Assembly (NCBI GenBank): GCA_963576565.1
Contig: OY755040.1
Location: 27,675,203 to 27,739,202, forward strand
DNA length: 64,000 nt
Reading direction: 5' to 3'
Origin: Aspidapion aeneum
Lineage: Eukaryota; Arthropoda; Insecta; Coleoptera; Brentidae
Numbering within the stretch: position 1 is the stretch's first letter; each line of letters opens with the position of its first letter. The notes under the pieces were generated by a model. It did no database searches. It saw only the letters and a list, made by a program, of their open reading frames with translations, and was not told where the DNA came from. Of the stretch, positions 1 to 64,000 are shown piece after piece. Made by a program: the position numbers and the translations under genes.

Positions 1-1119
1 AGAAAAGAAAAACTGCAACTTTCGATATTCTAAAAGTAAGCAACATTTTCTTGTTATTTTAAAGTTTTGTTGGGGGTTATTCAATTCCAGATATAGAAAT
101 ATAATACTAAAAAGTGTAATTTTAACTTGTTGTAAATTCAACCTTCTTTTAATAGCTACAAATAGGTATTCAAGCCGAATTTTTTGGAATAAAAGCTCTG
201 CATCGGTGGACATTTTTGCCTCTTTAAAACGAAATGAAGCTGAAATTAACCAAAGCCCAAAATTGCAGTAAAGACATAATAAATAAAAGCAACTCCAAAA
301 ATACTTAGAAAACATTAACTAAATTATAATTTTATAAAATTAGTAAATACAATATCTACAGGGTATACAGGGTTTCTAGCTATACCTTGCATAAGAAAAG
401 CCCTTTGTTTGAGACCCTAAAGACAAGAAGAAGATTTCTGCACGTTAAAGATTTAAAAAATAAAATATCTATATTATGCAAATCTGCCAGTTATCTAAAA
501 TTAGTTAGCTAAAAATAATGTCCTTACTCCTGTAGTTAATGCCATGGTCTGTAAATTACAGACTTTTGATTAAGAGTTTTCTATACTGCTATTACCGCCT
601 TTACGATACGACGCCGAGGTCAAGCTAAACTAAACAATTCAATGCAATAATGATTTTCCTGTAAAGCTTGTAAATGTTTTCTACGGACAAAGAGAACCTG
701 CATGTCACTTTTTTCGATCCTAAAATTCATTGATATTTCGATGCAAAACCAAATTCCGAATCTTTAAAAAATGTTTCGTTTAGGATGTTTTTGTTTTAAT
801 AACTGTCCTTACTGACTTTAAGTCTCCACCAAAACCTCAAAAAATCCCAAAGTTGAAAAAATTTAATGCCGTTTTTTCTTCTCTATTTTTGTAGAAAACA
901 TACCGACATATTCGGGAGGAGCATAAAGCAAAAATAAAAGCGTATCAACAAAAAATTTATTGGGAAAAAAATACTTTTTATTGTTTTTCATATTATTTCA
1001 AGAAAAATATTTGTTTACTTGTAAAAATATTAAATCAGAAAAAAAATAACTTAGATTGTATTTCCCAATATTACCACTTTTAAATTGTAGCGGCAATCTC
1101 AGGCTTTATTTTCCGGCTG
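1..1119. other. AT-rich sequence, nothing recognised
   Basis: I see no coding segment, RNA gene or clear terminal repeat here. The sequence is AT-rich with short homopolymers. It ends where the inverted-terminal-repeat element at 1120 begins. Confidence 0.5.
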
Positions 1120-1793
1120 TATACAGGGTGTCCCATAGGCGACATAGACCAACAGGGGATAGAGGAGGTCGTGTCTGATAAAAAAGTTCCTATAATGCAT
1201 GGGTCAAAACTCTTTCTTTGTCGAGATACAGAACATCATAGTTGGCAATTTTTTAAAGCTTTTTGGTAATAACTTTTTAATAAAACGCAGTAAAAATATG
1301 AAATTGGGTAAAGTCGTGTATTAGAAATTAAACTTATTTTGAAAAAAATTATTTGGTCAATTTTTTTTTTTAACTATTTTTATGGTATAAATGCCCTATT
1401 AAACGCAATATTTTCTCTCTAGCGAGACATATTAATAAAATATTATTGATATTTTTTAAAAGAATAAGTAAGCAAAAATTAATTTTTTTAAAAAATTATT
1501 ATTTTTTATGCATTTTTGGAGGTTACTTTGACAGCCTGTATCACCTCAACTTGTAATTTTATCAAAAGGAGAAATACCACATTATTAAATCACAATTAGC
1601 TGAGTATTCAGCTGGCTGTGATAGATTTTCTTTTTTTTCCAAAACCCTTTTATCCCCACTCATTTAACTTTAAAAATCCTATATCTTAAAAACAGATGTG
1701 TGTTGACCCCCATGTTATATAAAGTTTTTTCTCGGAAATAACCTCCTATCACCTACTGCACTATGGCCCCTAAGTTATGGGACACCCTGTATA
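1120..1793. mobile_element. Non-autonomous TIR element, family 1 (TACAGGGTGTCCCATA ends)
   Basis: The left end reads TATACAGGGTGTCCCATA and the right end is its exact reverse complement, giving 18-bp inverted termini 674 bp apart. The TA at each edge fits TA-target (Tc1/mariner-like) insertion, although superfamily is inferred from the ends only. The interior has no usable reading frame. Its right part, from about 1537, is clearly repeated at 7231-7477, and most of its length recurs in reverse orientation at 30494-31080, so this is a dispersed repeat family. Confidence 0.75.
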
Positions 1794-2032
1794 TTTGAAC
1801 ACACGGCCTTCTCCCATGCAAGAAGTATATATTTAAAGGAGGAAAAACAAAATTCAATTTCAATAATACTTTGCCACCCTTGTTTTATCTTAAATCAAAT
1901 ATTTTCTATAGGCATCGTTATAATCCTTGTCTCTTTGGAAACCACACGAATATGGAAAGTACTTAATATTACACAAAATGCAGTTCATATACTAAAAGAA
2001 AGTATTGAAGATATAAAAATACTATTGTAAGC

Positions 2033-2739
2033 TTGCTAAATAGGAATAATCAGGAAAACCTAGTGAAACAATGCGTCGTCAAGTCAACACCGACTATAAA
2101 TAAATCTACTGAAGATTTTTTTGGATTTGAAAATGAAAACCAACAAATAACCTTACACAGTGGTATACGTGGACCAGAAAAACTTACTGAATCATTAAAT
2201 TTACGACAGTTTAGAGATTGGCGGCAAAAGTTTGAGAACTACATGTTGTTCCAAGGTTTAAAAACTGAAGTTAGTGGTCGCATGTCAGCTTTGTTAGGGT
2301 CATTTTTTACCCAAGAAATTTGAGAGACAGTAAGGCTTATTTTAAAAATCAATGACTTAAAAACCGTTAAAGTAATTGACATTCTAAACAAACTTGAAGA
2401 ATATTTTAAAAATAAGGAGAATAGTTGTGTTCGTCGTAGTAATTTTATGAATTGAAAACAAGAAGAGGGCGAATCTTTTACCCACTTTTACAGAGAAAAA
2501 TTAAAATTGTTTCATTTGACAGATCCATGCTTTAATTGTTACGACTAATGTTTTACCGACCATTTAATCGAATCTTTGTACAATATGGAATTCAGGAAAA
2601 AATGCAGATGTTTACCAGAATCAACAAAAATTAGAGATATAAAAAAATGTTGTGAGAATGAAGAAGCAGCAATAAAGGAAGAAACAGTTCAATACAATGC
2701 TACAAATATATTAAAAGTAAACAATAAATCGAAAAAAAC
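2033..2739 (+). pseudogene. Ty3/gypsy Gag remnant
   Basis: A short open segment (2033-2323, opening on TTG, so the true start is unknown) carries LNLRQFRDWRQKFENYM, which resembles the Gag capsid region of insect Ty3/gypsy elements, the structural protein that packages element RNA. Gag-like sequence continues to about 2700 but is broken by in-frame stops near 2322, 2455 and 2548. No nucleocapsid zinc knuckle and no protease is found. The frame then runs straight into the end of the RT palm at about 2740, indicating an internal deletion. The family assignment rests mainly on the linked RT and integrase downstream. No 5' LTR is visible in the 240 bases between the preceding TIR element and this segment. 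Confidence 0.6.
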
Positions 2740-3510
2740 GATATTATAATTCATGACGAAACATTCGAGATGCATGTTCAAAAAATTATTGAGATACTCG
2801 AAATTTGTAGAAAAAGATCAATAACTCTCAATGCAAATAAGTTTATTTTTGCAAAAGCAGAAGTTCCTTTTGTGGGCTATTTGGTTGGAAAAGAGGGGAT
2901 AAAAGCAGACCCGAAAAAGGTCGAAGCAATTCAGAATTTTAAATCACCAGAACTTGGATCGTTTTCTGAAAATATAAGTACATTCGCATATCCGCTAAGA
3001 AACTTATTAAAAATTAAAAACGAATTCATCTGGTGCAAATGCCATGAAGACGCTTTTAACAATGTAAAGCTAGCACTTATCCAACCGCCAATTCTAGAAT
3101 ATTTTGAACCTTCAAAAAACACAGCAATTCATGTTGATGCATCACGACTTAATGGTTTGGGATATGTTCTACTTCAAAAACATGGGAACGATTAGAAACT
3201 AATTCAGTGTGGATCACGATTCCTAACAGAGGCTGAATCACGATATGCTATGATAGAAATCGAGTTGCTAGGAATCGCATGGGCAGTTTCTAAATGCAGA
3301 CTGCATGTACAAGGTCTAGATACATTTACAATTTTCACGGATCATAAGCCCTTAATTCCAATCTTGAATGTAAAAAATTTAGATGACATTGAGAATCCAC
3401 GAATTCAACGTATCAAGGAAAAATTGGCATAATATCAATTTAATGTAGTATGGAAGAAAGAAAAAGAACATTTAATTCCCGATGCTTTTTCAAGATGTCC
3501 TACTAGTCCA
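2740..3510 (+). pseudogene. Ty3/gypsy RT C-terminus plus RNase H, broken
   Basis: Sequence in the frame of 2770-3195 begins with DIIIH just after where the catalytic DD box of a gypsy reverse transcriptase should be, then gives the RT connection segment ([17 protein letters not shown]) and the start of RNase H with [17 protein letters not shown], the first acidic residue. A stop at 3193 precedes continuation at 3250-3432 with FTDHKPL, the conserved RNase H TDHKPL box, then another stop at 3430 before PDAFSRCP, the usual end of gypsy RNase H. Most of the RT fingers and palm are missing, so polymerase activity is impossible. The domain order RT, RNase H, integrase identifies Ty3/gypsy rather than copia. 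Confidence 0.85.
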
Positions 3511-4745
3511 CCTGAAAAAGAAGATTTATTAGCAGAAGATACCCAAGTGGAAATAAAGTCATTGATCATTTATAAAATATCGTTAATAGATAACACAAAA
3601 GATGGTCTAAAATGTTCCCATTTAGAAGATTCCCTTTTAAGCTCAATTCAACAAGCTACAAAAAACGATCAAGAATATCAAAAACTCAAAACTCAAATTA
3701 AAAATGGTTTTCCTACATGTAGAAAAAATTTAGAAATAATGGTACAACCATTTTGGAATGTGAGAGATGATTTATTTGTAGAAAACGAATTAATTTTAAA
3801 AGGTTGGCACATACTTATTCCCAAAAATATGAGAAAAACAGTTCTGGAGCATTTGCATGATTCACACCAAGGAATTGAAAAGACAAAAGCTCGAGCAAGA
3901 CAAACTATATTTTGGCCTAGTATTAATTTTGATATAAAAAACACTATTGAGGCTTGTGAATTATGTCAGAAGTTCAAACCATCCTTAACTAAAGAAAACA
4001 TGATCTATGAAGATATGCCAGTATATCCATTTCAAGATATTTCAGTTGATTTTTTTCTTGTTCTGGAAAACATTTTATGGTTTATGTAGATCTTTTCTCA
4101 GGATGGCCAATTATTGGTCAATTTGGAAATAAAGACCCAACCAGTTCCATGACTATTGCATGTCTTAGAAAAATATTTGCTGATACAGGAGTACCTATTC
4201 GGTTCAGATCTGATAACGGGTCACAATTCAGCTCATATGAAATGCAGCAATTTTTGAAAAATTGGAATGTCAATTATTCACCGTCGACCCCACATTACCC
4301 ACAGAGTAATGGGCCTGCTGAGGCGTCTGTAAAATCAATCAAACATCTTATTTTAAAATGTATGGAAAATGGAAAACTTAACGAAGATAAATATAACAAA
4401 GGATTACTTGAATTTCGGAATACACCAAAAGCAGATGGGAATTCACCAGCAAGACTTCAAACATTTTGTAGTAAATGGAAAGATGCTGCAAAAATTCGAA
4501 ATGAAAAGTCTAATAAAAAGCTCCAAATGAAATACTACTATGATCAGCACGCTAAAGACTTAAATCCAATTCCAATAGGAAGTAAAGTATACATACAAGA
4601 TCATAGAAGCAAACGTTGGGACAAAATAGGTGAAGTAACCAATATCGAAAAAAATAGAAAATATACAGTAAAACTGCCTAGTGGAACTTGTTATATTAGA
4701 AATAGAAGATTTTTAAGACAAGCATTCCAAAGAAAAGGAGGATAA
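3511..4745 (+). pseudogene. Ty3/gypsy integrase, frameshifted
   Basis: The segment 3547-4089 contains the integrase N-terminal zinc-binding domain: HLHDSHQGIEKTKARAR supplies the two histidines and CELCQKF the two cysteines. The catalytic core starts with ISVDFF, then shifts frame near 4077-4089 and resumes as VYVDLFSGW. It keeps RSDNGSQFSS, the second catalytic Asp, and SNGPAEASVK, the Glu. The C-terminus up to 4745 contains a GSKVYIQDHRSKRWDKIGEV stretch typical of the gypsy integrase tail. Integrase joins element cDNA to host DNA. The single frameshift inside the core leaves the copy non-functional as it stands. No envelope gene follows. Confidence 0.88.
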
Positions 4746-4780
4746 AAATGGAAAAAGGGAATAGGGAATAGGAATAAAAA

Positions 4781-4797
4781 AAAGTAAAAAGGGGAGA
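4781..4797 (+). promoter_or_regulatory. Polypurine tract of the gypsy element
   Basis: AAAGTAAAAAGGGGAGA lies just after the pol stop and directly before a TG that begins a plausible 3' LTR. This is the expected site of plus-strand primer formation in LTR retrotransposons. Confidence 0.6.
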
Positions 4798-4921
4798 TGT
4801 GAAGAGTCCTTAAGGTTTTTGATAGTTAAGACATTTGAACTGTTATTGAGATATTGTCATTGTATTTTCAGTCATAAAAAGAACTACATAAAAATTATAT
4901 TTATTTGTATTTCTGGCAACA
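4798..4921 (+). repeat. Candidate 3' LTR of the gypsy element, short
   Basis: The segment starts TGTGAAGAGTCC immediately after the purine tract and ends GGCAACA, giving TG...CA ends. It is only 124 bp, so it may be truncated or have lost internal sequence. No matching 5' LTR is seen upstream of the Gag remnant. It abuts the reverse-strand CR1-like fragment directly. Confidence 0.45.
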
Positions 4922-5480
4922 AGGTGCTACTCCCGGGGGATCATACGTGCCAACTCTTCAGATTTTCCGTGATAGAAGAGAGATAGATCGCCTCGATCGT
5001 CTTCGATGTTCGAGACTGTCCAAGCTACGGGTAAGTACGGGGTCATTGATCAGCTTGATAGCTCGTTTTTGCACGGTGTTCAAAAGCATTAAGCTATGTT
5101 TGTGTGCCGCACTCCATATACCTATGTGAGCAGTACTCCATAGTTGGTCGAATGTGGGCTTTGTAGAATGTCAGCAGTTGGCTTGGTGTCTTGTATGAAA
5201 TAACACCCCAAGCTTTTGGGACGCTCTTTTAGCTATATCTGCCACGTGACTGCCATATGAACCGAACCAAGATATGTTGGTCTCTGCAGTTCCTAAGATG
5301 TTCAACTGGCTCTGCAATGTGACAGCACTTCGAGATAGCATGATGTTTAGCTCACCAGTGCTGTTTTTTTTGAAAACAGGGCTGCTTGGGTTTTCTGCGC
5401 CTTGAACTGTACAAGGTTTTTGTTCCCCAGTCCTCTATTATCTCTAGGTCGTTATTTATCTGCGAGATTTTGTCTAAGAT
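4922..5480 (-). pseudogene. CR1/Jockey-like non-LTR RT C-terminus, fragment
   Basis: Read on the minus strand this matches the 3' part of the RT coding region at about 61,990-62,550: the same order of sequence from the region encoding NNDLEIIEDWGNKNL to the region around ARMIPPGVSPT. It is the RT thumb and C-terminal end of a non-LTR retrotransposon, truncated at both ends and broken by frameshifts and stops. It lies directly next to the gypsy LTR candidate, with no target duplication that I can see. The match within the window is direct; the clade label is from motif recall. Confidence 0.75.
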
Positions 5481-6480
5481 GATTCTATTCTATATACGGG
5501 TAAGATAAAATGTTTTTACATGACATCAACGAAGTAGGCAAAAATGATGATCAATACAGGACCGTGGTTTGGAGGTCACGTTATAGGGTGGTGCCGTTTT
5601 AACAGCGTAGATGTCGCTAGCACGATAAAGACCTTGTCCTCGACAAACATTATCAGGAATAATAAAATATTCCTTGAGAAAAGAAAATTTCCTACCGTGA
5701 GTTTGCTTGGAGGGCCGGCCCATTGGGTCTTTAAGTGGTATGAATGTGATAGTTAATCAGTTGTGATTGTCCCGAGCACCAAGTGACTTCGAGTCAGAAT
5801 ATCATGGTGTCCACCGAATTGAGCTGGCAAATTATCTACAATAGACGGAGAGAGCCAATAAATAAAAGCTAAAGAAATGAGTCCTTAACAATGTCAGAAA
5901 GCTTGGAAATGGATGAAACTATCCATAAAAATTTGAATTACTATACGATGCTCTGCCCGAGAGATTAGGGACCGATAAAATTCGTCATATAAAATCTCAT
6001 AGAGAGAAGGTCATAAAAGTTTTATTGTTATAGAATTTCGCTGTATATTTTATTAATAACACTTATTTCAAACCAATAATAAAATTATAATATTAAAGTT
6101 ATAGAAACACGAAATTATATTAAAATAATTTAGGAAGTCTCAAGTATAAAGATTTTCATGCATATTATGCGGTAAATTTTAAAGAGGAAATTAAGATACA
6201 GGGTAGCCGAATTTGAATTCCTTTCTTAAATTATTTGTCTTTGTTCTACCTTCGACACAATGGTAAAGTTAGTGGTTTTAAAAACATTTTTCGGACGTTT
6301 GTCATATAAAATTTTTTATACCTTCTGTAAAATTTGGGGACGTTTAATAAACGTTTTAGTGACTTTCAGAAACGTACCAAAGCGTTTCGACAACGTACCA
6401 AAACGTTCAAGGGACGCAGTGTATTTTAACTTTTTTATTTGCAAAAAAAAAATATATAATAGAACACTTATTACCTTTAA
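5481..6480. other. No recognisable feature
   Basis: One kilobase without a supported gene. Short open frames on both strands have no motif I recognise. The right edge is the start of the foldback element. Confidence 0.5.
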
Positions 6481-7111
6481 TATACAGAGTGTCCCAACTA
6501 AAATGTAACAGAGGTGTTTTTGGGTATTTTTCGTGCGAATTTGGAAAAACGCTCGGACACGTCGATTTTGTTAACGAGGGGGACACTTTTTGGCTATCTC
6601 GGAATTTTTGTAGCACGCACTGTCTTTGAGGGGTATACTTTACCCCTATATTTTGAATAGGGAAAGTGGGTTTAGTGATACCGGGTTTTGAAGCTCTCTT
6701 GAATATCTTTACAACCGTGCTAAAGTTTCGAACATCCATCGACTAGTTTTTGAGATATTGGCTTTCAAATTTTTAAATTTAACATGGAATAATAAAATAA
6801 AAATTAAATCCGAAAAATATAAAATTCTGTTTAAATTTTTGTTTTATCAGTCCATGATTTTTGAAATTTTTACACGGTTGTAAAGACACTCAAAAGACCT
6901 TCAAATTGAGGTATCACTAGATCCACTGTCCCTATTCAAAATATAGGGGTAAAGTATACCCCTCGAAGGGGCTGCGTGCTACAAAAATTTCAAGATAGCC
7001 AAAAAATGTCCCCTTCGCAAACAAAATCGACGTGTCCGAGCGTTTCTCCAAACTCGCACGAAAAATACCCAAAAACACCTCTGTTACCTTTTAGTTGGGA
7101 CACCCTGTATA
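6481..7111. mobile_element. Foldback element with arms of about 230 bp
   Basis: The two ends (TATACAGAGTGTCCCAACT and AGTTGGGACACCCTGTATA) begin long inverted arms, roughly 6481-6720 and 6880-7111, which match throughout at an estimated 85-90%. Landmarks in both arms include ACAGAGGTGTTTTTGGG, ACACGTCGATTTTGTT and GGGGTATACTTTACCCCTA. A short AT-rich spacer separates them. The outermost 16 bp resemble the ends of family 1 (1120-1793), but the interior is unrelated. There is no coding capacity. Confidence 0.85.
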
Positions 7112-7230
7112 TGCACAACTTTACAAAATTTTTGTTGTAGTTTTTAGGAAAATGTTTGCTTTTGATACCTTATATCTTAGAAATAAAGCGTTGAGTGTTA
7201 TAATACTTTTTTCTTCTATTGACCTTCTCC

Positions 7231-7477
7231 TTAACTTGTAGATTTCTCAAAATAAGGAATACCACATTTTTGAATCACAATTAGCTGAGTATTTAGCTGG
7301 CTGTGACAGATTTTTTTTTGTTAAACCCTTTTTCCCCCCACCTCTCTAACTTTAAAAATACTATATCTTAAAAACAGATGTGTGTTGACCCCCATGTTAT
7401 ATAAACTTTTTGCTCGGAAATAACCTCCTCTATCACCTGCTGCATTATGGCCCCTAAGTTATGGGACACCCTGTATA
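7231..7477. mobile_element. Truncated copy of TIR family 1
   Basis: This segment matches the right-hand part of the element at 1120-1793: AATACCACAT, AATCACAATTAGCTGAGTAT, GTGTGTTGACCCCCATG and the terminus ATGGGACACCCTGTATA. The left part of the element is missing. Confidence 0.8.
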
Positions 7478-8188
7478 AAAGCAATTTATGTAGTATCAAG
7501 CTAAGAGTAATTTATATAGTATCAAGCTTTTATGTCTTATAACTATATAGAGTTAAGAGGTATATTTTCAAATTCTACAATAATTACCTGCCATTTTTAT
7601 AACATAAGAAAAGATACAGTGTTAAATTTTAAAAAGTTTTTCCGTTTTTTCTCTCTGAACTTTTTTTTATTTATATCTATTGATAAGGATGTATTTTTAG
7701 AAATTCATCAAAATAGGTAGTTGTGCGTTGAACCACTTATAGAACCAAATAATTCTTATTAAAATGAATATAATAAATTTTCCTAATTTTGTCAGGATAA
7801 ATATATTTCCCCTCTATGACCTTTACTAAGTAGACTATTTGCAAGTACGATCTTCATAAAGCATTTTCATTAGTGGAATATCTTAGAATGTATGGGGAAA
7901 TTCAAATTAGATTACAGTCGTAAGGCATACACAAAGCTTATTATTTCCCCCCATCTGTTATTGCTCTATGGCTGCCAAAGAATTAAAAAGTGACAAAAAT
8001 TTAGATTTAATTTTGGTTTATTTATTAAGCTCTCAAGGTAATTTAAATAATTTTTTTCTTGTCTCTCTCTCGGTCATTTGGTTAGATCAAAAAGAAAACT
8101 TTGCACTAACACACAAGATATGTGTGCATTTTTTTAACCAAGTGCAATAATGCAATGTTTCACTCAATCAAACCGTAAACAACAATTT
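7478..8188. other. No recognisable feature
   Basis: AT-rich sequence with only short frames and no motifs I can identify. Confidence 0.5.
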
Positions 8189-8478
8189 CAAATCAGGGGT
8201 GAAATTAAATAACAAACACTTATTTTAAAAAAATTCTGTCCTTGAGCCGGTTTTTGAACCCGTTCCTTTTGCCACCGAAACGATGAATATATTTTTTTTT
8301 GTATTTCAGTACAGTGTGATAACACTATAAATCGAGTTTAAAAAAATTATCCTCATTGTGTCGCTGGGCTAATTGGTATTGTGTTGGCGTATATAGCCAA
8401 AGGTTTTGGTTCAAATCCTGGTCGAAGCAAAGGAAACTTTTTTATAATATTTTGTTCTTTAATTTCATCCGTGGTTTG
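8189..8478. repeat. Palindromic tRNA-derived element, diverged copy
   Basis: The left flank (TGAAATTAAATAACAAACAC from 8200) and the reverse complement of the right flank (ATGAAATTAAAGAACAAAA, ending about 8468) form inverted arms. Each arm leads inward to a tRNA-like block: on the minus strand about 8238-8290 with GGGTTCAAAAACC, and on the plus strand 8359-8430 with GGTTCAAATCC. The outer arms share the string ATGAAATTAAAGAA and an A-run followed by GTTT with the elements at 52149 and 60826, so all three belong to one family with one architecture. This copy is older or from a different subfamily, with a larger central loop of about 70 bp. Confidence 0.65.
8359..8430 (+). pseudogene. tRNA-like sequence (SINE head or tRNA pseudogene)
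   Basis: It has an A-box-like GGGCTAATTGG, a perfect 5-bp anticodon stem TTGGC/GCCAA around the 7-base loop GTATATA (anticodon position would read ATA), and a good B box GGTTCAAATCC. The T stem is mispaired and the 5' acceptor strand does not pair with GTCGAAGC at the 3' end, so a working tRNA is unlikely. It forms the right half of the palindromic element. Confidence 0.6.
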
Positions 8479-8607
8479 GATTTGTAAGCTTGACTCACAT
8501 GTGCTAAAGAGAGAGTAGAGAGTTTTGTTGCTGGTTATTTTTCTAACCTACTCATGGAAGCATCTCCAAACGTACGTATCTGTATATTTCGCGTCGTCAG
8601 TGGAGAA

Positions 8608-8994
8608 TAGTGGTGTGCAAATACTATCTACTCGATACTTTAATATCTGAAACATGGGCGGATTCGAAGTAATCAAATCCTTCGACGCCAAATACTGTTA
8701 CCCGAATCCCGAATGGGACCGAAGCCGAAGTGTTACTTTCGTATCAATCGTATCGGCATCGGCCGTATGAGTAACGAGTTTGGAGTACTTGTAATCATTT
8801 GGACCAATATTTATTTACTTAAATTATTAAATGAACTATTGCGTATACGTATACGATTGACAACATAGAAAATCTCAGTATTTATTGAATTTACCGAAAA
8901 TATAATGTTTACTTAGTACCGAATACAAAATATCTCGAATAGGAAGTATCAGTATCTACTCGATACTTGGTAAAGTAATCGTTGCACATCACTA
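8608..8994. mobile_element. hAT-like MITE with perfect 8-bp target duplication
   Basis: The inverted ends are TAGTGGTGTGCAA at the left and TTGCACATCACTA at the right, followed inward by a shared TACTCGATACTT motif. The 8 bases GTGGAGAA occur immediately outside both ends (8600-8607 and 8995-9002). An 8-bp duplication with TAGTGATG-type ends is characteristic of hAT transposons. At 387 bp and without a transposase frame it is non-autonomous. Confidence 0.9.
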
Positions 8995-9002
8995 GTGGAG
9001 AA

Positions 9003-9317
9003 CAGCATACCAGAGAGTAGACTTACGTAACAAGACCCAAATCCCTAAATGTGTTTTTCTATTGTGCGTGGCGCCATCTATCCCTAGCACCGAATAGTTA
9101 AGTATCTGAGATGCTAAAATAAGTTATCTGAGAAATAAATTTTATAGAAATTTGAAGTTTTATTACGAACACAATACATCTGTTCACACGGAGACAGCCC
9201 ACCGGTGATCGGTAGTGGTTAACAAATATAATTCATTAAACAATTTATGTACAGATTCTGTGCTTAATTGTTTATTTTGTTTAGTTTAACACTTTTACAC
9301 TTTTTTATAAATAAACT
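9003..9317. other. No recognisable feature
   Basis: A 315-base AT-rich stretch between the hAT-like MITE and the degenerate hexamer repeat; nothing supported. Confidence 0.4.
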
Positions 9318-9509
9318 TTAATATGACAAAAAAGGTAAAAGGACACTGACAGTGTTGGTGACATTGATGATGATCGTAATAGTAATGGTGACATTTATTT
9401 TGACGGTAATGTTGATATTGGTAGTTACAGTGACACCGATACTGACACTAATATTGTGATAGTTACATTGAAAATTATAGTGATATTGCCAGTAATGGGT
9501 AAAGTAATA
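9318..9509. repeat. Degenerate TGATAN-type hexamer repeat, left part
   Basis: The plus strand is a run of decayed units such as GTGACA, TTGATG, GTAATA and GTGATA. Open frames here translate to low-complexity Thr/Ile/Val/Asn strings and are not genes. A similar run resumes at about 10,765-10,855, beyond the inserted transposon, so the transposon landed inside an existing repeat tract. Confidence 0.6.
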
Positions 9510-10758
9510 GGGGAAGGAGGGGAGCAATCGACCACAAAATGGTTTTTTGTATATAAAATTTTGTTAAATGCATATTTGTAAAACAAAAAAGTACTGATGG
9601 GTAGATCGGAGTGTTGTTTAAGTAATTCACCAAAATTTAAAAAAAAAATAAAATCTTTTACCAGGAAATTTTTTTTTAAAAAAACCTTTGCAAATTGTTG
9701 AATGCTCCCCACCACTAGGGAGCATTCGACCATGTATAAAAAGGATCTTTAAAGGAATAAAAAAATAACAAAAAGTAAGAAACAAATGCTTTATTGTAGG
9801 AAAAATGGCAAAAGTAAAACGCAATGCAGTGAAAAAATAAAGAAATAATCCTAAAAATACCTTCTTACGATAAAGTACAATTGCTAAAAAAGTAGTAATC
9901 GTATTGCCCTACAAAAAACAAAAATACAAGGTATCTTGATAAAAAATATAAACTTACTTACCTAAACGAAATTAGTTTACAAGCAAGGTGCTGAAATTTT
10001 AACTGCTTAAACTTAAAATATGAAGCTGTTTTTATTGTTCCAGTTTTTGCTAAAGTTTTCAATTTGCTTATTATGTCTCCATTGTCCACTTCACTTATGT
10101 CTTCAATTTGTAGAAAATAAAATGAAGTTGACAGACCCTTTCTTCTCAAAAAAATTATTTTTGTTGCCTCTCCCGAAATTTCCAAAATTTGCCTCACAAA
10201 ATGAATCGGTTTGGATTTAGTCTGGAATCTTACTAAAACAAAATCTCCTTTTTTGAGATCCTCTTGATCAACTTCCTCAATATCTTTAAACTCGTCACTC
10301 AAGTCTTTACCTGAATCGTCATGAAGAGATAAAGCATAATTTTTGGTCGATGATAAATGATAACATCCAGTGGTCGAATGCTCCCCATTTTGAGGTGGTC
10401 GAATGCTCCCCAGGGTACAGAAACAGATTAATTAGCTCCACAAAAAATTATTTATATCTTTAGGTTAGAATAATATTTATCAAAACTACAATATCTAGAG
10501 ATTCCTTGCATAAACCACTGAAATTCAAAAACCAATTTTTTAAGAAAATTTTAAGTTAATTTAAGTTCTGTTTGTGTGGTTTTTAACTTTTTTCGTTAAA
10601 AAATCCAAAACGTTGGGTATACGTGCGTAATTACACTCAGACGATGCGCAACTAAAAAGAGAACCTAAAATCACTTGATTTTCGCGAGAAATTTAAACCA
10701 CTTGGTAAATAAACGCGATGGTTGAATGCTCCCCCTGGTCGAATTCTCCCCTCTTTCC
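9510..10758. mobile_element. DNA transposon with iterated GGTCGAATGCTCCCC sites
   Basis: The ends form an imperfect inverted repeat (GGGGAAGGAGGGGAGCAATC at the left, GAATTCTCCCCTCTTTCC at the right), each flanked by TA (9508-9509 and 10759-10760), which suggests a TA-target element. The motif GGTCGAATGCTCCCC, or its complement, recurs near both ends and inside: about 9521-9535, an inverted pair at 9699-9733, a direct pair at 10373-10412 and a direct pair at 10720-10750. Iterated subterminal motifs are typical transposase-binding sites. One short minus-strand frame (9958-10302) lies within. Pogo-type Tc1/mariner is my best guess. Confidence 0.6.
9958..10302 (-). CDS. Possible transposase C-terminal fragment
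   Basis: A 114-residue frame starting MSDEFKDIEEVDQEDLKKGD. It contains KKGDFVLVRFQTKSKPIHFV and IIFLRRKG, then EDISEVDNGDIISKL and a closing TASYFKFKQLKFQHL. From memory this order (a KxGDFVLVKF start, a FLRRK turn, an EDISEVD segment, a final hydrophobic strand) resembles a module at the C-terminus of many insect pogo-like, psq-HTH plus DDE transposases. The catalytic DDE domain is absent, so the element would depend on transposase from elsewhere. The frame is also open upstream of the Met, so the start is arbitrary. It may be a decaying remnant rather than an expressed gene. Function is inferred, not shown. Confidence 0.45.
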   Translation of the reverse strand: MSDEFKDIEEVDQEDLKKGDFVLVRFQTKSKPIHFVRQILEISGEATKIIFLRRKGLSTSFYFLQIEDISEVDNGDIISKLKTLAKTGTIKTASYFKFKQLKFQHLACKLISFR

Positions 10759-10764
10759 TACTGC

Positions 10765-10855
10765 TAGTGGCAGTCGCAGAGATCCTAACAGTGATAGTGA
10801 CAATGATACTGATTTGAATATTTGCTACAGTGATAATATTGTAAATTATCTGACT
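10765..10855. repeat. Degenerate hexamer repeat, right part
   Basis: A run of AGTGATAGTGACAATGATAC-like units matching the tract at 9318-9509; the two were probably one tract before the transposon inserted. Confidence 0.5.
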
Positions 10856-10860
10856 TCGTG

Positions 10861-11694
10861 AATTCTGTGACAACGGCTCTAAGACGAGAAATATTATTGT
10901 CCTAAGAGTAAAGACTTATTAATAAATTAATGCGCAATATAGTTCCATATAACGCCATAGTAATGCCAGCGTGATTAAATTTCCTTATTTAGATTAAAAT
11001 TAATACGTTTAATTAAACATCATTGTTTGCTTTGTGCTGCTTGATGGGAACAATATACCTATAAATACATTTTGTTGGGGTAATTAATTATATTAAGTAC
11101 ATGTATTTATTTAAAGTTCAGCGCCCACATTTAAAAATGATACTTACTAATTTGAAAGCGAAACAAGGCCTATGACCCTTTACGGGTTCGATTTGGCAAA
11201 GCAGCATTCCTCGTAAAAAAATGATCAATGATAAGCCATAAAAAATAAAAACTTTCCTATTATAATTTTGCAAGTAACAAAAATTAAAAATTTTCAAAAA
11301 TATAAGGTTTTGGTAAAAAAAAATATTTAAACAAAATAAATTGTAAAGTTATTTATTTTACCCGTTAATTTATTTAATTCAATGATTGTTTGGATTGTCG
11401 ATCATGAAATAAAAATAGTTATTATTACCTTATATATCTTTATTAGCCTACCGTATACATGAAACTCTTATGTATATGTATTCTACAAAACAATCGTGGT
11501 AAGTGGTGTGTCTTAACCCACTCTAAACGTGTACTGTGAAAGCCGGTGCAACGTTGCCGAATTTTGGGGAAAGCGGGTGCGAAGTCTTTGGGGAAAGCGA
11601 GTGCTATCTTTTATCATTTCCAAATGTAACGACTGTACATTTCACCAAAACACACTCCTTGTGTGATGGAAATTAGGTAAGGCCTATGTATACT
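10861..11694. other. No recognisable feature
   Basis: AT-rich sequence; nothing supported. The last 14 bases before 11709 are the target duplication of the non-LTR fragment that follows. Confidence 0.5.
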
Positions 11695-11708
11695 ATGTAC
11701 GTATACAT
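11695..11708. repeat. Left target-site duplication of the non-LTR fragment
   Basis: ATGTACGTATACAT here matches ATGTACGTACACAT at 23167-23180 with one difference, bracketing the split RNase H-bearing fragment together with the copia inside it. Confidence 0.75.
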
Positions 11709-11917
11709 AGTCTCGGCCAATTGGCTACTATATTTCAGGCCGAACTCGTAGCCATTGAACTGTGTGCCCGGTGGATTATTGACCACGATGGACCAACAAG
11801 ACAATAATAATCTTCTCCGACAGTCAAGCAGCCTTAAAAGCGCTTGATCCCTACACGGTAATATCAAGAACCGTGAGGAACTGCAGGGACTCGCTGAATG
11901 CGCTTGGTAGCGCTAAT
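11709..11917 (+). pseudogene. I/R1-like non-LTR RNase H domain, left half
   Basis: Translation gives LGQLATIFQAELVAIELCAR, then after a frameshift IFSDSQAALKAL, which are the conserved AE and DSQAAL segments of the RNase H domain of I/R1/LOA-type non-LTR retrotransposons. The protein is interrupted at 11917 and continues at 22789 with VTLVWIPGHSGQRG, the third conserved RNase H block. The split is caused by the copia insertion, bounded by CTAAT on both sides. The fragment was 5'-truncated when it inserted, since its 14-bp target duplication abuts it at 11708. Confidence 0.88.
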
Positions 11918-12017
11918 AAATAAAAACTTATACGAAAGTAACTGCGCTCAATTTCTGCAATTAGATAAACGCAATCGTTTACTAAGTTGTTGACGAAAAA
12001 GCCCATAACTTTTATTA
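11918..12017 (+). repeat. Truncated copia 5' LTR
   Basis: These 100 bases match 22684-22783 with 4 substitutions and no gaps. The upstream 113 bases of the 3' LTR have no counterpart here, although the target duplication CTAAT directly abuts the truncated end. Confidence 0.88.
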
Positions 12018-12031
12018 GGTTATCGGCCCAG
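12018..12031 (+). promoter_or_regulatory. Copia primer-binding site
   Basis: GGTTATCGGCCCAG directly follows the LTR. It resembles the Drosophila copia site that pairs with the anticodon-side half of initiator tRNA-Met, with one apparent change from GGTTATGGGCCCAG. This is from memory of copia. Confidence 0.75.
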
Positions 12032-12100
12032 TGAAGTTAGGTTTCAAGCAGAATTAGCAGTTGAAAACAAGCCGCAAACCGTGAATGTTCAAGCAGAAAT

Positions 12101-12666
12101 ATGTCTGGCAGTATTGTCGCAGTGCCGATATTGGAAGCTAATAATTTCAATAATTGGTGGTTTAGAATTCAAACAATTTGTAAAAGGGACCAGTGTGAAG
12201 AAGTACTTACTGGTGTACTTGATGAAACAGCAACAGTGGGGCAAAAAACAGCTTGGACAAATAATGATGGGAAAGCGCAATCAATTATTATAAACTTATA
12301 AACCTAAAACCTTCTTCGGAGGATCATTTTGTCAAATTTGATACTGTATTAAGAGAACTAAAAGAACAAGGAACAGATCTTCAAGAAGACGATAGAGTTT
12401 GTCATTCATTTTTGACTTTACCAGCAAAATTTGATACTGTTTTGACTGCACTTGAGACTTGAGAAAATGTGAAATTAGATTTTGTTAAATCACGACTGTT
12501 AGATGAGGAACTAAAAATGATAACAAATGATAATTCTTGCGAGAATGAAACCAGCTTTAAAGCACACGAAAATAAAAGAAGTTGTTTTAAATGTGGAAGT
12601 GGAACACATTTTATAGCTAATTGTCCTAAGAATGTTAAATATAAAAAAATAAAAGGAAACACTAGA
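12101..12666 (+). pseudogene. Copia Gag with nucleocapsid zinc knuckle
   Basis: An ATG at 12101 opens a 66-residue frame (VPILEANNFNNWWFRIQ) typical of the copia Gag N-terminus, the capsid protein. It stops at 12299, and the rest of Gag (for example FDTVLTALET at about 12430) continues out of frame and past further stops. From 12469 a frame carries CFKCGSGTHFIANC, a CCHC zinc knuckle that binds element RNA. The normal Gag length would be about 200-300 residues before protease; the coding sense is preserved but broken. Confidence 0.85.
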
Positions 12667-13377
12667 GGGAGGTCAATATATAGAGGAGAAAATTTAAGAC
12701 AAAGGGAAGGTTATAGTAGACAGCAAGGATATGAACCTAGACGAGAACCACAATCTGCAAATACTGCTGAAAGCACTGAAAAAGAAGCTATACAGTTGTA
12801 CCAAGCAAATTTATGCACAGAAGTAGATGGTAAGATATCATTTGTATTAGATTCAGGAGCAACTAACCCTTTTGTCACAAATAATTTGGAAAGATTTATG
12901 ACAGATATTCAAATACTATCAAATCATGTATCAATACATATAGCAAATGGAGAAATGCTGAGATCATTTAAAAAAGGTTACCTCAATTTTATGTGTCAAG
13001 GGCATAAAGTATCTGTAGAAGCTCTAATAGTAGAAAATATGAAACACAATTTATTATCAATTTCAAAAATGACATCAAAAGGCTGTAGAACAATTACTGA
13101 TCGTGAGAAAATGAAGATTACAGGAACAAATTTGTAATTGAATTGTCAATACAAAAATGGGCTTTACATTTTATTGGGTGACAAACCACGAAATGAAAAC
13201 TTACTGGAGTCAAGTGAGTGTTGTGGTATTGCAAGCGATTTATGGCATAAAAGGTTTGGACATCCAGAAAAAGATAAACTTGTTGATTTAGGATTACCAA
13301 TAGATAATAAAATTTGTTCAACTTGTGTGGAAGGAATAGCAAACGCTTACCATTTAAAGAATGTCAAAAAAGAGGTA
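12667..13377 (+). pseudogene. Copia protease and pre-integrase zinc domain
   Basis: Continuing from the zinc knuckle, LDSGATNPF is the DSGA active site of an aspartic protease. It is followed by HNLLSISKM, the conserved end of the copia protease region. After a stop at 13135, the next frame has LWHKRFGHP and CSTCVEGIANAYHLKN, the HHCC zinc-binding domain at the integrase N-terminus. The stop between the domains and a frame change near 13375 make it non-functional. The protease would mature the Gag-Pol polyprotein. Confidence 0.88.
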
Positions 13378-13494
13378 CAAAGATTGGTGATTTGATTCAT
13401 AGTGATATCTGTGGTCCATTTAATCCAGTTGCATTTGATGGATCGAAATATTTTCAAACTATTGATTTTATTATATGATTTTTCACACTTCACT
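13378..13494 (+). pseudogene. Copia integrase core, first part
   Basis: Frames here encode GDLIHSDICGPF, which includes the first catalytic Asp, then DGSKYFQTID and DFSHFT with a one-base frame slip between them. Homology stops near 13494 and resumes at 19361 with TLKTKDEAEKN, the next stretch of the same domain, so a large segment is inserted between. Confidence 0.82.
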
Positions 13495-14395
13495 ATAATC
13501 ACCCAACTAACAATTATAGTAGCGGCTACATGCTCCAAAGGCTTTCCTACTTTCTTATGGTAGAAATGTGGTGATCTCAACTAAAATTCGTTACTTTTTA
13601 GTTCTGACTACTGTTTAGTATCACGAAAAAGTAGAAGTTTCGTAAAAATGACCATTTAAACTACCTGATAGGATTGTTTCTTGATAGTCTAATCTGATAG
13701 TCTGCTCTACCACAATAGCACGTTGCCAAAGTTTTACTTTCTTTTTAGTCGTTAATTCGTAGTCACCCCGACATTTATATGTTACTTAATTACCACTACA
13801 AAGTTGGGATTAATTGAAGTCGCAAACGGGAGTATCCGATAACTTCCTTATAACTTTATATTTTACTACATAGGTTTGGGTCATCATAGTAATATCTGAT
13901 GTAATAATGTAGAGAAAATTACTTTTGAGGACAACCTAAAAGTCACAAAAACTTTGATTTTGTTTTTATGTCAATCCTTCAAAGTAGAGACTACTTCCTA
14001 TTTCTACTTTAAAAACGTAAACATCTTAAAGTCGTTGGTCGCGACTAATGTTAACCTTACTTTTTGTGGCTCCTTAAATTATTGCGAATTTGTTATAATT
14101 TATAATCAATTAAAGCAAGTATCGTTTATAATAAATTCTTAGCAAAGTACGACTTGTAAGCAGAATTTTAAGTTGTGACTTAAGTTCAACTAATACAAGT
14201 GGTATAAATAGATCGAAAATGCTCCCTGATTCTCATTGCTACGTTTTCATGGGATTTGAGTTCGATTTAATCTTATTGGAATAAAGCCATAATAACACTA
14301 TTATTAGAACCGAACCAATACGTGTACTAGAGACCCAGAGAGAAAGATGTCCCAAAAATTTGGTTCTGTTGTCGCGAAAAACAAATATCTAAATT

Positions 14396-14468
14396 TGGCA
14401 ACCCTAGTTAAGTTAGATGCTAGATCAATTTTTAGTTTTTATTGGTAGGCTTTAAGGTAGGGTTGCCA
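14396..14468. repeat. Short inverted repeat TTGGCAACCCTA...TAGGGTTGCC
   Basis: Two inverted 12-13-base arms about 50 bases apart. They may be the termini of a tiny MITE or subterminal repeats of a larger one. Confidence 0.45.
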
Positions 14469-15904
14469 GATCTGTTTTAGGTCAAAACGGGACTAAAGTT
14501 AAAAAAGAAGCAAAAATATGGGACAAAGCAGAAAAAAAAACATAAAAATACATATGGAAAGTTTAGGAACGTTTGTGAGCCACTCATTAATAATGATGTC
14601 CGTAATATGCACTTGTACGCAAGCATATGTTAAAAAATAGTTTTATCATTTTTGTGTTGCAGTTGACTTCTTAAAATAAAACAATTCATGTGAGATAAAT
14701 TGGTAAAAGTTTAAAATTTTGTGCCAAGTTCGAAAAATGGGACAAAGGACGTCCCGTTAATACCTTGTCCTCCTTGCTTTTTTATTGTAACATTGACAAA
14801 AATATAACGTTTTAACCTAAGCACATTGTACAACAGCATTCCCCAAATTATGCTGAATTGATGTACGGTACTTATATATTCAATTAAAATTTGTTTACTG
14901 CTTTTATGTAATATTTAATACCAACAATCAATTCAGCGTTGACAAATTGTTCGAAGTTGCGATGCGATAGAAAGACCTAGTACCACACCTTCTGACACTT
15001 TCAATAAAAAAACATTTTAATATTTTATGTATCTGTTCCCCAAATGATGACTTTCTAGTCGGACAACTTTCTTAATAAGTAAAATTAACGTTTACCTAAA
15101 ATTTATTGTAAACCATGTAGGAACTCATAAACCTTACTGATTCTAATTAGAGTTTGAAATAAAGATTGGAAAATTTAGTTGATTTTAATATGTTTTGTGC
15201 CCATTTGAACTATCCTTATTGAGTTATGGACGCGTTCCCCAAGTAATTTTTCGAGTATAAAGAGAACAAAATTAAATTAGGGACGTTTTTATTAAAAATG
15301 TTTCTGAAATGTGGAGATGAGTTTGAAGTATAACAATCTGAGAATAATTTGAAAACTGTAATTTACTACAGCTTTAACTAAAAAAATCTTCTCCAATTGA
15401 AATTCTCCACCTTCATGATTTTTACATATGTTTTGGTACATTATAAAAACTTTTTAAAATTTACTTTTATTTATTTATTTATTGGATACTTTACAAACAT
15501 CACTAATTATATAGAGAAAAATTTAATGAAAAAAAGTAAATATTTATAACTTAACCTACTGCCTACCTACAAAAGAAAAAAAGATGAAATATTACATAAT
15601 GCGTAATGAATCGTTATTGCCAAATTAATTTAATCATAAATAATAAAACAAACTGAGTTGAAACCTGGTTGAAACGCCATGGAAACGCAGCAACCGACGG
15701 CAAGACGACAGTACGGATTTATGTGTGTGTGTAAGAGAGAGCGCGAGACACAGAGTAAATTTACTGAGAAGAAAAGAGACAGTGCCATAGCAAAAGGGAA
15801 TTTCTATTTTACTGACCATCATTTTAACGACCAACGTATTTTCGATAAAAAAACCGCCTAGTTTGTGGTAAAAACAAATATTAACTTTTAAGTTAACAGG
15901 TGTT

Positions 15905-16283
15905 AGTGAAGTACCACTTCTAAACAGCTCTACTGACCCATCACTTAACTACAACTCAGTTTTATCCCAAAAACCACCTTCACTTAGCTTCTACCACCCT
16001 CGCTTAGGCTTAGCTTCTACCATCAAAAAATCAACTACTACCACCTACCGTAGTAGAACCTAAGGGAAGGTAGAAGTACTTGATTTTTTTGTGGTGGAAG
16101 CTAGGACAAGTTGGTGGAAGTACTTGATTTTTTGTGGTGAAAGCTAGGACAAGTTGGTGTTAGAAGCTAAGCAAAGGTGGTAGTAGTTGGTTTTTTAGGG
16201 GTAGAATCTAAGCGAAGGTGGTAGTAGTTGGTTTTTTTGTAATAGAAGCTAAGCGAAGGTGGTAGTAGTTGGTGTAGAATCTA
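15905..16283. repeat. Minisatellite that switches strand midway
   Basis: On the right, units of the type GAAGCTAAGCGAAGGTGGTA plus TAGTTGGTTTTTT repeat with a period of about 46, and AAGCTAGGACAAGTTGGTGG units repeat with a period of about 35. On the left (before about 16050) the same units run in the opposite orientation (CTTCACTTAGCTTCTACCAC, TCAACTACTACCACCTACC). The turning point is near CTACCGTAGTAG at 16045-16056. The whole tract can fold into a long imperfect hairpin. Confidence 0.75.
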
Positions 16284-17089
16284 ATAATTAAAGGTATTTT
16301 TGCTATAAACCTGAGCTGTAACTAAATAATAGATAAATAGGTAACTGTATGGCTTTTATTTATTAGTTATGATTTGTTTCGACCCTATACAATTTAGTCG
16401 GACGTGAAATAGTATAAAAAATCGTTGTTGGTCAGTAATATCCAAGTCAGTAAAATTCGGGTCAGTATAATAGGCAGACCTCAAAAAATGTTTTGATTTA
16501 TAAACAAATAAAAAATGGGTTTGGTCTTCTGTTTTTTACTAATCTTATTCAACTTAATCTGTGCTTCTGTTAAAATGGCTTTTTGATGAATGTTGCCCCA
16601 AAACAGCGAAGCCTTCAAGTTTATTACAGTGCAAATAATCTGCAATCAAGTACAATCTACATAGAGAAATGATGAAGGCATGTAAACCAAAGGAAAATAG
16701 GTAAGGGAGAGAGCTATGAACCATGGGGAATACGCCCTTTTTATTGGCTTTCATTATTCAGAATAATGATATCTGTAGGCAAATATTTTAAATACTATAT
16801 CTTGAAACATATCGCAGAAGCCCCATGTATAAAAATTTCCTTTTTTTGTTACAGGATCCACATTTTCAAAGACGAGGAAACCTGTGTGTGCATACAGCAG
16901 ATTTTGGGAAGATATGTATACAGGATAATCCGAGAACTTATACAGAAACCTCTGGCCTAGTTTGAACTAAAGAACAAAAAAGTGTTTGAATTTAATGACA
17001 AAATGTTATTATTAGTACTACCTACCTACTCTGAAATTAAAATAAAGATCATAAGTTTTTTCCTTACACATTGAGCTGTGTCAGGCATC

Positions 17090-17166
17090 CATTATAAATG
17101 TAACCCCCCACGATCCCCATGAGATCCACTATCCCCACAAGATAGTGAGGGGTTACATTTATAATG
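17090..17166. repeat. Near-perfect hairpin
   Basis: The arm CATTATAAATGTAACCCC pairs with GGGGTTACATTTATAATG, and a second nested stem CACTATC/GATAGTG lies inside. The total is 77 bp. It may be a small foldback insertion. Confidence 0.7.
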
Positions 17167-17491
17167 AATACCCCTGTACATGTGGCAATGTGTTAATCCT
17201 AAATCATTTTTTGTTGTAATCACTAGAGACCCACATGTGATCGAGGTCCACTAGAGCCTGCCAGCACTTTAGAATACAATACCCCTGTACATCCAAAAAA
17301 TTGATGTCTTTTGTTTTATTTAATAGTCATGTCAGTGGAGGTCCCAGAGGGGGGGTGGCATGTTCCTCCCTTTTTCCCGAGAATTACATAAAAAATACAA
17401 GAAACATTTGGTATTACACACCTGAGCAAAAAATAAGGTTTTATAACCAGATAGATAGGTTCAAAAACAACCCCCCTCCATGTTTAAAACT

Positions 17492-17622
17492 CAGTTTCCA
17501 CCTATGTGTGCCCACATTGCTTAAAAAATCTCATTTGGTGACCTTGCATTTAAACAAGTCAATCTATGTCCCATTGTGTGAACATTTTTTGAATCAGGGT
17601 GGGCACACATACATGGAAACTG
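17492..17622. repeat. Inverted repeat with 22-bp arms
   Basis: CAGTTTCCACCTATGTGTG near 17492 is matched in reverse complement by CACACATACATGGAAACTG near 17604, about 90 bases apart. It is probably a piece of a MITE. Confidence 0.6.
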
Positions 17623-19360
17623 GGTATCACTGCCCCCTCTAGATAATTTTTTAAATAAAAAACTACATAAACAACTTTTATTTATTTCATTTAAAATAAT
17701 AACTTATTACAATAATTGATTAAAACATTAAAAGCCATACTAAATATATTGAGAATGACAAAGGCTGACCTGAAATCAACCAGGAAAGAAGTCAACTTAA
17801 AATTTGTCTGGATCATCTCAGCAAATCCTTGGTTCAGTAGGGCAATGAATGATTGTTTTCTTTGTTGATATCATAAAGGCATTGCATATTACACATGTTG
17901 TCGGGTGATCTATTTATAAGAATACATGGTGGTTAAGCATTCGTTGCAGTCCCTATCATGTACCCCAATGGTGATAAGGAGACCTCATTGGCCTTTAGCA
18001 GCTAGTCATAACTCATAGAGTTAATTCAATTGCAATACTTCTTTAGCATTTCTGGTTACTACAAGCAGTGATCTAAAATTTAAAAAAAACTGTGATAAAT
18101 AACTCAGATTTTATAGTTAAAATTATTTGTTTTGATTCCAATTAACAACTTTTCAACTAGGTTAGACGAGGCCATAAGTCCTTGAATACATCCTTGATCA
18201 GAACATAAACTGGGCCTTATTGTAAAAGCGTAAAAATTAGCTATGTGTTTTCTTATATTTTTGTTAATAAATACTAATCTATCACTATCATTTTAAAGTT
18301 TTTTTACCTGAGTTTGTTGATAATATTGTAAAACAAAATAATTTGTTTAAAACTTTTGTTGTTGATCCTCCTTAAATGTCAATGACAAGTGACGTCTGTT
18401 GCTGACGGTCTGATCGGCCATATAACTTGAACGTCGTGATTTGCTTACCCGCGCGGTGGCTGACCCTTTCTAGGAATTTTTTAGTTGCGGACAAAAGTCG
18501 GTAACACGTTCCCGTAACGGATGAGGTAGAAATTTCAATGTGCTATTTAGAACTATAAGGGAATCGAGACACTAAAGTAGTAAGTGGTACGTAGCCGTAA
18601 CTTAGGCTCACTTTCAAGTAGCTCTCCCCTCTATGAAGGAATAATTTTTGTACGCCATGTTTTTTTTTGAAGGACAGAAAAATTGTTTTTCTTATTTTAG
18701 TTTTGAAGCCCATTTTACAGAGATGTAGTTTTTCGTACACAAATTAATAAAAGCTTTACCAAATATCCATATTAAAAACCATTTGGTCGGATTATCTGCC
18801 AATTATAAAAACATAACCTCAAAAACCACAACGAAAATATTCCATTAGCTACCAAAAAACGGCAAAATTTTGCAGGCGCGCCTATTTTTTGCAATAAACA
18901 TAATGCATGTTGCACATAAAAATTTGCATGGCAGTTGAATTTTTACCTCTGCTCGTTAAATCTCGTAATTTTGGATAACATAGTACATATTACAGACATA
19001 ACCAAACAAAAAAACTTAGCGTGTTTGTTTACTGTTGTGTTCCATATTGTATTATAATAATTCTACCAAAAAGAAACGATTATATTATTTGCAACTACAT
19101 CGCTACTTTTATGCTATTACGGAAAAAAAACAGCTTCTACGACGTAGTAGATACCTGGCTGCGACGTAGTAGTGTAGTTGTTACTACAGTGACTTTAAAC
19201 ACTTGGACTAGTAGTCATATCCAGAAATTGGTTCCCCACTTAGGGAATTAACACGTCGCTGTATGGTATACTGAGACGTAGCGGGACTACGTTGCGGTTA
19301 CCTTTAAGAAATTCTTTCTAGTTGGGGTTTCGTCGTGACAACATTAAATGTTTGTTGGGC

Positions 19361-20290
19361 AAGACTTTAAAAACAAAAGACGAAGCAGAAAAGAATTTAA
19401 TACAGTATATTCAAGAGTTGGCAACCCAGCATGAATGTAAAGTAAAAGCTATAAGAGTCGACAATGGTGGTGAATTTGTATCAAACAACTTTAAATCTTA
19501 TTGTCAGAAAAGTGGAATTATTTTGGAGTATACAATTCCGTATACGCCACAAGAAAATGGAGTTTCAGAAAAAATGAATTTAACTCTATTAAACAAGATA
19601 AGAACAAAGATTATAGACTCAGGTATTCCAAAAGAACTGTGGTGTGAAGCATTAAAATGTTCTGTTTTTGAGCTAAATCGATTACCCACAAAGAATCTCC
19701 AAAAGGGTCAAACACCTGCATTATTATGGCATGGAAGAAGTAATATAAACAAATTAAGGATATTTGGAAGTCGAGCATGGTATACAGTATTACCAAAGGG
19801 AAATAAACTTGATCAAAGAGCCCGTAAAGCAGTTTTGGTAGGATATTGTGGAGGTGGTTATCGATTGTGACTTCCAGAAGAAAGAAAAGTAATAAGATCA
19901 CGAGATGTAAGAGTAGATGAAAGCGTAATGGAATATAAATCAAACACATCTGAGAAGGAGATAGAAAACCCACAAATAATTATTAAGGATATTGATGATA
20001 ACAAATCACAAAACGAGACAGATAACAAATCACAAAACGAGACAGAAAACGAAGAAGAAGAAAGTATTAGTTCAAATGATGATGATCGTGATAATGATCA
20101 AAATGAGGACAATTTACCCGAATTATTTCCTGAAGAGAATGAAAATATTCAAACACGAGCTGGAAGAACTGTAAAGAAACCAAAACATTTTGACGAATAT
20201 GAGGTATATACAACTTATTATTTATTGACTGAATTAAATCAAGAGCCAAAAAGTTACAAAGAGGCAAGTCAATTTCCGGAATGGCAACAA
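19361..20290 (+). pseudogene. Copia integrase core, second part, and linker
   Basis: From TLKTKDEAEKN the frame carries AIRVDNGGEFVSNNF with the second catalytic Asp and PQENGVSEKMNLTLL with the catalytic Glu, then GRSNINKLRIFGSRAW, the conserved C-terminal GKR/IFG block of copia integrase. A stop at 19868 breaks it. The next frame (19928-20323) is a charged Asn/Asp/Glu-rich linker with KPKHFDEYEVYTTYYL, the usual spacer before copia RT. It follows the 5.9-kb insertion directly. Confidence 0.88.
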
Positions 20291-20511
20291 CCAATAAAAA
20301 AGGAAGTGCTCATGAAATGCTAGAGACTTGGCAACCTGCCGAATTACCCGAAGATCAGACAGCGATAGATACAAGGTGGATTTTTAAAATTAAAGAGGAT
20401 GGAAGAAAGAAAGCTCGCCTAGTTGCGAAAGGATTTCAGGTACCATTCAATTCTGGGGACGAATTTATTTACGCTCCTGTCTGCCGTTTATCGACAATCA
20501 GAATTTTATTA
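20281..20511 (+). pseudogene. Copia reverse transcriptase, first part
   Basis: TWQPAELPEDQTAIDTRWIF, then ARLVAKGFQ and APVCRLSTIRILL match the start of the copia RT fingers (W-x-L, K-x-R-W-x-F-K, RLVAKGF, the V-x-R-x-S-T-I-R box). The coding match stops after codon TTA at 20511 and resumes at 21320 with SVFVQKDWNLHQIDV. Confidence 0.88.
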
Positions 20512-21319
20512 TTTTATTTTTATTTTATTTTTTATTTATTTACGGATACAAATCCACTTACAAAAAAGAAAAATCTTACATAAGAACATCTAGAACTTTT
20601 TACCTATTAGTATATAGTATTAACAAAATATATATATAAATTTAATTATAATTTTAAAGTAGGTAGTCATAAATAATGCATTCATAAATAAAAGCAAAAG
20701 TAAAGCTAAGGTTTCATATTATACAACACTTTATTTTTCTTTAAATGGTTTTTTAAAGTATTCAATTTTATTGAAAAGATATCAAGATGAATCTCTGAAT
20801 TTCTCAATATCCTTGAAAATGAGTAATGCTGGCCATAATTTGTTCTATGTTGATTTGGAAGAAATGTATTGGTTTCACGTAAACGCACTATAGGTGCATA
20901 AAAGTTAATTTTTTCTACCAGTTCTGGACAGTCAATTTGATGATGTATTAGTTTGTGCAATAAAGTTATATCTGCGTTTTTCCTTCGATTCTCAAGTGTA
21001 TCCAGATTTAAAAGCCTACATATCTGATTGTAGTCTATTATTTCTTGTGGAATTTTCAAATTATAGCCAACATATCTCAAAAATTTCTTTTGAATTCTCT
21101 CGAGAGCATCTATATGACTTTTAGAAAGAGGAGACCAAACATTTACATTACTTTCCACATGTGACCTTACGAGTGATGTATATAGAGTTTTTAGAGCAAT
21201 TACATTATTAAAGTCTGTTGTGTTTCTCTTTAAGAAACCTAGCATTTTAAAGGCCTTTTTACATATACAACTTATATGTTCAGAAAATGTGAGTCTTGAG
21301 TCAAACTATTATCAAATTA
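20512..21319 (-). mobile_element. Non-LTR retrotransposon 3' fragment inserted in the copia RT
   Basis: On the minus strand an uninterrupted frame (20706-21245, extending upstream to about 21305) encodes the RT thumb and C-terminal region of a CR1/Jockey-type element: FDSRLTFSEHISCICKKAFK, then MLGFLKRN, TLYTSLVRSHVESNVNVWSP, IERIQKKFLRYVGY-type sequence (here LERIQKKFLRYV) and RRKNADITLLHKL. The 3' end lies at low coordinate, with an A-rich tail of TAAAA-like units at 20512-20545, and the 5' end is truncated as in typical target-primed insertions. The catalytic palm is absent. I could not find a clear target duplication. The 179-codon open frame makes it one of the least decayed pieces in the window. 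Confidence 0.82.
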
Positions 21320-22020
21320 TCTGTGTTTGTACAAAAAGATTGGAATTTACATCAGATAGACGTCCCTACAGCATTTTTAAACGGGATGTTAGATAATGAC
21401 ATTTATATAAATAAACCAGAAGGACTGAAAATAAATTCAAAATATCTGAAACTAAACCGTGCATTATATGGGCTAAGAAATGCACCAAAATGCTGGAACA
21501 TAAAATTTAACGAAGTTATGGAAAAATTTAAATTTAAAAGATCTGAATATGATTATTACCTTTATCAAAACAACAATGTTTACTTGTTGTTGTTTGTTGA
21601 TGACGCATTAATAACAGGACCAGAAAGTGAGGTTCAAAAATTACTAAAGAATCTCTACAAAGAGTTTAAAGTCAAGAATATGACTAAAGTAAAAATATTT
21701 TTGAGAATGGAAATCAACAAATCAGAAAAAAGTCTAAAAATAACTCAAACAAAAATGATAAATAGACTGCTTGATGAATTTGGAATGATAGAATCTAAAA
21801 ATATTTTAACACCAATGGAAGTAAACTTTAATTTCAAAGAAACAGAACCAATAATTGACAACGTACCATACAGAAGACTCATATGCAGTTTGATGTATCT
21901 ATCACTTATAAGTCGACCAGATATATCGTACAGTGTTGCATATTCAAGCAGATTTTTGGATAAGCCAAGAAAAAGCAAGGGAAGCTGGCAAACGAATTCT
22001 ACGTTATTTGAATCATACAA
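21320..22020 (+). pseudogene. Copia reverse transcriptase, second part
   Basis: LHQIDVPTAFLNG contains the first catalytic Asp of copia RT, followed by ALYGLRNAPKCW and LLFVDDALITG, the second and third catalytic Asp (VDD). The region ends with SLMYLSLISRPDISYSVAY, the conserved segment leading to RNase H. All three polymerase carboxylates are present, but the frame shifts near 21980 and the N-terminal part is separated by the nested insertion. Confidence 0.92.
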
Positions 22021-22498
22021 AAGAATTTGGACCACATTTTAAGAAGGGGAATATGGATGAACTGATTGGATTATGTGATGCTGATTGGGGAGGAGATCGT
22101 GAAACCAGAAAAAGTGTAAGCGATTTTATATGTTTGCATGCTGGAAACCCCATAGCATGGCACTCTAGAAAACAAAACTGTGTTGCACAATCGTCGATGG
22201 AAGCAGAATATATCGCTGCCGGTGTAGCATGTCAAGAATTCTGAGTGAATTCTGAAAAAGCGAACCAGTGATTCTCAAAATTGATAACCTAAGTGCAATT
22301 TCTTTAATAAATAATTTTGAAAATTCTAAACGTGCAAAGCATATTGACATTAAATACCATTTCATAAAAGACTTATGTTTGCGAAAAGAAATAATTTTAA
22401 AATATATTCCATCTAACGAAAATGCATCAGACGTATTTACTAAGTCGTTGGATAAGGAAAAATTTTTAAGATTTAGATTAAGTATTTTAAATGTGTGA
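21980..22498 (+). pseudogene. Copia RNase H, frameshifted
   Basis: In the frame of 21933-22244: AGKRILRYLNHTKEFG, LCDADWGGD with the first catalytic Asp, and SSMEAEYIAAGVACQE with the catalytic Glu. A stop at 22242 separates this from 22268-22498: IDNLSAISLINN with the next Asp, HIDIKYHFIKD and NASDVFTKSL, the conserved end of copia RNase H. This domain removes RNA from the RNA-DNA hybrid. It ends 63 bases before the purine tract. Confidence 0.9.
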
Positions 22499-22561
22499 AA
22501 TTTAGATTTAAATATTTGGGGTTATTTTTGCAACTTAAATTTATTATTTAAAATTTAATTT

Positions 22562-22570
22562 GAGAAGGGG
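22562..22570 (+). promoter_or_regulatory. Copia polypurine tract
   Basis: GAGAAGGGG directly precedes TGACAG, the start of the 3' LTR. Confidence 0.75.
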
Positions 22571-22783
22571 TGACAGAAATATTTTTTATTGTTATCAGTT
22601 CCCTAGTGTAATAGTAGAGTGATTTTAATGATAAGTCTTGTCAATGTAATAGTTGTAAAAGTCAGTAAAAATTTGAGAGCTTGAAATAAAAACTTATACG
22701 AAAGTAAGTGCGCTCCATGTCTGCAATTAGATAAACGCAATCGTTTACTAAGTTGTTTACGAAAAAGCCCATAACTTTTATTA
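22571..22783 (+). repeat. Copia 3' LTR
   Basis: 213 bases from TGACAGAAAT to TTTTATTA. The last 100 bases match the 5' LTR remnant at 96%. An AATAAA lies at the start of the shared part (about 22685). The target duplication CTAAT follows immediately. Confidence 0.85.
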
Positions 22784-22788
22784 CTAAT

Positions 22789-23166
22789 AAGGTGACATTA
22801 GTATGGATACCAGGGCATTCTGGGCAGCGAGGGAAGCGGCATCTGCTGAATTTTTCGGCTCCGAACCAGCCCTGGGGGTATCGTACAATGCTGCTAAATT
22901 AAGCATATTGAGATGGATGTAGAACAGCTTCCAACAATACTAAATGAATATACCAGAACTGGCTCACTCTAAAGAGTTCATTAAAGGACCTTGTCAGAAG
23001 AGGACCAGGAATATCATTGGACTTACCAGACACCCAAACTGATAGCTAACCTTTTTGGAGGATTGGGCATACAGTGGTGAGAAACCACTCAAAATTGAGC
23101 CACAATAGACCCACTAGTAGTCGCAGTGGAAGGACTGCAAGGCCCACTCACATATGAATCATCATC
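22789..23166 (+). pseudogene. I/R1-like non-LTR element, right half of split fragment
   Basis: It continues RNase H from 11917 with VTLVWIPGHSGQRG, then the region after RNase H and a 3' end with a short ATC tail (GAATCATCATC). The sequence TATACCAGAACTGGCTCACT to CACATATGAATCATCAT is shared with 40970-41465, a second copy. Stops and frameshifts are frequent. It is followed at once by the right target duplication (23167-23180). Confidence 0.85.
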
Positions 23167-23180
23167 ATGTACGTACACAT
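23167..23180. repeat. Right target-site duplication of the non-LTR fragment
   Basis: ATGTACGTACACAT, one mismatch from 11695-11708. Confidence 0.75.
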
Positions 23181-25317
23181 TTTAACATACACAGTACGTA
23201 CCTAATTGGTCCCGGGATGGACGGACGTAAAATGAACGTAAAACGTCCCTGGGACGTAGGTGGTTGTGTGGGTTCCAGCGATGTAAAAGAGGTACTTGTT
23301 TGTTTTACAGACCTTGTAAATAAATATCCATAAGGTTAAAAATAAAAAAGAAATCTAAAGCTTCCTCTAAAAATGCTAAGGTTACTTGTTACGATACTAA
23401 AACATAAATGGTATTAGTCACTTTTATTATCACTAACACAAAAAAGCTCCTAGCTTGGTCACCCAGAAAATCACTTTGGTCACCCAAGGGGAAGGGTAAA
23501 TTCGGCTTATATTCTTGGTACCATAAACAAAGTTGGCCACTGAGACGAGTATTTTAATTTTCCTTTTTATTAGGTATTATTCTTGCGGGCGTGGAAATGT
23601 TTATATAGAGATGATTGTTTCCAATATTTAATGTCATTTTACCATAAATACCTGAAGTGTTAAAACTTTGAATACAAAATGTTGTGTCGGTGGCTATAAC
23701 TTTATAGCACATTGAAAGGACATTTTTGGATGCGTCACTACGTCATAAAAAGTGGATAGCTTAGACATCCTGTATAGTTAAATAGACAGACGACGTAATC
23801 CATCTCTTTAATTTCCGCGATTAAACGATGTTGCATGACGGTTAGAAACGAATTAGTTCCTTGCCATTAAACGTTTCCTCAAATCATGCCGAAATTGGAA
23901 ATGTGGTTAAGGCGTATTTTTTGGCTGCGTCATGTCGCAATGCATGCAAGCCCATTTCATAAATTAAATATATTTAAAAGAGTACTATTAATCTGACAGC
24001 GGGGGTGCGTTTGAAAATTGTCACCGTAGGGTAATGGTAATACAAGTGTATACATTTTTGAAATGGGTGAGAGTGACAATGAGCATCTCCCCACGTCAGG
24101 ACCAATAGAGGTGCGGAAATCAAGTGAGATCGCATGTGCAGTTTGACTTTTACCCGACTTTGAGGGAGTATATTCCTTCTCATCCGTTCAAGAATATATT
24201 GGGCTAGCCCAAGATCATTACAAAATGAACAGGCTAAAAAAAGGTGATCACCCATGGTGCTTCGAAATCGGTAAGGAGCCTGGCGAGAATAACCCGCGAC
24301 TGTCTATGAGGCTAGGCTAAAAATATTCGTTGGTTTGTCTGGTTTGATTTATTTGTGTATTACACACGATTACGTTCGTAGATTTAGACCTATTCAGAAA
24401 AGAATAAAGACTTAAAAAATAAAAATTCTTAAATAAGATTAAAGTAAAAAAATCGAGACCATTAACGGTCACCATGCATTCGAAAACCATGTGATCTTTA
24501 CCTAGGATAATTCGCGTCTGTTTGAAGACGTCATCAAAATTGCCTTTTATTTTCAAACGCGCCCCAGCCAGGTAGAAGAAAATAATAAAAAAATTACTAA
24601 AATGTTTTGCTTATTTAACAAACAAAACTAGGAAGTTTGGTACATGACTTTTGGTATAGGAGCACATACCGGTCTTCATATTTCCCTTTAGGCGCACAAA
24701 GACCTTTCAATGTAATGTTTTGCTAAACAAGTCTCATAGCTTTTTGCAGGAACTTTTTTTCAATGAGCGTAAGCAGTATCTGATTGGTTTTAGCAAGCAT
24801 ATCAAGTTTGTAACTTAAAGTTTGGCAAAAAAATATAAGAAGTAAAAACATTGGAATTAAGTAAAAACGATTTATGGTTAAAAATAGAAAAAGGGACCGA
24901 AACTAAAAAACATTGGAAGCAAAACAACAATAACACCGGTATATACTAACATCTTAAGACCTAGTACCTACTTAAGACCAAGGTCTAATTACTGAACCTA
25001 TAGATCTAGTACCAACCAGAAAAGCGTAATTTTTTAACTTTTAAATTTAGTTAACGTGTAAAAGCATAAAAAAAATTCTCAGTGAGTGAGAGATTGTTTA
25101 AAGTTTCCAGAAATGGTCAGTGCAGTGTTCGATAGTAAAATTTTTTGATGTAAATTTTTAACGCCAAAATAACTTAGAACTATCCCTTTACCATAATATG
25201 AAGCAATATTTAAACATTATATCTGTATCTCTTGTGTCTCTTTTTATAAATATATTAAAAATGTTTTGGTTTTTGAGTGAAGTCTTAACAGAAAAAGTAA
25301 ATTTTAGAAATATGTGA
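23181..25317. other. No recognisable feature
   Basis: About 2.1 kb of AT-rich sequence. Minus-strand frames at 23974-24255 and 24317-24556 have no motif I recognise. A short AAGACCTAGTACCTA-like stretch near 24957 loosely resembles 29005-29030. Confidence 0.45.
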
Positions 25318-25837
25318 TCAGCGTCGTAGCTAGAAGTCATGGGGCCCCGGGGCAAACAATTTTTTTGGGGCCCCCATAAATCGATAAGAATATAAAATGC
25401 TTGCCAACAAAAATTTGTCTTTTGTCATAATAACAAAATAAAATATATTTTTCTTGTTTTTCAATTTGCAAAATCATTAATTTCATCGTCGTTTTACTAC
25501 GTATTGAAAAGCTAGCTTTTTTAAAGCAAGTTATTTTATAAACCTATTTAATATAAAATATACATTTACAGTGGCGGATCCAGGATGTCTGGTGTGAAGG
25601 GATCAAGAAGGCAAAAAATTGTTGGTTCATTATAATAAGTCTGAACTTAAGAACGAGATGCAAATAAAATTTTATTAAAAGTTTTTTTGTGAAAAAAAAT
25701 CAAAAAATGTTGATTAATGATTTTAAGTTAAAATGAATTACCGCTTAAAAACGATGTGTTTACTAGGGCCGCTGGATCCCCTTTCACGCCGGGGCCCCGG
25801 GCGCTGTCCCTGTTTACCTAACTATAGCTACGCTACA
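25318..25837. mobile_element. MITE-like element with GGGGCCCCGG near both ends
   Basis: The left end AGCGTCGTAGCTAGAAGTCA and the right end CTATAGCTACGCTAC are roughly inverted, each with GGGGCCCCGGG close inside. Within it, GTGGCGGATCCAGG and CCGCTGGATCCCC form a second inverted pair, suggesting one element nested in another. The AGTGGCG-type ends are common in hAT-like MITEs. There is no coding capacity. Confidence 0.5.
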
Positions 25838-26640
25838 ATTAAAGTGTGCTAATGGGCTAGCCAGGAACGTATCAGATCCGTCATTGATCCATTTATTTTT
25901 TATTTAAAATTTACTTTTCTTTTTAAATAAACACTATTTATAATGTTAGTTAATACTCTAAGTTTTTAATGTATTGGCAATTTGCTTAAATGCGTGACTT
26001 ATTAACTACATTATACTACAAAATGTGTTTTGTTTACAAAAAAAAATAAATCACATCAGGGGTCATTTTAAACACACGCGGCTTTAAAATAAATGCAAAC
26101 ATTGCAAACAAAGCATTAATAGGCACTATCTACAATTCAACTCAGGTTTTAACACCATAATCCTCTAAACATAAAAGCATTTTTGCGTGTGGCACTCTTT
26201 CGCCTCTAAAAATGTACAAAAAAAATAAAAAGCATAAAATATTGCGCGTTGGAAAATAGTTGTTGGGAAAACAAAATAATGCCCTGCATTTATAAAAACT
26301 CTTTTGAGACCATTAAGTCGCTATTTTTGCCGCCTCATAATTTAGACAAATTCTAAACGGTTTTTTAAATCCAGCTTAAAAAGCCATTTGCAAACATATA
26401 CATTTGCTTTTTGTAAAATCCTATCCATTTCTTTATTTTATTGCTTTTTTAACATATGTTCTTGTTAACTGGTATTATGGCATAAATGTTAACATACTCT
26501 GCTCAAAAATTAATGGTGTTAGAGTGCGCGTTCACTGAGGAAACACCATAGAAAAGTTCTTTTGATAACTTTTAACCATTTAATACAAAATACTGAGGAT
26601 CTAGACTGATGAGTTTTAAAGGAAAATAACTTTTGCAAGC
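25838..26640. other. No recognisable feature
   Basis: AT-rich, with no supported gene or repeat structure. Confidence 0.5.
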
Positions 26641-26644
26641 TATT

Positions 26645-27540
26645 AGTGAATATCAATGTGAGCCGATATCAACTGATAAGCCCACATACTTTATAACAGA
26701 TCCAGGAAAAATTCCAGACATAATTGATTTTTTTATAGTAAAAATGTATCTTTAAGTTTTGTCGATATAGTAGAAAGTTTTGATTTACACCAAGATAATT
26801 CACCTATTATTCCAACTTTAGTCAAAACTTTATATAGCAAATATTCCACTAGTTAATAAACCGACCGACTAGATTAGTTTTAAACAAAGTCTGTCACCAC
26901 AACAAATTGATAAAGAAATGGAGTATTTTATTACAAATATTTAACAAGGAGCTTGGGAAAACAGTTCAAAACCAAAGGGAAGTTTTAAGGGAAAAAATTA
27001 TCTTATCTTATATTGGAAAAAGGAAACTAAGAAGAAAGTGGCAGCAAAGCCTTGATCCTCGCGACAAAACAAATCTGAACAATATGACGCAGCACATATG
27101 GCGAGAAATCCTACTAATAAAAAATGAATCTATTAACAATTTTCTTAATGAATTTACAGATAATATAAATATCGACGATACCCTTTCGAAAGCAATAAAT
27201 GATTTTAAAAGAACAGTTAACTAAATTTCACAAATACGAAAATGAAGCGACCAGTAGGCAAGGAGTAACAAACAGCCCCATGAAGCACCAGATGAAAATT
27301 TTCATTTAAATGAACCTCATCAAATCGAAGCAAAAGAAGTATTAACAGAAATCAAAAATATTAATTTGAAAAAAAACCCAGGTTAACATGTTATTAACGG
27401 GGAAGACATAAAACAACTCTCTAGAAAGGCTTTCGTAAAACTATGCAACCTAATTAATGCATCCTTTAGGCTAATATCCTATTTCCTTTTGATTTTAATC
27501 AACAGGAGCGAAAAAAATAAAACAGCTCTCTTTTAAAAAC
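26645..27540 (+). pseudogene. Jockey-type non-LTR ORF2 remnant
   Basis: Frames across the region give, in order, KPTYFITDPGKIPD and IIDFFIV, the end of the endonuclease domain, then WSILLQIFNKELG, KLRRKWQQSLDPRDKTNLNN and NESINNFLNEFTDN, the linker before RT that is characteristic of Jockey elements. Next comes EVLTEIKNINLKKNPG with VINGEDIKQLSRKAF, the first RT block. The protein is spread over all three frames with many stops, and the catalytic RT palm is missing. It seems to be cut off at about 27540, before a different element begins. Confidence 0.78.
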
Positions 27541-27639
27541 CCTTACTATAATGATCGTAGGACACCAAATATAGCAAGCATAGATCGCTTCATGCATACC
27601 TAAAGTCACATATATCGCTACCAATTACCAAATTACCTT

Positions 27640-28607
27640 TTTTAAACCAATTGAAGAGAAAGAGATAAAACTATTGCTAGGTTGCCAAAATATGAATGAC
27701 TCAAGCCTGCATCAACGGAGCTCAAAGGAAGGTAAGAATAGACCGCGAATACTTACATACATTTGAAATTAATATTAGCTTGAAGCAAGGAGATGCTCTA
27801 TTCCCAATTCTCTTCAATATTGCACGAGAAAAGCTGAGATCCATAACTACCGTAGTCTCTTTACAAACAATGGTCCAAAAGTGTTATCAGCGTTTGAGGA
27901 TGATGTGTATATAGCTAGCAATACCACACTAGATATAAAAGATACATTCATTGTTTTTGAAAGTAAAGCACGGACCATGGGACTCAGCGTGAACGAAGAC
28001 AATACAAAATATATGTTTATAGCCAGAAATCGAGGAAACAGAGATAGAACAGGACAAAATAACTCCATAGTCGAATACAACCAAACACTTCAAATACCTA
28101 GGATCAATACTGACGGAAAACGCAGAAAATTTAGAGGAAGTGAATTGCAGGATACAAGCAGGGAATAGGTCGCTTTTTTATTTGAAAGCTACTAACGAGA
28201 GTGACTAAAATTTTTATATATAAAACCATAATAAGACCGTTAGTAATGTATGTCTGCGAAACGTGGACCTTAACGGTAGCAAATGAAGAAAGGCTGTGGA
28301 TCTTTGAACGAAAAGTCCTAAGAAAAATATACGGGCTCATTTTCGATCAGGCACCAATCGTTGGAGATGGCGCACTAATAGAGAACTGGAAGAAGTGTAC
28401 GGGAGCCCTAGTATAACTGCAGAAAGTAAGTCGAGAAGACTACAGTGGGCTGGCCACGTAAGTTGGCATTCGAAGAGGCGCCCAGACAATATTGCCAAAG
28501 ACCACAGAACAATAAATCTGGATCAGGAATTCACGATTGACCAAACAAAATGGAGACGTATTGTTTTGTTGGCTAAGACCCACCCAGGGTTGGAAGCCAA
28601 GGAATAA
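27640..28607 (+). pseudogene. RTE-like non-LTR RT remnant
   Basis: Starting near 27690: ACINGAQRKVRIDREY and LKQGDALFPILFN, the RT QGDxLSP block. Then FEDDVYIA, the catalytic DD box with the usual Ala replaced by Glu, MGLSVNEDNTKYMF, and a thumb region with YKTIIRPLVMYVCETWTLT and FERKVLRKIYG. It closes with SRRLQWAGHVS and LAKTHPGLEAKE, the standard C-terminus of this abundant insect lineage. Five or more frame changes break it and the N-terminal RT half is absent. Clade naming is from memory. The element at 41945-43200 may be the complementary 5' half of the same family. Confidence 0.82.
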
Positions 28608-30438
28608 GTAAGTCAGGTTACTAAAATATAAAGGACTGAATATTGAAAAACCTGTTTGTTACTTTTGGATGGTAAAATGCGACAATGCATAACCTTTTTG
28701 GGTAGTTTTAAGTTATTTTGATAGGGGATAGTGTGCTGGACCTAAACGCAAAATATTTAAAGTGGATGACAAATAGCAGTTTAAGCAAAAAATGCAATAT
28801 TTGTTCGCAACGGCAAAACAAATATTAGGTCAGTAATAAAACATGATTTCGACGTTACAGTTAGCGCTATTCAATAAATTATCGCATATCCGATTTTTCA
28901 GTTATCTCTAAAATACTGCTTTTAGATTATTTAATCGCCTCCCAGTTTTTAAAAAAAATCAACGTTAGTTCGACGAAAAAAACACTAGAATTTACTAAAA
29001 TCTTAAAACCTAGCACTTAGACTAGGTTCTAAGTACTAATCCTTGTTAGACTTGACCTCGACCAATTTAAATGTATTTTTTTAATACTGACATGTCAAAT
29101 AACTGCAAAGCTTTGGTTCACCCTAACATGCAATGGCATAGTGACCCCCAGTGAGTTTGATCTCATAATAAGTTAAAACTAACTTTTAAAATAAAAATAA
29201 TTTTTTTTTGAAAATCTAGTCTGCGTAGTCATACATTTCCAATGTAGTCCTGGAGTGGTTTAAAATTCGAAAATCTATAGAAATAATTCAAAAATGGATA
29301 AAAAAAATTATATACAAAATTTTTCATATATAACTTAACTATCTCTGTAGATGCACAGTTATCAATATTCAAATATTGTTAAACGCCCAAGATATATTAG
29401 AATCCTCTTTAAGCAATACTCTACCAAAGCAAATAAAAATCGGTTTAATCCTCGCTAACTTGTCCAAATAATTAACATGTAAAATATACCGGACAGCCGA
29501 CACTGACTTACTATTTTTATTCAACATCTCCGACTAACGTTTGGGGGTTTTAATACAGCTTTCATTTTTAAACCAACATATTCCTTTTTTAATTTTTTTC
29601 AAACACATGTATGTATATAATAATAAAGATGGCCAATATAGCTAAGTATTTATAAACCATTACATACACTGGCGGTTCTACGCGGTAGGGGGGGGGGGTA
29701 AATGGGGTAATTACACCACCGGAACCCGAAAAAATATGTAAAGTATAGGGGCGGCTAGCTACTACAGGTAAGGCTGAAAAAAATTATATTTTTGTTGACT
29801 TGCTTTATTAGAAAAGAACTCAATGAAGAAATCGCATGTGAAAAAAGCGCACGGAGGGCACCCCTAAAATTTTGAATAAATTGAAAAAAACCCAAGCTGT
29901 AAAATTTTACTTCGGAGAGCTTCTTTATAAAACAATCTTAACATCATATCATTGCAAGAGTATTGCAATATTACATGGTGAAGTTGCGAAAATGGTACAT
30001 TTTCAAAGCCATAAATTTCTACTTCGGAGAGCTTTTTCAGCGGTTTCCGCATTTTTTTGTGTCTGCGCGAAAAATTGCAACGTTTTTATATTATGAGGAC
30101 CCCGAATAAGTAGGTTTAATCAAATATACAGATCACTTTTTATTTTTTGTGCCGGTGTAAGTATTACTTAAGACTTTAATGTAAGAAAAAATATCTTAGT
30201 CTCTATGCCCCATTTATACTCTTAGGATAATTATTAACCTAGACGTGAATCATAAGAGGTTTTAAATAAAATTTATTTATAGGTACGAACTTTTTCTTAA
30301 ATTTTCAAAAATATTAAAATAGTTCACAAATTAATAGTAAGAGATCTATAAGTTTTAAATATTGTGATAAATTTATTTTTTTTATAAATTTCAATAAAAA
30401 AAATTCCAATATTTCCAAAATTCTAAAAAATTTTCAAA

Positions 30439-30441
<3 letters not shown>
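28608..30441. other. Mostly unrecognised AT-rich sequence
   Basis: No supported gene. A GGCGGTTCTACGCGG plus poly-G stretch near 29670-29700 resembles the ends of hAT-like MITEs. ACTTCGGAGAGCTT occurs twice (about 29910 and 30020). Confidence 0.45.

Positions 30442-30495
<54 letters not shown>
30442..30495. repeat. TA dinucleotide microsatellite
   Basis: About 27 uninterrupted TA units directly abutting the end of the family 1 element, consistent with expansion at a TA target. Confidence 0.95.
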
Positions 30496-30502
<7 letters not shown>

Positions 30503-31080
30503 TCCCATAACTTAGGAGCCAAATTGCAGCAGGTGATAGAGGAAGTTATTTCTGATAAAAAATTTTGAATAACATGGGTGTCAATCAACACTCATCTGTT
30601 GTTAAGATATAAGATATTTTAAGTTGGAGGAGTGGGAGAAAAAGGTTTTACAACAAAAAGAAAGTTTGTCATGATCAAATGAATACTTAGCTATAATTAT
30701 GATCCACAAATTATTTTTTCCTTGTTAATAAAATTAAAAGTTAAGGAGATACAGGCTGTCAAAATAACTAAGTATAAATAAATGTATAAAAAATTAAAAT
30801 TTAAAAAAAAAATAATTTTTGCTTACTTATTTTCTTAAAAAATATCACTGATATTTTATTAATTTGGGTCCGTATAGACTTATTTTTATTAACAAAACAT
30901 ATTAAGAAAAACATTGCGTTTAAATTTAATATAGCATTATAAAAGTTTGTTCCCAAAAAATAGTTTTTCCTGAAAAAAATTGACCGCATAATTAAAAAAA
31001 ATATATATTTTTATCTGCACTTATTGACTGCTCTTGTTCTAATACACGACTTTTAAAAAAGTTATTATTTAAAGTGTAAA
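30494..31080. mobile_element. Copy of TIR family 1, reverse orientation
   Basis: It begins TACAGAATGTCCCATAACTTA and matches the reverse complement of 1120-1793 along most of its length (for example GAGATACAGGCTGTCAAA and AATATCACTGATATTTTATT). The far end is unclear and probably truncated near 31080. Confidence 0.75.
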
Positions 31081-32849
31081 AATCACCACCACCACCACCA
31101 AGAAATTAAAAGTTGAGAAATCTATGGTGAAGTATAGTCATCAAGAAATTTTAAGTACTGTAACCGAGACTGTAACTATATTTAGTCATACCTAGATAAA
31201 ATAAAATTTCTAGCATTTGAAGACCAGGAGTATAGAAATGCATGTAAATTTGCGGTTCGAAAAGGCTTGGTGAGCTCATGGGAAGAAAAAAGTTTAGATG
31301 TCCTCAAAAATGTGTTGTTTAGGTAGTTAGGTGTAGGTAAATTCTAGCATCACGCATGATGTCTGTCTTTTCGTCTGTATATTTTTGTCTTTCTATGTGT
31401 GTTACTATACGTCATAATCCTCTAAGTTTATTAGAAAACAAATTTCAAAATTTCAAGCTATTGTAAGAGAAACTTTTTACGAAATACAAAAAATGACTTC
31501 GCATTAAGTTGGTCCATGTTATCATGAATAAAGAAGCTAATTTTTTTGGATAAAACTGTAACTTTTTGTCCCTGGGTTTTAAAATTGGTTCCATGGCAAA
31601 TATAAATTCAAATATCTTAAAAACTAGTCGATAGCTTTTTGAAATTTTAACATGACAGCTGTAAAGACCCACCGAACCGAACCGACCCTCTCCTTAAATA
31701 ACCAAAAGGGGCTCTGTTTCTATGTTCGTGGGCTCTGTTTCTATGCTCACCATGTATAAAGCGGCAAACTACACATACAAAGCGAAACACTAATTTTTTT
31801 AATAAAAGTTGTGGTTTTATTACAATTTTTGCAGCATAATTTGGTTCACCATAGCTATGACGCGGTGCCATTTTCTTTATTGCCTTTTAAGCCATATGCA
31901 TAGAAATTTGTATTATTCTCGCCAAACAAAAATGTACTAAAGTTCTTTTGAAAACAATTACTATATATAAATGTCTTCTGCCTGAAATAATTAATCTACA
32001 ACGTGATTGAGATCCACCTTGGCATGCCGATGTACAAAACTGTCAAGTAAATTATATCTCAAAAGGAAAGAATATCCGTTCTCTTGTAGAGACCAAGCAT
32101 CTGGAAAATTGGCCAAACCCCCATGAAAGCGTGTCGCTTCACAGAGTAGTAAATAGTCGACAGATTGGGCATATATCTCGAATAGCCCAAACAATTATTA
32201 TATGAACCCCAAAAACTCATGATTTAATTTTAAATTATTAATAACTTTTTATATTGACATGAAACTATTAAATAAATATGCGGGCTAAATGTGGACGATA
32301 GCTTTTAAATATTGTCGGCACTTTTAACAAACTTATTTGGAATAAAAAAAATTTGTGTCTATCAAATAAAGGTACACTCACTCACTTTCTTAATGCCACC
32401 TTATTTTTCCTACATTTTTAGAATACAAGGAAACAGTGCATTGTTGGGCAACACCTTTTTTAGCAGTTTTTAAAGCCCTCGCTGAAATTCTGGGCTTGCC
32501 GAATGAGGTTAGAGAATTTTAAGATGACATTGAAAAAGAGGGCGACCATACCTATCGATGGAATACTATGATAATCTAGCTACGTGCTTATGTTTGTAAG
32601 AAATACTTTTAAAAGGAACGAATAAGCGAAGTATGAAAGAGCGAATTATCAAAAGAGCGTAGTATCAAAAGAGCAAATTAACAATTAAGTGATATAACAA
32701 ATGAAGAAAGTAACAGAAGAGGAAATAAGCCAATTAAAAAAAGAAATTACAAAATAACCTAACCTTACCTTGTAATTTGCGACTCATTTAACGCGTTATA
32801 AGTACTTGTGAAGCGAGGTCAGCTTAGCCTAAAATATATCAGGTCACGT
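31081..32849. other. No recognisable feature
   Basis: AT-rich sequence with a short ACC run at 31087-31100. Minus-strand frames (31647-31871, 31991-32194) have no motif I can place. Confidence 0.45.
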
Positions 32850-33045
32850 TAGGCATAGGCGCACTTAGGGAAGAAGCCTCGGGGTCTAAGCCCCCTAAGC
32901 CTAATTTTTTTTTAATTATCTTGATATATTTCATGAGAAAAAAATAAAGTAGCATAAAATAAAACACCATGGGGTCCTCCCCCTCCAAGAATCTCGTTCC
33001 CCCCCCAAGACATATTTTAAGGGGTGCCACTCGCTTAAGTAAAAT
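32850..33045. mobile_element. hAT-like MITE related to the one in the palindrome arms
   Basis: The right end, read in reverse, is GAGTGGCACCCCTTAAAATA followed by TGTCTTGGGGGGG. It closely matches GTGGCGCACCCACTAATATG plus TCTTGGGGGGG at 45192. The left end is near ATAGGCGCACTTAGGG. There is no coding sequence. Confidence 0.55.
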
Positions 33046-33089
33046 CAGATCAAATTATGTTAGCTTGTGTCAGGTCTGCTGGCTATTCC

Positions 33090-33257
33090 CAGTGGTGTAC
33101 GCAAAAATAAATCCTGTGGGTCCTTAAAAGCGGATAGATACGCAGAGATGAATTTTAGGGAGGGGCTTTAGCGCAGATCGATACATTTTAACCATAATTT
33201 TTGAGGAAAATTCATGTTTTAGGAGTCAGGTGCCCCCCCCCCCCTGTGTACGCCACT
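33090..33257. mobile_element. hAT-like MITE with 8-bp target duplication
   Basis: The ends CAGTGGTGTACGC and GTGTACGCCACT are inverted. GCTATTCC occurs directly outside both (33082-33089 and 33258-33265). The 168-bp length and 8-bp duplication identify a non-autonomous hAT-type element. Confidence 0.88.
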
Positions 33258-33653
33258 GCTATTCCGTTACTTTCCTGTTTTGATTTTTCGCTCTTTTCAT
33301 TTTTTTCAGAGCCCCTGATAAATCCCAATATATAATGGTACAAAAGGTATTAATTGCCATACCGGTACGATGACTGTCTTTTATATTTTGCATTGCAACA
33401 TAGAGGGCGACACTGATCGAATCTTGTTACTATAACTTAACCTCCATCTCAATTACTTACACATCAAATTAGATAGGCTCTCCAGCATTGAATGCACAAC
33501 TCCATTTGAGGAATGCAACTTAGGAATCACAAGGCAGCAAGTCTAGCGCGAGCTTATTACTTGGAGGAAGAATACCGAACAAGATTATTATAAAAATAAC
33601 ATACATAATTATTAGCTATAACAGTCTGGTGAAGAACATGACCTGCAGATCTT

Positions 33654-33695
33654 AAGGTGACAGTGTATCTAAAGGTGACAGTGTATCTAAAGGTG
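33654..33695. repeat. 18-bp tandem repeat, just over two copies
   Basis: AAGGTGACAGTGTATCTA occurs twice in direct succession, followed by the start of a third copy. Confidence 0.9.
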
Positions 33696-36600
33696 GTTAG
33701 GACTAAAATAAAAGTAGAAAGAGCCTACAAGCGGGTAACTTGTCTGACCATAAAGGCGATGGCAATCATAACAAAACTACTGCATATTACCATTTTAACA
33801 GTTTCGCTTCTGTTTTTATAGATATTCTTCTTACCAACAGTAAGAGAAAACTTGATTTTCCAGGTTTTTGCGCGGGCACGTTTCTTTTTAAGGATTATAG
33901 TTTTCATCCCTCTTTGATATACATTTGGGAAATGCTTTTTTGTTTGATTTTCGCTGTATTGAATGTAGCCTTTCTTTTGATTTACTTGTTAATATTTAGA
34001 TGTCCTTGTATTTAAATGATAATATTATGTTTTTGTCTTATGTTCATTATAGTGAGCTAAGCTCTCTGTTTTGTGCCCTTCTTTGACTAATTTTAGTTAG
34101 GTTTAGTTCCGATAAAGGCCTACCCAGTTCTTTAATTTTGATTTTATCTTCCAAAGAAAAACTGAAAAAATTTATTTGAAACCATTATCATGATCGATAA
34201 TAAAAATTCGCAATAAATTATAACACGACTAAAAAAGAAAAACAATATGAATAAGGTACAAAACTAGCGTGTTATCATGATTATCAGACTGGCCGCAAAA
34301 TATTGTGCATTTCTTTGCATTAAAACAGCGGTGTGCACCCGCACCGCTCCTACCCTGCTTCCAACGGAAAGCAGGCCGTGAGATGGCTTGCGGCCCGAAA
34401 AGCCGAGAAGCTATCAATTCGTACTTAATCGTATCGGCAGGCGTTTAGAGCCAGTGTTGGAGCTGAGCTTTAGTCATGGTATGCGCCGAGGCGAAAGGGA
34501 AAGTTATAGCCCACTAAGCACAAAATTGTAAAAAAAGTTAAATAAATGTTGAAACAAAAAGACGGTTTTCTAGCACAAATTTGTGTTAAATTTAGGTCAA
34601 CTTTTGACACTAAAATTTCAAGTATTATATTACCAAAAATATTTTTATATACGTTAAAAAACATTTAAATTACCATAAGTATTTTATTACCATTAAAAAT
34701 AATACCATAAATATTTGGTTATAGACGCTTTGTGATTTTTTGGTTAAATTGTTTGCTTTTTGTACAAACAAACGTGACAAATTAAAAGCACAAATATTAA
34801 TAATAAGACTAAATACATATTTAGATCCGAATATACTCCAGTTGTGTGGGAAAGATGATATAGTTACAGAACAACAAATAGGTATGCAGTGATTTAAATG
34901 AAGCACCACAAAAAATGGTAAGAAAAGTAAACTAGGGTAAAAAAAATGGTTTTGTATGGAATATCACATACCTACATTATAGGTAATCAGACAGGGAATG
35001 CGACAATTCGCCGCGGCCGATTAGCCGCCGGACCTTAAGCCACGTATTTATTTGAGGCAGAATTCTCATGACTCGCTGCGAGGTCGAACGCGCATATGTA
35101 TATGTACGTGCTTTAAAGGCGTGGCTAAGAGCAACATGCATTTATTCAAAATATTGTTTGCCTCAAGGCGCGTATTTACTTGACCATGAATGTAAGTGAG
35201 GTATTTGTTTGGCAGCGAGGTACTTACTAAAAAATTATTGTTTAAATAGAATTTGAAATTTAATTTTTAGAAGCTGCGGATCCAATTTTCCTTTACTGAC
35301 GTGTCGAGTTAAGAAAAACGTTAACGGACTCTTGCTGCTCTACATTTTCAAAATTGAAGGATTTTATATACATTATTTAAATTATCTTATATTTGGAGAT
35401 ATTTAAAAAAACATTTATTTTTTAATGTTTAAAAATCAGTATTATTTTAACGTTCGAAAAAAATTTAAAAAAACATTCGTTTTTGATGTTGGAAAAACAT
35501 TTTAGTTTCAATGTTAGAAAAATATAAAATAATTTTTTTAACGTCCGAAAACGAGTGATTAAGCTTCCTTTTTACTATGAATATGACGTTAGAATCCATC
35601 CATCTAAACGTTATGTTTTTAAATTAAACAATATTTTGACATTATTAAGATGGTTTTCTGTTTAGTGGGAGAATAAGCAAATAATTAAATAAAAAATATT
35701 TTTTAATTAAGATTAATTTTTTTTTGTATTTTTGAGGTGGGGCGCGCGGCCATGCGGCCTTAAAGGGCAGCCGACCCTATCCATTACACACTTAGATGAA
35801 TTGAGGCACTCGCTTTTTATGTTAACTTTAATTTAAGCTTGTTATGTTAACTTTAATTTAAATATTACAAAAATTTCAATTCTTACCGTTTTCTAAGGTT
35901 TCTTTTTGCCACTTCTTTGCTCCCGTCTACGTCTGGCTTGATTTTCCTGATGCTGATAGATGAATGCAAAAGCTGCAACAAAGAAACGCTAAGCTTTACC
36001 GAAATATCAGAGGAATATTAGATTATAAATCTACAAATAAAATATAAAAGAGGTAACTCACGGATTTATATCTTCATCTTAGTTAAACTGCTTTTTTAAA
36101 TATAAAAAATATATTTTAAAAAGTAAAATTTTGTAATATTAAACGTATTTAAACAAACCATTTTTATAGCGACCTAACAAAAACGCAATTGCATTAAATT
36201 AATTAGTTTTAAAAACTAAAAACAGTATATTTGAATAAATATTATAAATTCTCGTTAAACAAGTTATATAATGATTTTTTAAATTATTTTATTGTAAAAT
36301 AAAATAGTTTATACATAAAATTATATTACGTCTCTGCAAGCGGAATAATTTTTTTTAAATAGTATTGTAGGTACCGTCGGCTACATACAAATTAAATATG
36401 AAGCAACACAAATAAAGGATCACTTGACAATAATGCAATGCTGAAATTATGGGCCCATTGCTCTATATCTTTTGTCGTTTGCACCCATACTCTGCCGTGT
36501 TAAATCAAAAGGGGGCATATGATTTTACAAAATTTTATGTAGGACATAGGACATACATTGTTTTGGTCTTTATATGAAGTAAATAGGGTAGTTGTGCAAG

Positions 36601-37919
36601 CTGTGCTTGACAATTGCGCTTACTTAACTCGACTTGGCTAGCTGGACAATAAGGATTAAAGTAACAAATTTACTTCCAGGGAGCAGCCTCACACCCTGCA
36701 ATGACCAATAAGGCTTATGGTGCAGTAAACTTAAGTAGATATAGTGAGAACAACTACCAAATGTTGAATCTTCTCTTTTTATATAAAAAATTGTTATAGT
36801 TCGTGACAAATGGTAAAATATAAAATTTAATATTTCGTGCTGTTTTATAAACTAAATAATTTATATAATTAAAATAGGTAAACTTGAGAAGGTTAGTTTA
36901 TGTTTTTAAAACCTAATTTCTCAACATCACCCGCATGTTTAAATAATACATTTAACTAAGAATGCAGATGTATGTAAAATGGTAAAAAATTAAAAAAATA
37001 AGAATAATAGACATAACATCTGGCAATTTTCATAATTTGTCATAAGGTCCCCTGTGACGGAGTCTGCTTTAAACAACTTAAGCTAACGCATGCGCAGTAA
37101 CCAAAGTTTTGCCTATCCGAACAAGGAACATTAAAAATTAAGGGGTGCCTTGGCAATAAGCGTCAAGAGTAAGAATGAATGGGAAGGGCCTGTATTTATA
37201 TTCTGTCATATATTTGGTTCAACAAGCCTTAAAACTGGCAGGATTTATCTATTTTCGCTAATAAAAACGTGATACACGGTAGCTTGTTGCCAGCACTGAA
37301 AAAACGCATTTAAACGTTGACATGTATCCAGTCCGGTTGAATTTAATCTCCGGCTCCCTGACACTTCAATTGAATCCCATTTATCGGTCACTTAATAACA
37401 AACTTAATATTTCTGGCACTGTTTTATTTAATTAAAAGTTAAACATAATAGTCTAAACTAAACTAACTGAAAATTTTAATTAAAAAAAAAAGCCACCAGC
37501 TAACTAAAACTAAAATTTTTTATTAAAATTATTTTTTTTATAACCTAAAAAATTTATACATATTTTAAGGCCTCTAAGTATTTATAGAAAATAGTAGATA
37601 ATATAGGCACTTTATTTAATTTAAAAAAAAATTATTTGTTAAAAGAAACAGATTTTTGGCGAAAATTAATTATTACCTTCATTGAATGTTATGCATAATT
37701 TCACAAAATATCGATTATCTGGTTGTAATTTTTAAGGAAATTACAAAATTACGGAAAACCAAAGAAAAAGTTTTGATTTTAACTGCATACTGTGTAAACG
37801 CTTAAACAAATGATCAACAATTGACTGGTATGGCACCTAGAGCATACATAACCGTTTTGCTAATAACCGGAAGTGCTTAGCAGTATTTTTTGATATTAAA
37901 TGGGCACACGATTCAGCAT
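33696..37919. other. Long stretch without recognisable genes
   Basis: 4.2 kb of AT-rich sequence with no frame longer than about 91 residues and no motif I recognise. GC-rich patches at 34995-35042 and 35740-35785 (GCCGCGGCCG..., GGCCATGCGGCC...) may be the decayed ends of a MITE but do not pair convincingly. Confidence 0.45.
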
Positions 37920-38433
37920 AGAAATACAAAATTCAAAGACAACTTTATTCGATATAAATGGACATAATATGGCGCATTTTATAAATAACTTTTTAAATCA
38001 CAGAAAATTCCGAGTCTTGGCCAATGGAACACATTCAGACAAAAAAATTTAAGTTAATGGGACTCCTCAGGGCTTGGTCATAATTGTCAGTGATTGTCAC
38101 CCTCTTTTTGACAGCCATCAATAACATAACTGAATTTGTAAAACCTCCTATAAAACCAAGACTATTTGTCGATGATCTAGTTTTAATATTAAAAGCTAAG
38201 GATACCGAATCTTGAAGCTTGAAATATGGTCCTTTAACTCAGTTTTAGCGTTTTCAGCTGAGAAAACCAAAGCAATTCTATTCCAGAAAAAACAAGTTGT
38301 TAACTAGGTACCCAAGACTAAGACTATAATATTGAGCTACAATGTAAAAATTTTATACAATTCCTGGGAATGACTTTTGATTATAAATTAAACTGGATTG
38401 ATAACATAAAGAAAGTAGTTGCTTCCTGCGAAA

Positions 38434-38471
<38 letters not shown>

Positions 38472-39700
38472 GATCCAAAATCGCCTACGGGTGTATGTCA
38501 TACGACTCAGCATCAAAACATGTCTTGAATCTCATTGATACAATCCATAATTCAGGAATACGCATTGCAGTTGCAGCCTTTTACACAAATCCGATTGACA
38601 GTTTGCTTTGCGAAGCAGGGGAACCCCCTCTGCACTATCGAAGGAAGTACTTGAGCCTTCCTTATGCAATTGGTATTACGAACAACAATAACCAAAAATG
38701 TCTTTAACCAGAGTTACAGAAAAATCCTTCATCAAAGACCGAGAGTAGTAACTGCTTTTTACAAGAGACTAAGCAGATACCAAGCTCAGATTCAAGAAAG
38801 ATTTCCAAAGTGTTTTTAATCTTCTAGAGAGCAAAACTACCTTGGAGGTTTAAAAATATATCATTTAATACTGAACTTACAAAATTCGATAAACGGTCAA
38901 CAATTCTATACTCAAATGAAAAGTGTTTCAAAATATTCTAAATAAGTTAAATGATCATCAGCACTATACCGATGCATCTAAAACTGAGAACGGTACAGCA
39001 GTAGCCATCGTACACGAAATCGAATGCTTTTCAAATTAGTAAGTACATGAGTACATTTATAGTCAAACTTTATGGAATTTATCAAGCCGTGACATACATC
39101 CAGCAAAGTAATTTTCAACACTTAATTATAATTACGGACTCTTTGGGTTCAATCAGTGCTATAAATCATGTCTTCAGCAAAAATCCCATAGTAAAATAAA
39201 AAAAATTTGCTGTGGGTTCCATCTCACATTAGAATAACAGGCAACGAAAAGGCAGATAAAGCAGCTAAACAAACTAAATAAGATCTAGACTGTATGACAG
39301 TGCGAGAAGCCTTAAAAAGTGACTTTAAATTGTTTGTAAAATAGTGTGCGTACAACAACTGAAAATTTAACTCAATCAAACCAAGTGTTAATTCGTGAAA
39401 AACTTTAATGCCTAATTGGAAAAATGCAAGTATTATTATGTCACTTTCGCATAGGCCACATAAAACTTACTCACCAATACTTACTTAATAAAGAAAATCC
39501 TCCTCTTTGTGACTGTAGTAAAAGACTCACGGTAAAACACATTCTAACCACCCCAATATGTGCAAGATTTGAAGGACTCTGAACCTCACATAAACTAGAT
39601 AATGAACTTAAAAACATCCTCCAAAACAAAACTAACTCCGTTAAGATTTTAATTAACTTTCTGCAAGAGTGTAATATTTATTTTCTAATAATAATTCATC
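37920..39700 (+). pseudogene. I-clade-like non-LTR RT and RNase H remnant
   Basis: Across several frames: VLANGTHSDKKI with NGTPQG, the RT block before the palm; LFVDDLVLILKAKD, the catalytic DD box; and IRSKIAYGCMSYDSAS with RIAVAAFYTNPIDSLLCEAG, the thumb region typical of I-like elements. Then RNase H with YTDASKTENGTAVAIVHE, DSLGSISAIN and WVPSHIRITGNEKADKAA. The end has LLCHFRIGHIKLTHQYLL and CDCSKRLTVKHIL, a CCHC zinc motif. In-frame stops and shifts are frequent, and a TAA microsatellite sits between palm and thumb. The order RT, RNase H, zinc motif fits I/R1-group elements. Confidence 0.82.
38437..38470. repeat. TAA trinucleotide microsatellite
   Basis: About ten ATA/TAA units interrupt the RT remnant between the DD box and the thumb region. 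Confidence 0.93.
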
Positions 39701-39917
39701 AAATCTTTTCATTTGGTTTAGCAAAAATAAATTTTATGACTTGTCTCAGATTTTTGGAGCGTAAGAAATTGCCTTATCGGATTTAGCAGACAAAACTTTT
39801 ACTTATAAAGAATAAAGGGTGTCCAGAAATCTGTAGCTCTATCATGACCAGGTTTATTTTTACAAGCTTTTATTTAGCTTCAGATGTTCTGTCTAACTAA
39901 CTATCAAATCTTATGAA

Positions 39918-40446
39918 GCGTTTTTGACACACTTCCCATTATCCGATTTGGATGAAATTTGGTAAACGCATAGTGGCCCCATGATAATACAACATTAAGA
40001 AAAAATATCCTCCCACCCCTACCCCCACCCCTTTTACAGAAAAATGTGTTTTTGACACACTTCCCGTTATCTAATTTGGATAAAATTTGGTATACACATA
40101 GCGGTACAATAATAATACAACAATAAGAAAAAAATATCCTCCCACCCCTACACCCACCCCCTTCCATAGAAAATGCGTTTTTGACACCCTTCCCATTATC
40201 CGATTTGGATGCAATTTGGTATACATATAGTGGTTCGATGACAATAGAACAATAAGAAAAAAAATGTCCTCCCACCCCTATCCCCACCCCCTTCCATAAA
40301 AAAATGCGTTTTTGACACACTTCACTTCAAATGACTTTTATTAAATTTGGTATATGCATAAAGGTCCGATGGCAATACAGCCCAAACAAAAAATATATTT
40401 CTAACTCTACCCCCACCCTCCCCCCACCCCAATAGAAAAATGAGTT
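39918..40446. repeat. Four-copy minisatellite, unit 128-131 bp
   Basis: Units begin with TTTTTGACACACTTCCC at 39921, 40049, 40178 and 40309, each followed by GATTTGGATGAAATTTGGTA and a C-rich CCCACCCCTACCCCCACCCC block. The last copy is the most diverged. The minus strand stays open over three units, giving a repetitive Gly-rich 138-residue frame that I regard as a by-product of the repeat. Confidence 0.92.
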
Positions 40447-40496
40447 TCCAAATATTTTCATTTAATAGGGTAGATAGCTGATACTAAAAAGTAGAA

Positions 40497-40966
40497 AATA
40501 AATTGGTAAAATTTTTTTTTAAGTCACAAGCTTTTATAAAATGCACTAAAAATTATAAAATAATTTTCCAGCATTCTGATATTATCATAATAATAAAAGC
40601 GATGGCCGCAAATCAAAGCATAAGTTAATCTAAGTTTGTGATCTAAACACTTAAAGAATATTCAACACAGCAGGTGATCAAAGATATGTTTGATGTGCCG
40701 CAATATTATGCCATTGTCATACCTACGTCAGAGAAATGCTGGGGTATCTTGGGTCGGGTTGGGTGGTTTTGGTACCTCTTCATTTTTCTGTTAGACAGAT
40801 TCTTGCAAATAGTGATATTTAATTGATACGGATAAATTATCGTGCTAACATCGTCAAAATCGCTTTTATTATTATGATAATATCAGAATGCTGGAAAATT
40901 ATTTTTGAATTTTTAGTGCATTTTATAAAAGCTTGTGACTTAAAAATTTTTTTTTACCAATTTATT
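40497..40966. mobile_element. Foldback element, arms about 106 bp
   Basis: The left arm (AATAAATTGGTAAAA ... ATAATAATAAAAGCGAT) and right arm (ATCGCTTTTATTATTAT ... TTTTACCAATTTATT) are nearly perfect inverted copies separated by about 255 bp. There is no coding capacity. The I/R1-like fragment starts within a few bases of its right end. Confidence 0.9.
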
Positions 40967-40969
40967 AAT

Positions 40970-41465
40970 ATATTAAAATGGATAGAGAATAGCTTCCAAC
41001 AGTAATGGAATAATATATCAGAACTGGTTCACTCTAAAGAGTTCATGAAAGAGCCTTGTAGAAACAGAGCCAGGAACATTATTGGACTTACCAGACCGGA
41101 AATACGTATAGTGACTGGTCTTAGAGTTCCCATGCACAGAATGGGACAAACAGAAGAGACCGAATGTACACTGTATGGAGGATTACGAAACAGTCAGACA
41201 TGTACTGTGCAAATGTCCGGCTATGGCAAGTTTACGCCAGAATACTTTCGGTAAACCCTCAGAGTAATAATATATTATTATTACTCTAAGGGTAAACCTC
41301 AGATTGACTCAGAAGGTCTGAACAGTGTCTCACCCAAACTGATAGCCAACCTTTTCGCAGGATTAGGCATACAGTGGTGAGAAATCACTCAAAAGTGAGC
41401 CACAATAGACCCACTGGTGGTCGCAGTGTAAGGCCTGCAATACCTACTCACATATGAATCATCAT
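40970..41465 (+). pseudogene. I/R1-like non-LTR 3' fragment, second copy
   Basis: It encodes TGSL then VHSKEFMKEPCRNRARNIIG and LTRPEIRIVTGL, the region after RNase H in this family. The 3' end CACATATGAATCATCAT is the same as in 22789-23166 (about 85% similar by eye). Compared with that copy it retains an extra middle part (IRIVTGLRVPMHRMG and following), lost as a deletion in the first copy. A 40-bp hairpin has been added near 41255-41290. Confidence 0.8.
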
Positions 41466-41944
41466 AACTAACCAAGTATTTTTCATGCCCTTAATTTTCT
41501 TAAATTTGTCGAGTGTACGTTATTATCAATTTTAAACTTCAAGGCATCGCGACGCCACACATTACAATAAGACGCCGAAAATTATTTTTTCCTAATTCCG
41601 CTGATATTAAGAATGATCGACTATTTTTTTGTTCAAAATTAAATTTTTTATCAATTTGTGAAAGTTTTTAAATTATCTATATTCTAGCTGCTGTCATTTT
41701 AATATTACTAGTAAACTTTGACGCTGTCCAATTTTAATGAAAATGTTATAATCAATCTAAATTTAAAAACCGCGTTTTGCTAGCTGGTAATGCTGTGCTT
41801 CGTAAGATATTAATTTATATCTCAAAAGTGTGCAGCCCTCCACCCTCACCAATTTTTATTGGTATTATCCAAGAGTGCCGCAAAATTTTTGTTCCAAATT
41901 TGGTTAACATCGGTTTATCGGTTTGGTTCTGACACCACAAAATT
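41466..41944. other. No recognisable feature
   Basis: AT-rich, nothing supported. Confidence 0.45.
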
Positions 41945-43200
41945 TGGTAGATAGGCCTTATGTTGAGTGAAAATAGAAAAACACAATGAAATATCAGCAG
42001 TAAGTACATCTAGAGAAATTGTCATATTGGGAGATTTAAACAGTAGAACCGGTAACAGAGTTAATAATCTGACAGTTGGCCAATATGGAGAAAATGTTGT
42101 TAATGACAATGGAAACCGGCTAATTACAGTATGTGAGCAATTAGACCTAAAAATCCAAAACGGTTTGGTTTTATCAACATAGGGAAATACACAAATATAC
42201 CTGGACCAAACCCTCACAAAACCTGAAATCTGACATTGATTATCTTATCACTAAACAAAAGACAAAACTAAAAATTCAAGATGTCAGAACAAAGCGTGGA
42301 TCAACATGCGGAAGTAATCACTATTTTCTGGAGTCCAAAATTCTCTTTCCTTATCAAGGCCGAAGCCTGCATCAACAACATCTTGATGATACAGTGATTG
42401 AAGACATTGATCACTGTAAATATAATCTACTAAGCCTAGAACATGACAGCGTAAAAAACTTATACAAAAAGAGACTGAACGAAAAACTTAATACAAGTTC
42501 AGGTGAAACCCCAGATGAGGAATACGAATGTATTACATTAAGCATCGACCAAGCTGCAAAAGAAGCACTAGGATTAGTGGAAGAAACTTCTAAAAGAAGA
42601 AAACCATACTAGTGGGATGCTGAGATTGAAGGAAAAATAGAGGAAAAAAGGAAATTATATCACACCTACTTATCCCAAAAGACAGATAGAAGCAGACAAG
42701 AATACAAAATCGCGCAATCAAAGGTGAGAAGAATGATCAGTGATAAGAAAAATCATTCGTGGACGCAAAAGTGCCAGAAAATAGATTTTTACTTAGGAGG
42801 TAGGAGAAGTACCGAAAGCTGGAAAACTAAGATCGATTAAAAGAGAAACATGCAGAGATATTATTTGACCAATCCCAGATAAAGAATGGGATGAGCATTT
42901 TAAAAAACTTTTAACTGAAGATAGAGCAGAATTTAAGGAAGACGCAAGAGACAATATAATTAGAACGATGGGATCTCCAGTACCCCTCACAATCTCTGAG
43001 GTCAAAAACGTGTGCACAACCTTAAAAAGCGGTAAATCTGCCGGACCCGGAAATATCCCAGATGAACTTATTAAATATGCCACTGAAGAACTGTTTTGAA
43101 GATTACGGAATCTTGTCCAAAAATATTTAAATGGAACTGTAGTCCCAACTGAGTGGAAAACGTCATATATATCCACAATACACAAAAAAGGAAGGAATGA
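41945..43200 (+). pseudogene. RTE-like non-LTR endonuclease and start of RT
   Basis: REIVILGDLNSRTG and YGENVVNDNGNRLI are the catalytic GDxN region of an APE-type endonuclease that nicks the target for target-primed reverse transcription, followed by its last block around LRIQDVR (here LKIQDVR). A linker (42394-42612) leads to DKEWDEHFKKLLTEDRAEF, TISEVKNVCTTLKSGKSAGP and VVPTEWKTSYISTIHKKG, the first RT blocks. It is cut off near 43200, before the catalytic palm. Stops occur at about 42180, 42610 and 43099. It is probably the 5' part of the same kind of element whose 3' part lies at 27640-28607. Confidence 0.82.
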
Positions 43201-43673
43201 ACTCCATGCTATATCAAACTTGAAAATAGTTTTTTGTAAATAACTCCGTAGCGAAAGCTCCTACAAAGTTTTTCATTATAACACAAAATTAAAAAAAATT
43301 TGCTTTACTATATTCTAAGAACCGCATATTGATACGATGCTCCGTTAAAAAGTTAGCATTTATAAAAAAATTTAACTGTCAAAAAACTGTCATTAGCTCG
43401 TTACAGTATCGAACACTATTTTATCTAAAAATTTCATGCAAATCTATTTAGCGGTTTGGGAGCTATCGTATTACGGACAGACACACACACACACAGACAG
43501 ACATCACGACGATTTTGCTAAAATAGGTCAAAATACACCCAAATAATACATTTTCGGCATTATTTATACCAAATATAAATTTCGTCAAAAACAATACCTT
43601 CTCTAGCCATTGCTGCGCGGGCTAGAAAGGTAAAAATAATTGCACAATCTCAAATTTTTATCGAGATTTTAAC
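43201..43673. other. Unrecognised repeat-like sequence left of the palindrome
   Basis: A short AC run (43482-43497) follows AGCGGTTTGGGAGCTATCGT, a context seen in dispersed insect repeats. No gene. It ends at the left boundary of the giant palindrome. Confidence 0.4.
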
Positions 43674-45191
43674 ACTCCCCCACCGAAAGTCTTATATACG
43701 TAGAAGTCTAAAACAAAACCACTTTCATCTGTTTTACTCAGGCTAATTTTATTTAACGACCATACGTACCTGGTAGCGTAATGTCTAATTTTTCCTGAAA
43801 TACGAAAAGTTGCGGCGGTAAGAGAATTACAAGTGCTATTTTTAGATTCTTTTAGTTTTAGTCAAAATAAAAGATATTTTTATTAAACATACCAAAAACA
43901 AAGTTTAATCTAAATAACTTTTTAAATGACTACTATAAAAAATAAGGTTTGCGCACGGCAAACATTGCGCAAAACCTTTTGCACACCGTTATGTCATCTG
44001 CTCACACGCTTCTTTAATTTACTCTGTGATTTACTCATCATCACGTACGTCTTAAATATATCTGTACTGCTAAAGCCTATTAAAACCATTCAAGAAAATT
44101 ACTGCCACAAGCGTTCCGCTATATTGGATTCAATTGAACGCAAACTTAGGGCTTGAATTAAAAAAGCAAACGCTTTCAATAAGATTTGAAAGAATCTGCT
44201 TTCAAATGACATTGACAAATTGTCAATGCGGTGATTTGACGTAGTAAAAATTGGGAATAATAATTTATTTTTTATTTAAAGTTTTTTGATTTTTGGAACA
44301 TTTGACAAAGATATTATCCCGAATTAATGTAGCTGCTTACTTGGCTTGTGTTTAAACAAATTAAAAGGTATTTATCCTAGGGTAACTGATAATGGGTGTT
44401 TAGGAGATGGCACTAAGAGCGCGGCATCCATTATCAGTACTCTGAATTTAATCCAGTTATACGTTCGGGTTCATTTGAAATTCAACATGCCGGCACGCTT
44501 GTAGCAGTTATTTTTTTAGAGGCCCTTTCCCAGTACATATATATATTTAAGACGCACGTGTTTACTGTATTTGATTGTGCCATATCTAAGTCAAAATGTG
44601 GACTATTGCAGGTGCGCTGAGATCCACAGCAAACGTCATCGCTTTGCTGTTTTGTTGACTAGCTAGATACGTCAAAAAAGTGTTTTAATATTTTACCTCG
44701 TATTTTCCGAATTTTTTTATAATAAATGATATCAATTGCGATTGGTGTTTCTTATTTGTATTTGTAGGGAAAGCATAGTAAAAAACTTGTTTAAAAACCT
44801 CAATGCACACTTGCTCGACTTGTGGACCTAATCTTGGTTGTGCGCAATGAGTCGTTTTTAAAGCTTGTTGATTAATATACTAGTTTGCAAATAAACAATA
44901 AATTGCAATAACTTAAAGCTACTATTAAAAAACAAAGTTTATTTTTCATAGGTTTAAGATATCGATGCATCATGAAAACACAAACAAATTATACAAACTA
45001 AAACGCTCATCGAAAAATATTTCCCGTCTGACGTTTTCATCAAAAATTTTTAATTGGCTTAATTGGCCAGGCCCGTGTGCGCAAACATCACTGCTAAAAT
45101 TCTAGTTAGTTTTTAAACAATTTTTAATCAAACATTTTTAGGGCAAAGGGTTTTATTTGATGATTTTGTTTACGTTTCCTTTATATAGTGT

Positions 45192-45376
45192 TAACAGTGG
45201 CGCACCCACTAATATGTCTTGGGGGGGCCCGTAGCCTCTGAGGGGGGCCCGAGGGCTCATGATGTCGTATTTCATGCAATTTTTTGTGTTTATTTATGAA
45301 TTATGTAGAAAATATCTACAAAAAACTTAGGCTTGGGGGGGCTCCCCACCCCCTTCCCCTGGGTGGACTCATGTTG
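45192..45376. mobile_element. hAT-like MITE in left palindrome arm
   Basis: It starts CAGTGGCGCACCCACTAATA followed by TGTCTTGGGGGGG and ends near CCCCTGGGTGGACTC. It is the same family as 32850-33045. G and C runs lie close to both ends. Confidence 0.55.
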
Positions 45377-46699
45377 CTAATTATTTATAAGTCTTAATGC
45401 TATAATTGTGTGTTGTTTTGAAACTGGTATTAAATAATGTTATATATCCTAAAGTAATTTTTAAGGAATGAAATTTTAAAAAAATGCTCGCCTATTACCA
45501 CAAGGTATTTTAGAAAAAACAACTTTAGACTTTTTAATATACAAACCCCTCTTTTATAAAAATTATGCTATCTATACAGTTTATCCACTTAAATTTGCAC
45601 CATATCGGATTTTTTTTAGTATTTTTTTAGTACTCAGAGTCCGTTATGACCTGAAACCCACCATGCAACAATCAGATATACAAAATATATAGGACCTATC
45701 TAGTATAAATTTAATAATTTTTAAGAATCCTTTTTGACAGTTATCAGCTGGCTTGCATAACAAAAAAAAAAGTTGTCTCAAAAATTGTGTAATGAATTGT
45801 ACAAGTAATATAGAATATTATGAAATTTGCAAAATCTAAATAACGTACGTCTGTGGAGAGGATCGGCTCTTCTGTTTGTTGCCAGTTGTGTTGGCTATTC
45901 TCGGGTGTTAGTTCGAAATTATAGGATGTAAATAATAAATATATTCTATCGGATTTTGATGATATCTCCACTGTCCTTCTTCTGCGAGGTCGAAATCGTA
46001 ATTAACATAAAGTAAGTATACACCTAACCGTTGTTAATTCGTCGCAAATGTAACCCAACCATGGTCATTTGATCTCAAAAATATCCTAACCGGGGCGCGC
46101 CTGGACAGAATAGGATGCGTTTGCCATCAGCTGGCGGATAGGCTAACACCGATTTCGTTCCTTCAAAAAGAGTTATGAGGAGCTATAATTAAAAAAAAAT
46201 ACGAAAAAAATTTAATTACTTCCAAAAAATACGTCATACGTGTGAACCGAACCCACCATTCCAAAAAACAATTATTCAAAAAATTCTTTCCAATACGTTG
46301 ATGGAGTATTTATATGCATCGTTTATTTACATTAGACTGTTTGTTTTAAAATCGTATTTTACGTATTTCTTATTCTACTATTTACAATATATAAATTGAA
46401 ATTAACACAAGTTCTTAAAAAATTACGATAGATATATGTCCAGGGCATACACCTTAGTTCTTTGAGTCAAGTCTTGTATCTGTCTGTGCTTCATTTTCGG
46501 TGTTTTATTTGACCTATGTGGATGTTTTATGTCAGTGTTTTGTACTATGTAATAGAATATTTTTTCAAACATCCTTTAGAATTTCTGATCGTCGTCTAAG
46601 TGTATGTCGACCGTAAAATTTGCCAGTTTGTTGTTGCAGAAAAACCTCAGGTTAAAAATTGCTTTAATAAGTCATCAATGTTTGGTTTGTTAAAAGTTT

Positions 46700-47845
46700 G
46701 TGTGTCGGGTTTACTGGTACCCTCGACGCTGCCTGTTTCCCTGGTTCTCACCGGCTCGTGCGGTCAGTCGCAGGGCGCGACTGAGCGGATTCAAAAGGCT
46801 GTAATTAATTGAGTATAGTCGTCTTTTTATTTTTGTGCTGGTTGACCGGTAGTCGATGGTAAAAGGGTTTACTTTGTAACAGACCGAATTGGAGTTCCAG
46901 GAGCATATGGGCATCTATAAATTGTAATGTGGTAGCTTGTTTTGTAAGAAGTCTTGTAGAGCTAAAAATTTCTCTACTTTGTCTGTTAGTGGTCTTAATG
47001 TCGCGTTAAGGTATCTGAGGGCTCTTATTGCTTCGTTAAAGTTAATTAGTGAGTTTAGGTCATTAAATTCGTTCTGTAGTGTCGTCAATTGCGCTAGCGG
47101 AGGTTCGCTGCCTCTGGTTGGTCTTGTTCTAATATCTTGATTTGCATGTGAGTTTCTAGTAAGTCTGGTTGCTTGCTGTATGGCTTCTCCTCTTTGCGCC
47201 CTATACATTGTTTGTCGGTATACGCGTTGGTATGTACTGGGGCGTTTTCGTTGACGGTCGTCGATTTTCTTGTGGTATGCGTAGCTTTCCTAGAAATACA
47301 GGGCACTCTAGGTTACAGGACGTGTGACTCTCTCCGCAATTGCAGCATTTTGCTTCGGTGTTATTTGGCTTTATGCAAAATTTTGTTTCGTGACCTTCTG
47401 CGCATTTAACGCAGCGTGATTCTCGGAAGTAGTTATTAAGCGAATGGCCCTATATTTGGCAATGCCGACATTGAATCATTTCCCTTTGTAGCTTTCGTAG
47501 GGTGCTGCCTTTTCCTGTTATTACCGTATACAGTGGCCTGTATTGGGTTTTCATTTGGTATACTTTTTGTACTGAGATGCCCTGTTATCTTAGTTCTTCA
47601 GCTGTGCAAGCTTCTGCACCTATGGTTTATAGTCCACGTAGTACAAAAGCATTCGTTTTTTTATTGGAAGCTGTGTATGTATGGAATCTAGTTGTCGAGT
47701 CCTGGAGCAGCCTTTTTTGTTTTAGGGTGTCCCTGTATTTAATGTATCCTTCCCGATCTTTAATGTTAAGCTGCGTATTGTTTAGTGTATATTTGATATT
47801 CAATAACTTTTTGACAGTTTTAATGATTTTCTTCGATTATTAATT
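46700..47845 (-). pseudogene. Jockey-type ORF1 (Gag-like) remnant, left arm
   Basis: Mirror image of 56656-57801 in the right arm, where the domains are described. It carries the same stops and frameshifts apart from a few substitutions, so the two share one history of decay before the duplication. Confidence 0.82.
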
Positions 47846-48102
47846 ACATTAGACGGGTAGGTATCTATTGCAGATACAGTTACAAATTTGGATTAATTAC
47901 AACAAGTATATGAAGTTATTTTGTACCGAAAATTAACCGAGAAATATTTAAAGGCTTGGCAACTGCCGCCATCTCTTGGGAACCCTTGCAACTCATGCTA
48001 TCTGATGCACTGTTGTCATTTTTGAGGAGCCGACCCTCTCCACACCCACAGCCGCAGCCGCAGCCACAAATTCCTTTATTTGTTGTAATATCGAAAATGT
48101 TG

Positions 48103-48453
48103 TACAACATAGCGCAGGCCATAATAGCGCAGGTTATAAAATAATATAATAAAATAAAAAAAAACCTTCCTGACTTCTTTTCCGAGATTCTAGGGGGTGT
48201 GAATCCAAACCGAACCGAACCAAATCGAACCGAACACCCTCTAGAATCCCGGGAAAGAAATCAGGATTTTTTTTTTTTTAATATGTTGTTTGGGTTCGGT
48301 TCGGTTCGGATTTATACTCTCTAGAATCCCGGGAAAAAAAGTCATTCGCTACTTTGGGGATCCGCTATTTAATGCATGCGCTATTTTGGCCATGGTCTAT
48401 TCTGGGCATGCGCTATTATGGCCTGCGCTATAATTGCCTGCGCTATGTTGTCC
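48103..48453. mobile_element. MITE with ACAACATAGCGCAGG ends, left arm
   Basis: The left terminus ACAACATAGCGCAGGCCATA is mirrored at the right by GCCTGCGCTATGTTGT, with further GCGCTAT units inside the right end (about 48390-48440). Between them lie repeated CCGAACCGAACC and its complement and three TCTAGAATCCCGGG-like blocks. About 350 bp, non-coding. Confidence 0.75.
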
Positions 48454-49659
48454 CACTGCCATATAAAAATTATATTTCTTCTGATTTTACATACAGTATA
48501 TCTCCTTCCTTTTGGTTTTTAATTAAGTTTAATTAAATTATACTATTTCTAAGTTGAAAACAAACTAAATCGACTAGATTTTGTTTGTTTGTTTGGTTAG
48601 TTTAAAAAAATTGTTAAATAATTTTAAAGATATCCGTTTATCCAAAATTAAGCTTCTACACCCCAAAGCACTGAATGATCCTACAAAAAGGCCGTGTTTA
48701 AAACGGAAAATAAAAATTGTATAATAACTATGTACCTCGCATCTGGATTTTATTTTGGTAAATTTGGCTGGAAAATTATATTTATTTTTTATTTAATCCT
48801 CACTAACAATATAAGAAGCTAGTAGAATTACAAAAATAGTTTTATTAGCAAAATCGAAACATTTAGTTCCTGGGCTTTTTGATGAAGATTTCAGAACACC
48901 TATTTTAATCGATTTCCAATGATTCCACCAACACTGCCTGACCTGCTAACAGACCCAAAATCATCTCAGTCAAAAAGTAAGGTTAGGGTGTCAAAATATT
49001 TTTTCAACTTTCAAAAATTATTAATAAAAAAAAGGCTTTTGTTTCAATTTGATTTTTAAATGTTAATTACAAAAAATTACTTCTATTTTTTTTTCAATTC
49101 AAGATTTTGAATCCACCGCATAAATAGCTTTGGTGGCTCGGTGCGATTGCGCTTTGATACAAGTGAATTAAGAATCTCGCTTGATACCGTGGCTTGTTCA
49201 AATCCCGTCGTTTGCCAAGGTCGGGTGTTGCAGACATTTATAGGATTTTCTGGGAAATGTAAAATATAATTTAGTCCTACCCCTTTATTCACGCCGGTAA
49301 CAAGGGCGGATGAGGTTGGATATCTTGTGAAGGTCCTTTGTTACATACTCCTTTAGAACAGTAGGACATTCCAAAGGACAAAAGGACTGGTAAAAAAGTA
49401 ATACACGGTCCGGGGTTCCAAAGATGACTGATGACTCTTGCAATTGGGCTTCCGATAGATAGCCTTAGCCTCGGCAAAAAAGTCATGTTATTAAATTTAA
49501 AAAAAAATTAGTCCCCTTAAATAAATTTACCAAATCTGTCTACTGGGATATCAAACCTCGTATTGTTTTATTCATGAGTCATATTTAACTATAAAGTTAC
49601 AATAGTATATTACATAACAAAAAAAGTGACAAATTTCACACGAGCGTGAATGTTGTGAA

Positions 49660-50661
49660 CGAGGCGCTAGAAACTGCTTTTCCCTACATATGTGGAAAAG
49701 TACTTTGCAACACTTGTACGGAAAAGTATGGTGATAGTTAACGTCATCGTACCCTTTTCCATACACGTGCAGAAAAGTATATTTTCAAACATGTACGGAA
49801 AAATATCTGCACACGGGTAAAATACAGTTTTGTAAGGATACAAATCGTGATACAGTTTTCTGAGGATGCAAATCGTGTAAAATACATCATCTTCATATGT
49901 GGTCGTAGGAAATAGTAGTTTACCTAACTAGTGCGGAAAGTGCCTCTTTTCCGCACGCGATTGCAGATGGCCAAATGACGCGATAGCAGAGTTTGGCCAG
50001 CAATCAAGTGCGGAAAAGACACTTTACGCACGAGTTAGGTACACTATTTTTTCTATAAGCGTGAGGAAAAAACTAAAAATTAATCAGAAAATTATTTATA
50101 TTCAAAACGTTTTAATCAAATCAATTATTATTATTCACATTCTAGCGGCTTCTAGAACTGACTGGGGTAGATCTTCGTCCGAAGAATCCATTGAAAATCT
50201 GATTTTTTTGTTTGAAAAATTAAAAAGACGCTTGTATCTGCAAAATTGGCTTTGTTTTGACAGTTTGTTTGTACTTTGTTGCTATGGTGATTTAAGATGC
50301 CAAATCTAAAACCACTAGTGTTCATTGTTGTTTGACATTGACAATGACGATATTTATACCGGGGAGGTTTAAAACTTATAATTTGAACCTATTTTACTGA
50401 AAACTTTATTTTATCGAAAATATTGAAAATATAGCAGAATTTTAGTCAATTTGAATATTTTTAGGATATTTCGTGTGCTAGGAAAGATACAAATGTATTT
50501 TGAACGGTCTAAATGTTATAGAACACCTCAAAATCGTAACAAATTTACTTTTCCGCACTAGTGAGGAAAAAATATTTTTCCGCACTAGTGCGGAAAAGTG
50601 GCACTTTCCACATTAAAATGCGTGCGGAAAAGTGGACTTTTCCGCACGCTTATAGAAAAAA
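49660..50661. mobile_element. Cluster of GTGCGGAAAAG repeats with two foldbacks, left arm
   Basis: The motif GTGCGGAAAAG or its complement recurs more than ten times. One small foldback spans about 49915-50046 (TTACCTAACTAGTGCGGAAAG and CTTTACGCACGAGTTAGGTA). A larger one spans 50047-50661, with ends TTTTTTCTATAAGCGTG and CGCACGCTTATAGAAAAAA. A frame of 82 residues (50061-50309) has no known motif. Confidence 0.75.
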
Positions 50662-51001
50662 ACTTTTATTTTTACCAATAATAGTCAGTCTTTCACTTAA
50701 ATAAAACTCTGTTTTTGTTTAATTAAGACAGAGTCAATTGCCATCCGTTTTCAATTTGTTGCGATGAGTTCATTCATTAAATTCGGAACAGCAAATTGTT
50801 AAATTATTTGTTTCTATATCGGTTGGATTCCAAAATAACTTCTTATTATGTGGACAATTTTAGTGTTTAGTAGTAGAATTTTCTTGGGTGGCGGAACAAA
50901 GATCGGAAAACAAAAGATCGAAAGACAAAAGATCGAATACAAAAGATCAAAAAACAGCTCTACAATAAACCCCATATCAAAGATGTTTAACAGAGAAGCT
51001 A

Positions 51002-51640
51002 TACAGGGTGTCCTAGAACTAATGGTACATAGTTAAACTGTAGATTCCCTGGGTCAAAATATTACGATTTAGCCATACTTACTTTAGTCCAAAAGTGCGT
51101 ACTAACCGAGATACAGGGTGTTAAACTTTATTTTTTCAATTCGATTTTTATTAATAACTTTTTTACTAATTCATATTTTTGCAAAAAATGACCAGCGTGT
51201 AAGTTTTTTTTAAATTGGCAAGACGATTCCGTTGAAAATTTTAATGTACATCGTACAGGGTGTTCCCTGGACCACTAGCATTGCATTAAAATCAGTGCCT
51301 TTTTTTTTGCCTCGGTGTATACCAGTTTTTATGTAAAATAGTGGTTTTCCCATCCTTTTTATGTAAAAAAGTTGTACAGTTTTAAAGTGGCTCAGAGCAA
51401 CCGTTTTTGAAATTTTAGCATTTATAGTTTTTATTGCATGTGAGTGATATGCCTAATTTATGTATGATAATTTCTTCAATTCATTCTACTAATTAATATT
51501 TTTGCAAAAACTAACCAGCATGTAGGTTTTTATAAAATTTGCAAGACGATTCCATTGAAAAATTTGATGTACAATGTACAGGGTGTTCTTTGGACCACTA
51601 CCATTGCATTAAAATCATGAGTGTACTTTTTTGTGCCTAG
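51002..51640. mobile_element. TACAGGGTGT repeat element, family 2, left arm
   Basis: It starts TATACAGGGTGTCCTAGAAC. TACAGGGTGT-like units follow at about 51113, 51255 and 51578. The stretch from GCAAGACGATTCC through ACAGGGTGTTC to TTGCCTCGGTGTATAC is present twice, about 320 bp apart. A reverse-oriented longer copy lies at 62845-63717. Confidence 0.75.
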
Positions 51641-51773
51641 GTGTATACTTAAGCAGGTTTTTAAAGAGAATATTATTTTAATTATTAAATAATTATTAAT
51701 AACAAAAAAAAAATAAAACCAATTATACACGTTTTATTGCAACAACAAATTTTTAGATAGAAAAACAAAAAAT

Positions 51774-51923
51774 CTACAATAAATGTTCGAAATGGCCACC
51801 GTTAACCTGAATAGATTTGTTTATTCACTTAATATACGAACGTCTGATTTTAAAATGAGGATTTGCATTTCTGAACGCCTCTACAGCATTTCGAATTTTT
51901 TGAAATAGTTTTTCTCGGGTATT
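51774..51923 (-). pseudogene. Tc1/mariner-type transposase C-terminus, left arm
   Basis: The minus strand encodes EKLFQKIRNAVEAFRNANPH, then after an in-frame stop SIQVNGGHFEHLL followed by a stop codon. NGGHFEHLL at the extreme C-terminus is shared by many insect Tc1/mariner-superfamily transposases. No DDE catalytic region is present. It is mirrored at 52586-52735. Confidence 0.7.
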
Positions 51924-52148
51924 TATCTAGCTTACAATAATAAACAGTTTTAGGTTTGATTTACTATTTGTCATTGATTTACTATTTGTCAATGTTAAAA
52001 TTTTAGCTTGGTTGCTGAGAGCGCCATGCTTAAGAAATTTTATATTTTTTTAAAGAAATAATAAAATATTAATTTTATTGATAATTAAAATTTTCTTTCA
52101 AAACAATAAAAAAATGTTAAATACCAAATTGCAAGTAATGCAAGGACC

Positions 52149-52352
52149 TAAAACTATAAACAACAAATGAAATTAAAGAAAGAAAAATAAGAAAAAAGTT
52201 TGCTGCTTCGCCGGGGATCGAACCCGGGATCTCTTGCTATCTAGGCAGTGGTAGAATGTTTGCCTAGATGGCAAGAGATCCCGGGTTCGATCCCCGGCCG
52301 AAGCAGAAAACTTTTTTCTTATTTTTCTTTCTTTAATTTCATTTGTTGTTTA
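52149..52352. repeat. Palindromic tRNA-derived element at the centre of the palindrome
   Basis: A 204-bp near-perfect palindrome. The outer arms run from TAAAACTATAAACAACAAAT through AAATTAAAGAAAGAAAAATA and AAAAAAGTTT; the inner arms are a tRNA 3' half in inverted duplicate; the loop is 13 bases. The second copy (60826-61030) is identical over nearly its whole length, one base longer in the left acceptor region. At the outer edges here the palindrome simply continues into the giant arms. Confidence 0.93.
52248..52305 (+). pseudogene. tRNA-Gly-like 3' part within the palindrome
   Basis: GTGGTAGAATG matches the D-loop region of eukaryotic tRNA-Gly. It is followed by an anticodon stem TTTGC/GCAAG with loop CTAGATG (AGA in the anticodon position), a perfect T stem CCGGG/CCCGG around TTCGATC (B box GGTTCGATCCC), and the acceptor strand CCGAAGC with A as base 73. 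The first 14 bases of a tRNA-Gly, including the 5' acceptor strand and most of the A box, are missing; in their place is the inverted copy of the 3' half. A normal cloverleaf cannot form. Confidence 0.75.
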
Positions 52353-52585
52353 TAGTTTTAGGTCCTTGCATTACTTGCAATTTGGTATTTAATATTTTTT
52401 TATTGTTTTGAAAGAAAATTTTAATTATCAATAAAATTAATATTTTATTATTTCTTTAAAAAAATATAAAATTTCTTAAGCATGGCGCTCTCAGCAACCA
52501 AGCTAAAATTTTAACATTGACAAATAGTAAATCAATGACAAATAGTAAATCAAACCTAAAACTGTTTATTATTGTAAGCTAGATA

Positions 52586-52735
52586 AATACCCGAGAAAAA
52601 CTATTTCAAAAAATTCGAAATGCTGTAGAGGCGTTCAGAAATGCAAATCCTCATTTTAAAATCAGACGTTCGTATATTAAGTGAATAAACAAATGTATTC
52701 AGGTTAACGGTGGCCATTTCGAACATTTATTGTAG
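52586..52735 (+). pseudogene. Tc1/mariner-type transposase C-terminus, right arm
   Basis: Mirror of 51774-51923; ends in NGGHFEHLL followed by TAG at 52733. One substitution separates the two copies near the internal stop. Confidence 0.7.
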
Positions 52736-52867
52736 ATTTTTTGTTTTTCTATCTAAAAATTTGTTGTTGCAATAAAACGTGTATAATTGGTTTTATTTTT
52801 TTTTGTTATTAATAATTATTTAATAATTAAAATAATATTCTCTTTAAAAACCTGCTTAAGTATACAC

Positions 52868-53506
52868 CTAGGCACAAAAAAGTACACTCATGATTTTAAT
52901 GCAATGGTAGTGGTCCAAAGAACACCCTGTACATTGTACATCAAATTTTTCAATGGAATCGTCTTGCAAATTTTATAAAAACCTACATGCTGGTTAGTTT
53001 TTGCAAAAATATTAATTAGTAGAATGAATTGAAGAAATTATCATACATAAATTAGGCATATCACTCACATGCAATAAAAACTATAAATGCTAAAATTTCA
53101 AAAACGGTTGCTCTGAGCCACTTTAAAACTGTACAACTTTTTTACATAAAAAGGATGGGAAAACCACTATTTTACATAAAAACTGGTATACACCGAGGCA
53201 AAAAAAAAGGCACTGATTTTAATGCAATGCTAGTGGTCCAGGGAACACCCTGTACGATGTACATTAAAATTTTCAACGGAATCGTCTTGCCAATTTAAAA
53301 AAAACTTACACGCTGGTCATTTTTTGCAAAAATATGAATTAGTAAAAAAGTTATTAATAAAAATCGAATTGAAAAAATAAAGTTTAACACCCTGTATCTC
53401 GGTTAGTACGCACTTTTGGACTAAAGTAAGTATGGCTAAATCGTAATATTTTGACCCAGGGAATCTACAGTTTAACTATGTACCATTAGTTCTAGGACAC
53501 CCTGTA
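52868..53506. mobile_element. Family 2 repeat element, right arm
   Basis: Mirror of 51002-51640; ends with AGGACACCCTGTATA at about 53506. Confidence 0.75.
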
Positions 53507-53846
53507 TAGCTTCTCTGTCAAACATCTTTGATATGGGGTTTATTGTAGAGCTGTTTTTTGATCTTTTGTATTCGATCTTTTGTCTTTCGATCTTTTGTTT
53601 TCCGATCTTTGTTCCGCCACCCAAGAAAATTCTACTACTAAACACTAAAATTGTCCACATAATAAGAAGTTATTTTGGAATCCAACCGATATAGAAACAA
53701 ATAATTTAACAATTTGCTGTTCCGAATTTAATGAATGAACTCATCGCAACAAATTGAAAACGGATGGCAATTGACTCTGTCTTAATTAAACAAAAACAGA
53801 GTTTTATTTAAGTGAAAGACTGACTATTATTGGTAAAAATAAAAGT

Positions 53847-54848
53847 TTTTTTCTATAAGCGTGCGGAAAAGTCCACTTTTCCGCACGCATTTTAATGTGG
53901 AAAGTGCCACTTTTCCGCACTAGTGCGGAAAAATATTTTTTCCTCACTAGTGCGGAAAAGTAAATTTGTTACGATTTTGAGGTGTTCTATAACATTTAGA
54001 CCGTTCAAAATACATTTGTATCTTTCCTAGCACACGAAATATCCTAAAAATATTCAAATTGACTAAAATTCTGCTATATTTTCAATATTTTCGATAAAAT
54101 AAAGTTTTCAGTAAAATAGGTTCAAATTATAAGTTTTAAACCTCCCCGGTATAAATATCGTCATTGTCAATGTCAAACAACAATGAACACTAGTGGTTTT
54201 AGATTTGGCATCTTAAATCACCATAGCAACAAAGTACAAACAAACTGTCAAAACAAAGCCAATTTTGCAGATACAAGCGTCTTTTTAATTTTTCAAACAA
54301 AAAAATCAGATTTTCAATGGATTCTTCGGACGAAGATCTACCCCAGTCAGTTCTAGAAGCCGCTAGAATGTGAATAATAATAATTGATTTGATTAAAACG
54401 TTTTGAATATAAATAATTTTCTGATTAATTTTTAGTTTTTTCCTCACGCTTATAGAAAAAATAGTGTACCTAACTCGTGCGTAAAGTGTCTTTTCCGCAC
54501 TTGATTGCTGGCCAAACTCTGCTATCGCGTCATTTGGCCATCTGCAATCGCGTGCGGAAAAGAGGCACTTTCCGCACTAGTTAGGTAAACTACTATTTCC
54601 TACGACTACATATGAAGATGATGTATTTTACACGATTTGCATCCTCAGAAAACTGTATCACGATTTGTATCCTTACAAAACTGTATTTTACCCGTGTGCA
54701 GATATTTTTCCGTACATGTTTGAAAATATACTTTTCTGCACGTGTATGGAAAAGGGTACGATGACGTTAACTATCACCATACTTTTCCGTACAAGTGTTG
54801 CAAAGTACTTTTCCACATATGTAGGGAAAAGCAGTTTCTAGCGCCTCG
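53847..54848. mobile_element. GTGCGGAAAAG repeat cluster, right arm
   Basis: Mirror of 49660-50661, with the same two foldbacks in opposite orientation. Confidence 0.75.
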
Positions 54849-56054
54849 TTCACAACATTCACGCTCGTGTGAAATTTGTCACTTTTTTTGTTATGTAATA
54901 TACTATTGTAACTTTATAGTTAAATATGACTCATGAATAAAACAATACGAGGTTTGATATCCCAGTAGACAGATTTGGTAAATTTATTTAAGGGGACTAA
55001 TTTTTTTTTAAATTTAATAACATGACTTTTTTGCCGAGGCTAAGGCTATCTATCGGAAGCCCAATTGCAAGAGTCATCAGTCATCTTTGGAACCCCGGAC
55101 CGTGTATTACTTTTTTACCAGTCCTTTTGTCCTTTGGAATGTCCTACTGTTCTAAAGGAGTATGTAACAAAGGACCTTCACAAGATATCCAACCTCATTC
55201 GCCCTTGTTACCGGCGTGAATAAAGGGGTAGGACTAAATTATATTTTACATTTCCCAGAAAATCCTATAAATGTCTGCAACACCCGACCTTGGCAAACGA
55301 CGGGATTTGAACAAGCCACGGTATCAAGCGAGATTCTTAATTCACTTGTATCAAAGCGCAATCGCACCGAGCCACCAAAGCTATTTATGCGGTGGATTCA
55401 AAATCTTGAATTGAAAAAAAAATAGAAGTAATTTTTTGTAATTAACATTTAAAAATCAAATTGAAACAAAAGCCTTTTTTTTATTAATAATTTTTGAAAG
55501 TTGAAAAAATATTTTGACACCCTAACCTTACTTTTTGACTGAGATGATTTTGGGTCTGTTAGCAGGTCAGGCAGTGTTGGTGGAATCATTGGAAATCGAT
55601 TAAAATAGGTGTTCTGAAATCTTCATCAAAAAGCCCACGAACTAAATGTTTCGATTTTGCTAATAAAACTATTTTTGTAATTCTACTAGCTTCTTATATT
55701 GTTAGTGAGGATTAAATAAAAAATAAATATAATTTTCCAGCCAAATTTACCAAAATAAAATCCAGACGCGAGGTACATAGTTATTATACAATTTTTATTT
55801 TCCGTTTTAAACACGGCCTTTTTGTAGGATCATTCAGTGCTTTGGGGTGTAGAAGCTTAATTTTGGATAAACGGATATCTTTAAAATTATTTAACAATTT
55901 TTTTAAACTAACCAAACAAACAAACAAAATCTAGTCGATTTAGTTTGTTTTCAACTTAGAAATAGTATAATTTAATTAAACTTAATTAAAAACCAAAAGG
56001 AAGGAGATATACTGTATGTAAAATCAGAAGAAATATAATTTTTATATGGCAGTG

Positions 56055-56405
56055 GGACAACATAGCGCAGGCAATTATAGCGCAGGCCATAATAGCGCAT
56101 GCCCAGAATAGACCATGGCCAAAATAGCGCATGCATTAAATAGCGGATCCCCAAAGTAGCGAATGACTTTTTTTCCCGGGATTCTAGAGAGTATAAATCC
56201 GAACCGAACCGAACCCAAACAACATATTAAAAAAAAAAAATCCTGATTTCTTTCCCGGGATTCTAGAGGGTGTTCGGTTCGATTTGGTTCGGTTCGGTTT
56301 GGATTCACACCCCCTAGAATCTCGGAAAAGAAGTCAGGAAGGTTTTTTTTTATTTTATTATATTATTTTATAACCTGCGCTATTATGGCCTGCGCTATGT
56401 TGTAC
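56055..56405. mobile_element. MITE with ACAACATAGCGCAGG ends, right arm
   Basis: Mirror of 48103-48453. The adjacent CAGCCG hexamer repeat (about 56445) is one unit shorter than in the left arm. Confidence 0.75.
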
Positions 56406-56655
56406 AACATTTTCGATATTACAACAAATAAAGGAATTTGTGGCTGCGGCTGTGGGTGTGGAGAGGGTCGGCTCCTCAAAAATGACAACAGTGCATCAGA
56501 TAGCATGAGTTGCAAGGGTTCCCAAGAGATGGCGGCAGTTGCCAAGCCTTTAAATATTTCTCGGTTAATTTTCGGTACAAAATAACTTCATATACTTGTT
56601 GTAATTAATCCAAATTTGTAACTGTATCTGCAATAGATACCTACCCGTCTAATGT

Positions 56656-57801
56656 AATTAATAATCGAAGAAAATCATTAAAACTGTCAAAAAGTTATTG
56701 AATATCAAATATACACTAAACAATACGCAGCTTAACATTAAAGATCGGGAAGGATACATTAAATACAGGGACACCCTAAAACAAAAAAGGCTGCTCCAGG
56801 ACTCGACAACTAGATTCCATACATACACAGCTTCCAATAAAAAAACGAATGCTTTTGTACTACGTGGACTATAAACCATAGGTGCAGAAGCTTGCACAGC
56901 TGAAGAACTAAGATAACAGGGCATCTCAGTTCAAAAAGTATACCAAATGAAAACCCAATACAGGCCACTGTATACGGTAATAACAGGAAAAGGCAGCACC
57001 CTACGAAAGCTACAAAGGGAAATGATTCAATGTCGGCATTGCCAAATATAGGGCCATTCGCTTAATAACTGCTTCCGAGAATCACGCTGCGTTAAATGCG
57101 CAGAAGGTCACGAAACAAAATTTTGCATAAAGCCAAATAACACCGAAGCAAAATGCTGCAATTGCGGAGAGAGTCACACGTCCTGTAACCTAGAGTGCCC
57201 TGTATTTCTAGGAAAGCTACGCATACCACAAGAAAATCGACGACCGTCAACGAAAACGCCCCAGTACATACCAACGCGTATACCGACAAACAATGTATAG
57301 GGCGCAAAGAGGAGAAGCCATACAGCAAGCAACCAGACTTACTAGAAACTCACATGCAAATCAAGATATTAGAACAAGACCAACCAGAGGCAGCGAACCT
57401 CCGCTAGCGCAATTGACGACACTACAGAACGAATTTAATGACCTAAACTCACTAATTAACTTTAACGAAGCAATAAGAGCCCTCAGATACCTTAACGCGA
57501 CATTAAGACCACTAACAGACAAAGTAGAGAAATTTTTAGCTCTACAAGACTTCTTACAAAACAAGCTACCACATTACAATTTATAGATGCCCATATGCTC
57601 CTGGAACTCCAATTCGGTCTGTTACAAAGTAAACCCTTTTACCATCGACTACCGGTCAACCAGCACAAAAATAAAAAGACGACTATACTCAATTAATTAC
57701 AGCCTTTTGAATCCGCTCAGTCGCGCCCTGCGACTGACCGCACGAGCCGGTGAGAACCAGGGAAACAGGCAGCGTCGAGGGTACCAGTAAACCCGACACA
57801 C
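56656..57801 (+). pseudogene. Jockey-type ORF1 (Gag-like) remnant, right arm
   Basis: Plus-strand frames give TNAFVLRGL then GISVQKVYQMKTQYRPLYTV, a domain typically found before the zinc knuckles in Jockey ORF1. Three CCHC knuckles follow: CRHCQI-stop-GHSLNNC, CVKCAEGHETKFC and CCNCGESHTSCNLEC (57027-57200). After a frame change comes the C-terminal region (57293-57586) with FNDLNSLINFNEAIRALRYL. ORF1 protein coats the element RNA. Directly after the stop, CSWNSNSV (from 57593) looks like the first strand of the ORF2 endonuclease, after which homology ends. Stops near 56875, 56915 and 57050 and one frameshift inactivate it. Confidence 0.85.
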
Positions 57802-59123
57802 AAACTTTTAACAAACCAAACATTGATGACTTATTAAAGCAATTTTTAACCTGAGGTTTTTCTGCAACAACAAACTGGCAAATTTTACGGTCGACATACA
57901 CTTAGACGACGATCAGAAATTCTAAAGGATGTTTGAAAAAATATTCTATTACATAGTACAAAACACTGACATAAAACATCCACATAGGTCAAATAAAACA
58001 CCGAAAATGAAGCACAGACAGATACAAGACTTGACTCAAAGAACTAAGGTGTATGCCCTGGACATATATCTATCGTAATTTTTTAAGAACTTGTGTTAAT
58101 TTCAATTTATATATTGTAAATAGTAGAATAAGAAATACGTAAAATACGATTTTAAAACAAACAGTCTAATGTAAATAAACGATGCATATAAATACTCCAT
58201 CAACGTATTGGAAAGAATTTTTTGAATAATTGTTTTTTGGAATGGTGGGTTCGGTTCACACGTATGACGTATTTTTTGGAAGTAATTAAATTTTTTTCGT
58301 ATTTTTTTTTAATTATAGCTCCTCATAACTCTTTTTGAAGGAACGAAATCGGTGTTAGCCTATCCGCCAGCTGATGGCAAACGCATCCTATTCTGTCCAG
58401 GCGCGCCCCGGTTAGGATATTTTTGAGATCAAATGACCATGGTTGGGTTACATTTGCGACGAATTAACAACGGTTAGGTTATACTTACTTTATGTTAATT
58501 ACGATTTCGACCTCGCAGAAGAAGGACAGTGGAGATATCATCAAAATCCGATAGAATATATTTATTATTTACATCCTATAATTTCGAACTAACACCCGAG
58601 AATAGCCAACACAACTGGCAACAAACAGAAGAGCCGATCCTCTCCACAGACGTACGTTATTTAGATTTTGCAAATTTCATAATATTCTATATTACTTGTA
58701 CAATTCATTACACAATTTTTGAGACAACTTTTTTTTTTGTTATGCAAGCCAGCTGATAACTGTCAAAAAGGATTCTTAAAAATTATTAAATTTATACTAG
58801 ATAGGTCCTATATATTTTGTATATCTGATTGTTGCATGGTGGGTTTCAGGTCATAACGGACTCTGAGTACTAAAAAAATACTAAAAAAAATCCGATATGG
58901 TGCAAATTTAAGTGGATAAACTGTATAGATAGCATAATTTTTATAAAAGAGGGGTTTGTATATTAAAAAGTCTAAAGTTGTTTTTTCTAAAATACCTTGT
59001 GGTAATAGGCGAGCATTTTTTTAAAATTTCATTCCTTAAAAATTACTTTAGGATATATAACATTATTTAATACCACTTTCAAAACAACACACAATTATAG
59101 CATTAAGACTTATAAATAATTAG

Positions 59124-59308
59124 CAACATGAGTCCACCCAGGGGAAGGGGGTGGGGAGCCCCCCCAAGCCTAAGTTTTTTGTAGATATTTTCTACATAAT
59201 TCATAAATAAACACAAAAAATTGCATGAAATACGACATCATGAGCCCTCGGGCCCCCCTCAGAGGCTACGGGCCCCCCCAAGACATATTAGTGGGTGCGC
59301 CACTGTTA
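59124..59308. mobile_element. hAT-like MITE in right palindrome arm
   Basis: Mirror of 45192-45376. Confidence 0.55.
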
Positions 59309-60825
59309 ACACTATATAAAGGAAACGTAAACAAAATCATCAAATAAAACCCTTTGCCCTAAAAATGTTTGATTAAAAATTGTTTAAAAACTAACTAGAA
59401 TTTTAGCAGTGATGTTTGCGCACACGGGCCTGGCCAATTAAGCCAATTAAAAATTTTTGATGAAAACGTCAGACGGGAAATATTTTTCGATGAGCGTTTT
59501 AGTTTGTATAATTTGTTTGTGTTTTCATGATGCATCGATATCTTAAACCTATGAAAAATAAACTTTGTTTTTTAATAGTAGCTTTAAGTTATTGCAATTT
59601 ATTGTTTATTTGCAAACTAGTATATTAATCAACAAGCTTTAAAAACGACTCATTGCGCACAACCAAGATTAGGTCCACAAGTCGAGCAAGTGTGCATTGA
59701 GGTTTTTAAACAAGTTTTTTACTATGCTTTCCCTACAAATACAAATAAGAAACACCAATCGCAATTGATATCATTTATTATAAAAAAATTCGGAAAATAC
59801 GAGGTAAAATATTAAAACACTTTTTTGACGTATCTAGCTAGTCAACAAAACAGCAAAGCGATGACGTTTGCTGTGGATCTCAGCGCACCTGCAATAGTCC
59901 ACATTTTGACTTAGATATGGCACAATCAAATACAGTAAACACGTGCGTCTTAAATATATATATGTACTGGGAAAGGGCCTCTAAAAAAATAACTGCTACA
60001 AGCGTGCCGGCATGTTGAATTTCAAATGAACCCGAACGTATAACTGGATTAAATTCAGAGTACTGATAATGGATGCCGCGCTCTTAGTGCCATCTCCTAA
60101 ACACCCATTATCAGTTACCCTAGGATAAATACCTTTTAATTTGTTTAAACACAAGCCAAGTAAGCAGCTACATTAATTCGGGATAATATCTTTGTCAAAT
60201 GTTCCAAAAATCAAAAAACTTTAAATAAAAAATAAATTATTATTCCCAATTTTTACTACGTCAAATCACCGCATTGACAATTTGTCAATGTCATTTGAAA
60301 GCAGATTCTTTCAAATCTTATTGAAAGCGTTTGCTTTTTTAATTCAAGCCCTAAGTTTGCGTTCAATTGAATCCAATATAGCGGAACGCTTGTGGCAGTA
60401 ATTTTCTTGAATGGTTTTAATAGGCTTTAGCAGTACAGATATATTTAAGACGTACGTGATGATGAGTAAATCACAGAGTAAATTAAAGAAGCGTGTGAGC
60501 AGATGACATAACGGTGTGCAAAAGGTTTTGCGCAATGTTTGCCGTGCGCAAACCTTATTTTTTATAGTAGTCATTTAAAAAGTTATTTAGATTAAACTTT
60601 GTTTTTGGTATGTTTAATAAAAATATCTTTTATTTTGACTAAAACTAAAAGAATCTAAAAATAGCACTTGTAATTCTCTTACCGCCGCAACTTTTCGTAT
60701 TTCAGGAAAAATTAGACATTACGCTACCAGGTACGTATGGTCGTTAAATAAAATTAGCCTGAGTAAAACAGATGAAAGTGGTTTTGTTATAGACTTCTAC
60801 GTATATAAGACTTTCGGTGGGGGAG

Positions 60826-61030
60826 TAAAACTATAAACAACAAATGAAATTAAAGAAAGAAAAATAAGAAAAAAGTTTGCTGCTTCGGCCGGGGATCGAA
60901 CCCGGGATCTCTTGCTATCTAGGCAGTGGTAGAATGTTTGCCTAGATGGCAAGAGATCCCGGGTTCGATCCCCGGCCGAAGCAGAAAACTTTTTTCTTAT
61001 TTTTCTTTCTTTAATTTCATTTGTTGTTTA
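60826..61030. repeat. Palindromic tRNA-derived element, second close copy
   Basis: Matches 52149-52352 from TAAAACTATAAAC to TTGTTGTTTA, with hairpin centre at 60932. It has the fully paired GCTTCGGCC/GGCCGAAGC stem where the central copy lacks one base. Its left edge coincides with the exact end of the giant palindrome; its right edge runs into unrelated A-rich sequence. Confidence 0.93.
60926..60983 (+). pseudogene. tRNA-Gly-like 3' part, second copy
   Basis: Same sequence as 52248-52305, including the intact T arm and acceptor 3' strand. It lacks a tRNA 5' end. Confidence 0.72.
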
Positions 61031-61089
61031 ATAAAAAAATACTTGCAGTAATAAAGTATACCTACTTACCATTAAAAAAAAACTAATAC

Positions 61090-62818
61090 GAAGAGGTTTT
61101 TGTTCCTTATTAAAAACAAAGCCCTACCCAGTTGGAATACTCCAACACAAACCTAACAGTGCCAAATGGAAAAACTCCACCGTTCACTGAAAGGGTTTTC
61201 CACAGTATGCCAGAGGTACCCTTTTGTCACAGAGAAATAAAAAAGTTGAATACAAACAAAGCAATGGGTCCAGATGGCATTCCCGCTATAGTATTCAAAA
61301 ATTGTTCTAACGAACTCACCCCAACTTTCGCAAAATTATTCAATATATCTTATAGGCAAGGAGTATATCCATCATCATGGAAGTCTGCCGCACTACAACC
61401 CATTCCAAAGAAAGGAAAAAAGACAGATCCGTTAAATTATAGATCAATTGATCTACTTCCGGTGATATCAAAAGTAATGGAAAGAGTTGTGAACAATCAC
61501 CTAACCAAGTACTTGGAAAAGTACAAAATTATCAACGACAAGCAATACGGATTTCGAAAATATAGGTCAACTGGCGATTTACTACATACGTCACTCACTT
61601 ATGACAAAAAGCGATTGAGTTGCGAGGTGAAACAAGAACAATTGCCTTAGATATATCTAAAGCATTCGATAGAGTCTGGCATGAAAATCTGCTCAATAAG
61701 CTCAAAGCAACGGGATTGTCGCCGAAACTTTGCACTTGGTTTAAAAGTTACCTTAAGGATGATCCATTTATGTGGCACTGGATGGCCGGAACTCCAACTT
61801 TTACCAAATAAATGCTGGTGTGCCACAGGGAGCAATCCTTTCGCCAACACTTTTTCTGATCTACATAAATGACCTCATAGACAAAACAGCAAATCCACTT
61901 TATTGCTTTGCAGATGATGGTAATGTAGTCTCCTCATTCATACCACGCACATGTCTCTCCGCACGTGAATTCCATTACCTTAGACTAACTCAAATATCGC
62001 AGATAAATAACGACCTCGAGATAATAGAGGACTGGGGCAACAAAAACCTTGTACAGTTCAACACGCAGAAAACACAAGCAGCCCTGTTTTCAAAAAAGAC
62101 CAGCACCGGTGAGCCAAACATCATGCTATCTGGAAGTGCTGTCGCATTGCAGAGCCAGTTGAACATCTTAGGAGTCACTGCAGAGACCAACATGTCTTGG
62201 CACAGTCATGTAGCAGATATAGCTAAAGTATAGTAGTAACCAAAAGCTTGGGGTGCTATTTCGTACAAGACATCTCTATACACCAAGCCAACTGCTGACA
62301 CTCTACAAAGCCCAGATTCGACCAACTATGGAGTACTGCTCACATATATGGAGTGAGGCACCCAAACATACCTTAATGCTTTTGAACACCATGCAAAAAC
62401 GAGCTATCAAGCTGATCAATGACCCCGCACTTACCCGTAGCTTGGATAGTCTCGAACATCGAAGAACAGTGGGCGATCTATCTCTCTTCTACAGGTATTA
62501 TCACGGAAAATGCTCTGAAGAGTTGGCACGTATGATCCCCCCGGGAGTATCACCCACTAGGCGAGCACGTCAAACAGGCGGTAACCATCAATTTATTGTC
62601 AAAATAGAGGCACCAAGGACCTCATTATATCAGAATTCATCTCTCTGGAGAAGCATCGCTGTGGAAAAAACTCCCTGCGACAATTTTCCCTGCAGGTTAC
62701 AACCTGAACCGTTTCAAAACCAACACACACCAACATTTCCGCGAACTTGCCGCTCCTCGAGCGTGATAGGGACCTCTTTGCGAGTGCGCATATCCGAAAA
62801 AAAAAATAACGAACAATG
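61090..62818 (+). pseudogene. CR1/Jockey-like non-LTR reverse transcriptase, frameshifted
   Basis: A 5'-truncated RT begins about 60 bases after the palindromic element. Segment 61132-61650 has NTNKAMGPDGIPAIVFKNC, SSWKSAALQPIPKKGKKTDP and KQYGFRKYRSTGDL. After a frameshift near 61625, ALDISKAFDRVWH holds the first catalytic Asp. After another near 61790, GVPQGAILSPTLF and CFADDGNVV hold the catalytic DD. The thumb follows with LVQFNTQKTQAALFS, and after a stop at 62231 the C-terminal part has YTPSQLLTLYKAQIRPTMEY and HRRTVGDLSLFYRYYHGK. All catalytic residues are present, but at least three frame breaks inactivate it. It is followed by an ATAA-like 3' end near 62830. The minus-strand fragment at 4922-5480 is the same family. 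Confidence 0.9.
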
Positions 62819-62844
62819 ATAACACACTTATAATAATTCAAGAA

Positions 62845-63717
62845 CCACCCTGTATATTTTTTAACTTAATATTAAGAAATATTAATCCAATCTTAGAATG
62901 CCATAAAAAATATTGATTATGCAGAGCTAATATCTATGAAATAGGTAAGAATTTAATCAAAAATCTTTTACGCATACAATAAAAACCTCAATTTAAATAT
63001 CTTGAAAACCATTGCTCTAAGCGACATCTAAACGCTATAACTTTTTTACTTAAATAAAATTAAAAAATTAATGTTTTTAATAGAATCTTGTATACATCGA
63101 GGAACAAAAAAGTTAGACCTATATTAATGTAACGGTATCTACCCAGAGAACACCCTGTATAATATTTATTTTTTTTACCAAAATTAAGTTCCATGCCCAA
63201 AAACCACCAAACCTAATTTTTTGTGCAAAATTATTAATTAGTAGAAAGAATTGAAGAAAGTATCATAATATCACTCGCATGCAATAAAAACTTTAAATGC
63301 AAAAATCTCAAAAACCGTTGCTTTGAGCGACTTTAAAACAGTATAACTTTTTTACATAAAAAGGATGGGAAAACCACTATTTTACACAAAAACTGGTATA
63401 CACCGAGGCACAACAAAAATACACTGATTTTTATGCAATGGTAGTGGTCTAAGGAACACCCTGTACATTGTACATCAAATTTTTCAACGGAATCGTCTTG
63501 CAAATTTTAAAAAAATGTACACGCTGGTTAGCTTTTGCAAAAATATTAATTATTAATAAAGTTATTAAAGAAAATCGAATTGAAAAATAAAGTTTAACAC
63601 CCTGTATCTCGGTTAGTACGAACTTTTGGACTAAGGTAAGTTTGGCTAAATCGTAATATTTTGACCCAGGGAATCTACAGTTTAACTATGTACCATTAGT
63701 TCTGGGACACCCTGTAT
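62845..63717. mobile_element. Family 2 repeat element, reverse orientation
   Basis: Read on the minus strand it begins TATACAGGGTGTCCCAGAAC at 63717 and matches 51002-51640, then continues with another unit. ACCCTGTA-type motifs lie at about 62850, 63155, 63460, 63600 and 63708, spaced about 305, 305, 140 and 110 bp. It is therefore one roughly 310-bp unit longer than the copy in the palindrome. There is no coding capacity. Confidence 0.75.
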
Positions 63718-63784
63718 ATAAATATATTTTATAAAGTATTTGAAACTTATAATAGCCCTAACAATCTCTCTATTAAGCCTTTTT

Positions 63785-63930
63785 CGATCCATCTTTGGAC
63801 ATAGGCCTTCCCCAGTATCTTCCATGCTTCTCTATCTGTCGCCCTGTTCATCCATCTAGTTTCCGCATGTTTGTTTAAATCGTCCGCTCATCTTATTTGG
63901 GGTCTTCTCCTACTTCCTTTATTTTTTCAA
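63785..63930 (-). pseudogene. Non-LTR RT C-terminal tail
   Basis: The minus strand encodes RRRPQIR, WMNRATDREAWKILGKAYVQ and RWIEKG, matching the GRPxxRWxDD ... DRxxWRxLxEAYVQQW tail of a widespread insect non-LTR RT lineage. The sequence runs on towards the window edge without further recognisable domains. Confidence 0.7.
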
Positions 63931-64000
63931 GGTCTCCAGTTTACAAAACATTTATTATGTTATGACCGGCAAATTTCTATTTTAATTTTACTGCTTTATC

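Follow-up and report, generated by a model that had tools for sequence, protein, structure and literature searches.

A near-perfect palindrome of 17 kb lies at positions 43674–60826 of the window, as we call the whole 64,000-nucleotide stretch of DNA analysed here, and its sequence suggests that it is probably a real inverted duplication, when all readings that invoke a real event are taken together. Its centre is a discrete 204-bp element derived from a tRNA gene (P, 52149–52352), which is repeated in the same orientation at the right end of the palindrome (60826–61030), a repeat absent from the earlier note on this DNA. The explanation that we tentatively favour, as a good possibility rather than a probability, is an interstitial inverted duplication seeded by this tRNA-derived hairpin, in which a break at P would have been followed by hairpin-capped or fold-back copying and by end joining. 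The class of mechanism is already known; the present case would be a further member of it, likely real, with a clear seed and visible in unusual detail. The palindrome is probably a product of mutation, with a function of its own unlikely.

The near-perfect palindrome with a 13-nt loop claimed in the earlier note was confirmed by gapped self-alignment (99.67% identity). Self-BLAST returned the interval as one full-length inverted match (99.668% over 17,163 columns) with 37 mismatches and 10 gap openings, counts in which every difference between the arms is scored twice and the loop is included. This match places the left arm at 43674–52247 and the right arm at 52261–60826, separated by the loop GTGGTAGAATGTT (52248–52260, + strand), which the fold and a tRNA model applied to the right copy of P identify as part of a tRNA D-arm. 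When the whole span is compared without gaps, 8,314 of 17,153 positions match, a low figure because small indels shift the register. The order of blocks is flankL-A-P-A'-P-flankR, where A (43674–52148, + strand; inverted self-match and arm alignment) is the left-hand one of the two duplicated segments and measures 8,475 bp without the central element, and A' (52353–60826, − strand) is its inverted copy; the T that ends A' also begins the second P. The left outer junction, between flankL and A, is set by the end of the inverted match (43673/43674), and the right outer junction, between A' and P, by the junction contexts (60825/60826). Self-BLAST of the window identified no copy of P to the left of 43674, and the sequence past 61030 is unlike the arm. 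A gap-free scan of the 64-kb window for hairpins with loops of 0–20 nt gave just five sites, two of which are the copies of P, which argues that the palindrome did not arise by chance. The remaining three comprise a (TA)n run and one hairpin with 25-bp arms and a 3-nt loop, present once in each big arm (50547–50599 and 53909–53961).

In P the 3' part of a tRNA gene occurs twice, head to head and with T-rich 3' flanks, and a single stretch of D-arm serves both halves as the loop. Each copy folds into one long hairpin (−104.6 kcal/mol for the central, + strand copy and −109.3 kcal/mol for the second, also on the + strand; DNA parameters), with the stem at 52157–52352 in the central copy and at 60834–61030 in the right one, where 92-bp arms are separated by 13 nt. 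The right copy, which is supported by the self-match, the fold, the hairpin scan and the tRNA model, scored highest of the five scan sites, and the central copy only second because a 1-bp indel, the sole difference between the two in self-BLAST, interrupts its gap-free arm. Rightwards from the loop of the second copy, 60927–60983 matches positions 16–71 of the 71 positions of the Rfam tRNA model (E 1.1e-4), the 5' part being missing and the score of 28.3 bits falling below the gathering score of 29. This match was absent from a whole-window Rfam scan at E 1, and ARAGORN predicted 0 tRNA genes in the window; with the sub-gathering score and the cut 5' end, these results indicate that P holds no complete tRNA gene. 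P thus consists of a truncated tRNA present twice, head to head, and short of a complete cloverleaf; its tRNA body appears Gly-like. Eleven microRNA and IRES matches in Rfam (E up to 1) were rejected, all being below gathering scores and on inverted repeats.

The halves of P disagree at two places, identical in both copies: offset 10 (T/C) and offset 47 (G/T), counted from the loop (52238/52270 and 52202/52307 in the central copy). P would therefore already have been a hairpin, with slightly diverged halves, by the time of its doubling. The seed palindrome therefore appears to predate the large duplication, as judged from one sequence, and the earlier proposal of a pre-existing short palindrome at the centre is strengthened by a second copy with identical internal mismatches. 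The central P retains the right-half variants, which places the turn onto A' beyond offset 47, and matching between the arms of the right P ceases after offset 92. Together these limits put the turn within 52308–52352 (+ strand, offsets 48–92), a window of 45 bp over which the halves of P are exact inverted matches, and one that presumes no later conversion between the two copies.

The other junction has a different character. A' and the second P have 1 bp in common, an overlap often expected by chance, a TAAAA match on the flankL side is offset by 3 bp relative to this junction, and the two regions compared share no words of at least 9 bp. The junction sits 8 nt outside the base of the P stem, a closeness expected for ~0.2% of points placed uniformly over A plus P (a post hoc figure), from which we take the second junction to be tied to the hairpin. 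An ancestor with the order flankL-A-P-flankR would need the fewest steps, and one sequence does not polarise 43674 against 60826. Contiguity being equal at these two positions, the order of events may also be reversed, with P-A'-P-flankR already present, a fold-back at the left P adding the left part, and 43674 being the new join to flankL; this is very improbable, since a separate earlier event would be needed to put two copies of P around A'.

Outside the central element, A and A' differ over 8,475 bp by 11 substitutions and four indel events (arm alignment), the indels being of 1, 6, 1 and 1 bp, two of them in homopolymers and the one of 6 bp within a short repeat. Inside the central element the arms differ at three points. 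The substitution rate is 0.13% (95% interval 0.06–0.23%), low enough for the arms to be alleles, and the substitutions do not depart from an even spread (KS p 0.37, n 11). Six are transitions and five are transversions (left-arm positions 43711, 45424, 47570, 48870 and 51814), and all five of the latter are of complement type, that is A/T or C/G swaps, a pattern with a chance of 1 in 32. The 11 scattered substitutions and 4 indels resemble those of two old copies, in support of a break at P, whereas the complement-type transversions count against such a break and are odd in a way that favours artefacts generally.

Two readings had been offered in the earlier note, an inverted duplication, which fits, and a simple assembly join, which sits poorly with the 1 bp at 60826, the 45 bp at the turn and the mostly scattered substitutions between the arms. 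An overlap error by the assembler alone accounts poorly for the structure, and artefacts of all kinds, considered together, are a somewhat unlikely source of the palindrome. Among them, a fold-back read or a chimeric molecule, such as might arise when the whole genome of a small insect is amplified, which folded at P, jumped again and was then assembled, is decidedly unlikely. P would make an excellent hairpin for fold-back priming, and excerpts of two studies describe amplified DNA as yielding palindromic reads pervasively and false inverted duplications as having entered an assembly (PMC6218980, PMC13265396). Fold-backs account for ~0.55–0.6% of ONT genomic reads and ~10–20% of ONT direct-cDNA reads in the available text of PMC12870357, and they are all but absent from the PacBio HiFi reads that it describes (three PacBio samples), which speaks against such an origin. 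After a plain fold-back A' should also continue into flankL, yet it passes into P-flankR, and 11 scattered differing sites are not expected of a single molecule copied on itself. The arms are not identical and the right outer end repeats the centre, in contrast to a plain fold-back or amplification chimera; a chimera with two jumps, or mixed haplotypes, still fits. P reads near-identically on both strands, and an assembly mis-join there, between two haplotypes or between two contigs, could draw on the allele-like divergence of the arms and on P as a repeat where contigs could end. Such a mis-join is nevertheless improbable, as the turn offers 45 bp of exact inverted homology, which is short for a long-read overlap, and no overlap would choose the A'/P junction with its single common base. 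Given the chimera and two-haplotype readings, the caution already voiced over gene and copy-number calls across this block stands.

The arms contain little that is recognisable. A six-frame Pfam search of the left arm gave no family at cut-off (best E 0.0071, 17 bits against 22), four arm pieces searched singly gave no Pfam family at E 1, one piece searched for homologues at E 1e-3 had none, and open frames in the arm reach at most 125 codons. A gene in the arm was rejected on the shortness of these frames, the four Pfam-negative pieces and the one piece devoid of homologues. A transposon was likewise rejected, as P flanks the left copy on a single side and the left arm holds no Pfam family at cut-off, with the target-site pattern judged by eye. 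Reinsertion of an excised circle at P was set aside by reasoning rather than computation, the orientation of P relative to A' at 60826 being opposite to that expected from a simple A-P circle. A CCHC zinc-knuckle-like stretch was seen by eye at 47204–47449 (− strand) and has no Pfam match, and a dispersed repeat at ~89–90% identity is common to the arm (51000–51648) and the right flank (63219–63718). Directly right of the second P, 61031–64000 contains a broken RVT_1 reverse transcriptase across three + frames. Further left in the window are a 129-bp tandem repeat of ~3–4 copies (39918–40398), retrotransposon remnants with RNase H, integrase zinc-binding and integrase core pieces (2770–4745), and Copia-type remnants (12469–13137 and 19322–22042). 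One Copia piece (21296–22042) matched 565 proteins at E 1e-20; among the best 120 of these 565 the closest named were from the leaf beetle Gonioctena (P0006, P0013 and P0016, with 61%, 48% and 69% identity over 82%, 73% and 44% of the query, respectively), and the bug Nesidiocoris (P0009) matched at 48% over 79%. Although mobile elements mark taxa weakly, these relatives suggest an insect host, perhaps a beetle.

From the product, the turn window and the junction seen here we infer a break, copying and joining, in steps that would run as follows. A fold-back within a tRNA gene would have produced P as an interrupted palindrome of ~197 bp, and the ancestral flankL-A-P-flankR would then have broken at the base of the P hairpin or close to it. 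The left end may have folded on P and been extended, or been replicated as a hairpin-capped end, to give A-P-A'. A' would have stopped at the equivalent of 43674 and joined, with 1 bp in common, a P-flankR fragment that ended 8 nt outside the stem of P, giving A-P-A'-P-flankR as the final product. Such a break at P is favoured by the presence of P twice in one orientation, at the centre and at the right end, by the common half-to-half mismatches that would make the hairpin older than the doubling, and by the second junction 8 nt from the stem base. Published precedents favour it as well: in E. coli a 246-bp interrupted palindrome gives rise to inverted duplications (PMC3315005), and yeast shows fold-back copying close to breaks (PMC10622511, PMC7467729). 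Against it, yeast fold-back products, as far as the excerpts available describe them, are mostly terminal and rearranged further, in contrast to the neat interstitial block here. Excerpts of the bacterial and yeast literature also count against it as regards the way in which a hairpin with such a loop would break: E. coli genetics point to degradation and the formation of a hairpin rather than to cleavage of a cruciform (PMC3315005), and the yeast Mre11 complex attacks only loops of <9 nt, the loop here being 13 nt (PMC8053094). The latter source describes yeast breakage as dependent on spacer length, with resolution of cruciforms in G2 possible, and fold-back copying near breaks with flap trimming is reported from yeast (PMC10622511, PMC7467729). 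Lengthening the spacer of an Alu inverted repeat from 12 to 20 bp lowered recombination ~40-fold, according to the portion of PMC10164571 available, which places a 13-nt loop near the active end. A fuller version of the break at P, in which the base of the 197-bp tRNA fold-back hairpin was broken in the germline, the hairpin-capped copy and the P-keeping fragment were rejoined, and tRNA hairpins are recurrent seeds in the lineage, would be unlikely to hold in all its parts.

Template switching (MMBIR/FoSTeS) would yield the same product, with a nascent strand copying A and P, switching via the inverted homology of P, copying A backwards, and then, near 43674, switching again to where P begins and continuing into flankR. 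Many human inverted CNVs combine an inverted-repeat junction with a junction that shares 0–5 bp (in the text available of PMC10766186); here 1 bp, an overlap often due to chance, is in common, beside the offset TAAAA match. Template switching alone leaves re-entry 8 nt from the hairpin base unaccounted for, which a stalled fork at P could supply, and we regard it as an unlikely origin. An eroded inverted triplication (ODIRA), A-A'-A with the third A then lost, would accord with the proposal of the authors of PMC10766186, in the part available, that inverted duplications derive from such triplications, and a 5-bp inverted repeat with an 11-nt spacer lies just outside 43674 (43647–43667; noted by eye, and possibly due to chance). 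Self-BLAST detected two copies of A in the window and no further one, so that an inverted triplicated segment of the DUP-TRP/INV-DUP kind is not present there. A third A lost without trace is one step beyond need, making this origin extremely improbable.

If the palindrome is real, it provides a base-resolved interstitial inverted duplication in which a truncated tRNA is demonstrated as the seed, and survival of that seed as a second copy makes the prior state, the 45-bp turn window and the other junction readable. In a human survey, the text available of PMC10766186 counts 0 cases in which presumptive palindromic arms are unambiguously intact. If the palindrome is an artefact, it is a warning that a chimera can mimic a two-junction rearrangement.

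Among the matches listed in literature on tRNA and inverted repeats and on insect, moth and leaf-beetle palindromes, as far as their available text extends, none describes a giant palindrome seeded by a tRNA. The macro-palindromes of Tribolium satellites, as described in the excerpt of PMC13081366, are satellite arrays and hence a different thing. Closer is the 246-bp interrupted palindrome of E. coli, which likewise forms the precise midpoint of a large inverted duplication; that case concerns an engineered locus in mutants without SbcCD and RecA, in the part available of PMC3315005, whereas the present one is natural, interstitial and tRNA-derived and, unlike it, carries its seed again at one end. 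Yeast fold-back inversions similarly involve hairpin-primed copying at inverted repeats, those with loops of <15 nt forming a short-loop class, and the available portions of PMC7467729 and PMC10622511 describe products stabilised by further rearrangement such as telomere capture, whereas both outer flanks are in place here. Human DUP-TRP/INV-DUP and related inverted CNVs, in the excerpts of PMC10766186, also combine one inverted-repeat junction with another of little or no shared sequence; by comparison, the present structure has two copies of A rather than three, near-intact arms and a spacer of 13 nt. Human fold-back inverted duplications share inverted homology at the turn, with spacers of 766–70,466 bp in 21/21 sequenced junctions (in the text available of PMC3907307) as against 13 nt. 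In the springtail Folsomia candida, palindromes make up 11/15 of the within-scaffold blocks reported in the part available of PMC5490193 and are likewise inverted duplications inside an arthropod scaffold; those blocks are gene-bearing and collinear, whereas the 8.5 kb described here has no recognised protein domain and an identified seed.
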